Both the position numbers and the translations under genes were made by a program. From Mariniphaga sp. (GTDB lineage: Bacteria; Bacteroidota; Bacteroidia; Bacteroidales; Prolixibacteraceae), in NCBI GenBank assembly GCA_010906965.1, contig JAAFHB010000009.1:1-51380 (forward strand): a DNA stretch of 51,380 nt. The letters run 5' to 3'. Below the pieces are notes generated by a model. That model did no database searches and had not been told where the DNA came from. It saw nothing but the letters and a program-made list of their open reading frames with translations. Positions 1 to 51,380 of the stretch are shown in pieces (position 1 is the first letter of the stretch; the number at the start of each line of letters is the position of its first letter).

Positions 1-530
1 ATCCTTTGTGTTGGACGGAAGTCCCTCAGAAAATAAGCGTTCTTGGTCGTCAGCGAAACAGATGGATGCGAGGCACCATGGAAACGCTGTTTAAACATAA
101 GACATTGTTCTTTAATCCCAGATATGGAAATCTTGGAATGCTGGGGCATCCCTATTGGTCCTTTTTTGAATGGCTTGGGCCACTTATCGAGTTTTTTGGT
201 ATTTTTTATTTCATTCTCGTTATTGGAATGGGCAATCCAGATTGGCCATTCTATGCTCTTCTCTTAGGATTTACCTACCTTTTTTCGGTGTTTTACTCTT
301 CGTGGGCCGTTGTTTTTGAGGAGTTTACATTTGCCAGCTACCGACGGAAAAGAGATATTGCACGGTTGATCGTTATCGCCCTTATTGAACCCATTTTCTT
401 TCACCCTTTAACGGTTTGGTTTGCACTCAGAGGTAATTTTAATTATCTGATTGGAAATATTTCATGGGGCAAAATGGAGAAAAAAGGGTTTGCGGATAAA
501 AAGAAGGTCAAAAATCACATTACTAGCTGA
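1..530 (+). CDS. Glycosyltransferase family 2, C-terminal part (cut by left edge)
   Basis: The reading frame is open from base 3, so the gene starts outside the window. The visible 170-odd residues begin with a RQRNRW stretch, the Q/R-x-x-R-W acceptor-side motif of processive GT2 enzymes of the cellulose synthase/poly-GlcNAc synthase type. At least three hydrophobic membrane segments follow (around LIEFFGIFYFILVI, ALLLGFTYLFSVFY and LIVIALIEPIFF), then a basic tail. Such enzymes build a polysaccharide or glycolipid chain at the inner membrane from nucleotide sugars. Only nine bases separate it from the LtaS-like gene, so the two are probably one operon making a surface glycopolymer. The sugar cannot be told because the catalytic half is missing. 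Confidence 0.8.
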   Translation, partial: PLCWTEVPQKISVLGRQRNRWMRGTMETLFKHKTLFFNPRYGNLGMLGHPYWSFFEWLGPLIEFFGIFYFILVIGMGNPDWPFYALLLGFTYLFSVFYSSWAVVFEEFTFASYRRKRDIARLIVIALIEPIFFHPLTVWFALRGNFNYLIGNISWGKMEKKGFADKKKVKNHITS

Positions 531-539
531 TCAAAGAAA

Positions 540-2564
540 ATGAAGATTATTAGCCGTAGAGAAATATTGAAGAACAGACTGATTCAAGGTCTAAAAAGAT
601 ACCTGACCTTGAATCTGGTATTCTTAATCCTATTGATTTTTGTCAGGATATACGAATACTTTTATTTGAAACATACCATCACTTTTCCTGCTGGAAGCCT
701 AAGACTTGAATTGCTGGGGGGTGGATACGACGCTTTGATGCTTCTTAATCTTGCGGCCTATTTTATTCTCCCGTTTTTAATACTCTACCTTATTTCGCGT
801 CACCTGGCGAATTCACTGTTTGGATTAATAATTATCCTCTTTACCTTAACGGAGATAGCTTTGATACAATACCTTGGGACTACATCATTAATGTTGGGAG
901 CCGATATATTTGGGTATTCTTATAGCGAGATCATCGACATTGTTTCAGCTGGCGGAGCTTTATCTTTTGCAACGTTATTTCCTGTATGTATTGTTGTTGT
1001 GTTGATGGTTTTAATGATTATCTATTCGAAATTTGTAAAGCCTGTTCTTGTTTTAGCATTACTATTTGCTGTTTTAAGCATTGTTTCGCTGACATTCAGA
1101 GATTCTGCAACGCCAAAAGCTGGCAAGTTTAAATCTGAGATGGCATTTAATCTGGTATCCAATAAAGCATATCATATCTTTTTAGCCTCATATAAGACCA
1201 TCTACCCGGATGAAAACACCGAAGAATCACTTTTTTCCTATTTTTATACTGGAGTGTCCTCTGCCGGTATGTCATTCAATTATATCAACAGCGAATATCC
1301 TTTTCTCCGGAAGGATGAAACTCCCGATATTTTAGGCAAGTATTTCAATATTGGGAAGGAGAAACCTAATCTTGTATTCATTATTGTCGAAAGTTTGGGG
1401 AGGGCCTATAGCGGCGAAGGGGCTTACCTGAAAAGCTTTACTCCATTTCTTGATTCGCTCGAAAATCAAAGCCTTTACTGGGAGAATGTTTTAAGCACAG
1501 CTGGCCGCACTTTTGAGGTCTTGCCATCTGTATTCGGCTCAATGCCTTATGGCAAAAGTGGCTTTGCTGATTTGGGCAACGCAATGCCTGATGGAATGTC
1601 TTTGATCAGCCTTTTAAAAGAGCGTGGCTACGAATCAAGGTTCTTTTACGGTGGTGATGCAACTTTTGATAATATGAAAATGTTTCTAACCCGTCAACAC
1701 ATTGATTTTGTAATTGATGAAAGTAATTTTGGACCGGAATACAAAAAATTGCCTTCAAATTCGGGTAATTTCACATGGGGTTACGGAGAGAAGGATATTT
1801 TTAAAAAAAGTTTTGAGATTTTGGCGAATGCCGGGATTAAACCAAGATTGGATATTTACCTGACTCTTGCCATGCACGACCCTTATCTGATTCCAGATCA
1901 GAATTATTATAAAGGCAAGGTGGAGGAGCGGATGAGCTCTTTTAATTTTAATGAGGCGCAAAAAACGGAATACCGTAAGTATCTCCTCAATTACGCTACA
2001 GTGCTTTACTTTAACGATGCACTTCGTAACTTCTTCGACCAATATAAAAAGCGCGAAGATTTCCAGAATACAATCTTCTTTATAACCGGCGATCACCGGA
2101 TGTCATCACCTCCGATCTCTACTCAGATTGACCGTTTTCATGTTCCGCTGGTGATCTATTCCCCAATGTTAAAAACTCCGGCTAAATTTTCATCTGTCGT
2201 TTCACATCTTGATTTCACCCCTTCGGTAGTTGCTTTTTTGAAAAGAAATTACGGAATGAGTTTCCCTTCGGATGTTCCCTGGCTTGGCAAAGGTTTAGAC
2301 AGTTTAAAGACATTTAGAAGCACTATGTCAGTGCCATTTATCAGGACTAAAAATGAGATTATTGATTATCTGGATAAGGATTACTTTATTGTGAATGACC
2401 AACTCTTTAAAGTGTCTGAAAATATGGGGCTTGATAAAATAACGGATCAGCAGAAAATAACTGAGATTCAGCGGAAGTTCGAGAAGTTCAAAACAGACAA
2501 TCTCAATGCCTGTTTAAATAATAAGCTAATTCCTGACAGTTTGAAGTTCAAGGCAAAACGCTGA
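540..2564 (+). CDS. LtaS-like membrane sulfatase/phosphoglycerol transferase
   Basis: A 674-residue protein with about five hydrophobic helices in the first 190 residues, then an alkaline-phosphatase-superfamily domain. Motifs of the LTA synthase group are visible: FIIVESLGRAYSG (metal-binding Glu), TAGRTFEVLPS (Thr at the nucleophile position) and FFITGDHRM near the C-terminus (Asp-His metal ligands). Family members move phosphoglycerol or similar phospho-alcohol groups from phospholipid head groups to a glycan on the outer face of the inner membrane. The preceding GT2 gene suggests that it decorates that enzyme's product. Bacteroidota lack classical lipoteichoic acid, so the substrate is open. 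A phosphoethanolamine transferase is the main alternative. Confidence 0.8.
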   Translation: MKIISRREILKNRLIQGLKRYLTLNLVFLILLIFVRIYEYFYLKHTITFPAGSLRLELLGGGYDALMLLNLAAYFILPFLILYLISRHLANSLFGLIIILFTLTEIALIQYLGTTSLMLGADIFGYSYSEIIDIVSAGGALSFATLFPVCIVVVLMVLMIIYSKFVKPVLVLALLFAVLSIVSLTFRDSATPKAGKFKSEMAFNLVSNKAYHIFLASYKTIYPDENTEESLFSYFYTGVSSAGMSFNYINSEYPFLRKDETPDILGKYFNIGKEKPNLVFIIVESLGRAYSGEGAYLKSFTPFLDSLENQSLYWENVLSTAGRTFEVLPSVFGSMPYGKSGFADLGNAMPDGMSLISLLKERGYESRFFYGGDATFDNMKMFLTRQHIDFVIDESNFGPEYKKLPSNSGNFTWGYGEKDIFKKSFEILANAGIKPRLDIYLTLAMHDPYLIPDQNYYKGKVEERMSSFNFNEAQKTEYRKYLLNYATVLYFNDALRNFFDQYKKREDFQNTIFFITGDHRMSSPPISTQIDRFHVPLVIYSPMLKTPAKFSSVVSHLDFTPSVVAFLKRNYGMSFPSDVPWLGKGLDSLKTFRSTMSVPFIRTKNEIIDYLDKDYFIVNDQLFKVSENMGLDKITDQQKITEIQRKFEKFKTDNLNACLNNKLIPDSLKFKAKR

Positions 2565-2677
2565 CATTTAAAGGCTTAATTCTGAAACATTGCATGTAAA
2601 AGCAATCAGATATAGACTGATTCTGGCATTATTTGTCGGTCAAATTATATTAGCCGTTTTCACTCTAGGCCAGCGTC

Positions 2678-3826
2678 TCACTTTCTTAAATAGTTATCCA
2701 GAATTTTCGATGTAAAAGGAAGGGAATACCTCCAGAAGAAAGGAGTTCTGTCGTTTAAATCATATTCATTCAGAACAAACATTTTAAGATATTGCATTCC
2801 AATAAGTTTGTCATAAGTCTTGCGAATTGGAGCATCGGTAAAGTCTCCGCAGAAATAGTAATAAGGCGAATCTTTGATATGCTCGAAAGCGGCAGGGAAA
2901 ATCTTCGGTATGCTGTGATGATTCAATATCGAATCACCTCTTTGATTCGGAGATAACTCATAATAGGAGATCACCCTGTTATTTGTATCTGTGCTTAACG
3001 TGATATCGAACCAGTAAGGATATCTGATCTTCTTAGGAATGCCAAATTTATTAATTCCATAACTAAAGCTTTTAACAATAGGGACTTCAAAATTAAGATC
3101 TGTTTCTTTTTCTAATATCGCAATCGTCTCATCCGTGCGGATAAATACAATTCCGGGTTTTGTAAATGGCCAGTTGTTCTGGTGCTGCTCTCTGTAAAGT
3201 CGCACCACCCATTTGGGTAATTCGGGATTTTTCATGGTGTCGAGTTGCTCGAAATAACGCCCGGTCCAGCCGCTCCATTTAAGCCCTAAGAGGTTCTCGG
3301 TTTTAACCTTCTCACCTGTTGATGTCGGTGTCGCAAAGAAATTAAACTCGGCCAAAATAAGCTTCTTTTTTTCTTTCATCTTTTGAATCAGAAGCGCATC
3401 ATTTTCATCTAATCCACCGTATACTTTTTCTGAATGTTCGGCTAAATCTTTCTTCCGATACCATTCGTTGTAATATATTCCGTAAGTGTCAGTATAGTAG
3501 ACCATATCCAAACTGCTGCTTAGACTGTCGATCTGTTTATCTGCAAGTTTGGAGAGATCCTTGATTAAAAAACTATCATTTTTGAGTGGGAAGAATCCCA
3601 TATAATCTTCAGATAGTGAATAAAAATCACCATCTGGTTTCAAATACTTCTGATGCGTTAGTATCCAGTCAAATGAGCGATGTTCAAATGCTTCCTGGGT
3701 TAATACCGTTTTATCCACGATCAGAATATTCGCCTTAGTGGATGGCTTAATGACCCATGATAACCATAATATCAAAGGAAGGAGTAAAAATCCAAATAGA
3801 ATAATATTGACTATATACCTCTTCAT
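2678..3826 (-). CDS. Conserved membrane-anchored protein, unknown function
   Basis: A 382-residue protein with one N-terminal hydrophobic segment (about residues 5-27, IILFGFLLLPLILWLSWVI), then a soluble, probably periplasmic part. That part contains a Rossmann-like opening (ANILIVDKTV) and aromatic-rich stretches. I do not recognise a named domain or catalytic motif. It is convergent with the LtaS-like gene, 113 bases away, which fits a shared role in surface polysaccharide assembly but does not prove it. ATG start. The region upstream (3827-4053) holds only a hairpin at 3974-3992. Confidence 0.7.
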   Translation of the reverse strand: MKRYIVNIILFGFLLLPLILWLSWVIKPSTKANILIVDKTVLTQEAFEHRSFDWILTHQKYLKPDGDFYSLSEDYMGFFPLKNDSFLIKDLSKLADKQIDSLSSSLDMVYYTDTYGIYYNEWYRKKDLAEHSEKVYGGLDENDALLIQKMKEKKKLILAEFNFFATPTSTGEKVKTENLLGLKWSGWTGRYFEQLDTMKNPELPKWVVRLYREQHQNNWPFTKPGIVFIRTDETIAILEKETDLNFEVPIVKSFSYGINKFGIPKKIRYPYWFDITLSTDTNNRVISYYELSPNQRGDSILNHHSIPKIFPAAFEHIKDSPYYYFCGDFTDAPIRKTYDKLIGMQYLKMFVLNEYDLNDRTPFFWRYSLPFTSKILDNYLRK

Positions 3827-3973
3827 TGTTTCACCTATAGTAAATTAATGGCCCAGACAAGAATGTTGATTCGGTAGGTTCCAGACATGTTTGAATGTTC
3901 ATTGTCTTTAACCTTCCAACTCTCAAATTTAAACAATAATAGTGAAAAATGGTTTAGTCACTTTAGGTAATTT

Positions 3974-3992
3974 TTCGAAGCAGAGCTTCGAA
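3974..3992. other. Hairpin between response regulator and unknown gene
   Basis: TTCGAAGC, a 3-base loop, then GCTTCGAA: a perfect 8-bp stem in the gap after the response regulator. The T-run precedes it and the A-run follows it on the plus strand, and the same holds on the minus strand. The layout is therefore not that of a standard intrinsic terminator. It could still end transcription of the two-component operon or stabilise an RNA end. Confidence 0.35.
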
Positions 3993-4053
3993 GAAAAAGT
4001 TTTCAGGAAATACCTCATCAGATCTGCTGCGAAGTTGTTTGTTCGTCAGTAAC

Positions 4054-4746
4054 TCAGTCGTTTTGTGTCATTATAAATCCGCTACCATGAATGTTCCGGA
4101 TTTCAATCGAAGGATCATCTTTGAGGTATTTTCTTAATTTGGTGATAAAGACATCCATGCTGCGGGTTGTGAAATACCCGTCGTCGCCCCATATTCTTTT
4201 TAGCGCAACTTCGCGGCTCAGCAATTCGTTCTTATTTTCGCAGAGCAGCTTAAGCAGGGCAGATTCTTTCGGGCTAAGTAATTGCTTTTGTCCATCCTTG
4301 TTTATTTCGCGTAAACGAGCATCAAAGGTATATCTCCCGATTTGAAATGATTGATTCTCACTTCCAGTTGCTCCTTCCGACCTTTTCAGCACGACTGCAA
4401 TTTTATAAAGTAGCACCTCTGCATCGAAAGGTTTAATGATATAATCGTCGGCACCTAACCGGTAACCTGTGATGATATCCTCTTTTAATGATTTAGCGGT
4501 CAGATAAATAATCGGGATATTAGCATCAATCGACCTGATTTCCTTTCCGATTGAAAACCCATCTACATTGGGAAGCATTACATCGAGCAGACAGAGATCG
4601 TAAGTACCTTCTTTAAAGGTGCTAACTGCGTGCTTTCCGTCATTCAGCCATGTCACTGAAAAGTTACAGATTTCGAGATATGATTTTAAAACGGCACCAA
4701 AACTGAGATCATCTTCAACAAAAAAGAGAGATTTCTTCTTGCTCAT
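4054..4746 (-). CDS. OmpR-family response regulator
   Basis: A 230-residue protein with an N-terminal receiver domain and a C-terminal winged-helix DNA-binding domain. The receiver shows an acidic pair (VEDD), the phospho-acceptor Asp in LLDVMLPNVDG and the conserved Lys in IIKPFD. The C-terminal half has the OmpR pattern (LSPKESALLKLL, TRSMDVFITKLRKYL, NIHGSGF). Its start overlaps the end of the histidine kinase gene by four bases (ATGA type), so the two are translationally coupled partners. It resembles the Bacteroidota RprY-like group, but I do not assign the name. Confidence 0.93.
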   Translation of the reverse strand: MSKKKSLFFVEDDLSFGAVLKSYLEICNFSVTWLNDGKHAVSTFKEGTYDLCLLDVMLPNVDGFSIGKEIRSIDANIPIIYLTAKSLKEDIITGYRLGADDYIIKPFDAEVLLYKIAVVLKRSEGATGSENQSFQIGRYTFDARLREINKDGQKQLLSPKESALLKLLCENKNELLSREVALKRIWGDDGYFTTRSMDVFITKLRKYLKDDPSIEIRNIHGSGFIMTQND

Positions 4747-6347
4747 CGTTTGTTAATTAAGAATGGGATAAAAACAACGAATCGGCTCCCTTTCCCAGAT
4801 TCGCTATACACTTTAATGCTTCCGTTGTTAGCATCCAGAATCGCTTTGACATAACTTAAACCTAGACCAAAACCCTTTACATTGTGGATATTCCCGGATG
4901 TTAGACGGTAGAATTTATCGAAGATTCTGGCTTGAACCGCTTTTGTCATTCCAATGCCTTTGTCTTCGACTGATAGGTAGATTCCCTTTGGACAATTCAT
5001 TGTTGAAACCTTGATTAACGGCGTATCTGGTGAGTATTTGTTGGCATTATCCAACAAGTTATACACAAGATTTGTAAAATGTGTCGGATCGGTGGTGACA
5101 ACCGGATTGGTGGCTTCCAGTTTCGTTTCAATATTGCCACCCTTTTGCTCAACCTGGATCAATATTCCGTTTATAGCTTCTTCGATTAACTCATGGACAT
5201 CAACTGCGCGAAAGTTGAATTCAAATTCCTTTCTGTCGAGCCTTGCTATCTGAAGGATACGTTCGACCTGTTCGTTCATTCGCAGGTTTTCCTTCTTAAT
5301 CATTCCTGTAAAGAACAAAATCTTTTCCTTTTCGCCGATAACTTTATCGTTGGCGATTGAATCGGCGGCGATTGAGATCGTCGCGATCGGAGTTTTAAAC
5401 TCATGCGTCATATTATTGATAAAGTCCGACTTCATCTCTGATATCTTTTTCTGTCGGATAATCAGGAAGATACTCAGTGAAAAGGTGAGGAAAATGATCA
5501 GCGTAAATACAACCGAGAGCCCGAGCAACAGCGTCGTTATTTGTCCGATAAATAGGTTTCTATCCGGGAAATAGAGCCCCAGCACTAGGTTCTTTCGGAA
5601 GACATCGTTTGGGAAAAAGTTTACTTTATACCACTTAGTCGTCGTTTTGGCTTTTTGTTCTACCCTGGCAATACTATCTCCCGACGCAATGACAAACTCA
5701 AAATTGATAGGAATGGCCCTATCTGTCAATTCTTCCTTAAGTAATCCTTTTAACTGGCTCTCGTCGATATTTCGTCCTGTTTCCCATGTATTATACTCTG
5801 TTTGAATCTGATTCGATAAATTCTCCAGCTGCTCAATCTTTTTCTCCATTTTAACATCAAGGCCCGGATGACCTGACATGATTAAGGAATCATTGATGGT
5901 TTCGATTGTATCTTTTGTTCTAATCCTAATTGGTTTATTCGATTTCCGGAAAAGATCTGCTGAATTCAGGTCGCGATTTTCCTGCTTTATTTTTTGCAAC
6001 CTCTTTGTTATTACGCTGATCCTTCCTTTAATGGTATCTCTCTTTACGTCCACGTCGATATCTTCGAAACCCGGAACCGGTGGTGGCGGTGGTGGAGGAG
6101 GTGGTGGAAATAAAGCACTTTCATTCTGTTGGAGGGAATCCTGGTTGCTAAAATTCTTTATGATTTTAAGATCCTCCCCAGTTTCAAGGCGTTGAACCGT
6201 TTTATTCATTGCATCATTTACCGATCGGTCGAATGACTCATTTCTAACTTTCACCGAGTTGTTAAACCAATAGACCTGCACTGCTACGATTCCGAGCAGT
6301 GAGATTCCCATTAGAACGATTAAGCCAATGATGATGCGTTTGTTCAT
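4743..6347 (-). CDS. Sensor histidine kinase with a deca-proline segment
   Basis: A 534-residue inner-membrane kinase. TM1 is at about residues 4-26 and TM2 at about 270-297, enclosing a periplasmic sensor region of about 240 residues. HisKA has NNMTHEFKTPIA with the phospho-accepting His. The ATPase domain has the N box (LVYNLLDNANKYSP), G1 (VEDKGIGM), F (FDKFYR) and G2 (GFGLGLSYV). Early in the periplasmic part are ten consecutive prolines followed by VPGF (bases 6078-6107). The divergent neighbour carries almost the same segment. Translating ten prolines normally needs EF-P. Signal and targets are unknown; envelope stress is a reasonable guess. Confidence 0.93.
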   Translation of the reverse strand: MNKRIIIGLIVLMGISLLGIVAVQVYWFNNSVKVRNESFDRSVNDAMNKTVQRLETGEDLKIIKNFSNQDSLQQNESALFPPPPPPPPPPVPGFEDIDVDVKRDTIKGRISVITKRLQKIKQENRDLNSADLFRKSNKPIRIRTKDTIETINDSLIMSGHPGLDVKMEKKIEQLENLSNQIQTEYNTWETGRNIDESQLKGLLKEELTDRAIPINFEFVIASGDSIARVEQKAKTTTKWYKVNFFPNDVFRKNLVLGLYFPDRNLFIGQITTLLLGLSVVFTLIIFLTFSLSIFLIIRQKKISEMKSDFINNMTHEFKTPIATISIAADSIANDKVIGEKEKILFFTGMIKKENLRMNEQVERILQIARLDRKEFEFNFRAVDVHELIEEAINGILIQVEQKGGNIETKLEATNPVVTTDPTHFTNLVYNLLDNANKYSPDTPLIKVSTMNCPKGIYLSVEDKGIGMTKAVQARIFDKFYRLTSGNIHNVKGFGLGLSYVKAILDANNGSIKVYSESGKGSRFVVFIPFLINKR

Positions 6348-6445
6348 AACCCAAAAATAGACAATTATTTAACCCTGTTTTCAACTTTAACTTTCCATTA
6401 ACACTTTTTTACAGAACCTTAACCGGAGTTGTTTTATAAACCATC

Positions 6446-6453
6446 TAATTTTG
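6446..6453 (+). promoter_or_regulatory. Candidate -7 box for the small deca-proline protein gene
   Basis: TAATTTTG matches the Bacteroidota TAnnTTTG -7 element and lies 47 bases before the chosen ATG, in the divergent gap with the kinase gene. A TTG at 6429-6431 is a poor -33 match with short spacing, so support is moderate. Confidence 0.4.
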
Positions 6454-6500
6454 GGCCATATTTATGATTGAGAAATAATTTACATTTAAAATTAATCGAG

Positions 6501-7025
6501 ATGAAAAGAGTATTAAGTTGGAGAAACAGGATGGTATTCGGCGCTGCTTTAATGGCGATGTTGCTGATTGCCTCGTCTTTTACTTTTAGTCCTTCTTTTG
6601 ATGCGCCATTGGTAGGCGATAGGCCTCAGAAAAAGGAGCAAAAAGTGAAGGTTATTGTGAAAAAGGATGGAAGGGAGACAAAAATTGATACGACGTTTAA
6701 TCTTCCTGATGAGGAATTTGATGTGATGATTCAGAAGGGCGATTCCGGCATGACGAAACACATACGGAAAATTATTCGTGTGGGCGGGAATGCTGATGTT
6801 ATTTCTATGGGCGATATGGCAGATAGTGAGTTTCTTGCTCCACCTCCACCGCCGCCACCACCACCACCAGTACCTCCATTTATGATGAAAGAACAATCAT
6901 GGGGTAATCCGTTCGAATTCGACACAAATGATGCGTCGATTATTTCTTACGATAAGAAGGATATTGGTAAAGGGCTTGAAAAGATTACGATTATTCGAAA
7001 GAAAAGGCCTGAAAACAGGCAATAA
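6501..7025 (+). CDS. Small envelope protein with a deca-proline segment
   Basis: A 174-residue protein. I chose the ATG at 6501 rather than an upstream in-frame TTG because it places a basic-hydrophobic export or anchor segment (VFGAALMAMLLIASSFTF) at the N-terminus. The body is charged (KVKVIVKKDGRETKIDTTF). It is followed by ten prolines and VPPF (prolines at 6840-6869) and a basic C-terminus. I know no defined domain. It is divergent from the kinase that carries the matching proline run, so it may be a ligand, inhibitor or regulon member of that system (inference). A strong hairpin terminator follows. Confidence 0.7.
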   Translation: MKRVLSWRNRMVFGAALMAMLLIASSFTFSPSFDAPLVGDRPQKKEQKVKVIVKKDGRETKIDTTFNLPDEEFDVMIQKGDSGMTKHIRKIIRVGGNADVISMGDMADSEFLAPPPPPPPPPPVPPFMMKEQSWGNPFEFDTNDASIISYDKKDIGKGLEKITIIRKKRPENRQ

Positions 7026-7050
7026 AAAAAGGGCGGAAATCATTCCGCCC
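7024..7050. terminator. Terminator shared by two convergent genes
   Basis: GGGCGGAA, loop ATCA, TTCCGCCC: an 8-bp perfect stem at 7031-7050. Reading leftward, it is followed by a run of seven T (7024-7030), so it is a good intrinsic terminator for the oxidoreductase gene on the minus strand. Reading rightward it is followed by CCTTTCT, a weaker stop for the small envelope protein gene. Confidence 0.8.
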
Positions 7051-7075
7051 CCTTTCTAATTTTATTTTGCAACAA

Positions 7076-8569
7076 TTACGCTGGCATATCGGGTAATGTC
7101 CAAGGTGCGCGGTAGGTGTGCTTAATCAGTTCCTCAGCGAATTTAGTTGCCGGAACTGCATCAGTATAAACTTTGTCGAATGTTGGATGTCCATCATGAA
7201 TGCTAAATTTATCTTCAACAACGATTTTGATTTGTTCAGCATCGGTGATGTTGGTGAATTTCATCGCTGGACCATCCCAATTCAATTCTTTATTAAGTGT
7301 TGAAAGGCGTACAGCCAAAACACCCATTACAACCATTTCGTTAAATGGTCCTGATAAACTGAAATCGGATGCAGTCATAACGCGTGATTTAGGAGTTTCC
7401 TTTGCTGCACGAACCCAATCCATTTCATGTGAAAGGGTAACGCGACGACGGAATTTTGGAGCTTCAGGTTTTTCAACTTTGCCATCAGGACGTAAAATCC
7501 ATGGATTAACGCCATAACATCCGCAAACCAAAATACCTTTTGTACCATGGAAGAAGACGCAACCTCCCTGATCGTTAGGATTTTTTCCAGCTGGCCACAT
7601 AGCAGGAAGCATTGGTTTAATACCACCGTCGAACCAGTATACTTCAACCTGTGGCAGTTTTATTTTCATTGCCTTTTTAGGTGATCTGGCAGGGAAAGTC
7701 AATTTGACAGCCTGTGCTGTTGGAGCGCAATCCTGTAACAATAAAGTTGAGTTACCCTGAGCTTTGACCGGATAGCCTAATTCGAGACCAACAAATACAG
7801 GGTGAAGAATATGGCAAGCCATATCGCCTAATGCTCCTGTACCGTATGCCCACCATCCGCGCCAGTTCCATGGGTGATAGAGTGGGTTGTAAGGAATCAC
7901 CTTTGCAGGACCTGTAAATAAATCCCAATCCAATGTACTTGGAACTGCAGGTGTTTCTTTAGGAGTATTCAAACCTTGAGGCCAGATAGGACGGTCTGTA
8001 AATGCTTCTACTTTGGTAACTTCGCCAATGGCGCCGTTAGCAAGCCATTCGCAGGTAAGATTTACGCCTTCAGCAGACGAACCCTGGTTACCCATTTGAG
8101 TGGCAACATCGTATTTTGCGGCCAGCTTGGTTAATAAACGGGATTCGTAAACAGTGTGAGTAAGTGGCTTCTGGCAATAAACAGCTTTGCCCATTGTGAT
8201 GGCATGAGAAGCAATAATCGCATGGGTGTGGTCAGCAGTTGCAACCAAAACTCCGTCGATTGATTTACCCAATTCATCGTACATTACTCTCCAGTCTTTG
8301 TACTTCTTAGCTTCCGGAAATTCTTTAAAACAGTTGTCGGCGTACTTCCAGTCAACATCGCATAAACCAACGATGTTTTCCGATTTCAGGTTCTTTAAAT
8401 TCCCATGTCCCATACCGCCAATACCTACTGCGGCAATATTCAATTTATCGCTTGGTGCCCGGTGACCCAGACCTGCAATTGTGTTTGAGGGAAGAATGGT
8501 GATTGCAGCAGCTGCTGCCGCGCTCGTACCTAAAAACCCTCTTCTCGAAACTTTGTTGTTCTCTTTCAT
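7076..8569 (-). CDS. Tat-exported Gfo/Idh/MocA-family oxidoreductase
   Basis: A 497-residue protein. The N-terminus has a twin-arginine signal (SRRGFLG, then an Ala-rich hydrophobic stretch), so it is exported folded with its cofactor. A Rossmann NAD(P) site follows (IAAVGIGGMGHGN), then GVLVATADHTHA and the family motif CQKPLTHT (Lys-Pro). Exported members in Bacteroidota oxidise or rearrange sugars, including C3 oxidation of glycosides and GH109-type glycosidase chemistry. The DUF1080 gene at 20.8 kb belongs to the companion 3-keto hydrolase family, but it is not adjacent. The exact substrate is unknown. It is probably monocistronic, with its own promoter and terminator. Confidence 0.85.
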   Translation of the reverse strand: MKENNKVSRRGFLGTSAAAAAAITILPSNTIAGLGHRAPSDKLNIAAVGIGGMGHGNLKNLKSENIVGLCDVDWKYADNCFKEFPEAKKYKDWRVMYDELGKSIDGVLVATADHTHAIIASHAITMGKAVYCQKPLTHTVYESRLLTKLAAKYDVATQMGNQGSSAEGVNLTCEWLANGAIGEVTKVEAFTDRPIWPQGLNTPKETPAVPSTLDWDLFTGPAKVIPYNPLYHPWNWRGWWAYGTGALGDMACHILHPVFVGLELGYPVKAQGNSTLLLQDCAPTAQAVKLTFPARSPKKAMKIKLPQVEVYWFDGGIKPMLPAMWPAGKNPNDQGGCVFFHGTKGILVCGCYGVNPWILRPDGKVEKPEAPKFRRRVTLSHEMDWVRAAKETPKSRVMTASDFSLSGPFNEMVVMGVLAVRLSTLNKELNWDGPAMKFTNITDAEQIKIVVEDKFSIHDGHPTFDKVYTDAVPATKFAEELIKHTYRAPWTLPDMPA

Positions 8570-8614
8570 GGTAATGTATTAATCTTATAAAGTTTGATGG
8601 TTGTAATTGACAGC

Positions 8615-8646
8615 TAAAGATATTAGTTCTGGATGATACTCGCAAA
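8615..8646 (-). promoter_or_regulatory. Promoter of the Tat oxidoreductase gene
   Basis: On the minus strand TTTG (8643-8646) is followed after 20 bases by TATCTTTA (8615-8622), one mismatch from the Bacteroidota TTTG-N19-21-TAnnTTTG promoter. The predicted transcript start is about 40 bases before the ATG. Confidence 0.55.
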
Positions 8647-8664
8647 TTTTAAACTCTTTTTGTT

Positions 8665-8682
8665 ATCTGTCAGCCGACAGAT
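8665..8682. promoter_or_regulatory. Palindrome upstream of the oxidoreductase promoter
   Basis: ATCTGTC, loop AGCC, GACAGAT: a perfect 7-bp inverted repeat 19 bases upstream of the -33 element. Its place fits an activator or repressor site. No regulator gene lies next to it. Confidence 0.35.
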
Positions 8683-8902
8683 CAATCAACGTTTATTCCG
8701 CCGTTTAATAAATTGTATCATTGATAATTGGAAGATAACATTGTTCCTGAACAATTGTTTTATTTTCTGTTACCAGATTTTAAATAAATAAGGTGCGTGT
8801 GTGTTTTTGGCAATTTAACGCTTATTAACAGAAATTTAACGTAAGTTTAAGCCACCAGACTAAACAATTTGGCTTTTAATTCAATTAAATGTATTTAAAA
8901 AT

Positions 8903-8934
8903 AAACCCTCTCGTCTGACAAAGAGGAGAGGGTT
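8903..8934 (-). terminator. Terminator of the TonB-type receptor gene
   Basis: AAACCCTCTC and GAGAGGGTTT form a 10-bp perfect stem with a 12-base loop, about 20 bases beyond the receptor stop codon. On the minus strand it runs into an AT-rich ATTTTTAAAT tail. Confidence 0.7.
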
Positions 8935-8954
8935 TGTTATATGTAAAGGATGGA

Positions 8955-11444
8955 TTAGAATTCTACTCCATTGCCACCTTCGTTACTTTGACCAGCGTTT
9001 TCGTCGCGTGCCATTTTATTTTTGAAATTATTAAGCTTGTAGCTAAGGGTTAATTGAATCACCCGAGGTTCGCGCTGGAACTTAAATACAGAGCGGAAAC
9101 CTTCGCCATATGATGTACCCTGGAACTTCATTGTCCCAAAAACGTCCTGCATTTGTAAGGTTGCCGTAAGTTTATTTTTAAGAAAATCTTGTTTTAGAGC
9201 AACATTTGCAAACGTCATGGCATCGCGTGTTCCCTGTGCTGATGCTGTTGCACCACGGTAGATTCCGGTTAATTGTAACCGTGTGTTTTTGGCCAGTTTC
9301 ATATCCAGATTTAAGCGTGAATCGAAATTGGTACTGCTTTGATCAACACTTGCACCATTGATTTCTCCTTTAAGCCAGTAGTTATAAAGTGTACCACTTG
9401 CAATAATTCTGAATCCTGGTTTTACCTCAATATTGGCCATTAATTCTGCTCCAAGTGAATAATCATCATTAACATTTGCCATTGTGTTAATAAAGATTCC
9501 ATCGGTTCCCAGTGTTTGAATCCGTGTCATCAAATTCATCGTGTTTCTGTAATACCCTTCAAGCGAAACGAAAGATGTTTTTAGACGTTTCAAAATCGTC
9601 AGATCGTAAGACCCTGTGTATTCAGGTTTAAGATCCGGATTTCCTGTTCTGACGTTGTATTGATCCATAAAGGAGGTAAAAGGTTCGAGATCGTTTGCAC
9701 GTGGACGGTTTAGCCGCCTGCTGTAGCTTGCCTGGAACTCATAATCATGTTTTAGTTTCTGCGAAAAATGGAGGGTCGGGAAAAAGTCGACCAGGTTAAG
9801 CATGTGTGCCAAAGGCGATTTAATACTTTCAATTCTTCTCTCGGTATATTCACCGCGCAAACCAAGCTGGTACGAAAATCCTTCACCAGCATGTGAGAAA
9901 GTTGAATATATGGAATGAATGTTTTGTGTATAATTGAATGAACTGCTATACAAATCGTTTTTGACCCATACAATATTGTCTGTCGATTCGTTGAAAGTGA
10001 ATGTCTCATTCTCTTTTTCGAGCCTTGCCTGGTAACCAGCTTCAAATTTATCTTTCTCGTTTAGCGGCAATGTATAATCAATTTTTGCCCGGTACTCAGT
10101 TTCATCCGATACCTCATTCGATCTGTTATAAACGGAGTTAGCGTCAAGTTTCACCCAATCGGTATTTGTAAGAAATCTTGTCTGATTTTCCTGGTCGTCG
10201 CCATTACTTGCTGAAGCATAAAACAATCCCTGAATTTCATGACCTTTTTTTGCAAATTTGTGTTGAAAATTCAGGTCGCTACTCCAGAAGTTTCCACCTC
10301 TGCTTGCACTGTTATCGTTGTAAGTATAAATGGGATCAGTTCCTTTATTATCATATAGGTATTGTAGACCAGTGTTTGTATTGCCAAAACTGCGATCACC
10401 AAATGTTCCTGTCATCCCAAATGAAGTGTTTTTGTTAATTGTGTAATCGAATCCCCCTTTTAAACTTTTTCCTTTGTGGATCATATCGCCATCCCCTAAA
10501 GTTTGTCTCGTGGTAATAGTGTCAGCCGAATAGATTTCCTGGTTCATCTCACGGGTTCCCTTATTATGCATATCTGTAAAGTCTGCACCTAACAGTAAAT
10601 TCCATTTTCCGGTGCGGTAATTTAAGTTTATATCGCCACGGTATTTATCGTTGATTCCGGTTGTCAGATTGACTAATCCACTAAATGAATCCTTTAAATT
10701 TTTCTTCATTACCACATTGATAATCCCTGATACACCGTCCGGATCGTATTTGGCAGAAGGATTTGTAATGATTTCGATGTTTTCGATATTGGTTGCGGGA
10801 ATTTGACGCAATGCATCGCTGCCTTGTAAAACACTTGGTTTGCCGTCAATCAAAACAGTAAATGAAGAGCTTCCCCTAAGGGTAACATTCCCGTCGAAGT
10901 CAGTTTGTACAGAGGGCGTATTTTCGAGCACTTCGACAGCAGAGCCTCCGGTTGCAGTAAGGTCCTGACTGACATTTACAACCCGACGATCGATTTTAAA
11001 TTCAACACGGGCTTTCTCGGCTGTGACGGTGACCTGGCCAACTTGTTGTGTCGCAATGGTTAATTCAATTTGTCCCACATCTTTTGTTGGAGCGTTGGCA
11101 TTTAAAACGATATTTGATAGGGTGGTTTTTTCGAAGCCGATGAAATTGGCCTGGAGATAGTATTTCCCCGGTTTGAGTTTTTTAACCTCAAAAGCCCCGG
11201 TTGAGGTACTCATAACTCCGCCTGCAATTGAGCTGTCAGCTGCCGAATAAATGGCGATACTGGCAAATTCCATGGGAGTATGATTGGTAGCTTCAACAAC
11301 TTTACCTTTGATTGTTAGATTTTTGAGTGCCGATTCTTCGCCTGGGATGTTCTTTGCTACTTCACCAATCGGAGGAGGTGCCTGGGCACTCAATTGAACA
11401 ACTATTGCTGTTAGGAGGATTATAAATAGTGATAATTTTCTCAT
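8955..11444 (-). CDS. TonB-type outer-membrane beta-barrel receptor
   Basis: An 829-residue protein. It has a signal peptide (FIILLTAIVVQLSAQ), a carboxypeptidase-regulatory-like domain (about 45-135, IKGKVVEATNHTPMEFASI), a plug domain (about 150-250, with VLENTPSVQTDFDGNVTLRG and IENIEIITNPSAKYDPDGVSGIINVV) and a long barrel of alternating aromatic strands to the C-terminus. This is the Bacteroidota 'outer membrane beta-barrel family' form that lacks a SusD partner. It would take up or bind an unknown ligand using TonB energy. It stands alone, with a terminator after it and no SusD-like lipoprotein beside it, so a nutrient cannot be inferred. Confidence 0.88.
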   Translation of the reverse strand: MRKLSLFIILLTAIVVQLSAQAPPPIGEVAKNIPGEESALKNLTIKGKVVEATNHTPMEFASIAIYSAADSSIAGGVMSTSTGAFEVKKLKPGKYYLQANFIGFEKTTLSNIVLNANAPTKDVGQIELTIATQQVGQVTVTAEKARVEFKIDRRVVNVSQDLTATGGSAVEVLENTPSVQTDFDGNVTLRGSSSFTVLIDGKPSVLQGSDALRQIPATNIENIEIITNPSAKYDPDGVSGIINVVMKKNLKDSFSGLVNLTTGINDKYRGDINLNYRTGKWNLLLGADFTDMHNKGTREMNQEIYSADTITTRQTLGDGDMIHKGKSLKGGFDYTINKNTSFGMTGTFGDRSFGNTNTGLQYLYDNKGTDPIYTYNDNSASRGGNFWSSDLNFQHKFAKKGHEIQGLFYASASNGDDQENQTRFLTNTDWVKLDANSVYNRSNEVSDETEYRAKIDYTLPLNEKDKFEAGYQARLEKENETFTFNESTDNIVWVKNDLYSSSFNYTQNIHSIYSTFSHAGEGFSYQLGLRGEYTERRIESIKSPLAHMLNLVDFFPTLHFSQKLKHDYEFQASYSRRLNRPRANDLEPFTSFMDQYNVRTGNPDLKPEYTGSYDLTILKRLKTSFVSLEGYYRNTMNLMTRIQTLGTDGIFINTMANVNDDYSLGAELMANIEVKPGFRIIASGTLYNYWLKGEINGASVDQSSTNFDSRLNLDMKLAKNTRLQLTGIYRGATASAQGTRDAMTFANVALKQDFLKNKLTATLQMQDVFGTMKFQGTSYGEGFRSVFKFQREPRVIQLTLSYKLNNFKNKMARDENAGQSNEGGNGVEF

Positions 11445-11650
11445 TTTACTTTTTTAATTAATTCCATTCTTTGATGAGAATTTACCCTGGAGGTTTAATC
11501 ATCGATTGCAGTAAAAAAGCGTTTATGAGATATGTGTTAGAAAATCAGTAATATATATTACAAAATAGTATCGGCAAACATGCATAGTAAATGAAAAGGT
11601 GATGAGATTTGACGATTGTGAGGCGGAAAACGAGTGTCGAAATGTCCTTA

Positions 11651-12676
11651 CTACTTTTCGGAAATGCAAACTTTTACTGGCAGGTGGTCACTTGTTCCTC
11701 CGTGGTATTTTGGCCCGAGATAAGTTCTGAAAGGTTTTTTACCAAGATAGGTTAGGTCTGGTTCCAATAAAAATTCGAAATTGCAAATACCACTTTGTTC
11801 GATTTCAATTTTTACCACATTGTTTGATAGCATATTGTTAGAACAGATCATTTGATCGAAAACCTCCCACTGGCCTCCGTTCCTGATGGTACCCTCGGCG
11901 TTTTTTGTCCAAAGTGTCGATAGATTAACTAAGCAGGATGGATTTTTATTTCCGGGATAAGGAAGTGCTTTGAGTATGGATGTAAAACATTTTTCTTTTG
12001 GAGTGGCGTTGAAATCGCCCATCAATATGATATTTGTCGAAGGGTTTTTAACCAGTAATGAATCAATGTATTTTCTTAAAATCCGGGCTGTTATGTCTCG
12101 CTTTTCTTTTGTCTCGATATATCCGCCACTTCTCGAAGGCCAGTGGTTTACAAAGAAATGGATTTGTTCTTTTCCCAGTTCAGCAGTAAAATGAAGAATA
12201 TCGCGCGATTTGAACTTGTATTTTCCTTCACCTGAAACTGTAATATGTTCGTAGTCGATAGGTTTAATGCGGTCTTTGCGATAAAGTAACGCAACGTCAA
12301 TTCCCCGCGGATCGGGAGAATCTTTATGGATAATTCCATACGGGACTTTGCTAAAGGGGGTTTTGCTGATCAATTGTTCAAGTACCCAAAGATTTTCCAC
12401 CTCGGCAAGACCAATGATATCAGGGAATTGACCACTCCCAGCCGAGATCAGTGCTTTGTAAAGCATTTTGATTTTATTGTCAAAACGTTCTCTGGTCCAA
12501 TGACGTTCGTTCAAAGGAGTAAATTCTTCATCCGTTGTTAATGAATCATCGCGAGTATCGAATAGATTTTCAACATTGTAGAACACAACATTGTAGGTGT
12601 TTTGCGCTGAGAGCGGTAAATTGGTTCCGGTATAAACCGCCGCGAAAATAAGAATCCATTTCAGAATCCCTTTCAT
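11651..12676 (-). CDS. Exported endonuclease/exonuclease/phosphatase-family protein
   Basis: A 341-residue protein with a signal peptide (ending near LPLSAQ). Motifs of the EEP fold are in order: VVFYNVENLFD (metal-site Asn), IIGLAEVEN (catalytic Glu), FFVNHWPSRSGG (His), ILMGDFNATP (Asp-Asn) and GTSDHLPV (Asp-His). The fold cleaves phosphodiesters in DNA, phospholipids or nucleotides. Exported Bacteroidota members may scavenge phosphate or extracellular DNA. It begins four bases after the beta-helix lipoprotein gene and is probably cotranscribed with it. Substrate unknown. Confidence 0.87.
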   Translation of the reverse strand: MKGILKWILIFAAVYTGTNLPLSAQNTYNVVFYNVENLFDTRDDSLTTDEEFTPLNERHWTRERFDNKIKMLYKALISAGSGQFPDIIGLAEVENLWVLEQLISKTPFSKVPYGIIHKDSPDPRGIDVALLYRKDRIKPIDYEHITVSGEGKYKFKSRDILHFTAELGKEQIHFFVNHWPSRSGGYIETKEKRDITARILRKYIDSLLVKNPSTNIILMGDFNATPKEKCFTSILKALPYPGNKNPSCLVNLSTLWTKNAEGTIRNGGQWEVFDQMICSNNMLSNNVVKIEIEQSGICNFEFLLEPDLTYLGKKPFRTYLGPKYHGGTSDHLPVKVCISEK

Positions 12677-12679
12677 GAA

Positions 12680-14116
12680 CTATTTTTTAGTTCCGTTCTT
12701 TTTTTCGATTCGTTCAAATGCCCCAAGATCGGGACCATCATCGCTTATCCTGCTGCTGTATTTCAGATCAAGCGGATACGATTTGGCGTAGTTGGCTTTT
12801 CCGTAATCCTTGACAATAGATAAGGTATCCAATTCAAAATTTCCTTTGTATGGGCTCTTAAACCGTGGATTTACATTTCGGATAATGTCAACAAAACGGT
12901 TGGATTCAACAAGTTTAAAGGTATCGGAAATCTGGATCAGCGATCTGTCGAAGAGGTAGTTCGCAACGCCTTGCTTATCCATGGAGATGGAGAGTTCGTT
13001 CACGCGGTTGCCGGTAATGATGCAATTTCCGAAGGTAGCCTCTTTTAAATCGCCGACATATCTTGTCCCGCTCTTGTTATCAACGAGGTAATTTGATACA
13101 ATCAGGGTTTCGGTAGTTCTCATTCCAGAGGATAACTGGTTGTAATAGTTGGCAAAAGTTGTGTGGTAGAATTGGTAGTCACCACCCAGTAAAAGAGCAG
13201 TATTATAATATCTTACATTTGATATGACGCAGTTGTAGGCAAGGATTTTTGATTTCATTGCCCATATTCCAGACCAACTCATATTTTCGATCCGGGTATT
13301 TGAAAGCTCCAAAGATGCATAGCCACTGTGTTCAATAGTTCCCACCTGTAAACCAATATTTGCATTTTTAATTTTGGCGTAATTGATCCTGTTATTATGA
13401 CTTCCGGAATATAGAATTATTCCGTTCCATTGGTCCGGTTTATCAATGAATGCAGGTTCAAGGCGATCTCCTTTAAGCTCAACAGGATCATCGAATGATC
13501 CTAAGATTTTTAATGTCCCTTTAACCTTTAACCCGGCGTTTTTATGAAAATAAACAGTGGTGCCAGCTTCCATGGTAAGTGTCTGTCCTGAGTCGACAAG
13601 CGCTTCGTTGAAAACCAGATAGGGGCGTTCTTTATTCCAGACAGCTGTTTTAATATGGTCTGATTTTATCATCACGAAATCTTGTCCCCATGCTAATAAC
13701 CGTACTTTTTGTTCGATATTATTTATAACGAAAATAATGGAATCTTCGGTAACCAAAGGAGCGTTTCGTCCATTTTTCCCGAGTAATGCCTCGACAAAAA
13801 TGAAAATACTGTCTTGTGCCGGAATCTGAATATTGTAAGTTTCATTGGAGGCATCACCGTTTACATTCAGACGAAAGCCGCTCTGTTTACCTCCGGCCAA
13901 TCTAACCGATGAAATTACAACGTTTTCATTCGTACTGTTTATTGCCCGAAGGATCCTGGTTGGTGAACCGATTGTGGTAAAGAGGGTATCGAAAGTGATG
14001 GTATCTGATGAAAAATGAAGGATTGCATTCGAGGACGAGTTCATTTTCTCTTTTTCACAGGCCTGAAAAAGAGAAATAAATCCCAAAATTAATAATATGT
14101 AGAATAAGCTCTTCAT
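12680..14116 (-). CDS. Lipoprotein with beta-helix-like repeats
   Basis: A 478-residue protein with a lipoprotein signal (LILGFISLFQACEKE, Cys around residue 20), so it should be membrane-anchored. Residues of about 180-400 show the Asn/Gly/Ile-rich repeating rungs of a right-handed parallel beta-helix (INYAKIKNANIGLQV, SLELSNTRIENMSWSGIW, LAYNCVISNVRYYNTALLL). No catalytic residues are obvious. The beta-helix suggests binding or cleaving a polysaccharide. It lies between the EEP gene and the SSS transporter on the same strand. A cell-surface adhesin is an alternative. Confidence 0.75.
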   Translation of the reverse strand: MKSLFYILLILGFISLFQACEKEKMNSSSNAILHFSSDTITFDTLFTTIGSPTRILRAINSTNENVVISSVRLAGGKQSGFRLNVNGDASNETYNIQIPAQDSIFIFVEALLGKNGRNAPLVTEDSIIFVINNIEQKVRLLAWGQDFVMIKSDHIKTAVWNKERPYLVFNEALVDSGQTLTMEAGTTVYFHKNAGLKVKGTLKILGSFDDPVELKGDRLEPAFIDKPDQWNGIILYSGSHNNRINYAKIKNANIGLQVGTIEHSGYASLELSNTRIENMSWSGIWAMKSKILAYNCVISNVRYYNTALLLGGDYQFYHTTFANYYNQLSSGMRTTETLIVSNYLVDNKSGTRYVGDLKEATFGNCIITGNRVNELSISMDKQGVANYLFDRSLIQISDTFKLVESNRFVDIIRNVNPRFKSPYKGNFELDTLSIVKDYGKANYAKSYPLDLKYSSRISDDGPDLGAFERIEKKNGTKK

Positions 14117-14196
14117 TTTCGATGGCCTGTCGTTTATGTTCTATGTGCATTAAATAGTTTTATCCTAATGTAGCTTCTCAAAGATACAATAAATAA

Positions 14197-15666
14197 TCAA
14201 TATTCTTTAACGTTTTTTAACGATAGCGTTATTTTTTTTTGAATTAAAAGTAATCCGAGAAAAGTAATTGCTCCGTTTATAATAATAAGCTCAAAACCAA
14301 TTTGATAACCATTGAATAATTGCTCTGAATAAGCATCGGTTAACCATGCAATAAAGGGTGAACACAGGGTTACAAGGGGCACCCAGCGGTCTTTAACGTG
14401 TTTTTTGGTGAGAAGACCAAACGCAAACAAGCCAAGTAATGGTCCGTAAGTGTAACCGGCAGCTTTAAAAACAGCAACTACAACGCTTTGGTCATTAATA
14501 ATCCGGAAGATCATGATTACAAGAAACAGCAAGAACGAAAACCCAACATGCGTGCGTCGCAAAAGAATTTGCTTCCGGTCCTCATGACGATTTTTGATAT
14601 CCAGGAAGTCGACACAGAATGCCGTTGTAAGAGAGGTGAGGGCAGAATCGGCGCTTGCATAATTGGCTGCCGTAATTCCGAGCAAAAAAAAGATTCCAAT
14701 CATTACGTTCATATGGTTCATCGCGAGCAATGGAAACAGATAATCCGATTTAGGCGGCAATTGAATTCCATTCACTTCGGCAAAAATGTAGAGTAAAACG
14801 CCAAGCAGAAGGAACATTGCAACGACAAATACAAAAATAGCGCTGAAGGTGAGCATGTTTTTTTGAGATTCCTTCAGGCTTTTGCAGGTGAGGTTCTTCT
14901 GCATCATATCCTGATCGAGGCCGACCATAACGATCGTGACAAAGATTCCTGCAATAAATTGTTTGAAAAAGTACTTGCCCGACTTTACATCCCATTCAAA
15001 GATTCTCGAATACGGGTGGTCATTTATTTTTTGAAGCGTTTCGCCAACCGACCATCCAAAACTTGAAAAAATATAGTAGATGGTCAATACCACGGCTGAA
15101 AGTAGAAAGATGGTTTGTAATGAGTCTGTCCAGATGATTGTTTTAACGCCGCCTCTGTAGGTATACACCCAGATAAGGAAGATGCTGATTAATACAGTTA
15201 AAGCAAAAGGAACACCAAGTGCGTCGAAAAGTGCCAGTTGAAGTACTTCTGCCACTAAATACATTCGAAAGGCAGCACCTATGGTTCTTGAGAGGAGGAA
15301 AAAGAATGATCCCGATTTGTAGGAATAAAATCCAAACCGTTGTTCGAGGTAAGTATAAATCGAGATCAGGTTGAGTTTGTAATAAACAGGCAGAAGAACG
15401 AGCGCAACAATCCAGAATCCGACCAGGTTACCCATGATAAACTGAAAATAGGTACTCGCGGAATTTCCGACTTCGCCGGGAACTGAAATAAAAGTAACAC
15501 CTGATATGGTAGTTCCAATCATTCCGAATGCGACCACAAACCAAGGTGATTTTCGGTTGGCCGTGAAGAACGAATCGGTCGTCGCCGATTTGCCCGTGAT
15601 ATGAGCAATAATTATGAGCATTAAAAAATAACCTCCGAGCAGGACGGCGACAAGAACTGGATTCAT
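14197..15666 (-). CDS. Sodium:solute symporter (SSS family), probable amino-sugar uptake
   Basis: A 489-residue membrane protein with about 13 hydrophobic segments and typical SSS features (TDSFFTANRKSPW, GMIGTTISGVTFISVPGEVG, YLEQRFG, TIIWTDSLQT, ANYASADSALTSLTTAFCVD). The start overlaps the stop of the NamZ-like gene by four bases (ATGA), which means tight coupling. In Tannerella forsythia a MurNAc transporter (MurT) is of this family. With NamZ- and NagZ-like genes next door, uptake of MurNAc or a related peptidoglycan sugar is the best guess. Confidence 0.85.
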   Translation of the reverse strand: MNPVLVAVLLGGYFLMLIIIAHITGKSATTDSFFTANRKSPWFVVAFGMIGTTISGVTFISVPGEVGNSASTYFQFIMGNLVGFWIVALVLLPVYYKLNLISIYTYLEQRFGFYSYKSGSFFFLLSRTIGAAFRMYLVAEVLQLALFDALGVPFALTVLISIFLIWVYTYRGGVKTIIWTDSLQTIFLLSAVVLTIYYIFSSFGWSVGETLQKINDHPYSRIFEWDVKSGKYFFKQFIAGIFVTIVMVGLDQDMMQKNLTCKSLKESQKNMLTFSAIFVFVVAMFLLLGVLLYIFAEVNGIQLPPKSDYLFPLLAMNHMNVMIGIFFLLGITAANYASADSALTSLTTAFCVDFLDIKNRHEDRKQILLRRTHVGFSFLLFLVIMIFRIINDQSVVVAVFKAAGYTYGPLLGLFAFGLLTKKHVKDRWVPLVTLCSPFIAWLTDAYSEQLFNGYQIGFELIIINGAITFLGLLLIQKKITLSLKNVKEY

Positions 15667-16865
15667 TTTGCAGGATTAAAATCTGGATACAACAAATATT
15701 TCTGACGAATTACGCCATAGTCTGCTAATTCTTTCTCCCACGATTCCCTGATTTCAACTTCCCCTTTGCCTTCGAGGATGAGCTTTAAAACCTGGTCGTT
15801 GCCCATCAACTGGTTAAACCATTGACTTCTGGTAATGAATTCATCTTTGTTTTTAAATTTATGAAGCCAGTCAATGAAATACGACAAGGTGAATTTTGGC
15901 ACCTCTTTTAATCCACGAAAATCATCGCCAAAGCATTTTTTATCTTTTTGAAGCGGATTTAATTCCATCCCTTTCAGCCTTTGCGGGGTAAACGAAAAAG
16001 TTCCGAACGACTGATCCGGAAATCCCAGAACCTGAAATGGGAATTGGGTGCCACGTCCAACACTTACACTTGTGGCCTCAAAGAAGCAAAGTGATGGATA
16101 TAGCCTGATTGATAAATAATTGGGAAGGTTTGGTGAAGGTCTTACGGGTGGTTCGTATTTCGTCGAATGGGTGTAATTCGCAACTTTGATGATATCAAGT
16201 TTTACTTTTATTCCATTTGCTAACCACTTTTCGCCGTTGATCATCTGTGCCAATTCGCCAATTGTACAACCGTGAACGACTGGTATTGGATCCATTCCTA
16301 CAAACGATTTGAATGCGGGCTTAAGAATTGGTCCATCGAAGTAATCTCCATTTGGATTTGGACGGTCGAGAATAAGAAGCATAATATTGTTTTCAGCGCA
16401 AGCCTCCATCATATAATGCAAGGTACTGATGTAGGTATAAAATCTGCATCCAACATCTTGTATGTCAAATATAACGATATCGATACCCGAAAGCTGTTCT
16501 TTACTCGCTTTCCTGTTTTTTCCATAGACGGAAATTATCGGAATTCCTGTATCGCGATCTTTTGAGTTATCAATCAATTCTCCGGCTCCTGCTTCACCCC
16601 TGAAACCATGCTCGGGTGCGAAGATTCGTTTTATGGTTATTTTTTTTTCTAAAAGGAAGTCAACCAGGTGTTGGTCGCCGATTCTGGATGTTTGATTGAC
16701 TACCAGCGCCAGATTCTTACCTTTTAACTTCGAAAGGTAAATATCGGGCTGATTTGCTCCGGTTAGAATCTGATTTTGTGCAGCGTAACCCGTTAAGGTA
16801 AGACCCATAACAGAAATGATCAGTGCCAAATGAAACAATTTGTTTTTTAATGCGGTTGTGTTCAC
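15663..16865 (-). CDS. NamZ-like exo-beta-N-acetylmuramidase (DUF1343)
   Basis: About 400 residues. The longer frame begins with TTG at 16934. I prefer the in-frame GTG at 16865, which puts a normal signal peptide (LFHLALIISVMGLTLTGYAA) at the N-terminus. DUF1343 motifs are clear: LVVNQTSRIG, RIFAPEHGFRGEAGAGE, VIFDIQDVGCRFYTYISTL, LLILDRPNPNGDYFDGPIL and IPVVHGCTIGELA. The family includes B. subtilis NamZ, which releases terminal MurNAc from peptidoglycan chains. It is coupled to the SSS symporter and divergent from the NagZ fusion. Together these suggest stepwise breakdown of peptidoglycan fragments and import of MurNAc. The start remains uncertain. Confidence 0.85.
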   Translation of the reverse strand: MNTTALKNKLFHLALIISVMGLTLTGYAAQNQILTGANQPDIYLSKLKGKNLALVVNQTSRIGDQHLVDFLLEKKITIKRIFAPEHGFRGEAGAGELIDNSKDRDTGIPIISVYGKNRKASKEQLSGIDIVIFDIQDVGCRFYTYISTLHYMMEACAENNIMLLILDRPNPNGDYFDGPILKPAFKSFVGMDPIPVVHGCTIGELAQMINGEKWLANGIKVKLDIIKVANYTHSTKYEPPVRPSPNLPNYLSIRLYPSLCFFEATSVSVGRGTQFPFQVLGFPDQSFGTFSFTPQRLKGMELNPLQKDKKCFGDDFRGLKEVPKFTLSYFIDWLHKFKNKDEFITRSQWFNQLMGNDQVLKLILEGKGEVEIRESWEKELADYGVIRQKYLLYPDFNPAK

Positions 16866-17067
16866 TGAGTTTTTTATAAGTCTATAAATCAAAGTTTCAA
16901 CTGAGTTTTGTTTAAAGACGGTTTTAAATTTCAACTGTTACGTAATTTACCGCGAATGTATTGATATGATTTAAGAATTCAGAAACTTTATATTTGTTTT
17001 TTAATAAAAAGCCAATTGGGTCGCTGTTTTGTGTTGATTTCCCTATTTTTGAGCGAATTCATTTTGA

Positions 17068-20000
17068 ATGAATCAAGTAAAAAAACGTATGCAGAAGTTA
17101 TTAACTATCATTATATTATCCTTTTTTAGCTCATTATCGTTTTCTCAACCGAAAATTCGCCCCCCGTTTCTTGTGTATGAAACCGATCAATGGGTCGATT
17201 CAGTTTTCAAATCGCTCACAATTGACGAAAAAATAGGTCAGCTGATTATGATTCCCGCCTATTCCTCGAAGGGACCTGCGCATATTTTGAAGTTGGCAAA
17301 AATGGTACGCGAAAATAAGGTCGGTGGCATTATTGCAATGCAGGGAGGTCCGGGGCGGCATATCAATATGGTCAATCAACTTCAAAAGGCTTCGAAAACG
17401 CCGCTTCTGGTTGCTATTGATGCCGAATATGGATTGTCTATGCGCCTGGATAGCTGCATTAAATATCCTTATGGTTTTACAATTGGAGCCATCTACAACG
17501 ATTCGTTGGTTTATAATTTGGGAGCCGATCTTGGCCGACAGTGTAAAAGATTGGGTATCCATATTAATTTTGCACCCGTTGCCGATGTGAACAGCAATCC
17601 ACTCAACCCGGTAATCGGTTTCAGATCGTATGGCGATAATCCGAAGCTGGTTTTACAAAAGGCGGTATCATACGGTTTGGGTTTGCAATCGCAAGGGGTT
17701 TTGGCAACTTTTAAACACTTCCCTGGTCATGGAGATACCCAAAAGGATTCACACTATGCTCTTCCTGTAATTTCCCGTGACCGTACACATCTTGATTCTG
17801 TTGAGCTTGTTCCCTTTCGAAATGCCGGTAAATACGGTATCGGTGCAATCATGACTGGTCATCTAAGTGTTCCTGCATTGGATAGGAGTGGGGTAGCTGC
17901 CACCGTTTCAAAACCCATGATTCAGGATTTATTGGTTGGTGAATATGGTTTTGAAGGATTGGTTGTCACCGATGCAATGAACATGGAAGGTGCGGATGAT
18001 CCTGATGATAGTGATGGTACTGAAGTGAATGCCTTAATTGCCGGAAATGAATTGCTCGAATTTGTCCTGAATCCAGCTAAAGTCATCGTAAATGTAAAAA
18101 AAGCAATCGCCGATGGTCAGATTTCTGTTGAGGCAATCAACGCCAAATGCCGAAAGATTCTGATGATTAAAAGGTGGGCGGGACTAAATAAATACCTTCC
18201 GGTGAAGTCTCAAAATCTATATACGGATCTCAACCAATCAGCTTACCGGATGACATTGCGGAATGTTGCGCAGCAATCGCTGACGGTACTGAAGAACGCA
18301 AATAATCTTCTGCCATTACGGCGCCTCGATACCTTGAAAATCGCGACCTTAAGTATTGGTCGTGGAAATGTGACGGGATTTCAGCAATCGCTTGCGAAAT
18401 ATACACATACGGATCATTTTTTCATTTCTAAAGATGCTAATGATGCAGCGATTAAGAAGGTAATGACTCAATTAAAGAAATATAACCTTGTAATAGCAGC
18501 GGTAAACAACCTTGGTAGTTTCGTATCGTCGAAATACCGGATTACAGACAATCAACAGGAAGTGGTTAAGCAGGTTGCTTTGGGTTGTAACTCTGTTTTT
18601 GTTGTTTTTGGGAATCCCTATGTGCTTAATTATTTCGACGAAATTGAAAACGCAAATGGTCTGATCGTTGCTTATCAGGAGAGTTCTGAATCGCAGGATC
18701 TGGCTGGTCAATTAATATTTGGCGCTTTTGGAGCACAGGGAAAACTTCCGGTGAATGTAAACGGGAAGTATCATACGGGAGATGGCCTGGTCACTTTACC
18801 TATCGACCGCTTTAAATATACACTTCCCGAAGAATTGGGTGTTGACTCCACGTATCTAAAAAAAAAGATTGATTCACTTGTAAATATTGGTTTGAAAGAA
18901 AAAGCATTTCCGGGATGTGCAGTTTTTTTAGCAAAAAACGGGAAAGTTATTTTTGAGGAATCATATGGATATCAGACATACAGCGGAGAACGGCCGCTTC
19001 AACAGAATGATGTCTTTGATTTTGCTTCGTTGACCAAGATTATGGCTCCTGTACCAGCCTTAATGCTGTTAACTGATCAGAAAAAGTTGGCAGTCAATCA
19101 GAAAATGAGCGACTACTGGCCCGACTGGAAAGGGAGTAATAAACAGGGGCTTATTGTGGCCGATGTTCTTTCGCACCAGGCGCGTCTTAAAACTGGAATC
19201 CCGTTCTGGTTACAAACGCTTGATAAAAGTGGAAATTATAAACCGGGATTTTATTCAAAAGATTCAACGGACCAATACTCGCTCAGGGTAAGCAAAGATC
19301 TCTATATCCTAAATAGTTTTCGCGATTCAGTCTATGCCGCGATCAAAAAATCTGCCTTGCTGAAGCAAAAGCGTTATGTGTATTCGGATCTTGGATTTAT
19401 TATCTTCCCACGCATCATCGAGTCGTTAAGTCAAAAAGATTATGAATTGTACCTTAAAGATAGTTTTTATAAGCCGCTTGGAGCGTCGTCTCTTACTTTT
19501 AGACCGTATTTGCATCAGTCGATCGAAAATATAGATCCAACTGAATTCGACGATTCATTCCGTAAGGAGCAATTGCAGGGATTTGTGCATGACGAAGCTG
19601 CGGCTGTTCTTGGTGGAATATCGGGTAATGCCGGTTTGTTTGGATCAATTAATGATGCGGCAAAGATGATGCAGATGTATTTGAATTATGGCACTTATGG
19701 CGGTGATCGCTATATCTCGGAGGCCACCATGAAAGAGTGGACGAAGCGTCATTTCGAAAAATTGGATAACCGGCGTGGTTATGGTTTCGACAAGCCTTAT
19801 CCACGAAATAACCTGAGAGCAATAGGACAGGCTTATCCTGCACCGATGGCCAGTGATGCCAGTTTTGGGCACAGTGGTTTTACGGGAACGTTTGCCTGGG
19901 CTGATCCCGAAACCGGGATCCTTTTTTTGTTTTTTTCGAACCGGATTTATCCAACCCGCGAGAACAACATGATCAATCATTTAAAACTGCGGGAGTTGAT

Positions 20001-20139
20001 TCAGGAAACAGCCTACGAAATTCTGCAAAAAACAAACCATGGAGGTTGGAAGACTAAAGTAGGAACCCCCAAGTTGGTCGTCCATAACCGGAAACCGATA
20101 GCTCCAAAGCGGAAGTCAGGTGTACGAAGCCGGAAGTAG
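17068..20139 (+). CDS. nagZ: GH3 beta-N-acetylglucosaminidase (NagZ-type) fused to serine hydrolase
   Basis: A 1023-residue exported protein (signal IIILSFFSSLSFSQ; a second Met lies seven codons in). The N-terminal GH3 barrel has the NagZ signature KHFPGHGDTQKDSH, with its Asp-His acid/base pair, and the nucleophile Asp in VVTDAMNMEG. A GH3 C-terminal domain follows (about 400-570). Residues of about 600-990 form a class-C beta-lactamase-like domain with SLTK (Ser-x-x-Lys), YSD and HSGFTG. The fusion probably removes GlcNAc and then acts on a peptide or ester bond of peptidoglycan fragments. It is divergent from the NamZ-like gene. The basic C-terminal tail is unusual. Confidence 0.9.
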   Translation: MNQVKKRMQKLLTIIILSFFSSLSFSQPKIRPPFLVYETDQWVDSVFKSLTIDEKIGQLIMIPAYSSKGPAHILKLAKMVRENKVGGIIAMQGGPGRHINMVNQLQKASKTPLLVAIDAEYGLSMRLDSCIKYPYGFTIGAIYNDSLVYNLGADLGRQCKRLGIHINFAPVADVNSNPLNPVIGFRSYGDNPKLVLQKAVSYGLGLQSQGVLATFKHFPGHGDTQKDSHYALPVISRDRTHLDSVELVPFRNAGKYGIGAIMTGHLSVPALDRSGVAATVSKPMIQDLLVGEYGFEGLVVTDAMNMEGADDPDDSDGTEVNALIAGNELLEFVLNPAKVIVNVKKAIADGQISVEAINAKCRKILMIKRWAGLNKYLPVKSQNLYTDLNQSAYRMTLRNVAQQSLTVLKNANNLLPLRRLDTLKIATLSIGRGNVTGFQQSLAKYTHTDHFFISKDANDAAIKKVMTQLKKYNLVIAAVNNLGSFVSSKYRITDNQQEVVKQVALGCNSVFVVFGNPYVLNYFDEIENANGLIVAYQESSESQDLAGQLIFGAFGAQGKLPVNVNGKYHTGDGLVTLPIDRFKYTLPEELGVDSTYLKKKIDSLVNIGLKEKAFPGCAVFLAKNGKVIFEESYGYQTYSGERPLQQNDVFDFASLTKIMAPVPALMLLTDQKKLAVNQKMSDYWPDWKGSNKQGLIVADVLSHQARLKTGIPFWLQTLDKSGNYKPGFYSKDSTDQYSLRVSKDLYILNSFRDSVYAAIKKSALLKQKRYVYSDLGFIIFPRIIESLSQKDYELYLKDSFYKPLGASSLTFRPYLHQSIENIDPTEFDDSFRKEQLQGFVHDEAAAVLGGISGNAGLFGSINDAAKMMQMYLNYGTYGGDRYISEATMKEWTKRHFEKLDNRRGYGFDKPYPRNNLRAIGQAYPAPMASDASFGHSGFTGTFAWADPETGILFLFFSNRIYPTRENNMINHLKLRELIQETAYEILQKTNHGGWKTKVGTPKLVVHNRKPIAPKRKSGVRSRK

Positions 20140-20490
20140 GGAAAACCAGCGGCAAAAATCGGGGAGGGGTATCGGAATTCAGGAGTTTGCAGCTTTTGAA
20201 TTCCGTCTTCTGACTGCGGTTTTCCGTCTATTTTAAAACCTGTTGTATAACACCTTTCGATTGGAGGCTTAGATATGATCATATTTAAATTTTAATGATC
20301 TGAATTTCAATTGTATGTTCTTTTGATGATAATCCCGAATTGTTAATAATCCTAAATTTCAGGTTTTTGATCGAAAAGTTGTTAAAGTTCAGTTACAATA
20401 TTGAAAATTTAATGTTAATTTTCGGCGTGTCCAAGTTGAAAAACGTCTTTCTAATTGTGTCTTTATTATTAACTTTTTAAATCTTTTACC
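20140..20490. other. Non-coding gap after the NagZ fusion, with nested hairpins
   Basis: About 350 bases with no credible gene. An outer pair GGAAAACC (20140-20147) and GGTTTTCC (20218-20225) encloses an inner 9-bp stem CGGAATTCA (20173-20181) / TGAATTCCG (20197-20205). This compound hairpin sits just past the nagZ stop and may end its transcript. From 20230 to 20490 the DNA is AT-rich and should hold the promoter of the next small gene. No clear TAnnTTTG box was found. Confidence 0.5.
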
Positions 20491-20739
20491 ATGACGAAAA
20501 AAATAACCTTCAATGAGCTTCGTGATATCAAAGATCATTTACCTCACGGTTCAATGCAACGGATAGCTCAGGAGTTAGGCATTGAAGTTGAAACCGTGAG
20601 GAATTATTTTGGAGGTACGAATTATGAAAAAGGGGCAAGTGTTGGTATGCATATTGAACAGGGGCCACAAGGCGGTATCATTCTGCTCGACGACACGACG
20701 ATCCTTGAAAAAGCGCAAGAAATACTCGGAGTTAAATAG
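20491..20739 (+). CDS. Small conserved Bacteroidota DNA-binding protein
   Basis: An 82-residue protein with a helix-turn-helix-like first half (GSMQRIAQELGIEVETVRNYFGG). The second half, with a glycine-rich loop and an acidic helix, looks very conserved (EQGPQGGIILLDDTTILEKAQEIL). I recognise it as a short protein found across Bacteroidota, usually annotated as a DNA-binding protein of unknown role. It has its own strong terminator, so it is probably expressed alone and at high level. Confidence 0.8.
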   Translation: MTKKITFNELRDIKDHLPHGSMQRIAQELGIEVETVRNYFGGTNYEKGASVGMHIEQGPQGGIILLDDTTILEKAQEILGVK

Positions 20740-20764
20740 TTAAGTACTAAATATAAATTTTGGA

Positions 20765-20793
20765 ACTGCCCCGATTCAGGGGCAGTCTTTTTG
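20765..20793 (+). terminator. Strong intrinsic terminator
   Basis: ACTGCCCC, loop GATTCA, GGGGCAGT, then CTTTTTG. A perfect 8-bp GC-rich stem plus T-run, 25 bases after the small DNA-binding protein gene. Confidence 0.88.
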
Positions 20794-20817
20794 TTATCTA
20801 ATTTATAAAATACGCAT

Positions 20818-21615
20818 ATGCAAAAACTAATGTTGATTTGTATCGTTTTGTCCATGGCTGCAAATGGCTTTTCTCAAAAAGCAATGAAGTCGTTGTTGAA
20901 TGGTAAAAACCTGAAAGGCTGGGACACTTACATTGGCCCGAAAGAAAAGGGTGGAGTACCTGTTGGACTGAATGTCGATCCGATGAAAATCTTCACCGTT
21001 GTGAAATTAGATGATGCCCAGGTTTTACGTATTTCGGGCGAAGTGAATGCTTCAATCGCTACGCAGAAGGAATACGAGAACTACCATATCCGCATGGTTT
21101 TTAAATGGGGTGATAAAATAACCAAACAACTCAATTCGGGTTTGCTATACCACAGTTACGGCGATTTTGGTGCCGGACTCGATGTCTGGATGTCGTCGCA
21201 CGAGCTTCAGCTTTGTACCGGTAAAATGGGCGATTCGTATTGCATGGGGAAAAGCTATGCTGAAATCCCGGCCATAAAAAGCGCCGATGGTAAAACATAT
21301 ACCTATTCACCGTCGGGCGAAAAGACGAAATTTGGACAAGGACAAATAGCCCCAATCGCTGCCAAAAGTGCCGATTACGAAAGCCCAAAAGGTGAATGGA
21401 ATGTGATCGATTTATATTGTCTGGGTCGCACCTCTGTTCATGTTGTGAACGGCAAGGTAAATATGATCAATTACAACTCGGGCAAGATCGAAAACGGGGT
21501 AGTTTCGCCACTCTCAAAAGGTAAAATCCAGCTACAATCCGAAGGGGGCGAGTTGTTCGTAAAAACACTCGAGATCGAACCGATTAAGGCGATTCCTTCG
21601 GAGCTGCTGAAATAG
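20818..21615 (+). CDS. DUF1080 protein, 3-keto-glycoside hydrolase-like
   Basis: A 265-residue exported protein (signal LICIVLSMAANGFSQ). The DUF1080 (concanavalin-like jellyroll) pattern is clear: SLLNGKNLKGWDTYIG, VLRISGEVNASIATQKEYENYHIRM, NSGLLYHSYGD, GEWNVIDLYCLGRTSVHVVNGKV and GKIQLQSEGGELFVKTLEI. In B. thetaiotaomicron such proteins hydrolyse 3-keto-glycosides made by exported Gfo/Idh/MocA dehydrogenases; one such oxidoreductase is encoded at 7.1-8.6 kb. A binding-only role cannot be excluded. It starts 25 bases after a terminator, so it has a separate promoter. Confidence 0.85.
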   Translation: MQKLMLICIVLSMAANGFSQKAMKSLLNGKNLKGWDTYIGPKEKGGVPVGLNVDPMKIFTVVKLDDAQVLRISGEVNASIATQKEYENYHIRMVFKWGDKITKQLNSGLLYHSYGDFGAGLDVWMSSHELQLCTGKMGDSYCMGKSYAEIPAIKSADGKTYTYSPSGEKTKFGQGQIAPIAAKSADYESPKGEWNVIDLYCLGRTSVHVVNGKVNMINYNSGKIENGVVSPLSKGKIQLQSEGGELFVKTLEIEPIKAIPSELLK

Positions 21616-21939
21616 CATTTAATTGCAGGTAAGGCAGAAATAGACACAAGTGGATGCGTCTATTTGAATTATAGCTAATGCCAGTCGCTTTGCTGTGACG
21701 ATATCTGTCGACAAAAATAAATTTTGAAATAGTTGTCTGAATAGTTAAGTATCCTTCACAACCTCGTTTAAGAACCACATGACTTGAATAATAATGTTTT
21801 GCGGATTTTGATCGGGCAAGATCAACGTTTCCGAAAAAAAATGGATGTTTTTCTTTGAAATATTTGGAGCGAATAAAAAAAAGGTCTATCTTTGCAACAC
21901 TTTTGAACGAAGCAGTTAATGTTAAGTGAAAAGTAAGAA
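21616..21939. other. Non-coding gap before tRNA-Val
   Basis: About 324 bases without a credible gene. The only defined element is the tRNA promoter at 21863-21894. Nothing else is recognised in 21616-21860. Confidence 0.5.
21863..21894 (+). promoter_or_regulatory. Promoter of tRNA-Val
   Basis: TTTG (21863-21866), 20 bases, then TATCTTTG (21887-21894): a perfect match to the Bacteroidota TTTG-N19-21-TAnnTTTG promoter, with a predicted start about 38 bases before the tRNA. Confidence 0.85.
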
Positions 21940-22014
21940 GGGAGCTTAGCTCAGTTGGTTCAGAGCATCTGCCTTACAAGCAGAGGGTCGATGGTTCGAA
22001 CCCATCAGTTCCCA
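21940..22014 (+). tRNA. tRNA-Val (anticodon TAC)
   Basis: A full cloverleaf. Acceptor GGGAGCT pairs with AGTTCCC (one G-U) with discriminator A. The anticodon stem TCTGC/GCAGA holds loop CTTACAA, giving anticodon TAC (Val). The T arm contains GGTTCGAACCC. Only CA follows the discriminator, so the CCA end is not fully encoded. It is the integration target of the element that follows: its last 47 bases plus two more are copied at 33741-33789. Confidence 0.95.
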
Positions 22015-22016
22015 CA
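21968..22016 (+). repeat. attL: 49-bp direct repeat in the 3' half of tRNA-Val
   Basis: This copy runs from the anticodon stem to just past the tRNA end. It is repeated at 33741-33789 with one difference (C at 21989, A at 33762). The intact tRNA is at this end, so integration left the tRNA functional. Confidence 0.9.
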
Positions 22017-22026
22017 GATAATTAAG

Positions 22027-22059
22027 GAGTTACAGACATAAAGTTTGTAACTCTTTTTT
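22027..22059 (+). terminator. tRNA-Val terminator supplied by the element
   Basis: GAGTTACA (22027-22034) pairs with TGTAACTC (22046-22053), followed by a run of T. It lies inside the element, so the inserted DNA replaces the original tRNA terminator. An analogous hairpin follows the right att copy. Confidence 0.8.
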
Positions 22060-22060
22060 A

Positions 22061-22080
22061 TTTGCATACAATTTGCATAT
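22061..22080 (+). repeat. Integrase arm-type repeats, left end
   Basis: TTTGCATAC (22061-22069) and TTTGCATAT (22072-22080) are in direct repeat at 11-base spacing, 45 bases inside attL. The same 9-mer occurs at 33533, 33611 and 33622 by attR and at 33837 just outside it. Position and repetition fit arm-binding sites of the element integrase. Confidence 0.6.
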
Positions 22081-22556
22081 TAAACGACTCTAAACACATC
22101 TCATAAAGAACCGACCCAATTTTTATTGAAACAGTTCGTTTTCTGGAATTAATATGGTGGCGATAAATAATTCCATTGACCTCATGTGTGAACTTGAAGT
22201 TGCCCTGCATTTTTCGCCTCCTTTTTTTAGTGAGGCGGGAATAATTCTCGTTTATAAAGTTGGGGAACGAGAAACGGTTTTAGTTGTAAGATCCTCTCCA
22301 GGTGTCCGGGTCATTTGCAATTCGCTGCCTGTTGTATCGGAAAGGGTCACCCAATAAAAGTCAATCGCTTGTTAATCAGTGGTTGACTTTTGTATTTTAG
22401 GTGATTTGCACAACATTCGCACAACTCATTGAAAAACTACCTCGATTTAGTACGAATCTTTGTTTTTGTGTGCGATTTTTCTGAATGAATCAAATAGGGG
22501 AATTACCCACATTAAGTTTTTAAAAGGTAAGTTCAGTTAACTTTGGTTTTAGAATA

Positions 22557-22770
22557 CGGTTTCAAACCGCATTTAAAATTCTGCTTCGTTGATAACTTCT
22601 TTGTTTCCAATAACAAAGCAAAATTGACAGCGGAAAATTCCGCTTCCAAATTCATGTGAATTAACAGCTCAGCCGAAAATTCGGCTCAGTCCTCAACGAA
22701 CAATAGTTATATCATGACAACGGGTGTAACCACCTGCTACACCCTTACAGACATAAGCGCATTTTTGCGC
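22557..22770. repeat. Cluster of seven short hairpins
   Basis: Seven perfect stems in about 215 bases: 22557-22569 (CGGTTT/AAACCG), 22599-22618 (CTTTGTT/AACAAAG), 22629-22644 (AGCGGAA/TTCCGCT), 22649-22662 (AATTCA/TGAATT), 22671-22686 (AGCCGAA/TTCGGCT), 22722-22744 (GGGTGTA/TACACCC) and 22757-22770 (GCGCA/TGCGC). Several have two-base loops. No gene covers the region. The role is unknown; a single-strand origin, a packaging or recombination site, or a structured RNA are options. Confidence 0.6.
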
Positions 22771-22826
22771 CGATGTTTAATATTAAAAAGTTCCGAATTT
22801 AGACAGTCCAATTTTGGATTATCTTC

Positions 22827-23939
22827 TTATTGGTTATTAAACGATTGTAATTTCAAATCACTAAATTCCGGTGGATGTGATATAATTACTTTCATTAAAT
22901 CATTAAGATCAATTAACTCCTTCTTTTTATGAGATACTTCTCTTGCTGTTTGCTCAACAATGAAATTAATTTCCGAAAAAGTATAGTTCTCGGTTTCTTC
23001 TCCTACATAAATCCACTTATTAATATTATGAGGTCGATTTCTTAAACAAGATTTAAATGCCTCAATTCTGGCCTCAATATCTGGTGGTCCAACAAACAAT
23101 TTTAAATCAAACCGTCCGGGGCGCTTAATAGCATCGTCAATCAAATTTAAATAATTGGTTGCTCCAACGACAAATATTCCATTTTGATAAGCATTATTTA
23201 ATTGTAGAAGGAATTCATTTACCTCTGCCTGATAATGAAAACTTAAGTCGCCCCGATTTCGGCTTGGAACAAACGCTTCTAATTCATCAATAAATAGTAA
23301 ACATGGCCTTTTCTCTTTTGCTTCATCAAATAAAGACTTTATTTTTTCCTGTGTTCCATGAACGAAAGTACTTGCAATCTTGGAAGGAGATACTTAAATG
23401 AAATGGAAACGAAGTAAAGCAGCAATCCTTTTAACAATGAAAGTTTTTCCACAACCTGGAGGACCATAGAGCAATAAACCTTTTGGAATGGAGACGTTAT
23501 TTTTTTCATACATTTCATGTTCTTTAAGTGGCAATAGTATATTTCGTTCAACGATTGCTTTTAATCTGCGCATTCCAGCAACTGGGCCCCAATTAAAAAC
23601 AGGTCCTTCAGTTGTTTTAGTTATTGTCATCGTGTTGCCATCCGGAATAAATCGCAATTGTTTTTTTAACTGTTCTTTCATTGCACGGGCTTCTATGTTT
23701 GTTGGATTTAATTCTGTTTCAAGACATAGCCAGGCTAATGCTTCGGCATTTCGACCCCAGTCCAATAACAGGGATAGACGGAATTGCAAAGCAAGAGAAC
23801 GGAATTCCATAATGGCTGGATCATTTTTAAAAATACCACCATCATCCTGAATTAAATTTTCAAGCTTATCAAGAATTACACTTTTAGAATTCCTAATGAC
23901 TAGGTTTTGCCATGCATGAAAGGGATTTTTATTGTTCAT
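22827..23939 (-). pseudogene. AAA+ ATPase gene interrupted by one in-frame TAA
   Basis: One frame of 370 codons runs across the whole interval, broken only by TAA at 23394-23396. Before the stop are a helical N-terminal region (about 1-105), then the AAA+ start and Walker A (LLLYGPPGCGKTF). After it are Walker B (CLLFIDELEAF), sensor 1 (VVGATNYLNL), the RPGRFD arginine-finger region and the small lid domain. The stop replaces a position (FHFI-stop-VSPS) where GAA (Glu) would differ by one base. The next ATG after the stop lies beyond Walker B, so the second half cannot work alone. It is a nonsense pseudogene, unless the stop is read through or is a base error. Confidence 0.85.
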
Positions 23940-23956
23940 ATCGGCTTATTATTGGC

Positions 23957-24145
23957 TTATTTGGCCTTCATTTGATTCTCGAATTCCATAGGAACAAACT
24001 TGATTACGCCTGACCTTTGATTGATGATATAATCACCTGCTGTCACATAAGTATTGACGGTCATTGAATAAGCTAAGATGAGCGCAACCGATGCAAACAA
24101 GATCCATGCAGCCTTTACGATTGATTTACCTAATTGGTTTTCCAT
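23957..24145 (-). CDS. Small single-span membrane protein
   Basis: I chose the ATG at 24145 (62 residues). The longer frame, from 24253, would overlap the FISUMP gene by about 100 bases, whereas this start lies four bases after it. The protein has one hydrophobic segment (AAWILFASVALILAYSM) and a polar tail. No family is recognised. It is sandwiched between the FISUMP lipoprotein and the broken ATPase on the same strand and may belong to one transcription unit. Confidence 0.5.
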   Translation of the reverse strand: MENQLGKSIVKAAWILFASVALILAYSMTVNTYVTAGDYIINQRSGVIKFVPMEFENQMKAK

Positions 24146-24149
24146 TGGG

Positions 24150-24863
24150 CTAATCTTTAATGCAGCGTACAGATGAACCAAAATTATAAGGTGAATTATC
24201 CAAGCGGACATTGGCACTTGAATAGTCGAGTTCGATAAACCACGCACAGTCATAGTAACCTATACGTAATAAGGTAGTACTACTCCACCAGGTGCCATAT
24301 TCGTTTATACCGCTGGTTGAATAGCCTAAGTTTTCGCTATAGCCCCCAGGAAGAGCTTTAAATCCACTACTGTTAGTTGCTCCTGTATTTGGAGTTGACC
24401 AATGAGTTGTGCCTGATTCTTTCATCTTACCTGCTGCGATACTTAGACCCCCTAAATAGTTGGTAAGTGTTGTCAATTCAGTTTTTGTTGGTATGTGCCA
24501 TCCTTTTGGTGCTAAATAACGATCATCCAATACGGAATACCCATTATAAATGGCTCCATAAGTCGCTTTATTTTTTACGTCGTTATTATACCAACAATAT
24601 GCTCCGGATTTTAAATCTTTCCACGCTGTCGTATCAGTCTCATTTGCTATAGATTCGCCATTCCTGTATTTGGTTGTTTTCAAGTTCTCAACCATCCAAA
24701 CCTGAGTTCCAATAGTGACTGTAGTATAAACATTTCCATCAATGTCTTTTACCGTGCTGGCCGGATTGAAGGTGTCTTCAACTTTGGTGCAGCCACTTGC
24801 TAAAATTAAAAAAGCTCCCATTATCAACAATGGGGAAATCAAAAATTTGTTGGTCTTTTTCAT
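24150..24863 (-). CDS. FISUMP-domain lipoprotein
   Basis: A 237-residue lipoprotein (signal LLIMGAFLILASGC). The Fibrobacter succinogenes major paralogous domain is obvious: VKDIDGNVYTTVTIGTQVWMVENL, YCWYNNDVKNKATYGAIYNGY, LAPKGWHIPT, GGYSENLGY and a C-terminal strand set ending SSVRCIKD. The fold is C-type-lectin-like, and such proteins are surface-exposed and of mostly unknown function. Being cargo of a mobile element, it could change surface recognition or phage adsorption (inference). No reverse transcriptase or template repeat is near, so there is no sign of a diversity-generating system. Confidence 0.88.
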   Translation of the reverse strand: MKKTNKFLISPLLIMGAFLILASGCTKVEDTFNPASTVKDIDGNVYTTVTIGTQVWMVENLKTTKYRNGESIANETDTTAWKDLKSGAYCWYNNDVKNKATYGAIYNGYSVLDDRYLAPKGWHIPTKTELTTLTNYLGGLSIAAGKMKESGTTHWSTPNTGATNSSGFKALPGGYSENLGYSTSGINEYGTWWSSTTLLRIGYYDCAWFIELDYSSANVRLDNSPYNFGSSVRCIKD

Positions 24864-24896
24864 TTGATGAAATTTAAGTTATTCTAATATATTTAT

Positions 24897-25766
24897 TTAT
24901 AAATCAAATCTATTCATGTGGAATGTAATGTCAGTCTCCTTATTTTCATGGTATAGCATTGGTCTATTATTCTTGACCTTATCAATACGAATTTTAATTT
25001 TTAGATTTGAGTTATTCCCATTTATGAAGCCTTGAAAAAGATATTTTTGAATGTCGTTATTGTTGAAAGTGAAATAAAGATTTGTATCTATGCCGGAAAT
25101 ATTGCATCGGGCAACAACAATGTATCTTATTTGTGTTCCAATAAAAGCATCAAATCTGTTGGCCTTTATCATTGTGTTAATCCTATTATCAGAGTCTGTA
25201 GTAGTTGTTTTAACCTGAATAAAGTAAAATAAATTATTCTTGCTTGCGACTATATCAACTCCATCGTCAACCATCATTGTATTTACATTGTATCCTCTAA
25301 ATAACAACTCAGACATTACGGCACACTCTCCTGCTTTACCAATGAATAAATTATCTTTTGGTTCATGAGGTGGAATAATTTTTTCTCCCGGCAAATCGTT
25401 TGGTATTATTGGAACTGTTTTAGTTTTAGGCGTTGATTCAATTTTAATCATTGGAGAAGTAGTACCAGTTGGAATATGCGGCTTCTCAAATTTTAATCTA
25501 TAAAATCCTTTTTTGTTTTTTTTTGTTTTTGGATTAGATACCTTACTGAATGTGCCACCAATTATCTTTTTTACATCGGCAGCCAAAATAGAATTTACCT
25601 TTTTCTTTATGTATTCATAAGGTAATGGGTCTATAAGCGGATCATCATACAATCCTCCGGGTTGACCCTCAAATATTCTCAGTGCAATTTCATTAACATG
25701 CTTTCCAGCTTTTCTGGCATTCATCTCTGACAAAATACTCTCAATTAAATCTCTTAGGTTTTCCAT
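24897..25766 (-). CDS. HARE-HTH plus PD-(D/E)XK nuclease-like protein
   Basis: A 289-residue protein. Residues 1-90 fit the HARE-HTH winged helix (LRDLIESILSEMNARKAGKHVNEIALRIF, closing with KGFYRLK). A Pro/Lys-rich linker follows. From about 140 a PD-(D/E)XK core is visible: GKAGECAVMSELLFRGY (helix Glu), DDGVDIVAS (Asp) and FYFIQVKTT (Gln-x-Lys). HARE-HTH domains are predicted to sense modified DNA, so a type IV-like restriction role is plausible. The gene is divergent from a C-protein-like HTH, with a C-box-like operator at the -33 position of its promoter. There is no methyltransferase in the element. An unrelated repair nuclease is the alternative. Confidence 0.65.
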   Translation of the reverse strand: MENLRDLIESILSEMNARKAGKHVNEIALRIFEGQPGGLYDDPLIDPLPYEYIKKKVNSILAADVKKIIGGTFSKVSNPKTKKNKKGFYRLKFEKPHIPTGTTSPMIKIESTPKTKTVPIIPNDLPGEKIIPPHEPKDNLFIGKAGECAVMSELLFRGYNVNTMMVDDGVDIVASKNNLFYFIQVKTTTTDSDNRINTMIKANRFDAFIGTQIRYIVVARCNISGIDTNLYFTFNNNDIQKYLFQGFINGNNSNLKIKIRIDKVKNNRPMLYHENKETDITFHMNRFDL

Positions 25767-25827
25767 AATTATTGATTGATTAGTTATGTTTTAAATTAAG
25801 AATCTGTTGTTTTTATGTATCAAACAT

Positions 25828-25835
25828 CAAAGGTA
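25828..25835 (-). promoter_or_regulatory. -7 box of the nuclease gene
   Basis: On the minus strand TACCTTTG fits TAnnTTTG, 62 bases before the nuclease ATG. Where a TTTG -33 element should lie there is none; a C-box-like palindrome (25845-25854) ends nine bases upstream instead, as expected for a promoter controlled by the adjacent HTH protein. Confidence 0.5.
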
Positions 25836-25844
25836 ATATATTCA

Positions 25845-25901
25845 GACTATAGTCCGTGGCTGAAACATTTAAAATATTTCAATTTCGCTCTGACTAAAGT
25901 C
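25845..25901. promoter_or_regulatory. C-box-like operator pair between nuclease and HTH genes
   Basis: GACTATAGTC (25845-25854, a perfect palindrome, followed by CGTG) and GACTAAAGTC (25892-25901, one mismatch) lie in the 141-base divergent gap. GACT...AGTC halves with a CGTG spacer are the hallmark of C-boxes bound by restriction-modification controller proteins such as C.Esp1396I. The second site is seven bases before the HTH start codon, where binding should block its own expression. Confidence 0.6.
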
Positions 25902-25907
25902 TGAGTT

Positions 25908-26132
25908 ATGGTTATTGAAATATTCGGCAGCGTATTACGTGAAATGAGGATTGAGAATCACATCTCTCAGGAAAAGCTTGCGGAGTATTGCGACCTTGAC
26001 CGAACTTATATCTCATTACTTGAACGTGGACTACGTCAACCTACAATCACAACAATCTTCAAACTTGCCAAAGCTTTAAATATTTCACCCTCAGCATTGA
26101 TTGAAAAGGTTGAACATCAAATAAAAGATTAG
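25908..26132 (+). CDS. HTH regulator resembling R-M controller (C) proteins
   Basis: A 74-residue single-domain XRE/Cro-type protein: LREMRIENHISQEKLAEYCDLDRTYISLLERGLRQPTITTIFKLAKAL. The LDRTYIS-x-x-ERG recognition segment and small size match controller proteins of restriction-modification systems. C-box-like sites lie directly upstream and in front of the divergent nuclease gene. It probably represses itself and times nuclease expression after the element enters a new cell (inference). A general XRE repressor remains possible. Confidence 0.85.
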   Translation: MVIEIFGSVLREMRIENHISQEKLAEYCDLDRTYISLLERGLRQPTITTIFKLAKALNISPSALIEKVEHQIKD

Positions 26133-26151
26133 TCTGCAACAATCTTAATCC

Positions 26152-27159
26152 TCAATTTAACATCCATTCCAATTTTGTTTGCGTTTTTACACTCTCTAGG
26201 CTTTTAATTGTTTCTCCTAAGTATTTCTCAATGACAACCCCATTCGTAGAAATCTTATTTGAGAAATCATCCATCCAGTCGGTAGGTTTAGTGTAAAAGG
26301 AACGGACATTGAAATAAAAGCCAGTGAGATTTTTGTATTCATCCTGATGTGATACCAGTTCAGTCATAATATTGAATGCTGCATAAGCATTTGAACCTAA
26401 TTCAGTGAAATACCTATCTGTAAGCACCTTTACCACTTCAATCAAATTACGGAGGTAATTCAGTTTCTTAGTCATCTGTTTTGCCTCCGGGAGTTCGAGA
26501 TTGATATTCAAAATTTGAAATATAAGGGGAATCATCAGTTCCTTTGGAAATTCATAATTGCGAAGACTTTGGCATTGCTTAATGAAAAGATCAGAAGTCG
26601 CCTTTATCTGGGCTGAATCAGTCAGTAACTCAATTCTATTGCCTTTACTATGCAGGTATTTCAGTTTCATCGTTTTTTTGTTGAACAAAACGCCATTAGA
26701 ACAAAGTTTTCGCGCAAACCCAATTTCAAAAGAAAGGGCATAGGTGCGGTTATAGCTGTTGGATGTGCGGAGATAAGGCAACCATGTTTCCTGTTCCCAA
26801 ACGCTGAAATTAACGTCCTTATGTATCAGGTCAATGTGTGCAGAGGCTTTTGATAGTGGAGCAACTATTTTATAAGGAATCAAATCGTTAGTTTTCACTT
26901 CCGGGTATAGTTGAGTAAATATTTGCTTACCCATTTCAATCGCTTCTTTATTAGAAATAAGCTTGTAATTGCTGCCAACAATAGAAATAATTTCACCACT
27001 TTTTTGGTTTACCACTGCCTTATGGTTTCGAGTGAAAATCTGTTGATTGAACAAGGTTGCGGGAAAACGAAACTCCGAATAAATTTCCTGCAACTTGACA
27101 GGGAATAGCACATCCTCCAGTATATTAGTCGGATGAGCAAAATCAATTTCTTGGCTCAT
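26152..27159 (-). CDS. DUF932 phage/plasmid-like protein
   Basis: A 335-residue protein with the DUF932 opening KAVVNQKSGEIISIVGSNYKLISNKEAIEMG and central SNSYNRTYALSFEIGFARKLCSNG. Members are common on phages, plasmids and integrative elements. Their role is not settled; DNA replication or recombination has been suggested. It starts two bases after the end of the 122-residue gene, so the two form an operon. It is convergent with the HTH regulator gene. Confidence 0.8.
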   Translation of the reverse strand: MSQEIDFAHPTNILEDVLFPVKLQEIYSEFRFPATLFNQQIFTRNHKAVVNQKSGEIISIVGSNYKLISNKEAIEMGKQIFTQLYPEVKTNDLIPYKIVAPLSKASAHIDLIHKDVNFSVWEQETWLPYLRTSNSYNRTYALSFEIGFARKLCSNGVLFNKKTMKLKYLHSKGNRIELLTDSAQIKATSDLFIKQCQSLRNYEFPKELMIPLIFQILNINLELPEAKQMTKKLNYLRNLIEVVKVLTDRYFTELGSNAYAAFNIMTELVSHQDEYKNLTGFYFNVRSFYTKPTDWMDDFSNKISTNGVVIEKYLGETIKSLESVKTQTKLEWMLN

Positions 27160-27161
27160 AA

Positions 27162-27530
27162 TTAATTGAATTTAGGTTGTTTGTTAAATATTTCTCCGAG
27201 TACTATTTTTCTTATTTCGTCCGTGGTTACGCCGTACTTCTTTAAGATCCCGTAAGATACGTTAATATCTTTGTCTATTTCCCCAATAGTGCTTTTTATT
27301 AATATATCCATTTTGTTAAATTCGATTTCTTCCGGGGTGTATAGGTCACTCAACCGAAGAATATCGACTATCGAATAGTTAATAGGAAGTTTGATGCTTC
27401 GAAGGATCGAATAGTCTTGAAAGAAAAAGGTACTTGCTTTTACTTTAAGGTTTCCAATAGTCATGAACCCATCACCTATTGATATTTGAGTGCTGAATGT
27501 CTTAATATTTTTAAAGGTCTGTTCGAACAT
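27162..27530 (-). CDS. Unknown protein paired with DUF932
   Basis: A 122-residue protein with a beta-rich first half (FSTQISIGDGFMTIGNLKVKASTFFFQ) and a helical second half. No family is recognised. It sits immediately before the DUF932 gene with a two-base gap and so is probably its partner. A minus-strand terminator (27596-27621) lies upstream, separating this pair from the replication genes. Confidence 0.6.
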   Translation of the reverse strand: MFEQTFKNIKTFSTQISIGDGFMTIGNLKVKASTFFFQDYSILRSIKLPINYSIVDILRLSDLYTPEEIEFNKMDILIKSTIGEIDKDINVSYGILKKYGVTTDEIRKIVLGEIFNKQPKFN

Positions 27531-27595
27531 TTGTATTCTTGCTGATTATATTCTGGTAAATATAAATATTAAATTCAAGCGGATTTGAAGATCAT

Positions 27596-27621
27596 AAAAA
27601 AAAGCCACGATTACGGCTTTT
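27596..27621 (-). terminator. Intrinsic terminator upstream of the DUF932 pair
   Basis: On the minus strand AAAAGCC, an 8-base loop, GGCTTTT, then further T. It would stop transcripts arriving from the replication module before they reach the DUF932 pair. Confidence 0.65.
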
Positions 27622-27769
27622 CCTGATCAGACAGAGTCCAGATTATATTTAGGGTGTATCAGGAATACATTTAATATGGCAGAATCACTCCTTTGGACTG
27701 AGATAAGAAAAAACTAACAAAAACTCCCTTACTGAACGGTGTACAAATTTCACTGATTAATTTTTCATT

Positions 27770-28021
27770 GTTTCATAGTGTTTCATAAGCGTTTCATAAT
27801 GTGTAGTAAATACATTGACAACGTGAGCGAATTAGTTGTATTCCTTCCCTTTTGTTTCATCATGATATCATCAGTTTTTCGATTAATACAACGATATTAC
27901 ATATTTGACAATCAGTGTTATTAACAAGCTGTTTCAGAGCTGTATCACGTGAAACAGACAGTCGTTATTGTAAATTAGTTGTTCCTTTTCCGACTTATTA
28001 TGATCATATTCACTATGAAAC
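27770..28021. repeat. GTTTCATA iteron-like repeats
   Basis: GTTTCATA occurs at 27770-27777, 27780-27787 and 27791-27798 (10-11 base spacing, about one helical turn), GTTTCATC at 27854-27861, and the reverse copy TATGAAAC at 28014-28021. CTGTTTCA/TGAAACAG (27929-27936 and 27950-27957) forms an inverted repeat with the same core. Helically phased repeats next to replication genes suggest binding sites of an initiator. Confidence 0.55.
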
Positions 28022-28036
28022 ATTTCCTTCTAACTA

Positions 28037-28067
28037 AAAGGGGTGTAACCAGTAGTGACACCCCTTT
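28037..28067 (-). terminator. Terminator at the end of the replication operon
   Basis: AAAGGGGTGT (28037-28046) and ACACCCCTTT (28058-28067) form a perfect 10-bp stem with an 11-base loop, just beyond the 61-residue gene. On the minus strand it runs into TTAGTTAG. Confidence 0.75.
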
Positions 28068-28075
28068 AAATTTAA

Positions 28076-28261
28076 TCAATACATGCTCTTCAATGTTCCA
28101 ATCTCGTTAAGTGCAATATTGATTCCATCGCATAATTCCCGAACCTTTGGATAGTTTGTATTAAGGTGGTCGGCAATAATTGTTCTGATCTCGGTTTCCA
28201 TTACCTCAACTTCTGCCTCTAAAGTGCAAATTTTACCTTGAATTTTGTCTCTCATTTTCAT
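28076..28261 (-). CDS. Small coiled-coil-like protein
   Basis: A 61-residue protein (a second Met is two codons in) rich in heptad-like patterns (KICTLEAEVEVMETEIRTIIADHL). No family is recognised. It is last in the leftward replication operon, 53 bases after the DnaB helicase gene and just before a strong terminator. It could be a small helicase accessory factor, but only position supports this. Confidence 0.55.
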   Translation of the reverse strand: MKMRDKIQGKICTLEAEVEVMETEIRTIIADHLNTNYPKVRELCDGINIALNEIGTLKSMY

Positions 28262-28314
28262 CTTTAAATATTTATTAATTGATTGAATTGATTGGGAATA
28301 TTCCCGATTGATAT

Positions 28315-29688
28315 TTAAAATACTGTAATGTCAGAAAGTGATGAGTTCTTGTCTGGATTGCTTGCGGTGAAAGCCTCCTGGTCAACGTCGCCAAATACTG
28401 TCATCTCATCATTAGCGAATATCTCAAATGTGCCCTTAATCCCCCGTCTGTTCTTTTCAATTGCTAATTGATACCGGGCATTTTCAACCCAAGGCATAAT
28501 AACAATGTCTGCATCCTGTTCAATAGATCCCGATTCCCTCAACATGTGTAACTCTGGTTTAACATTAGCCGCCTGTCTATTGAGCTGTGAGAGGCAAATA
28601 ACCGGGATGTTTTCACATAGTGCAATTTCCTTCAATGTCCGGCTTATCTCCGATATTTGTTGTTCACGAATTGCCTTTTTGTCAAATGGTTTGATTAGTC
28701 CGATATAGTCGATAATAACTAAGTCACACTTCCCGGCTTTTCTGTTTCGGATGGTGAGTGATTTAATTCGGTTCGCTGTTAATCCTGATTCACTATTCCA
28801 GATAATAGGTAACCTCCCAAAATTGGCACCTGATAGAACGTTTAAAGTGTTCCAATCATTGTCGTTAATCCTGCCGTCGCGAAGATTGCTGCGATTAATA
28901 CCACTTTGGCCGCTGGTCATAATTCGTAATAAATCGGAAGGTCTCATTTCGAGTGAATAAAAGTTTACCCATTTTCCAGACATTGCAGCCATTTTTGCAA
29001 AGTGGAGAGCTAAAGAGGTTTTCCCCACTGATGGCCTGGCAGCGATAATTATTAAATTGGTGTTTCTCCATCCACCTGTTGCATTATTGAGGATCTTAAT
29101 TCCGGTTGTGATTCCGGGTTGTTTCCCTTCGTTTGCTTCGTTGCAATCAGTTTCAATCTCCATGATCATATCTTGGAAAACGTCAGCATGGCTTTGTCCG
29201 GTATTTGATCCCATGAAACAATCTTCTAAACTCGAAATCTTTTGTTTTGCAGAGTTAATAAGATCCTCAATTTCTGCGCCATCTTCAAAAGCCTCCGTAA
29301 TCGTTTCAGAGCCCATTTTTATCAATTCCCGTTGAATGTGGAGCTGTTGTATTATTTTGGCATGGTACTCGATATGTGCAGCACTGGCTACCCGTGAAGT
29401 TAGCTGAGTGATAAATATCGGTCCTCCCACTTTTTCAAGTTCGCTTTTGTCCTTCAGAAACTTCGTAACGGTAATCAGGTCGATAGGCTTGTTTTGGTCT
29501 GAAAGTGATTTTACTGCCTCGAAAACCATTCTATGTGCATCCTTGTAAAATGATTCTGCCGTTAATATTCCTGACACTTTATGGATTGCGTCGGATTCAA
29601 GCATTAATGAACCCAATACGGCCTCCTCTATGTTAAGGTCCTGCGGTGGGATCTTGCCCAAATTGTCTGTTTTATTTTTTAAAGCCAT
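28315..29688 (-). CDS. dnaB: DnaB-type replicative helicase of the element
   Basis: A 457-residue protein with a DnaB N-terminal domain (PPQDLNIEEAVLGSLMLES, VGGPIFITQLT) and a RecA-like C-terminal domain: Walker A ARPSVGKTSLA, Walker B DLVIIDYIGLI, motif CLSQLNRQA, RESGSIEQDADIV and an arginine finger near KNRRGIKGT. Length and order match normal DnaB. It overlaps the O-like replication gene by ten bases. The pair is like phage initiator-helicase modules and implies that the element replicates after excision. Confidence 0.93.
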   Translation of the reverse strand: MALKNKTDNLGKIPPQDLNIEEAVLGSLMLESDAIHKVSGILTAESFYKDAHRMVFEAVKSLSDQNKPIDLITVTKFLKDKSELEKVGGPIFITQLTSRVASAAHIEYHAKIIQQLHIQRELIKMGSETITEAFEDGAEIEDLINSAKQKISSLEDCFMGSNTGQSHADVFQDMIMEIETDCNEANEGKQPGITTGIKILNNATGGWRNTNLIIIAARPSVGKTSLALHFAKMAAMSGKWVNFYSLEMRPSDLLRIMTSGQSGINRSNLRDGRINDNDWNTLNVLSGANFGRLPIIWNSESGLTANRIKSLTIRNRKAGKCDLVIIDYIGLIKPFDKKAIREQQISEISRTLKEIALCENIPVICLSQLNRQAANVKPELHMLRESGSIEQDADIVIMPWVENARYQLAIEKNRRGIKGTFEIFANDEMTVFGDVDQEAFTASNPDKNSSLSDITVF

Positions 29689-30383
29689 TCTTTTGGAGTT
29701 TTTGATTGTGGTTTTTGACTTTCTGGTGTTGTTTCAAATTCTTGTTCCCAACATTTCCGATCGATCCATGTTGAAAGGTTTTTCCAAGGTGGAACAAATT
29801 CTTTTAGTTCTGCCAATTTAGCCCGGTGGCTTTTTTCTCTTTCAAGAGCAGGAAGAAGCAAAAAGATAATTTCTGAATCATTTTTTTTTAGGAATGCTTC
29901 AAGTTCGGTTTTTAACCCTCTTTTTGTTCCAGGGAAAGACAGTCTGAAAGCATCAAAAACGACAGAAACATTATTCTTTTCCTTCTTAAGTTCTTGTTTA
30001 TCGCCCTTTGTTTGCCCTTCGTTTGCCCCTTCCTTGTCCTCACGTTGCCTTTTCGTTTGCCCTTCCTCGTTAGGCTTGGCCTGATAACTATCATACTTAT
30101 TGATTGTTAACCGTGTCGCATTGTTTGCCCTTGCGCTTGTCACTTCATTTGTCCTTTTTAGCTTATTGATTGAAATGCGAATCTGTTTAACAGATAGCTT
30201 TAGTTCTTCCGAAAGGTGAGCGATCGAGGTTATCATTTGACCTCTTTTTATTGGTTCCCCTCTCCAGATAGCATCTTTTGAATTGGCCTTTAATAGCAGG
30301 TGAATGAATAGTCTGAATGTATTTGAGTCGTCGTACCATTCCCATTCTGTAATTATCCGGTGTAATTTTATCCAACCTTCCAT
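29679..30383 (-). CDS. Phage-type replication initiator/replisome organiser
   Basis: A 234-residue protein. The N-terminal winged helix (MEGWIKLHRIITEWEWYDD, FRLFIHLLLKAN, WRGEPIKRGQMITS, LSEELKLSVKQIRISINKL) is typical of Bacteroidota phage replication proteins. A charged, low-complexity Glu/Lys/Gln linker (about 105-145) follows, then a helical C-terminal region that may bind the helicase. It overlaps the start of dnaB. It is the likely origin-binding protein for the GTTTCATA repeats at 27.8 kb (inference). Confidence 0.78.
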   Translation of the reverse strand: MEGWIKLHRIITEWEWYDDSNTFRLFIHLLLKANSKDAIWRGEPIKRGQMITSIAHLSEELKLSVKQIRISINKLKRTNEVTSARANNATRLTINKYDSYQAKPNEEGQTKRQREDKEGANEGQTKGDKQELKKEKNNVSVVFDAFRLSFPGTKRGLKTELEAFLKKNDSEIIFLLLPALEREKSHRAKLAELKEFVPPWKNLSTWIDRKCWEQEFETTPESQKPQSKTPKEWL

Positions 30384-30385
30384 AA

Positions 30386-30592
30386 TCAGGGAATATTAAG
30401 GTAACGTTGGGCCAAGTAAGGTCTCTTATCAATTAGAGATTTAACTTGAAGAGCTTCTGCCAGTGAATCGAAAAATCGGACGAAGCATCCAATAGGATTT
30501 GTCTCTGTTTTGCGGTTTGCTAACGAGGTTTCAACGAAGCAGTGTCCTGTATCCATATTATAGAACAGGGTAACGATTAATGTCTGTTCCAT
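30386..30592 (-). CDS. Small unknown protein in the replication operon
   Basis: A 68-residue protein without a known domain (TLIVTLFYNMDTGHCFVE, GCFVRFFDSLAEALQVKSLI). It is packed between neighbours with one- and two-base gaps, so it is expressed as part of the replication operon. No function is assigned. Confidence 0.55.
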   Translation of the reverse strand: MEQTLIVTLFYNMDTGHCFVETSLANRKTETNPIGCFVRFFDSLAEALQVKSLIDKRPYLAQRYLNIP

Positions 30593-30593
30593 A

Positions 30594-30881
30594 TTAAAAG
30601 AGGAGATTAAGTTGTACTGGTTTACCTGTTGGTGATAAATCGGGATTGGTCGTCAGATACCAGGCCTTGAAACCAGTTTTTTCGCATGGCATCTTTATAA
30701 TCTCCCAAAGCAGATCGTTCTTCTCCAGATCCCTTTTGTAACGGCAAATACATTTCTGTGGTACACCAGTTTCCGCTGTAACCATTGATGCAGTAGCAAT
30801 ATGATTTTGCAGATACTGAAATATGGTTTGCAGTTGGCTTTCGGATTCGGTATCTTTGGAGTGGGGATTGGCTTTTTTCAT
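30594..30881 (-). CDS. Small winged-helix-like protein
   Basis: A 95-residue protein. The middle looks like a winged helix (LQTIFQYLQNHIATASMVTAETGVPQKCICRYKRDLEKNDLL), ending GFKAWYLTTNP. Such proteins are common in Bacteroidota phages and integrative elements. The start codon shares one base with the stop of the excisionase-like gene (TAATG), so translation is coupled. A regulatory role is likely but not shown. Confidence 0.65.
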   Translation of the reverse strand: MKKANPHSKDTESESQLQTIFQYLQNHIATASMVTAETGVPQKCICRYKRDLEKNDLLWEIIKMPCEKTGFKAWYLTTNPDLSPTGKPVQLNLLF

Positions 30882-31222
30882 TATACTATTGCCCTCCTCT
30901 TTGGTGTCCGCAAATGACTTTCAGGGTTCTCCTGACTTTCGGCAATGGTTTTTCTCCGGCCCGACCTTATCCATGCAGTTAATTCAGATTTAAGGAAATA
31001 CAGCCGCTTTCCCTTTTTATTTACCGGAATTTCACCGCGAGATACAAGAGAGTAAATAGTGGGTACTGCTAAATTGACAAACTCAGCTCCCTGGGTAATG
31101 TTTAAGAGTGCTTCTGGTCCTGCCTGGGGTACCAGAAGTAAAAGCATTCGTTCAATTCGGTCAACTTTTTGGTCAAGTTCCGAAAAGACTCGCGGTAAAT
31201 TTTCAAATGTTGGTGTTTGCAT
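30881..31222 (-). CDS. Excisionase/MerR-like HTH protein
   Basis: I chose the ATG at 31222 (113 residues) over a TTG three codons earlier. After a coiled-coil-like N-terminus comes a HTH_17 domain: LLNITQGAEFVNLAVPTIYSLVSRGEIPVNKKGKRLYFLKSELTAWI, the classic Xis/AlpA-type DNA-binding fold. It probably acts as excision factor and/or activator of the leftward replication operon, in which it is first. The start codon lies inside one arm of a perfect 11-bp inverted repeat, and a 14-bp inverted repeat lies further upstream. Confidence 0.8.
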   Translation of the reverse strand: MQTPTFENLPRVFSELDQKVDRIERMLLLLVPQAGPEALLNITQGAEFVNLAVPTIYSLVSRGEIPVNKKGKRLYFLKSELTAWIRSGRRKTIAESQENPESHLRTPKRRAIV

Positions 31223-31251
31223 AACAATCAATTTTTTATTTGTTATGCAAA
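31216..31251. promoter_or_regulatory. 11-bp inverted repeat spanning the excisionase-like start codon
   Basis: TTTGCATAACA (31216-31226) and TGTTATGCAAA (31241-31251) are perfect mirror copies. The core TTTGCATA is the same as in the integrase arm repeats. It overlaps the ATG at 31222, so binding would silence the gene, or a hairpin would hide the start. Confidence 0.6.
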
Positions 31252-31260
31252 GTTTATTTA

Positions 31261-31295
31261 GTGTTTAGTACGTGATGAATACACGCACTAAACAC
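31261..31295. promoter_or_regulatory. 14-bp inverted repeat upstream of the excisionase-like gene
   Basis: GTGTTTAGTACGTG (31261-31274) and CACGCACTAAACAC (31282-31295) pair at 13 of 14 positions around a 7-base loop. It lies between the unknown integrase-neighbour gene and the excisionase-like gene. It lacks a T-run, so an operator is likelier than a terminator. Confidence 0.55.
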
Positions 31296-31298
31296 GTA

Positions 31299-32240
31299 TT
31301 ATTTCTTTATTGATTCCAATACTTTCTTATAATCTTTATCAAAATCCCCGTTTCTGTATTCTTTAAAATTATTGCTTATGGTTTTCTTTTCCGAATTGTT
31401 AAAACATTCAAAATAAGTGATAATGAAGTCTATAAAACAGTCCTTATGAGTGCTCCTTTTTGAGTAAAGCTCCTCATGTAATGTCCAGAATAACCGTCTG
31501 ATAAATTGTTGTGGGGCTGAACTTTGTATCTTTTTTACAATCGGTTCTACCCGATCTGAATCAATTAGACAGAAAATACCCCGGACAACTTTTTTATATT
31601 CGTCATCAGTCATTATCTTTTCATTGTTAATCCAGCATCCTGACAGTACAACTAATAAATTTTGCGCCTTATATTTAAGTTCTGTTTTATCTTTTAATTC
31701 TGGGATTGGTATTTCTGGCTCTTTCTCTATTTCATTGATATGAGTTTCTTTTACCCATTCCAGATATTTAAACGCGGCTTTTTTAATTTTTTCAATGTTT
31801 GGCCTTTCAGATTCAAGAAATTCACTATAGAATAGTTGCGGTTGACTTAATATCTGATTTTCATTTTTGAGATGCTCATTTGCTAATTCAATTTCTGATT
31901 TCCATTCATCTTCAAAATAAGTACTGTCTCTGTCACGAGCTATCAAAAACTTCTTGCAATGATTATAATACTTATTGAAAAACACTTTTGATCCTAAGCC
32001 TTTATTGAAGCCAATCCCTAAGATAGCCATACGAAATGAATCCATACCAGTATGAGCCAGAAACGCGGTAATGCCCCTTGCAACAATTGGTAATTGTGTA
32101 ATGCTGTGGTCGAATTTTTCTTTCTGTGGTAGATCATCATAGGCACGCCCAAGTTCTGCAATTCCTTTTTCGTTGTATTTATTAATGTTAATACTATCTT
32201 CATTCCATTTTCTTTTACTCTCTCTCATATCGTTTATCAT
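31299..32240 (-). CDS. Unknown protein next to the integrase
   Basis: A 313-residue, highly charged, mostly helical protein, starting with ATG (another Met four codons in). No membrane segment or signal is present and I recognise no domain. A hydrophobic patch (VARGITAFLAHTGMDSFRMAILGIGFN) and the Trp/Cys motif VVLSGCWINNEKIMTDDEY may be structural. It is 17 bases after the integrase gene and reads in the same direction, so it is probably cotranscribed with it. A role in integration control or as phage-interference cargo is possible (inference). Confidence 0.6.
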   Translation of the reverse strand: MINDMRESKRKWNEDSININKYNEKGIAELGRAYDDLPQKEKFDHSITQLPIVARGITAFLAHTGMDSFRMAILGIGFNKGLGSKVFFNKYYNHCKKFLIARDRDSTYFEDEWKSEIELANEHLKNENQILSQPQLFYSEFLESERPNIEKIKKAAFKYLEWVKETHINEIEKEPEIPIPELKDKTELKYKAQNLLVVLSGCWINNEKIMTDDEYKKVVRGIFCLIDSDRVEPIVKKIQSSAPQQFIRRLFWTLHEELYSKRSTHKDCFIDFIITYFECFNNSEKKTISNNFKEYRNGDFDKDYKKVLESIKK

Positions 32241-32257
32241 CAGGTGATTATTTAGTA

Positions 32258-33508
32258 TTAAAAGTTCATCAAATTGGCCGTTAATTCTCTCATCGCATCA
32301 GATTCAAACCCTGCAAAATACCCTTTCGTTGTTGCTAAGCTTTTATGATTTAATGCCTCTGATACCTGTTCTAAACTTGCACCAGAACGGATTGCCAAAG
32401 TTGCGAATGTATGGCGCGAATAGTAGGTCGATATTTCACCGGGCAAACCATTTTCTTCTGCAAGCTTTTTAATCGCTGTGTTGATAGCTCTTGTGAAATT
32501 CTGGCTTTCCTTGAATTGCTGCAATTCGTCCATCTCCGGTTTGTAAATATCAAAAATGTAGTTTTTGGGGTCCGTGTCAGGATTACCATATTTGGTAATG
32601 AACTCTTTTGCGTAGTCATTCAAATATACTACAACGTTGGTTTGTTTTGTCTTACTGGTTCGCTTCGTTTTTTCACGTACGTAATCAAGTGTATCTCCCT
32701 TTAAATCGCAATACTTTAAACGGGCCAAATCTTTTACATTCATACCTGCCGTATTAAAGAGGAAAAAGAAAAAATCCTTTGCCTTGGTCTGTTCGGGTGT
32801 CTTTGGTACGGCTTCAAATAGCTGCTTTAGTTGAATTCTGCTTAATGCTTTCTTAACTGCCTTAGATTCCGGGATTTCATACTTCCCCCGGCCAAATGGA
32901 TAAAGACTTTGTTTGATAACTCCTGTTGAGATTGCGGTATTAAAAATTGTCCTTAAGGTTCTCAAGTACATTCCTGTAGTTGTTTGGCTTTTACCATTAG
33001 TTGTCATGTAGTTTTCAAAATCATTTAGCCATTGAGTGTTGATCTCCAGAAAACGTAAAATTTCCGGTTCCTTGCTTGTCTTAAATTTGAGAAATTTCTT
33101 TATTGATTTCTGGCTAAGGTCATAATTTGACGCAGTTCCAATCTGTTTATTTTGTTTGTATTGTTTTATTGCTTCATGATATTGGAAAAATACATTTTCA
33201 GGCTCTCCTGCTTTTTGAAACAATATCCTTTCAAACTCTTCAAAAGTGAAAGTTTCAAGTTCCTTGGCTGTCTTTTCTGCTTTGTCCAGAACGGCTTTTA
33301 TTTCGGCTCTTGTCGCCTTAACTTCATTACGGGGTTTTTGAGTTTCCCAAATACTTTCAAATTCTTTCTCAGTAAATTGAAAATCAGTTTGATAAAGCTT
33401 TTGTTTTCGTGGGTAGGGTGTGAACACTCTCAACTTTACCGGGTACTTGTGGCTTTTTAGTTCTCTTCTAGCATCCAGAAAAACTGAAATCGAAAATTCT
33501 CTTTCCAT
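32258..33508 (-). CDS. Tyrosine recombinase (integrase) of the element
   Basis: A 416-residue protein with an arm-DNA-binding N-terminus, a SAM-like core-binding domain (about 105-200) and a catalytic domain. Visible active-site features are YSRHTF (Arg365, His366), NHKS (His388) and Tyr397 in TKGYF. The position normally held by the first catalytic Arg reads AGMNVKDL, with Asn. A lost first Arg is known in Bacteroidota integrases such as IntDOT. It sits 232 bases from attR, reads inward and is flanked by TTTGCATAC repeats. Confidence 0.93.
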   Translation of the reverse strand: MEREFSISVFLDARRELKSHKYPVKLRVFTPYPRKQKLYQTDFQFTEKEFESIWETQKPRNEVKATRAEIKAVLDKAEKTAKELETFTFEEFERILFQKAGEPENVFFQYHEAIKQYKQNKQIGTASNYDLSQKSIKKFLKFKTSKEPEILRFLEINTQWLNDFENYMTTNGKSQTTTGMYLRTLRTIFNTAISTGVIKQSLYPFGRGKYEIPESKAVKKALSRIQLKQLFEAVPKTPEQTKAKDFFFFLFNTAGMNVKDLARLKYCDLKGDTLDYVREKTKRTSKTKQTNVVVYLNDYAKEFITKYGNPDTDPKNYIFDIYKPEMDELQQFKESQNFTRAINTAIKKLAEENGLPGEISTYYSRHTFATLAIRSGASLEQVSEALNHKSLATTKGYFAGFESDAMRELTANLMNF

Positions 33509-33532
33509 GTCATTTGATATTAATTATCTATA

Positions 33533-33541
33533 TTTGCATAC
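33533..33541 (+). repeat. Arm-type repeat upstream of the integrase gene
   Basis: TTTGCATAC, identical to the repeats at 22061, 33611 and 33622, placed 25 bases before the integrase start codon, where integrase binding could also repress its own gene. Confidence 0.55.
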
Positions 33542-33610
33542 AAGGCCAAATTAATCTATCTTTGAATCACTCTAAATGCCTTATAAATAGTGCTTTTTAT
33601 TCAATAAATA

Positions 33611-33630
33611 TTTGCATACGATTTGCATAC
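33611..33630 (+). repeat. Arm-type repeat pair inside the right end
   Basis: TTTGCATAC (33611-33619) and TTTGCATAC (33622-33630) at 11-base spacing, the same arrangement as at the left end (22061/22072). About 110 bases inside attR. Confidence 0.6.
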
Positions 33631-33740
33631 AAACTTACACAAAAAGACGAACTAACAATAGACAACACGAAAAGAATTATTACATTTGTTTTATTTACAA
33701 AGGTTTCCGTGAATGACAAGTAACAGGAATAATCAAATAT

Positions 33741-33789
33741 TCTGCCTTACAAGCAGAGGGTAGATGGTTCGAACCCATCAGTTCCCACA
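33741..33789 (+). repeat. attR: 49-bp copy of the tRNA-Val 3' half
   Basis: Matches 21968-22016 at 48 of 49 positions. It starts at the anticodon stem and lacks the D arm and 5' acceptor strand, so it is not a second tRNA gene. It marks the right boundary of the element. Confidence 0.9.
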
Positions 33790-34156
33790 CTAAAAGCCAG
33801 AAAGTTACGAAAGTAATTTTCTGGCTTTTTCATTGGTTTGCATACAATTCGTGTATTAAGTATTTTAAGGAAGCTTAACTGATTTCATTCGCATTAACTG
33901 CAAGTTTGAAATAGGTAAAGATTATACTGCGTTTTTTGATAAACCCTTTTAATAAACTTTTTCTCTACCAGATAATAATTATGTTGTTCTCATTAGCCAT
34001 TTCATACAATGGTTTCAGTAGAAAAAATATACTTAGTGTTTGGCAGAAACAGCCACAACTGGAACTACCATTGATGGAATCTAAAACGTCTATCATTGGT
34101 AATTGCTCAAAGCCTTAGCAATAAATAATTTTTTGATCTCGATGCAGATTAACCTT
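33790..34156. other. Flank beyond attR, probable remnant of an older insertion
   Basis: About 367 bases without a convincing gene. It starts with a hairpin terminator (33792-33830), then TTTGCATAC (33837-33845) and a stretch that matches the element's own left end at 20 of 23 positions (compare 22061-22083). This suggests that an earlier related element inserted in the same tRNA and decayed. A 60-codon frame (33936-34118) with a signal-like start has no support. Confidence 0.5.
33792..33830 (+). terminator. Hairpin terminator after attR
   Basis: AAAAGCCAGAAA (33792-33803) pairs perfectly with TTTCTGGCTTTT (33818-33829), ending in T. It matches in position, not in sequence, the terminator after attL, and would serve the tRNA if the element were excised. 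Confidence 0.75.
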
Positions 34157-34984
34157 TTAGGTGATCGAAATAATTTGATCCTTAACATTATCGGGTTCAA
34201 ATACCTTCCGCCAGTCCTCACGAATAAATTCTTTCAAGCCGCGTTGCAATGCTTTGTTTGCTGCATCAGAGAAAACGGCTCCGGGAAGTTCATCGAACAG
34301 CACAGCCATCTGAATACGAAGATGCCCCAGCAAAAAATCACGAGCGGCCTCTGCTGGTACGCCCCTTTTAATCACCTCGTCGAGCCCCTGACGAATCACA
34401 TATACGCAGGTTGAAGCCAGCGTCTCGACCAGAGCCGGCTCGAGTAATCCCATCTGCTCAACAGTGATTTTGTGGGCCTGCAGAACAGGTCCGTAAAAGG
34501 TTCGCGCCAGTTCCTCACCTTTTGCATAATCGTCGTCATTACCTTTCATGATCGAACAAACAATTGACTGTTTGGCTGAAACTCCGCCAAAATGATCGTG
34601 CATATCGGCTTCAATAGGTTCCCAGTTAAAAATCGATGGATGAGTGGGATGCGTAATGAAATAAGCCACATCTTCACGATCGAAAAGCTTTCCGGCCAAT
34701 GCTGCAGCCGGATCAAGGGTAACGACCAACGCACCGCTTTTCATCATCGGAATAAATGTTGCAGACACTTTTTCGAGTGCAACATCGGGTACTGCAAGAA
34801 TAACCACGTCTGCAAACGGAACGGTTACGGAAGGCTGCGAAACAGTAATGCCTTTTTCTGTCAACCTTTCGATACCAGCAAGACTTACTTCGAGATAAGT
34901 CATCTCATATTGAGCATTTTTCAAATTATGGGTAAGGCGCATTCCCATTTTTCCACCTGCGCCGACTAATGTTACTTTTATCAT
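34157..34984 (-). CDS. D-apionate oxidoisomerase-like (ApnO-type) NAD(P) enzyme
   Basis: A 275-residue protein with an N-terminal Rossmann site (VTLVGAGGKMGMRL) and a C-terminal helical domain of the phosphogluconate-dehydrogenase-C type (YVIRQGLDEVIKRGVPAEAARDFLLGHLRIQMAVLF). Conserved HPTHPSIFN and DHFGGVSAKQSIVCS mark the subfamily. ApnO enzymes of this family turn D-apionate into 3-oxo-isoapionate. It is the last gene of a tight leftward run with an ApsD-like dehydrogenase, an OiaC-like TIM barrel and a GH140 apiosidase-like gene, which supports the call. By sequence alone a different hydroxy-acid oxidoisomerase is possible. Confidence 0.7.
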   Translation of the reverse strand: MIKVTLVGAGGKMGMRLTHNLKNAQYEMTYLEVSLAGIERLTEKGITVSQPSVTVPFADVVILAVPDVALEKVSATFIPMMKSGALVVTLDPAAALAGKLFDREDVAYFITHPTHPSIFNWEPIEADMHDHFGGVSAKQSIVCSIMKGNDDDYAKGEELARTFYGPVLQAHKITVEQMGLLEPALVETLASTCVYVIRQGLDEVIKRGVPAEAARDFLLGHLRIQMAVLFDELPGAVFSDAANKALQRGLKEFIREDWRKVFEPDNVKDQIISIT

Positions 34985-35005
34985 ATCGTAAGAATTATAA
35001 GTGTA

Positions 35006-36037
35006 TTAAAATTCAGACATCAAAATCCGTTGTCCTATTGCTGCCGATTTGTAGGCTGCCCAGACCAATCGTACTGTTTCAAAATTATCAACACCCGTGT
35101 TTTCAGCAATCGAATAGCCAAGAATATCCTGAAGAATATCGTTGTTACAGGCTACAATTGCCGGAGGTTCCGGATAAAGCCGGTCGGTCTGCCATGGATA
35201 TTTTTTCATTTCAACGATTTCATAATTAGTCCCTCCAGGAGTAGTAACTGCAATATGAAAATCGGCATCGAGCCGTATGCTTCCTTTACTTCCCTCAACG
35301 AGAAGTAAAGTTTGAGGAAAAACCTCTTTCTCGAGCGGAGAACTAAACGATATCTCCTGAATACAAACCACCCCGTTTTTCATCAGGAGCATACTTGTAG
35401 CAACATCTTCACCTTTGATTCCAGGGTTAACCTGCTGAATCTGGCAATAGATTGACTCCGCTTCACCAAACAGAAACCGAAGCACATCGAACTGATGCGA
35501 ACCCTGATCGGTTAATGCAAATTTTTCGAGTGTTGCCAAAAAAGGCTGAGTTTCGAAAAGCGGGAATGCTGTATTAAAAGCTGTAAGGCAGCGAAATGGC
35601 CGACCGATCAAACCAGAATCGAGCAACTCCTTTATCCTTCGAAATTGTGGTTGCCAGCGGTAATTTTCGTGAACAAAGTATTTAACATCTGCATCCCTGG
35701 TAACTTTCATCATCTTTTGGGCCGTTTCAAAATCGGGCGCCATTGGTTTTTGGCAGATCACATGTTTACCATATTTAGCTGCAAGCGCCACAAATTCGAA
35801 ATGCGTATCGACATCGGTGATGATATCGACAACATCAATCTCCGGGTGATTTTTCAACAATAGTTCAGCGTCATCGTAATAATGCTGAATATTAAATGCT
35901 TCTGCACGGTTTTTAGCTTTTGCCAGTGTGCGGTTATAAAGCGCGGTAATTTCAACACCAGGTAATTCGAGCCATCCTCCAATCTGGAACTGCGACCAGA
36001 AGCCGCATCCGAAAACAGCAACTTTTAAAGTCTTCAT
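35006..36037 (-). CDS. Gfo/Idh/MocA dehydrogenase, probable D-apiose dehydrogenase (ApsD-type)
   Basis: A 343-residue cytoplasmic oxidoreductase (no signal). The NAD(P) site is VAVFGCGFWSQFQIGGWLELPG, followed by DVVDIITDVDTHFEFV, the catalytic Lys-Pro in VICQKPMAPDFETA, and the C-terminal domain (VHENYRWQPQFRRI, TDQGSHQFDVLRFL). ApsD enzymes of this family oxidise D-apiose to D-apionolactone. It starts two bases before the OiaC-like gene's end and is 21 bases from the ApnO-like gene, so they are cotranscribed. The family call is firm; the substrate is inferred from neighbours. Confidence 0.75.
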   Translation of the reverse strand: MKTLKVAVFGCGFWSQFQIGGWLELPGVEITALYNRTLAKAKNRAEAFNIQHYYDDAELLLKNHPEIDVVDIITDVDTHFEFVALAAKYGKHVICQKPMAPDFETAQKMMKVTRDADVKYFVHENYRWQPQFRRIKELLDSGLIGRPFRCLTAFNTAFPLFETQPFLATLEKFALTDQGSHQFDVLRFLFGEAESIYCQIQQVNPGIKGEDVATSMLLMKNGVVCIQEISFSSPLEKEVFPQTLLLVEGSKGSIRLDADFHIAVTTPGGTNYEIVEMKKYPWQTDRLYPEPPAIVACNNDILQDILGYSIAENTGVDNFETVRLVWAAYKSAAIGQRILMSEF

Positions 36038-36039
36038 AA

Positions 36040-36849
36040 TTATTTAAAATATTGTTTTAGAAATTCAACGCTTCTGTCTGCCCACGTTGCCTCCTTGAAA
36101 ATTGTGGAAGCAAGATCAGCTTCAGGAGGCGTCCAGAGTTCCAGAATAGCACTCTGGCAGCGGCCCAGCCGATTTAGTTTACTGATAAGATCCTCAATAT
36201 TCAACATTCCTGAACCGGCAGGGTTCCCCTCAATTATAAACCCCATTTTATGTGAAACACGTTGGATTGTAAAGTCTTTAAGATGCAGGTTAATCGTGTA
36301 AGGAATCAGAATTTCGGCCACTGTTTCAAATCCCTCGCCTGCGCCCATCGAATTCGCAGAATCGAGACAAATGCCGACCCAATCACTATTAATTGATTTT
36401 ATAATCTGTTCAAATTCAAGTGCTTTCAGCCGATCGTGATTTTCGATGGCCAGCCGGATTTTTCGGGATTCGAATTCGGGAAGTAACTCACGAATAATCT
36501 GAATAATTAATGGAATATCAGGCTCAAATCCCGCACCATCGATCACCATTCGTAAAATGGGCGAATGCAATTTTTCGGCGGCTTTCAGACATTTCAGCGT
36601 ATGTTCCGTTGTCAGACATCGTCCTCCCATTTCGATGGAAATCCCTTTGTTGAACGCATATTGGCGAAGGTTTTCCAATTCAGCGTCCGTGAAATTTTCG
36701 AGCGGAAGGTTATCGGCAATCTGAACCAATTTCAAACCGAAAGATGCTGCCCGGTCAACCAGATCCGAAGCCGACATTTGTTTGTCTGGCAACGAACCTG
36801 GTACCCCAATTGACCATGTGTAAGTATATGAGCTAATTCCTAAGTGCAT
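36040..36849 (-). CDS. Xylose isomerase-like TIM barrel, possible 3-oxo-isoapionate decarboxylase (OiaC-type)
   Basis: A 269-residue protein of the AP-endonuclease-2/xylose-isomerase-like TIM barrel family. Metal-binding positions are visible: LAIENHDR (Glu, His), ICLDSANSMGAGEG (Asp), NLHLKDFTIQRVSHKMGF (His and His) and ILELWTPPE (Glu). OiaC, which decarboxylates 3-oxo-isoapionate to L-erythrulose, belongs to this kind of barrel, and the RVSHKMGF-x-x-EG-x-PAG segment resembles what I recall of it. Sugar epimerase or isomerase is the alternative. It lies between the GH140 and ApsD-like genes in the operon. Confidence 0.65.
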   Translation of the reverse strand: MHLGISSYTYTWSIGVPGSLPDKQMSASDLVDRAASFGLKLVQIADNLPLENFTDAELENLRQYAFNKGISIEMGGRCLTTEHTLKCLKAAEKLHSPILRMVIDGAGFEPDIPLIIQIIRELLPEFESRKIRLAIENHDRLKALEFEQIIKSINSDWVGICLDSANSMGAGEGFETVAEILIPYTINLHLKDFTIQRVSHKMGFIIEGNPAGSGMLNIEDLISKLNRLGRCQSAILELWTPPEADLASTIFKEATWADRSVEFLKQYFK

Positions 36850-36882
36850 TTTGGAGGCACATTTGTAACAGTTAAAAATAAT

Positions 36883-38310
36883 CTATAAACCTGGCGCTTT
36901 ATATTTCTTCGCGGCATCGTCGAGTACCAGAATCCAGTCTGAACTTTCTCCCGGTTCAGGAGAGATAAATTCTTTAGTTCCTGTGTTGGAAAATTTGCCA
37001 ATCAATTTCGCTGATCCATTTCGCGGATTATACCACCATGCATTCACATCTTTGCCTTTGATTACATCCAAATGAACGCTGAATTTGCGGCCAACTGGGA
37101 CATAAACCATTGCGTAAGTGCCATCGAGGTCGCGTGTGGCAACAAACTGATACGCTCCTGCTCCGGGCACCGACGTAGGAACATTGTCAGTTACGATAAT
37201 CGAATTATCAGGAATCCGGATCAGGTAAGGACGCGACTGCATCAGCTTTCTTCCGTATACCATTTGTGCAGCACCTGGCTGATCTATCGCTTCGTACCAG
37301 GGCATAAGCGGACGATTGACGGGTTTGCGTTCAGGTGCCCACATTTGCCAGACTGAATGATGTCCATAAGTATGACCGCATGCACCACTGAAAAGATTCC
37401 AGTAGAGTGGCCGGCGCACATCGGCAGCTACAGAATGCCCATTTTTATCGGGATCGAAATTAATGGGATGATCTTCATAAATGGGTTCTGAATCAATCAC
37501 AGGTTTAACAGGCGAAAGGTTGTAGTCGTCGGCTGTTTTGTGGTAACGTTCGGTATAGCTTAAGCTGTGGCCATTCTGTCGCATGTTAAAATCGAGCCAA
37601 TCTTCGTTATGAAAGCTTGATGATGAGCCATTCCCACCTGTTGGATGAAAAGAGATTAGATGGTTTGCGCCGTCTCCTTCGCGCAACCCCACTGCCATTT
37701 GGCGAATAATCTGCTTATGCAAATCCGTTTCAACCGGACGGTCACCACCCAGAATCCAGATAATATTTGGACTGTTTTTATAGCGGTTGCCTAAAAATAT
37801 TCCATATTCTTTTGCATTTTCGGGCGTAAAAATTTCGGGCCCCTGACCCCATTTTTTATTCCATTTATCGCCCCAGGTTGGCAGTAATCCAATGAAAATT
37901 CCTTTTTCTTCAGCTTTTTTGATCACCCAATCGACATGCGCAAAATACTTTTCATTGGGTTTAGTCGGATCATTATTGATCAGCGGCTTTTCTCCTTCGG
38001 CATTTGGGGAATTCAAACCGTCAAGTTCAGCAAGCGCAACAGCTTGAATAACAGTAAAGCCCTTTGCTCTACGATTCTCCAAATATTTTTCTGTTTCTAC
38101 TTTGTTCAACCGATGAAACAGCTCCCAGCCTGTATCACCCAGATAGAAAAACGGGGTTCCATCAGCAAAGACAAGAAACCGCTTGTTCTCTGATATCTGT
38201 AATTTGCCATGTTTAAAGTCGACGGACGGTCCTTTCCATCCATTTTCCTGCGCATTCGAACTAAAAACGAATGTCAGAAAAATCACTACAATTGATGCCA
38301 ATTTTTTCAT
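36883..38310 (-). CDS. GH140 apiosidase-like glycoside hydrolase
   Basis: A 475-residue exported protein (signal [15 protein letters not shown]). The DUF4038/GH140 barrel starts with [29 protein letters not shown], then [26 protein letters not shown] (Asp), [11 protein letters not shown] (a likely catalytic Glu) and [18 protein letters not shown]-terminal beta-domain (about 365-465) follows. The founding GH140 enzyme of B. thetaiotaomicron cuts apiose from rhamnogalacturonan II. Here the four genes around it look like a D-apiose pathway, so release of D-apiose in the periplasm or at the surface is likely. Confidence 0.82.
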
Positions 38311-38338
38311 ATAAATATCGATTGTGTTTATTACTTAT

Positions 38339-39340
38339 TTATGCAAACCTTGAATAGACAATAAACCCAAGTCCGATCAAATAACAGGCGAACATAAGGC
38401 TTAATAACATATTGGTTCCTTTGGGTGCTCCTCTAAACTCTTTCCAAACGAAAATACCCCAGATTGCAGCCACTACCGGAGCAGAGTTACTTAATCCATA
38501 GGAGATTGCCGGGCTGGCAGCACCAACAGCCATAAAGCTTACCGAATTACCGAGACACCAGATTGAACCTCCAAGTAAACCGAGCATATGCGTTTTTGAA
38601 CTTCCCTTAAAATAGCCCGACATTTTTACGGGTTCTCCCTGAACGGGTCGGGCCATAAATATTGGATTGAAAATCAATGTACAAACAAAAGCTCCTAACG
38701 AGAATAATACGACAGCGGTATAAGAACTGATTTTACCCGCTTCTGCAGGAGAAAAATCCTGCGCCAGCGATGATGCTACAAATCTGTAAAAGAATGCGAT
38801 ACAGGCACCGGCAGCTACAGAAAGAAGAATTCCTTTGAGTGTTGGTTTCTGTTGTTGAGTTGCCAATTTCTTATACGACTGCATACTAACCAGAATTGCG
38901 ACTACAATGAAAGCAGTACCACTAAACAGAAAAACCGGGTTTCCTTCAGGTTTACCAATGTAATTAATCAGGATTCCCATTGTCCAGCCGATGCCGCCTC
39001 CAATTGGAAAAGCAACAGACATTCCGGCAATTGAAATGGCAGCCACCAATAATAAAGTACCCATATTCCAGACGACACCACCTAAAGCAGCGGAAAGCAG
39101 ATTTTGTGTAGAAGCCTGTGCCAGATCGGGCAGAAAGCTTCTTCCTTCGTTACCATAACTACCAAACGTAAAGGCCATTAATAGAGCAAAAAACACAATT
39201 CCCAATGAGAAATCCCAGTAAAAATGTTCGAACCGCCACGATTTTCCAATCAGATTTTGGGTGTTCTGCCATGAACCCCAACAGATCATTGCTAAAGCAC
39301 AAAGGGAAACGGCCAACGCATAATTTTGTACGAGTACCAT
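38339..39340 (-). CDS. RhaT/GRP-type sugar transporter, probable D-apiose uptake
   Basis: A 333-residue membrane protein with about ten hydrophobic segments, of the DMT/GRP sugar porter group (ICWGSWQNTQNL, FPIGGGIGWTMGILINYIG, GLLGGSIWCLGNSVSFMAVG, APVVAAIWGIFVWKEF). Members such as RhaT import sugars with protons. It is the first gene of the leftward unit ending with the ApnO-like gene and has its own promoter with a palindromic operator. The sugar is inferred from neighbours. Confidence 0.8.
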   Translation of the reverse strand: MVLVQNYALAVSLCALAMICWGSWQNTQNLIGKSWRFEHFYWDFSLGIVFFALLMAFTFGSYGNEGRSFLPDLAQASTQNLLSAALGGVVWNMGTLLLVAAISIAGMSVAFPIGGGIGWTMGILINYIGKPEGNPVFLFSGTAFIVVAILVSMQSYKKLATQQQKPTLKGILLSVAAGACIAFFYRFVASSLAQDFSPAEAGKISSYTAVVLFSLGAFVCTLIFNPIFMARPVQGEPVKMSGYFKGSSKTHMLGLLGGSIWCLGNSVSFMAVGAASPAISYGLSNSAPVVAAIWGIFVWKEFRGAPKGTNMLLSLMFACYLIGLGFIVYSRFA

Positions 39341-39404
39341 AGTTATAGAATTTGTAAATGATTAATATTATCGACTTTAGTAGTTGTTTTGGTGTTATGT
39401 ACTG

Positions 39405-39435
39405 TTATGCCAAATATAGGAATAATTTGGAATAA
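39405..39435. promoter_or_regulatory. Palindromic operator over the apiose operon promoter
   Basis: TTATGCCAAAT (39405-39415) and ATTTGGAATAA (39425-39435) are inverted copies with one mismatch and a 9-base spacer. The site covers the -7 box of the transporter gene, as expected for repression by the GntR/LacI-type regulator encoded next to it. Confidence 0.55.
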
Positions 39436-39440
39436 CCAAC
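39411..39440 (-). promoter_or_regulatory. Promoter of the transporter-GH140-OiaC-ApsD-ApnO operon
   Basis: On the minus strand a GTTGG -33-like element (39436-39440) precedes TATATTTG (39411-39418), a perfect TAnnTTTG box. Predicted leader of about 65 bases before the transporter ATG. Confidence 0.6.
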
Positions 39441-39462
39441 CTTCATCAAAAAAAAATGTTTT

Positions 39463-40473
39463 TTACAACGATTTTCTTGTAATCAGCAAATGTGGATTTT
39501 TTACTTTACCGAAGATCTTGTTTTTGATCATATTGGCTGCGGTTTCTCCCATTTTGCGGAAGTCTGTTGAAATTACGGAGATACCGCCGGCAAGTATTTG
39601 TTTGAGTGGAGTTTCATCGTACGACAAAACTCCAATATCCTGGCCTAACTCCCAATTTTTTTCCTGCGCCAGTTTAAGAATATCGATCAGATCGTGCTCT
39701 GAAACAACAAACAGCACATCACCTTTTTCAGGATTTGCTTTTGAAATACTTTCATAAACTTTGTGCTTGATTCCCGATTCCCGACAGAACTTATAAAAGC
39801 CCTTTTCCATACCATCAGGAATAAACTGAAAATTGTGATTGGTTATAAACTTCAGGTTAATATATTTCTTCAATAATGGCTTTGCTTCCGTCAACGTTTC
39901 ATAAATATCTGTTTTAAAATCCTGATATATAGCGGCATATTCTTCGCTGAGCAACTCTATATCCTTATCAATGATCAATAACTTAGCGGCAGGAATCACT
40001 TTAACAATTTTTGAAACGTCTTCGTTAAAGTGCGGCATGATCACAAAATGCCCATATTTGTTGATATTGTTATTGATTAACTGTTCGAAGACTTTCAGAT
40101 TATAATAATGGAAGAAAATATCGATCTGATAGTTTGGACCAAGACTATTTACAAATGAGCGAAATAACTCCTCCTTATAACTGTTCATCACGTCAAAAAG
40201 GAGAAATATCTTCAATTTACTACGGATGGAAGTAGACGAGACATAAAATCCTTTTCCGTGTCTTGGGCTGATTATTCCCCTTGATTTCAATTCATTATAA
40301 GCAATAACCACTGTGTCGCGCGATACATCGTAATTGTCGCAAACGTCATTGATAGATGGCAATTTATCCTCTAACAAGAGTCGTTTGGCACGGATATGCC
40401 TGATAATTTCGTTGACCAGTTGTTCGTATTTTGGAATACTCGAATCGCTGTCTATTTTAATCTTAAGGGTCAT
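39463..40473 (-). CDS. GntR-family regulator with LacI-type sensor domain
   Basis: A 336-residue regulator. The N-terminal GntR winged helix (PKYEQLVNEIIRHIRAKRLLLEDKLPSINDVCDNYDVSRDTVVIAYNEL) is followed by a periplasmic-binding-protein-like sensor (KIFLLFDVMNSYKEELFRSFV, IGVLSYDETPLKQILAGGISVISTDFRKMGETAANMI). This GntR plus LacI-sensor form is typical of Bacteroidota sugar regulons. It lies between the ApnL-like gene (29 bases upstream) and the transporter, and should bind the palindrome at 39405-39435. The inducer is probably D-apiose or a pathway intermediate (inference). Confidence 0.88.
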   Translation of the reverse strand: MTLKIKIDSDSSIPKYEQLVNEIIRHIRAKRLLLEDKLPSINDVCDNYDVSRDTVVIAYNELKSRGIISPRHGKGFYVSSTSIRSKLKIFLLFDVMNSYKEELFRSFVNSLGPNYQIDIFFHYYNLKVFEQLINNNINKYGHFVIMPHFNEDVSKIVKVIPAAKLLIIDKDIELLSEEYAAIYQDFKTDIYETLTEAKPLLKKYINLKFITNHNFQFIPDGMEKGFYKFCRESGIKHKVYESISKANPEKGDVLFVVSEHDLIDILKLAQEKNWELGQDIGVLSYDETPLKQILAGGISVISTDFRKMGETAANMIKNKIFGKVKNPHLLITRKSL

Positions 40474-40502
40474 CAGGTCATATTAATTTGACTGCAAATA
40501 TC

Positions 40503-42458
40503 CTAAAGTTTAAGGAAACCATCGATAAAATTGATTGAAAAAGGGCTCAATGATAGATTATTTCTCAAATTATATCTTTTAACAGGCTCTTTATCCAGCC
40601 ATAAAGAACTACTTGCTGCTAAGGCGAATGAATCAGGATCAAGGCTCTTTATATTCCAGTCTTCCCGACAACCTAAAATTTCGACCATTTGAGGTAACGC
40701 AGTGAAATTTACGACCATAGCCCTGATATTCAACCCGTCACTTAGTACAAGACTATCAACAAATAAAGGTTGCGAACTTTGAGATTTCATTACCTGAAAA
40801 CCCTTATTTGCCAGTATAAACTTAAAAATATGAAAAACCGGGAAAATCATTCCTGCGACGGAACGAAACTCAACCGGCCAGCGTGAATCGGTTTCACCCT
40901 GAAAAAGTCCTCGTTCACCGACTGTTTCAAAATAAGTACAGCCGTTTAATCCCGATTCCAAAAGGTGTTTCAAACTTATTGCACTCCAGCCAGCTCCGAA
41001 AAGTGACATTAACCGTGCATCTACCTGTGGTGGAATCGTTTCGCCAATGAAAGTATGCTCAAAATTCTCCAGGTTGGCATTAAACCGGCGTTGCAAATTT
41101 ACAGGCGAGACCCAAACTTCTTTCCCGTGCGCAAACTGCATTGCACTTTCCACCGTGTATTCCTGGGCTTTTAAATTCTCGACAAGCGATTGATTATCTG
41201 TGGCGTGCTCCTGAGGATGGATCGAATAGGAAATGAAATCTGCTTTGTCCGATTCCGGCCTGTTCCGGTTTAATTGCGCGAAATTTGCATTCGTTCCGCA
41301 ACCAATTTTCACCCCCGCAATCCTCGATCTGAATAATGGTGCAATTGAATCGGTCAAAGAATCGGGTGTTGATTGAATTGTCTGATGAAACAGAATTACT
41401 CTCCCAATTTTAATATCAAAAGCCAAAACCCAATCAATAAACTGATGTGCTTGTTGGAGAGCATGTTCGTCAAGAAAAAGAGCAAACATTAAAGGATAAT
41501 TCAGCATAATCGCCCCCTCGATCGCTACCGCTGCTTTTACTTTCCAGTTATCCTCAAAAAGATAAAGATCGATCCGGTAATGATCAAAAGACAACGTTTT
41601 AATAATTGATACTTCATCGGAAGACATTTTTTGCGGACGAGTCGATTGGCCTATTCCAATCTGTGGTAAAGGTTTTAACTGATCCGGGAAAAGAACAATT
41701 TGGTTGGCCGATTTTGTTTCAGAACCTTTAAAATTTTCAACTGCAACCTTTAAAAAAATTTTCTGCCTGATCTTTTCCCCTTTTTGTACCGTCGAGGGAT
41801 ATGGCAGGTTCAGTGGTGTGCAATAGGTTTTGAAAGAGGCATCTGTCCAGTTGCGATGATCTTCCGTTTCGAAAATATCGCCATGGAATTCGACCGTACA
41901 CCTGCAATCTGAAACCTTCCATTCCATCGTTTTGATATCTTTGAAAGGCTGTGATGGACTGATATTTACCGGGAAGGTGGCGTTTTCCTTCACTTCATTA
42001 CTTTGTGTGATTATACATTTCTTACTTGTACACTCTTCAACGGGATGAAGCAGGCAAAATCCGATTCTGCATTTCTGAAATGTGGTTAAAGCTTCGCCCT
42101 CCATTTCAAAACTTAAGGAACTATCAGCATCACCTTTAATTGAATAGGTTGCAATAAAATCAATATCAGCCAATCGATAATGGCAATTGTATTTAATCTG
42201 AAATGAATTCTCCTGAATGTCAATTTCTTCATGCGTTATTTCTGGTTCAACCGTTAGCCAGGCTTTACCACGAACGGCAGAATAAATCATCCTTACAATC
42301 TCAAATTCGCCGGTTGAAATGGTGCGTAACGAACCATTTTCATAAATCATGGTCAGCTTGCCTGCGCGAAGGCTGAGCCGCTTTTGCAGTTTTGCCCAAC
42401 TGCCATAACAAATAGTTTCAACAGAAATACTTTTTGCAAATTCGAAAACAGGGTTCAT
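40503..42458 (-). CDS. D-apionolactonase-like protein (ApnL-type)
   Basis: A 651-residue cytoplasmic protein without signal. The N-terminal beta-rich half has the pattern I associate with ApnL: YENGSLRTISTGEFEIVRMIY, DIDFIATYSIKG, SFEMEGEALTTFQKCRIGFC, then LLHPVEECTSKKC and EDHRNWTDASFKTYCTPL. The second half resembles a TIM barrel and a small beta-domain. ApnL opens D-apionolactone to D-apionate. It is encoded next to the regulator of an operon that supplies the steps before and after, which supports the call. Databases often list such proteins as hypothetical. Homology search would settle it. Confidence 0.65.
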   Translation of the reverse strand: MNPVFEFAKSISVETICYGSWAKLQKRLSLRAGKLTMIYENGSLRTISTGEFEIVRMIYSAVRGKAWLTVEPEITHEEIDIQENSFQIKYNCHYRLADIDFIATYSIKGDADSSLSFEMEGEALTTFQKCRIGFCLLHPVEECTSKKCIITQSNEVKENATFPVNISPSQPFKDIKTMEWKVSDCRCTVEFHGDIFETEDHRNWTDASFKTYCTPLNLPYPSTVQKGEKIRQKIFLKVAVENFKGSETKSANQIVLFPDQLKPLPQIGIGQSTRPQKMSSDEVSIIKTLSFDHYRIDLYLFEDNWKVKAAVAIEGAIMLNYPLMFALFLDEHALQQAHQFIDWVLAFDIKIGRVILFHQTIQSTPDSLTDSIAPLFRSRIAGVKIGCGTNANFAQLNRNRPESDKADFISYSIHPQEHATDNQSLVENLKAQEYTVESAMQFAHGKEVWVSPVNLQRRFNANLENFEHTFIGETIPPQVDARLMSLFGAGWSAISLKHLLESGLNGCTYFETVGERGLFQGETDSRWPVEFRSVAGMIFPVFHIFKFILANKGFQVMKSQSSQPLFVDSLVLSDGLNIRAMVVNFTALPQMVEILGCREDWNIKSLDPDSFALAASSSLWLDKEPVKRYNLRNNLSLSPFSINFIDGFLKL

Positions 42459-42525
42459 CTTGATTTTGTTTGGGCACTATTTCGAGTCTGATGCGTTAAA
42501 TGTTTGCACGTAATATTACTGAATA

Positions 42526-44721
42526 TCAATCTATAATTTCAAATTTCATTTTTTGATTGTTCACGATCACAAAATAATCACCACTTTCCAGGAACCGTTT
42601 GCCATTCGAATCAACGTAACTTAAATCGCGGTTCGGATCGATTTCAAATTTGAAGATGGTTTTCGCACCCGGTGCCAGTTCTTTTTTATCGAAGTATTTC
42701 AGTTCTTTCATTGGTCGCGAAATAGAGCAGGCAGGATCAGATATGTACCAAAGAACAGTTTCTGTTCCGGCAACATTTCCTGTATTACTTACTTCTACCT
42801 CAACTGAAAGTTTATCTGTCTTTTTAATTTTGGTGGCAGAAAGTTTCGGGATTCCATAGTCAAAAGTGGTATAACTCAACCCATGACCGAACCAATACAG
42901 AGGTTGGGTTGATATGTCCTGATAATCACCTTGGTTGCCAGATGGGCGGGCGCTTTGACGCATGTTGTAGTAGGTAGGAATCTGTCCGGTTGTGAGTGGA
43001 AATGTGATTGACAGTTTGCCCGAAGGATTGATTCGACCTGAAAGTATTCCAGCCAGAGCAGATCCTCCGGCGATGCCTGGTTGCCAAATTTCGATGATGG
43101 CATCGGCGAGTGGTTCAAGTCGAACCAGTTCCAACGGTCTGCCATTCGAAAGAATCAGCACGATTGGTTTTCCTGTTTTCTTCAATTCCTGCACAAATTT
43201 CTCTTGTATGGCAGGCAAAGCGATCGTTGAACGTGAAGCATTTTCGCCGCTCCATCCCTTTTTTTCTCCCAGGCAAACCAAAATTACATCCGATTTTTTG
43301 GCGAGGGAAATGGCTTCGGAAAAACCCGATTCATCGTTGCCATCGAAGTCACAACCTTTCGCCACATCGATTTTTGCAGTAGTTCCAAATTCTTTGGTAA
43401 TCCCTTCGCTAAGCGATTCGACATCGTATTCTCTTCCATTGAACGACCAGGCTCCCAGTAAATTCGACTTATCTGCCGCCATGGGACCTATCAGTGCAAT
43501 CTGCCTGGCAGACGCGGTGAGGGGAAGTGTTTTGGACTCATTTTTAAGCAACACCATTGACTCGGCAGCCAGCTTTTGAGCGATTGTTTTGCTTTCGGAC
43601 TGAAGATAACGGGCAGATTCATCTACAACGGTTGTGTAAGGCTGGTCGAATAAACCCAAACGAAATTTGACGCGAAGAATACGGCTTACGGCATCATCAA
43701 TTTTTGACATCGGTATTTTCTTTTCTGCAATGAGCGCTTTGAAGTTCTCGAAATAAATATTGTCTTTCATGTCCATTTCCACCCCAGCCATAAACGCCTT
43801 GTATCCTGCTTCTTTCCGGTCAGCCGCTACTCCCTGATTAATTAACTGTGCAATAGCATCCCAGTCAGAAACAACAAACCCGTCGTGTTTCCAGCGTTTT
43901 TTCAGGATTTCAGTTAAAGTATAGGGATTGGCAGAACCGGGAACACCGCTGATGTCGTTAAATGAACTCATCACTGTCGCGGCTCCGGCTTTTACACATG
44001 CTTCATAAGGCGGCAAATAGGTTTCCCAAAGCGATTGCATGGAAACATCGGAATAGCGATAATCGCGACCGCCTTCGGATGCTCCGTAAGCGACAAAGTG
44101 TTTCAGGCAAGCAGCAATCGAATTGGGATCGGAGAGATTTTTCCCCTGATAGCCTTTTACCGTGGCAACGCCGAACATTGCATTCGTATATGGATCTTCG
44201 CCATAACCTTCAGCAACCCGGCCCCAGCGGGGATCGCGGGCAACATCAATCATCGGTGAAAAAGTCCAGTCCACGCCGGAAAGTTTGGCTTCTTTGGCAG
44301 CAATCGCCGCGGCTTGGGTTACCAAAGCTGGATCCCACGAACAGGCCTGCGCCAGTGAAATCGGATAAACGGTCCGGAAGCCATGAATTACATCGAAACC
44401 AAACAGAATCGGGATTCCAAGCCTTGATTCTTCCATGGCTTTTTTCTGAATTTCGTTGCGCCAGACCGGGTCGGCACTGAAATAGATCAGTGAGCCAATT
44501 CCGTCAGGAATCGATTTGGTTGCTTCGCCAATGTTGTTCACATTGGTGTTCAGCCCGGCCGTGTATTGGTTGAGCTGAAGGATTTTTTCGTCGAGGTTCA
44601 TCTTCGATACCAAATCTTTGATCCGCGATTCGATCGGTGCCTTTTTGTCTTTGTAAATCTGGGCTTTCAGCGAAAGCTGAAAGGCTAAAATGATTGATAA
44701 TAAAATTGAAATTCGTTTCAT
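42526..44721 (-). CDS. bglX: GH3 beta-glucosidase (BglX-type)
   Basis: A 731-residue exported protein (signal ILLSIILAFQLSLKAQ). The GH3 N-domain has LGIPILFGFDVIHGFRTVYPI and DPRWGRVAEGYGEDPY, with KHFVAYGASEGGRDYR, and the nucleophile Asp in GFVVSDWDAI. The GH3 C-domain has CLGEKKGWSGENASRS (acid/base region) and a fibronectin-III-like C-terminal domain (LSVEVEVSNTGNVAGTE). It removes terminal beta-linked glucose, xylose or galactose from oligosaccharides, probably in the periplasm. It follows the same strand as the apiose genes, 67 bases before the ApnL-like gene. Confidence 0.92.
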   Translation of the reverse strand: MKRISILLSIILAFQLSLKAQIYKDKKAPIESRIKDLVSKMNLDEKILQLNQYTAGLNTNVNNIGEATKSIPDGIGSLIYFSADPVWRNEIQKKAMEESRLGIPILFGFDVIHGFRTVYPISLAQACSWDPALVTQAAAIAAKEAKLSGVDWTFSPMIDVARDPRWGRVAEGYGEDPYTNAMFGVATVKGYQGKNLSDPNSIAACLKHFVAYGASEGGRDYRYSDVSMQSLWETYLPPYEACVKAGAATVMSSFNDISGVPGSANPYTLTEILKKRWKHDGFVVSDWDAIAQLINQGVAADRKEAGYKAFMAGVEMDMKDNIYFENFKALIAEKKIPMSKIDDAVSRILRVKFRLGLFDQPYTTVVDESARYLQSESKTIAQKLAAESMVLLKNESKTLPLTASARQIALIGPMAADKSNLLGAWSFNGREYDVESLSEGITKEFGTTAKIDVAKGCDFDGNDESGFSEAISLAKKSDVILVCLGEKKGWSGENASRSTIALPAIQEKFVQELKKTGKPIVLILSNGRPLELVRLEPLADAIIEIWQPGIAGGSALAGILSGRINPSGKLSITFPLTTGQIPTYYNMRQSARPSGNQGDYQDISTQPLYWFGHGLSYTTFDYGIPKLSATKIKKTDKLSVEVEVSNTGNVAGTETVLWYISDPACSISRPMKELKYFDKKELAPGAKTIFKFEIDPNRDLSYVDSNGKRFLESGDYFVIVNNQKMKFEIID

Positions 44722-44779
44722 TGTTTAAATTGGTAAATTGATTATCCAGATAAATTTTTCTCGACAATATTACTGATTT

Positions 44780-45817
44780 CTACTCTTCGCCGCTATTCAT
44801 TAATTGTTTTTCAATTAATTGCCTTAATTCTTCCTTATCAGGCAAATATAGTTGGTACTTGTTGACAAACAATTGCGACGAAAGGTTGTGCATGGCATAT
44901 TGTACCAGTAAATCGTCCTTTTCTTTTGCCAATACAATGCCAATGGGTGGATTGTCGCCTTCGGTGTTTTCCTCGTTTTCGAAATAGCCCAGATACATGT
45001 TCATTTGTCCAACATCTTCGTATCCGGCTTTTTCTTTTTTTAAGTCAATTAGGACGAAACATTTAAGTATGCGATGGTAAAAGACCAAATCAACATGATA
45101 GTGAGTGTTCCCAAGCGTAACCCTATATTGACGGCCAACAAACGCAAAACCTTTGCCAAGTTCAAGCAAAAAATGTTGCAAATTGTCTATTAATCGTTTT
45201 TCGAGGTCAGTCTCACTTAGGTGATAAGGTTCCGGAATTTTTAGAAATTCGAAGACATAAGGATCTTTAAGTAAATCAGTAGGCTTTACAATACTTTGAC
45301 CTATTGAAGAAAGTTTTAAAATTTCCTCTTTATTTTTTGATACAGCCAAACGTAAATAGAGTGATGAGTTTTTTTGCCTTTTTAACTCTCTCACATTCCA
45401 ATTCTCGATTTGGGATTGAACTTCATAAAATTGTCTTTCAACCTCATTATCAATGAGTATAAGCTCACAGAAATGCGACCAACTAAGTCTATCCAATTTT
45501 CCAGACACTGTCTGGAAAATTGGATAGACAAGAAAGAATTGACGCATTAAGTAAACGTTGCTTAAGCTAAAACCTTTGACATGTACACGGGTTAAATCCT
45601 TCGAAAGATTTGCAAGTAAGGCTTTACCGTATTTTGCCTTAGTTTTACCACCCTGCTCAAATTCAATGATGTGCTGACCTATTTTCCAATAAGTCTCCAC
45701 CATGTTCGAATTTACAGCCGAAATGGCTTTCCGTTGACCTAATGCGTAGGTTTCGGAAATTTGACTTATCAGATTTTGATAATTATCCGGAAGCTTGTCA
45801 AGTTCATTTTCCATCAT
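44780..45817 (-). CDS. DUF1016 (YhcG-type) PD-(D/E)XK nuclease-domain protein
   Basis: A 345-residue cytoplasmic protein. The DUF1016 N-terminal domain (VETYWKIGQHIIEFEQGGKTKAKYGKALLANLSKDL, LSWSHFCELILI) is followed by a PD-(D/E)XK domain: RQYRVTLGNTHYHVDLVFYHRILKCFVLIDLKKEKAGYEDVGQMNMYL (Asp, Asp-x-Lys). Members are linked to DNA repair, mobile DNA and type I restriction loci. It stands oddly within a carbohydrate operon, 22 bases after the preceding gene's stop. A 43-base near-perfect palindrome lies in its coding sequence (45487-45529), next to the LSWSH motif, where it adds residues compared with the usual family sequence. Confidence 0.9.
   Translation of the reverse strand: MMENELDKLPDNYQNLISQISETYALGQRKAISAVNSNMVETYWKIGQHIIEFEQGGKTKAKYGKALLANLSKDLTRVHVKGFSLSNVYLMRQFFLVYPIFQTVSGKLDRLSWSHFCELILIDNEVERQFYEVQSQIENWNVRELKRQKNSSLYLRLAVSKNKEEILKLSSIGQSIVKPTDLLKDPYVFEFLKIPEPYHLSETDLEKRLIDNLQHFLLELGKGFAFVGRQYRVTLGNTHYHVDLVFYHRILKCFVLIDLKKEKAGYEDVGQMNMYLGYFENEENTEGDNPPIGIVLAKEKDDLLVQYAMHNLSSQLFVNKYQLYLPDKEELRQLIEKQLMNSGEE
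45487..45529. repeat. 43-bp palindrome inside the DUF1016 gene
   Basis: Two perfect 21-base arms (45487-45507 and 45509-45529) around one base. It encodes the residues VYPIFQTVSGKLDR. It is far longer than chance allows in coding DNA, and could form a cruciform or mRNA hairpin. Confidence 0.85.
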
Positions 45818-45839
45818 TCAATTATCATTTTAATTCTTT

Positions 45840-46937
45840 TTATTTTTCAAATTCCGGAGCCAGCGGCATCCGTGGCTTTCCACCTCCACCTACCGATGTT
45901 GCCGTGTTGTTGTCAACCACGTGCAAATTAAGGAAAATCCGATCCATGTCGCGTGCCCATGCCGAAGTTTTATCTTTGGCTTTCATCGAAAAGCCCCAGT
46001 TCTTTCTGAAATCATCGTCGAACCGACCTTCAGGCGACCATTCCGTCATGATGGCATACACATCCCAGGCCGTGTCGTCAACCAGATAAGCGCCATAATT
46101 CTGAAAGGCTTCAGCCAAAATACGGGCAGGTTTGGTTTCGAAGCCAATCGAATCGAGGTTCATTTTTACCGGAAGTGCCAGCAATGCGCCCATCCGGCAT
46201 TCTTTTACGATTTCAGAATGACGATCCTTGTAATAATTTCCGGCGGCATAACCATCAGCCGATTTTCCGGGCCAGCGGAATCCTTTGGTTTCGGCATCGT
46301 AATAAACATTCTTTTTGGCGTAGATATTTACTTTCAGCGCATGCCTGACTGGTCCTGAAGTGGGCGACAGTTCGCGCAGACGAAGCGTCCCACCAATGGC
46401 TGATAGTCCGGTGGCTCCATGTGCTCCATACATTCCATCTCCGTAAATATCAACATCAGGGAATAGGTATTGCGATGTTGCCGGCTGCCCTTTTGTACAA
46501 TGGGCAAATGGTTGGGTTTGTTTGATCGTTCGCCTATCAGGCATTAGCACAGCAAGTCCCGCATTGGGGGTTGCTCCGTCCCAGGTTTCCGGACCGACTA
46601 TCCATGATTGCGGAACGGGAGCCGGGAAAAGTACTTTACCTTCGACTCCGCAGCGACTTTTTGTGCGATCCCAGCCTGCAAAGTTTTCGGCAATATCCAT
46701 CAAAGGCACATCGGGCGACATCACGATGTAATCCTCGTCGATGGTCATTCCGGCTGCCATTGCTTTTTCAATATGTGCATGAACATATTTAGCTTCAGTA
46801 CCAATCGGCATATTCCATATCGAAGTTGGCGAGAACGGCCATTTCAAGGGATAGCGGGTTTCTTCGGGATTTCCATTTGAGATACCCTGACAAGCCATGG
46901 CAACGGCAAAAGTGTAAAGCAATAAAATTTTATTCAT
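45840..46937 (-). CDS. Conserved exported lipoprotein, unknown function
   Basis: A 365-residue protein with a short lipoprotein signal (LLLYTFAVAMACQG). It has a motif I know from uncharacterised secreted proteins of several phyla (WPFSPTSIWNMPIG), then a Gly/Pro-rich body with GDGMYGAHGATGLSAIGGTLRL, ALKVNIYAKKNVYYD and GFRWPGKSADGYAAGNYY. No catalytic motif is sure. It starts eight bases after the GH27 gene, so it is cotranscribed with glycosidases and may itself bind or cleave a glycan. Confidence 0.7.
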   Translation of the reverse strand: MNKILLLYTFAVAMACQGISNGNPEETRYPLKWPFSPTSIWNMPIGTEAKYVHAHIEKAMAAGMTIDEDYIVMSPDVPLMDIAENFAGWDRTKSRCGVEGKVLFPAPVPQSWIVGPETWDGATPNAGLAVLMPDRRTIKQTQPFAHCTKGQPATSQYLFPDVDIYGDGMYGAHGATGLSAIGGTLRLRELSPTSGPVRHALKVNIYAKKNVYYDAETKGFRWPGKSADGYAAGNYYKDRHSEIVKECRMGALLALPVKMNLDSIGFETKPARILAEAFQNYGAYLVDDTAWDVYAIMTEWSPEGRFDDDFRKNWGFSMKAKDKTSAWARDMDRIFLNLHVVDNNTATSVGGGGKPRMPLAPEFEK

Positions 46938-46945
46938 TAATGGTT

Positions 46946-48322
46946 TTATTTTGCGGAAAACAACATCGCGCCATGCGCCGGAACACTGATCGTGATTCCT
47001 TTCCCAATAGCTCCCAAATCGGATTTTAGCCAGAGGTTGCGAAGGACCGATTGGCTTTTAATACTGCATTCTTCAGGAGTTATCATAACTTCGGATACCT
47101 GATCAGAAACATTCAGGATGGCAATATATTTTGACTTGTTTTCCTTGTCATCGGCTGTCCAAATGCTGATTCCGTTTTTAAAACTGATTTCCTTGTTGTT
47201 AGTGGAATGTTGATTAACCCGCAGCATTTCGTCGTTGGTTAAAAGCGAAACGGTGAAATCATCGTTGTCGGGCATATTTCCGCCAATCATCAACGGTGAA
47301 CGGAAGATCGACCATAAAGTCATCAGGAAATATTGTTCGTCTTTCGTAAAATTGGTATAACGTGGTTTTCCATCTTTCAATTCTGTTCTGATATTTAGTT
47401 TGCCTAACGGAAGCATGTCAGCATCAGGCCAATGTCCTTCAGTAACCATTGGTGCCCAATCACGGCAAAGCTCCAACTGGCGTTTCAATGCCGACCATTT
47501 ATCCCAGAAATCGCCCGATATACGCCACATATTGGCATTTTCGCGCAAATGTTTCGGGTTTCCAATAAAGGCCGGGCCAGGAGAAAGGCTGAGTACGATT
47601 GGGCGGCCGCAATTCAATATGGCTTTGTGAACTGCCTCAATTTCATCGGCATGATAAGGAGACGAAATGTCATCAACTTTGATGTAGTCGACACCCCATT
47701 CGGCATATAGCTCGAAAAGTGAGTTGTAGTATTCCTGAGCTCCCGCTTTGGTCAGGTTCAAACCGGTTAATCCGCCATACCAAACACAAGTATCGGCTAA
47801 ATTGGCAACTTCGGCAGCTTTGGCCGTCGAGTTTTTGATCGGCGTATTTCCGGCGATTGCCTGACGGGGAATACCACGCATGATGTGCAATCCGAATTTC
47901 AGGCCTTTGGAATGAACATAGTCGGCAAGTGGTTTTAGCCCTTTTCCGCCTTCAGATGATGGATGAAGTTTTACTGAAGGAATTAAGCGGCCAAATTCGT
48001 CGATGTATTGCTCCGGGCGACGGTTTTGAAATTTTTCAGCCGAATTCTGATCATCGCAATACCACAGGAAGTCAACCACCACGTACTGCCAACCGAACGA
48101 TTTCAGCTTTTCAGCCATGTAGTCAGCATTGGCTTTCACTTCAGCCTCGGTCACATTTCCTCCAAAGCAGTTATAGCTGTTCCAACCCATTGGAGGTGTT
48201 TGAGCCAGTTGAATCTCAGGTTTTGCAACCGTTTTATCGGGCGTTTTTGTGGTAGGTAGAGCGCACGAGTAGCAGGTGCAGAGGGCAAAGAGCAACAAAT
48301 TTCTGAAGACGATTTTTTTCAT
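46946..48322 (-). CDS. GH27-type alpha-galactosidase, lipoprotein
   Basis: I chose the ATG at 48322 (458 residues) over an upstream Met 45 codons earlier, because it gives a lipoprotein signal (LLLFALCTCYSCALPTT) and clears the upstream gene. GH27 signatures are TPPMGWNSYNCFGGNVTEAEVKAN, YVVVDFLWYC, the nucleophile Asp in YIKVDDIS, the acid/base Asp in WRISGDFWD, and DADMLPLGKL. A C-terminal beta-domain ends with VPAHGAMLFSAK. It removes terminal alpha-galactose or beta-L-arabinopyranose from side chains, probably as part of the pectin-degrading set. Confidence 0.88.
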   Translation of the reverse strand: MKKIVFRNLLLFALCTCYSCALPTTKTPDKTVAKPEIQLAQTPPMGWNSYNCFGGNVTEAEVKANADYMAEKLKSFGWQYVVVDFLWYCDDQNSAEKFQNRRPEQYIDEFGRLIPSVKLHPSSEGGKGLKPLADYVHSKGLKFGLHIMRGIPRQAIAGNTPIKNSTAKAAEVANLADTCVWYGGLTGLNLTKAGAQEYYNSLFELYAEWGVDYIKVDDISSPYHADEIEAVHKAILNCGRPIVLSLSPGPAFIGNPKHLRENANMWRISGDFWDKWSALKRQLELCRDWAPMVTEGHWPDADMLPLGKLNIRTELKDGKPRYTNFTKDEQYFLMTLWSIFRSPLMIGGNMPDNDDFTVSLLTNDEMLRVNQHSTNNKEISFKNGISIWTADDKENKSKYIAILNVSDQVSEVMITPEECSIKSQSVLRNLWLKSDLGAIGKGITISVPAHGAMLFSAK

Positions 48323-48350
48323 GATGAATATGATTATAAGTTGTTTGCAA

Positions 48351-50294
48351 TTAATTGGCTGAACCGGCAAATTTTTTGTAAATATCCACAAAATTCTTGC
48401 GATATCCGGTTTCTGAAAATTGTTTAGGAAGCTTTTGAAGCACAGCATTTTCTGCATTTTTATCCTGAATTAATTGGTTTCTACCGAGCAGGAAGTCTGC
48501 CTTACGAACTGTTCCATATACATGCAAAACATCCTGACTTACTGAATTTGCGATCAGTTGATTTCCATCGAAAACAGTGATGCCAGTACAATCGAAATAT
48601 TTCTGAAAAATGGCATTCAGACTTTCCTTTTTTGTTGAACCTTTCTCTCCGTTTGGTCCTGAAAACCGGACTTCGCGGGCGATAAATGTATTTCCGGTGA
48701 AATTCAGGTTGGAGCAAAGCGGGTAGCTGATTGTTTGCAGGCCTTCGTCGATAAAAATATTGTTTTGCATCAGCAAATCGTTGGCCATGTGGTGATGCAC
48801 CGGCACGAGGGTATTGACTGCCAGGTTATTCTCCATGATGCAATTTTTCGCCAACTCGTCGAAATAGTAGGTCCAGCCTTCGGTGGTATTTCCTTTCCGG
48901 CAAATCACGGCATTGTTGCGGTAAATCATAGAATCGACTCCGCCCGTGTAAATTGCGCCACCATCGACCATCATCTGCTTGAAATCGTAAATGAGATTGT
49001 ATTCAGCAACCGATTTCCTGCCAAGGCCATTAATAGCGCAATATGGAATATTGTACAATTCGCAGTGCGAAACCAGGTTGTTGTCGCCATCGCCCATGAT
49101 ACTAACAGCACCAAAATATAGCATCCCCAGATCATGAATCCCGCAACGTTCAATTCTGATGTGATTTCCATTGTAAAAAATTCCACCGGCACCCGTTTCA
49201 GAGAATTCGCAATCAGAAACCGAAATGTCTTTTCCCGTCAATTTAGCTGCCCAACCGGCCACATTTTTAACCTGAATGTTTTTCAGTGTTAGATTGTTCA
49301 CCTGATCGGCGACGATGGCACCTGTAATATTTGCAGTTGCATAACCTGTATTGCAAATCGGGGCTCCGGAACACGAAAACTCAAGATTCGACATACTTAT
49401 TTCTGAAGCATTTTTGGCAATTTGAATGATGTGTGATTTTGTAGGAATCATGGCATTTAAAGATGCTGCATTTTCATACTGAAATGGCCAGTAAACCAAT
49501 TTCCTATGGCGACGGTCAACAAACCATTGCCCGGGTTTGGTCATCCCTTCTCTGATGTTCCATACGATATACTGGTGTGTTTTTTCACCGGCCCACGAGG
49601 CAAAAGCGCCAGCCGGATGCGTGGCGGCGTTGGCAAATTTCAGGCTGTGCTTAATGGTGTCGATTCCGGAAAGTGCCACATACGAATCATCCCAGGCATG
49701 AAAAACAGTGAGTTCAGCATTTTTTACATCCAACCATGAACCGATATCTGCCGGATCATAAATTAAAGTGGTCAATTCATCTTCAGTTGGTTTTTTCGAC
49801 CAGCCACCCTGCGAGCTCTGCCACAAATATGGCCATTCGCTCTTATGTCTGTAAGCGCCTGTTTCCGGCAGACGTGCCCGCTGGCGAAGACTGTCGTTAA
49901 TAACCAATATCCTGAAATCTAATGCTGGCCAAAGCGAATCGGGTATTTGTGCTTCGAGCAATTTGCCTTTTTGCTCCCATTTTCCAAAAAACCGGCCTCC
50001 ATAAAGCCTGACTTTTTTGCCAGCTTCTCCTGAAATATTCAAGCCCGAATCTTTATCGGTCAGCGTAACCGAAACATCGTAATAGTTTCCTTCAGAAACG
50101 ACAATTCTTCGGACTTTTGAGTTTCTGGATAAATCCAGGGCCTTTTGCAAAGTTGCAACCGGATGCGACTTTGAACCACTGTTCCCGTCATTCCCCGAGT
50201 TAGCGACATAAATTGCTGATTCATTGCAGGAAGTGAGAAAAAAGCAAATTGCCAGCATCACACTAGCTATCAGGATGAATGATTTAGACATCAT
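48351..50294 (-). CDS. Right-handed beta-helix glycosidase-like lipoprotein
   Basis: A 647-residue protein with a lipoprotein signal (LAICFFLTSC; Met also at the third base triplet upstream). The opening IYVANSGNDGNSGSKSHPVATLQKALD is typical of exported beta-helix enzymes. The middle has a beta-sandwich-like insert (FRILVINDSLRQRARLPETG). Then come clear beta-helix rungs (LTLKNIQVKNVAGWAAKL, ISVSDCEFSETGAGGIFY, NLVSHCELYNIPYCAI). The layout resembles GH141 (an RG-II-acting family) and related GH120-like proteins. Family number and specificity are not sure from sequence alone. Confidence 0.75.
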   Translation of the reverse strand: MMSKSFILIASVMLAICFFLTSCNESAIYVANSGNDGNSGSKSHPVATLQKALDLSRNSKVRRIVVSEGNYYDVSVTLTDKDSGLNISGEAGKKVRLYGGRFFGKWEQKGKLLEAQIPDSLWPALDFRILVINDSLRQRARLPETGAYRHKSEWPYLWQSSQGGWSKKPTEDELTTLIYDPADIGSWLDVKNAELTVFHAWDDSYVALSGIDTIKHSLKFANAATHPAGAFASWAGEKTHQYIVWNIREGMTKPGQWFVDRRHRKLVYWPFQYENAASLNAMIPTKSHIIQIAKNASEISMSNLEFSCSGAPICNTGYATANITGAIVADQVNNLTLKNIQVKNVAGWAAKLTGKDISVSDCEFSETGAGGIFYNGNHIRIERCGIHDLGMLYFGAVSIMGDGDNNLVSHCELYNIPYCAINGLGRKSVAEYNLIYDFKQMMVDGGAIYTGGVDSMIYRNNAVICRKGNTTEGWTYYFDELAKNCIMENNLAVNTLVPVHHHMANDLLMQNNIFIDEGLQTISYPLCSNLNFTGNTFIAREVRFSGPNGEKGSTKKESLNAIFQKYFDCTGITVFDGNQLIANSVSQDVLHVYGTVRKADFLLGRNQLIQDKNAENAVLQKLPKQFSETGYRKNFVDIYKKFAGSAN

Positions 50295-50306
50295 GCTATA
50301 TTTTTA

Positions 50307-51380
50307 TTATTTGACGCTTATTATCCCCAGTTCAACGAATCCGCTCGCATCAGTTTGAGTCGCCTTGATGCCAATTTGAATGAGCAAATTTTCCTGCGAT
50401 TGATCAATCAGCTTAAATTTTAAGGTGTAAACTCCCTTTTTAGTACTTGCCGGAATCTCGATTTGATAGTTTTCTGTTTTGCTTATACCGGGCAGCCAAT
50501 TTTTATTTCCCGAATCGATTGGCTTGGTTTCGAACGAATTGGCCGGATCCTTTGACTCAAACCTGAACACCAAACCGAACTTGTTGTAAGCCGGGGCAAT
50601 TCCTTTGTTCAACCAGTTGATCGAAATTTCGTTGTGCCCAATGTTCAGTACAGAATCATAAGTGGCACTCACCGGAAAATACCAATAGCCACATCTGTTG
50701 GCCAGTTCGTTGGTTAAATCGGGGTTATCGGCCAGCCATTCTTCGGCATATCCGTGGTAGCCAATGTAAGTCGCATGCATTGTTTCGATGGCTTTGCGTA
50801 GTACTTCCGCACCCGAATAACCATATTTCGCGATCTTTTCGGCTCCGTTTTTGCCAAGCCAGTTGCCGTCTTTTTTAACCATTCCATAATGTTGAAGTTC
50901 AAAAACAATTGGCTTTTTCAGGTACAATGGGTCGTAAAAACGCGGATGACTTACCGACCACGTATTAAGGTTATTTTGCAGGTACCAATCAACCAGAGGG
51001 CTATCGTCGCGAAGCGAAATTCCATTCGCGGTAGCATATTCGTAAAGAGTTTTCACGTCAGCATCCTGTTTCCCGTAATACAGCAAATCGTCGGTGCAAA
51101 CCAATTGGGTCTTTTTGTAGTTTTTCAGGAAGATATCGATGTTGGCTTTTACTTCGTCCACGGTGGGGGGCACTTTGGTTGAGAAATGGGTATGTCCTTC
51201 GCCCCATTCGCCAATACTGCCAATATCGATGTAACTTACCCAAGGTTTTCCATCGTATCTTTCGGCAAAAGCGCGATTGAAATTGTCAAGTTTTTCGAGG
51301 TAAATGGGGTCGTTCCATTTGGGTGTCCATGACTTGATTCCGCCGCTCATCGCCACCGTTCCTTTTGCACCGGCTTTTTC
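50307..51380 (-). CDS. DUF4832-type glycan-active protein, C-terminal part (cut by right edge)
   Basis: The frame stays open to the last base, so the gene begins beyond the window. The visible 357 residues include the end of a TIM-barrel-like domain (VSYIDIGSIGEWGEGHTHFS, LQNNLNTWSVSHPRFYD, KPIVFELQHYG) and a DUF4832-like region (HATYIGYHGYAEEWLA, NRCGYWYFPVSATY), followed by a beta-sandwich with NEISINWLNKGIAPAYNKFGLVF and a final jellyroll-like set. Such proteins are found in polysaccharide loci as likely glycosidases of beta-galactosidase-like fold. GEWGEG could hold a catalytic Glu. Confidence 0.75.
   Translation of the reverse strand, partial: EKAGAKGTVAMSGGIKSWTPKWNDPIYLEKLDNFNRAFAERYDGKPWVSYIDIGSIGEWGEGHTHFSTKVPPTVDEVKANIDIFLKNYKKTQLVCTDDLLYYGKQDADVKTLYEYATANGISLRDDSPLVDWYLQNNLNTWSVSHPRFYDPLYLKKPIVFELQHYGMVKKDGNWLGKNGAEKIAKYGYSGAEVLRKAIETMHATYIGYHGYAEEWLADNPDLTNELANRCGYWYFPVSATYDSVLNIGHNEISINWLNKGIAPAYNKFGLVFRFESKDPANSFETKPIDSGNKNWLPGISKTENYQIEIPASTKKGVYTLKFKLIDQSQENLLIQIGIKATQTDASGFVELGIISVK

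Follow-up and report, generated by a model that had tools for sequence, protein, structure and literature searches.

A cluster of minus-strand genes in a Mariniphaga contig is read here as a locus that would release D-apiose and degrade it by an oxidative, non-phosphorylating route, a reading with an estimated probability of roughly 0.85. This D-apiose reading is well supported and draws mainly on the conserved gene company. The window, defined here as the whole 51,380-nucleotide stretch of DNA analyzed, contains seven genes of the cluster:

34157..34984, minus strand, ApnO-like D-apionate oxidoisomerase (PGDH_C, PDB 5t57, identity to operon members)
35006..36037, minus strand, ApsD-like D-apiose dehydrogenase of the Gfo/Idh/MocA type (PDB 5uhw, Rhizobium etli operon member)
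36040..36849, minus strand, OiaC-like TIM barrel, predicted 3-oxo-isoapionate decarboxylase (Pfam AP_endonuc_2, invariant residues, AF2 model)
36883..38310, minus strand, GH140 apiosidase-like glycosidase (Pfam Apiosidase, PDB 8t9w)
38339..39340, minus strand, GRP-type sugar transporter (Pfam Ureide_permease/Sugar_transport, weak RhaT-type NCBIfam match)
39463..40473, minus strand, GntR-type regulator with a LacI/periplasmic-binding-protein-like sensor domain (Pfam GntR and Peripla_BP_3)
40503..42458, minus strand, ApnL-like D-apionate lactonase, 651 amino acids (NF049900 match, R. etli likeness, family motif, AF2 model)

By ORF check, all seven genes are intact from ATG to stop at exactly these coordinates. 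The intergenic gaps, in the order ApnL to ApnO, are 29, 122, 28, 33, 2, and 21 nucleotides. The preliminary description had placed the six pathway ORFs at these positions and had named the regulator; the Pfam families agree with its assignments, and no Pfam family matches ApnL at an E threshold of 0.001.

In the proposed route, an exported GH140 would cut apiose from plant glycosides or oligosaccharides, and the GRP transporter would carry it across the inner membrane. ApsD would oxidize D-apiose to D-apionolactone, ApnL would open the lactone to D-apionate, ApnO would convert D-apionate to 3-oxo-isoapionate by oxidation and rearrangement, and OiaC would yield L-erythrulose and CO2. We infer each of these reactions, and the export of GH140; the reaction names and their order are reportedly those of the D-apiose/D-apionate pathways of Carter et al. 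2018. The same course toward L-erythrulose, with a dedicated regulator, had been proposed in the preliminary description. It is supported by likeness to the R. etli p42f operon, recurrence in Bacteroidota, genome co-distribution, and the distribution of OiaC against OiaK/OiaX. The enzymes are of known kinds, and what is new is that they come packaged with a glycosidase, an importer, and a predicted on/off switch of their own. No description of a cluster of this make-up was found in the accessible parts of the open-licence literature on apiose, apionate, apiosidase, or GH140. For Bacteroidota, only apiose release is described in the accessible text of PMC7939467; the locus would add import and breakdown, and is a compact testable unit joining the three.

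The sole NCBIfam match of the window ApnL is NF049900 (D-apionate lactonase; E 4e-75, 253.5 bits, profile positions 5-593 of 595), and it falls below the curated cut-off of 750 bits. Eight of nine other ApnL proteins also miss this cut-off (289-338 bits), six of them from loci with ApnO and OiaX/OiaK, and the R. etli protein passes it (1049.7 bits). The window score is the lowest of all ApnL proteins tested. The window and R. etli proteins are 28% identical, and the window ApnL retains the family motif GDxFExEDxRNWxDxSxKT. It also has every residue listed as invariant in 48 ApnL-like sequences: R63, W67, R131, H138, E199, D200, R202-W204, D206, K210, H418, D480, and R482. Full-length alignment and these residues place it, as judged from sequence, in an ApnL-like superfamily wider than NF049900. 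The AF2 model has a pLDDT of 92.7. A glycosidase-type catalytic glutamate was considered. The candidate, E511, lies where a late barrel strand ends and is kept in at least 90% of the 48 sequences, but R. etli has alanine at this position and loci L010 and L011 have Q or R, so the idea was dropped.

The ApnO-like protein matches PGDH_C (PF16896, 201.7 bits) in Pfam and 5t57 (268 bits) in the PDB. Its whole-length identity to the R. etli operon member is 47%, its identity to the Erwinia operon member is 41%, and it shares the GAGGKMG and HPxHP motifs with both. The ApsD-like protein matches Pfam GFO_IDH_MocA, a large family; its top PDB match is 5uhw at 224 bits (the next is 86), a series that we take to be ApsD. 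Its identity to the R. etli operon member is 35%.

In the OiaC-like protein, the putative metal ligands E136, D163, H189, and E237 are invariant in 23 sequences. Its AF2 model (pLDDT 94.7) is closest in structure to Art22 and D-tagatose 3-epimerase, with a TM of about 0.75. The protein is nearer to alphaproteobacterial TIM barrels that have transketolase, SDR, and TRAP genes as neighbors (36-37% identity) than to an Erwinia TIM barrel beside ApnO (31-32%). Its predicted identity as OiaC is supported by adjacency to ApnO and by the split against OiaK/OiaX described below.

The full set of six genes (transporter, GH140, OiaC, ApsD, ApnO, and ApnL) is also found together in six further Bacteroidota loci: L025, L026, L029, L030, L053 (the same as L008), and L061 (the same as L023). 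The GH140 of L053 is a distant member at 25% identity but scores 262 bits against Pfam Apiosidase. Computed across 140 genomes of the family, ApnL occurs in five, ApnO is strong in the same five with one additional weak match, and OiaC occurs in those five and one more. The recurrence in six loci and the coincidence of ApnL and strong ApnO in the same 5 of 140 genomes make the gene association more than chance. ApnL loci that also have ApnO number 26 and can be sorted into 12 with OiaC only, 10 with OiaX/OiaK only, three with both, and one with neither (Fisher p 0.001). In the last of these, a sub-threshold OiaK fragment lies where the contig ends. GH140 is present in 9 of 17 OiaC loci and in one locus with OiaX/OiaK.

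ApnL-like proteins reach far beyond what NCBI's curated model accepts. A scan of genome contigs with a single-sequence query returned no relatives, and an alignment query returned at least 552 confirmed places, from which the 80 best were retained. Cultured relatives with ApnL loci include Telluribacter humicola (L051) and Rhabdobacter roseus (L036). The spread of ApnL-like proteins speaks for an alternative in which enzymes of the same types act on another branched or furanose sugar, with ApnL and OiaC as paralogues of shifted specificity. A second ApnL in genome G413 lies with genes for an ApsD-like protein (43%), a 3-hydroxyisobutyrate-type dehydrogenase, a phosphotriesterase-family protein, an MFS protein, and a transketolase, and the closest plasmid homologues of OiaC adjoin transketolase and SDR genes. 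The preliminary description had named best homologues with other proven substrates as what would count against its ApnL and ApnO. None such was found for ApnO. For ApnL they are excluded only in part, since in 58 of the 84 ApnL-like loci examined the available DNA contains no ApnO. Against the other-sugar alternative, this one locus combines an apiosidase-family enzyme with ApnO and ApsD, and ApnO has 47% whole-length identity to the rhizobial operon member. The ApnL tree also places the window protein in a supported set of nine rows, six of which have OiaC. Counting against the D-apiose reading itself, rows with OiaC across the tree do not form a single group (11 changes), the window ApnL has low identity to the rhizobial protein and a score below the curated cut-off, OiaC is nearer to the alphaproteobacterial barrels than to the Erwinia one, and no Dak1 domain was found in the genome. 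We consider another sugar improbable and D-apiose the preferred substrate.

The R. etli p42f D-apiose/D-apionate operon reportedly belongs to the pathways of Carter et al. 2018. Like the window, it groups ApsD-like, ApnL, and ApnO-like genes with a transporter and a regulator. Where the window has OiaC and a GRP transporter, it has OiaX plus a sugar-acid kinase and an ABC transporter; it also carries DhaK/DhaL and isomerase genes, and no Dak1 was found in the genome of the window. No GH140 match was found in the 25.8-kb R. etli stretch, whereas the window carries one. The plasmid operon of Erwinia sp. E602 encodes a DhaK-family kinase, a TPI-like protein, an OiaC-like TIM barrel, an ApnO-like protein, and a sugar-binding regulator. 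It shares with the window the adjacency of the OiaC-like and ApnO-like genes. Unlike the window, it has no ApsD, ApnL, or GH140 match in its 18.8-kb stretch, and it has the kinase and isomerase absent from the window's cluster. Rhodobacteraceae strain LCG007, for which growth on D-apiose is reported, has a D-apiose cluster with the lactonase, apiose dehydrogenase, and apionate oxidoisomerase in common, but with 3-oxoisoapionate kinase and a 4-phosphate decarboxylase instead of OiaC (accessible text of PMC11747546). The beta-apiosidase BT1012 of Bacteroides thetaiotaomicron is likewise an apiosidase; it is described among RG-II-degrading enzymes, and the accessible text names no apiose catabolic enzymes alongside it (PMC7939467).

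The ApnL and regulator genes lie upstream of the transporter gene, and two predicted regulatory elements were located between regulator and transporter:

39393..39409, minus strand, predicted operator CATAACAGTACATAACA, a 17-bp direct repeat CATAACA-GTA-CATAACA at -69 to -53 relative to the start of the transporter gene
39411..39418, minus strand, predicted -7 promoter box TATATTTG, fitting the consensus TAnnTTTG (accessible text of PMC7366714)

The identical 17-mer lies ahead of the transporter in five organisms (the window, L026, L027, L029, and L032), and the longest shared word in 500 shuffles was 5-7 nucleotides. It is a single copy in its own genome with up to two mismatches allowed, and the -7 box lies 1-3 nucleotides upstream of it in all five loci. 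No palindromic operator is shared between the loci; the shared element is the direct repeat. Bound to this tandem repeat near the transcription start, the GntR-LacI-type protein most likely acts as a repressor of the transporter-GH140-OiaC-ApsD-ApnO unit, and would be released on binding apiose or a pathway intermediate. We infer the binding, the inducer, and repression rather than activation. A position directly after the -7 box is in keeping with repression, and the GntR protein NanR of E. coli has its binding repeats downstream of the site that polymerase occupies (accessible text of PMC8012715). The repeat is present in all four loci with a close adjacent regulator (the window and L026, L027, and L032, the latter three 64-69% identical) and absent from L028, L030, and L031, which have no adjacent regulator. 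Three observations fit instead a site for an activator or for some other regulator. L029 has the exact repeat with no GntR match within its 21.9-kb locus; no site appears, with up to three mismatches allowed, in L053 and L061, whose regulators are 42-43% identical, or in L090 (42%); and L070, which gave no regulator match, has a two-mismatch site next to ApnL in the opposite orientation. We regard this alternative as unlikely and favor repression by the adjacent protein. The predicted one-site switch could serve as an apiose sensor.

The kinase expected after L-erythrulose had been noted as missing from the window, and its absence extends further: the Dak1 domain (PF02733) was found in none of seven genomes, including the whole genome bin of this organism, in a search whose positive control matched in 3 of 14. 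OiaX matched in none of seven genomes, a result that carries no weight because the search had no positive control. The locus offers a way to test what happens to L-erythrulose in bacteria that lack a DhaK-type kinase.

None of 17 sister genomes gave an ApnL match, and the cluster adjoins a tRNA-Val used by an 11.8-kb element. Contamination of the genome bin is 7.93%. Misbinning was judged unlikely for the left part of the contig because window positions 11651-16934 have a full or partial match in each of the 17 sister genomes (83% over nearly the whole length in G402). The right part has no sister-genome anchor and therefore may reflect a chimeric assembly. A further, tentative reading is that the locus is a horizontally moved, self-contained unit from apioside to L-erythrulose, in which one single-target switch controls glycosidase, importer, and the whole non-phosphorylating pathway, its GntR-LacI-type regulator reading the tandem rather than palindromic CATAACA repeat. 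L-erythrulose would then be handled by a route other than DhaK-LerI-DerI, presumably the known onward steps, and might be reduced or excreted as an outlet for ApsD/ApnO NADH.

The GH140 protein matches Apiosidase (PF13204) at 411.9 bits over positions 1-318 of 320, with a cut-off of 26.5, and Collagen_bind_2 at 87 bits. Its N-terminus reads as a signal-peptide-like stretch. In the PDB it matches 8t9w ("Apiosidase") at 482 bits and the 3kzs/5msy chain at 264 bits; we take this chain to be BT1012, a GH140 family member and RG-II enzyme. D190 (in GGD) and E275 (in SEPIYED) align with the same residues in both structures, and are presumably the catalytic Asp and Glu known from the BT1012 work. A possible partner outside the conserved set lies next to the cluster:

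42526..44721, minus strand, GH3, beta-glucosidase BglX-like (NF011678, PDB beta-glucosidases)

This GH3 scores 652.6 bits against NF011678 BglX (cut-off 666), and its best PDB matches include beta-glucosidases. Apiose is present in RG-II and in many plant glycosides (accessible text of PMC11747546). The attack on polysaccharide proposed in the preliminary description was not borne out, as none of the 37 window ORFs of at least 150 amino acids has a SusD or pectinase domain in Pfam, and GH140 is nearer to 8t9w than to the 5msy chain. Small apiosyl-glucosides (apiin-like flavonoid, terpenoid, and phenolic glycosides) would fit the neighboring GH3 equally well as RG-II attack would. The chances that they, and not RG-II, are the target appear about even, with GH140 removing apiose and GH3 glucose. 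The GH140 match to 8t9w, the BglX-like neighbor, the missing SusD and pectinase domains, and a sole TonB-type barrel far from the cluster point to the glucosides. Pointing the other way, a beta-helix protein at 48351-50294 is weakly like BT_1002 (38.8 bits over 117 residues), which has an RG-II role, and a GH141-like beta-helix lies beside the L026 cluster. Among complete loci, moreover, L026 is the sole one with a GH3 near its cluster, and that GH3 is distant in sequence (28%). The TonB-type barrel protein of the window occupies positions 8955-11444.

The seven genes are intact, all lie on the minus strand and form a real, conserved, apiose-type locus in which the enzyme kinds are known and the arrangement is new. 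The six pathway genes and the regulator claimed in the preliminary description are present, and the Pfam families listed below agree with their assignments. The intergenic gaps, from ApnL to ApnO, are 29, 122, 28, 33, 2, and 21 nucleotides. The genes and predicted regulatory sites are as follows.

40503-42458, minus strand, ApnL-like (predicted reaction D-apionolactone to D-apionate)
39463-40473, minus strand, GntR/PBP regulator (Pfam GntR and Peripla_BP_3)
39393-39409, predicted operator CATAACAGTACATAACA, in the 122-nucleotide regulator-transporter gap
One nucleotide ahead of CATAACAGTACATAACA, predicted -7 box TATATTTG, fitting TAnnTTTG
38339-39340, minus strand, GRP transporter (Pfam ureide/sugar permease families)
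36883-38310, minus strand, GH140 (Pfam Apiosidase, 412 bits)
36040-36849, minus strand, OiaC-like (Pfam AP_endonuc_2)
35006-36037, minus strand, ApsD-like (Pfam GFO_IDH_MocA)
34157-34984, minus strand, ApnO-like (Pfam PGDH_C, 202 bits)

The best solved relative of the GH140 is 8t9w ('Apiosidase', 482 bits), compared with 264 bits for the 3kzs/5msy chain; 5msy is presumably BT1012. D190 and E275 correspond to the conserved Asp and Glu, and the N-terminus reads as a signal-peptide-like stretch. ApnO is closest to 5t57 (268 bits) and ApsD to 5uhw (224 bits, runner-up 86), which we take to be the published ApnO and ApsD structures, respectively.

The predicted operator is a 17-nucleotide sequence found identically ahead of the transporter gene in four other loci (L026, L027, L029, and L032). 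It is the longest word common to all five gaps, compared with 5-7 nucleotides in 500 dinucleotide shuffles, and its 30-nucleotide flanks match pairwise at 13-24 positions (left) and 6-21 positions (right). The 17-mer is present wherever a close regulator lies adjacent (four loci), and the three such regulators outside the window are 64-69% identical to that of the window. Locus L029 carries it with no adjacent regulator; it was not found in L028, L030, and L031, all of which lack an adjacent regulator. Locus L025 (regulator 48% identical) contains both half-sites with a different spacer, and L053 and L061 (42-43%) and L090 (42%) show no such site. TAnnTTTG is the -7 consensus as quoted in an excerpt of PMC7366714. 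NanR, also of the GntR type, offers a precedent for an operator made of repeats that lies downstream of where the polymerase binds (PMC8012715). The 17-mer has one copy in the 5.87-Mb genome at ≤2 mismatches (control, 0). Should this be the operator, then at such stringency its regulon would consist of the apiose unit alone.

The six pathway genes of the window occur together in six other loci. Locus L026 keeps the gene order of the window, regulator included; L029 and L030 share this order but have no regulator; and L053, L061, and L025 have a regulator and a shuffled order. L053 shares a contig with L008, and L061 with L023. The L053 GH140 shares only 25% identity with that of the window, and the GH140 of L026 (11867-13018) is two ORFs in a metagenome contig, reflecting a sequencing error or a real break. 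L051 contains GH140, OiaC, ApsD, ApnO, and ApnL, lacks GRP and, as read from its sequence, has ABC-type transporter genes. Partial sets are present in L027, L028, L031, and L032; neither ApsD nor ApnO was found in the locus DNA examined of L028 and L031. On R. etli CFN 42 p42f, ApnL is accompanied by ApnO-like and ApsD-like genes, OiaX, a four-carbon acid sugar kinase, DhaK/DhaL, and an ABC transporter.

Within the family, GH140 alone is common and the pathway is rare. Apiosidase-family genes above cut-off are present in 93 of 140 family genomes and ApnL in five. ApnO is strong in the same five, with one weak match elsewhere (E 1.5e-4), and OiaC at 1e-20 is found in these five plus one. In the phylum sample, ApnL occurs in 3 of 395 genomes, including the window's own. 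In genome G438, an apiosidase-family gene directly adjoins a second OiaC-like gene (contig C71, 61372-63633), on a different contig from its ApnL.

The window is one entire contig of a 5.87-Mb genome (509 contigs, completeness 99.57, contamination 7.93). No ApnL match was found in 17 sister genomes (64-98% complete). Window positions 33790-51356 gave only fragments up to ~940 bp among 16 scored candidates per sister genome, whereas 11651-16934 matches in all 17. To the left lies an integrated element.

21940-33789, integrated element (11.8 kb)
21940-22015, tRNA-Val
28315-29688, DnaB-type helicase
32258-33508, phage-type integrase
33741-33789, 49-nucleotide copy of the tRNA end (48/49 identical)

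Sister loci L106 and L109 represent the site without the element, with tRNA-Val continuing into the sequence right of the copy (~19 and 41 nucleotides). The apiose locus thus occupies variable DNA next to an integration site. In the ApnL tree, the window protein falls in a nine-row group with L026-L033 (support 100) that excludes the Prolixibacteraceae rows L053, L061, and L024. The GH140 shows a different affinity: among the loci listed, its nearest counterpart is in L023/L061 (83%), which would fit an independent exchange of the glycosidase. Gene transfer would be the most probable explanation for the origin of the locus.

Against NF049900, whose cut-off is 750 bits, the window ApnL reaches 253.5, the lowest score of ten ApnL proteins. 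Only R. etli passes among the other nine (1049.7); the remaining eight score 289-338. This curated model looks too narrow, since eight of nine fail and six of these (L036, L046, L057, L073, L087, and L100) come from loci that also contain ApnO, OiaX, and OiaK. In the AF2 model of ApnL (48 sequences, pLDDT 92.7, pTM 0.93), sheet predominates up to about residue 270; a TIM-like barrel follows, and then strands at the C-terminus. Residues 193-216 and the barrel contain many of the invariant positions. The solved structures closest in fold are of glycosidase type, namely 3clw (E 2e-14, TM 0.54 by target), Xyn30D, XynC (up to 0.63), and GH97 enzymes, so the predicted lactonase seems to rest on a glycosidase-like scaffold.

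Genome G413, of the same family as the window genome, has a second ApnL (L009, contig C48, 1606-14000), perhaps a lactonase for another sugar. Its neighbours are an ApsD-like gene (43%), a GntR relative, and 3-hydroxyisobutyrate-type dehydrogenase, phosphotriesterase-family, MFS, and transketolase genes. A PQQ_2/BamB-like beta-propeller protein lies near ApnL in five loci: L023 (2191-3477), L024 (985-2259), L025 (6887-8170), L026 (17368-18648, by similarity only), and L033 (12804-14081). Window positions 33501-51380 showed no relative of it.

The proposed polysaccharide attack, on RG-II or otherwise, is not supported. Pfam annotation of the 37 window ORFs of ≥150 aa gave neither a SusD nor a pectinase domain. 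The cluster neighbours include a GH3 beta-glucosidase-like protein, an alpha-galactosidase-family protein, and a beta-helix protein weakly resembling BT_1002 (38.8 bits). Elsewhere, a 1023-aa protein (17068-20139) is a fusion of a GH3 glycosidase with a beta-lactamase-family domain, and its gene adjoins a NamZ muramidase-family gene (15663-16934).

The kinase for L-erythrulose is missing from the window, as first described, and no Dak1 domain (DhaK-type kinase) was found in any of seven ApnL-bearing genomes, the whole genome of the window among them (0/7; control 3/14). OiaX was likewise found in 0/7, in a search without a positive control. DhaK, DhaL, LerI-like, and DerI-like proteins had no match over threshold in 84 ApnL loci. 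A zinc alcohol dehydrogenase inside the L023 cluster would suit erythrulose reduction, which is only a suggestion.

These 84 distinct loci are the best 80 of at least 552 plus L010, L011, L024, and L025, with duplicates L008, L009, and L023 left out. In 26 of them ApnO lies nearby; 12 of these have OiaC only, 10 OiaX and/or OiaK only, three both, and one neither. The last (L083) has an OiaK fragment at a contig edge (70 bits, below the threshold used). This split is what two alternative routes for one intermediate would give (Fisher p 0.001, only a guide because related loci are not independent). No ApnO was seen in the other 58, some of which come from short contigs. ApnL-like proteins may also serve sugars other than apiose. 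Rows with OiaC do not form one group in the ApnL tree.

Residues E136, D163, H189, and E237 of the window OiaC do not vary across 23 relatives, among them the Erwinia protein encoded next to ApnO. Its model is a predicted epimerase/isomerase-type TIM barrel (pLDDT 94.7) with TM ~0.75 to Art22 and tagatose epimerase. By sequence identity, the protein is closer to alphaproteobacterial TIM barrels with transketolase/SDR/TRAP neighbours (36-37%) than to that of Erwinia (31-32%), which counts against easy OiaC orthology. On alphaproteobacterial plasmids, the OiaC-like barrel occurs with split transketolase, SDR, and TRAP genes (L012, L014, L018, and L019, ~6.2-9.8 kb; L013, 9.0-11.6 kb), possibly an undescribed sugar pathway. 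DhaL/DhaK genes are also present at L014 and L018, and L013 has only a DhaL-type neighbour.
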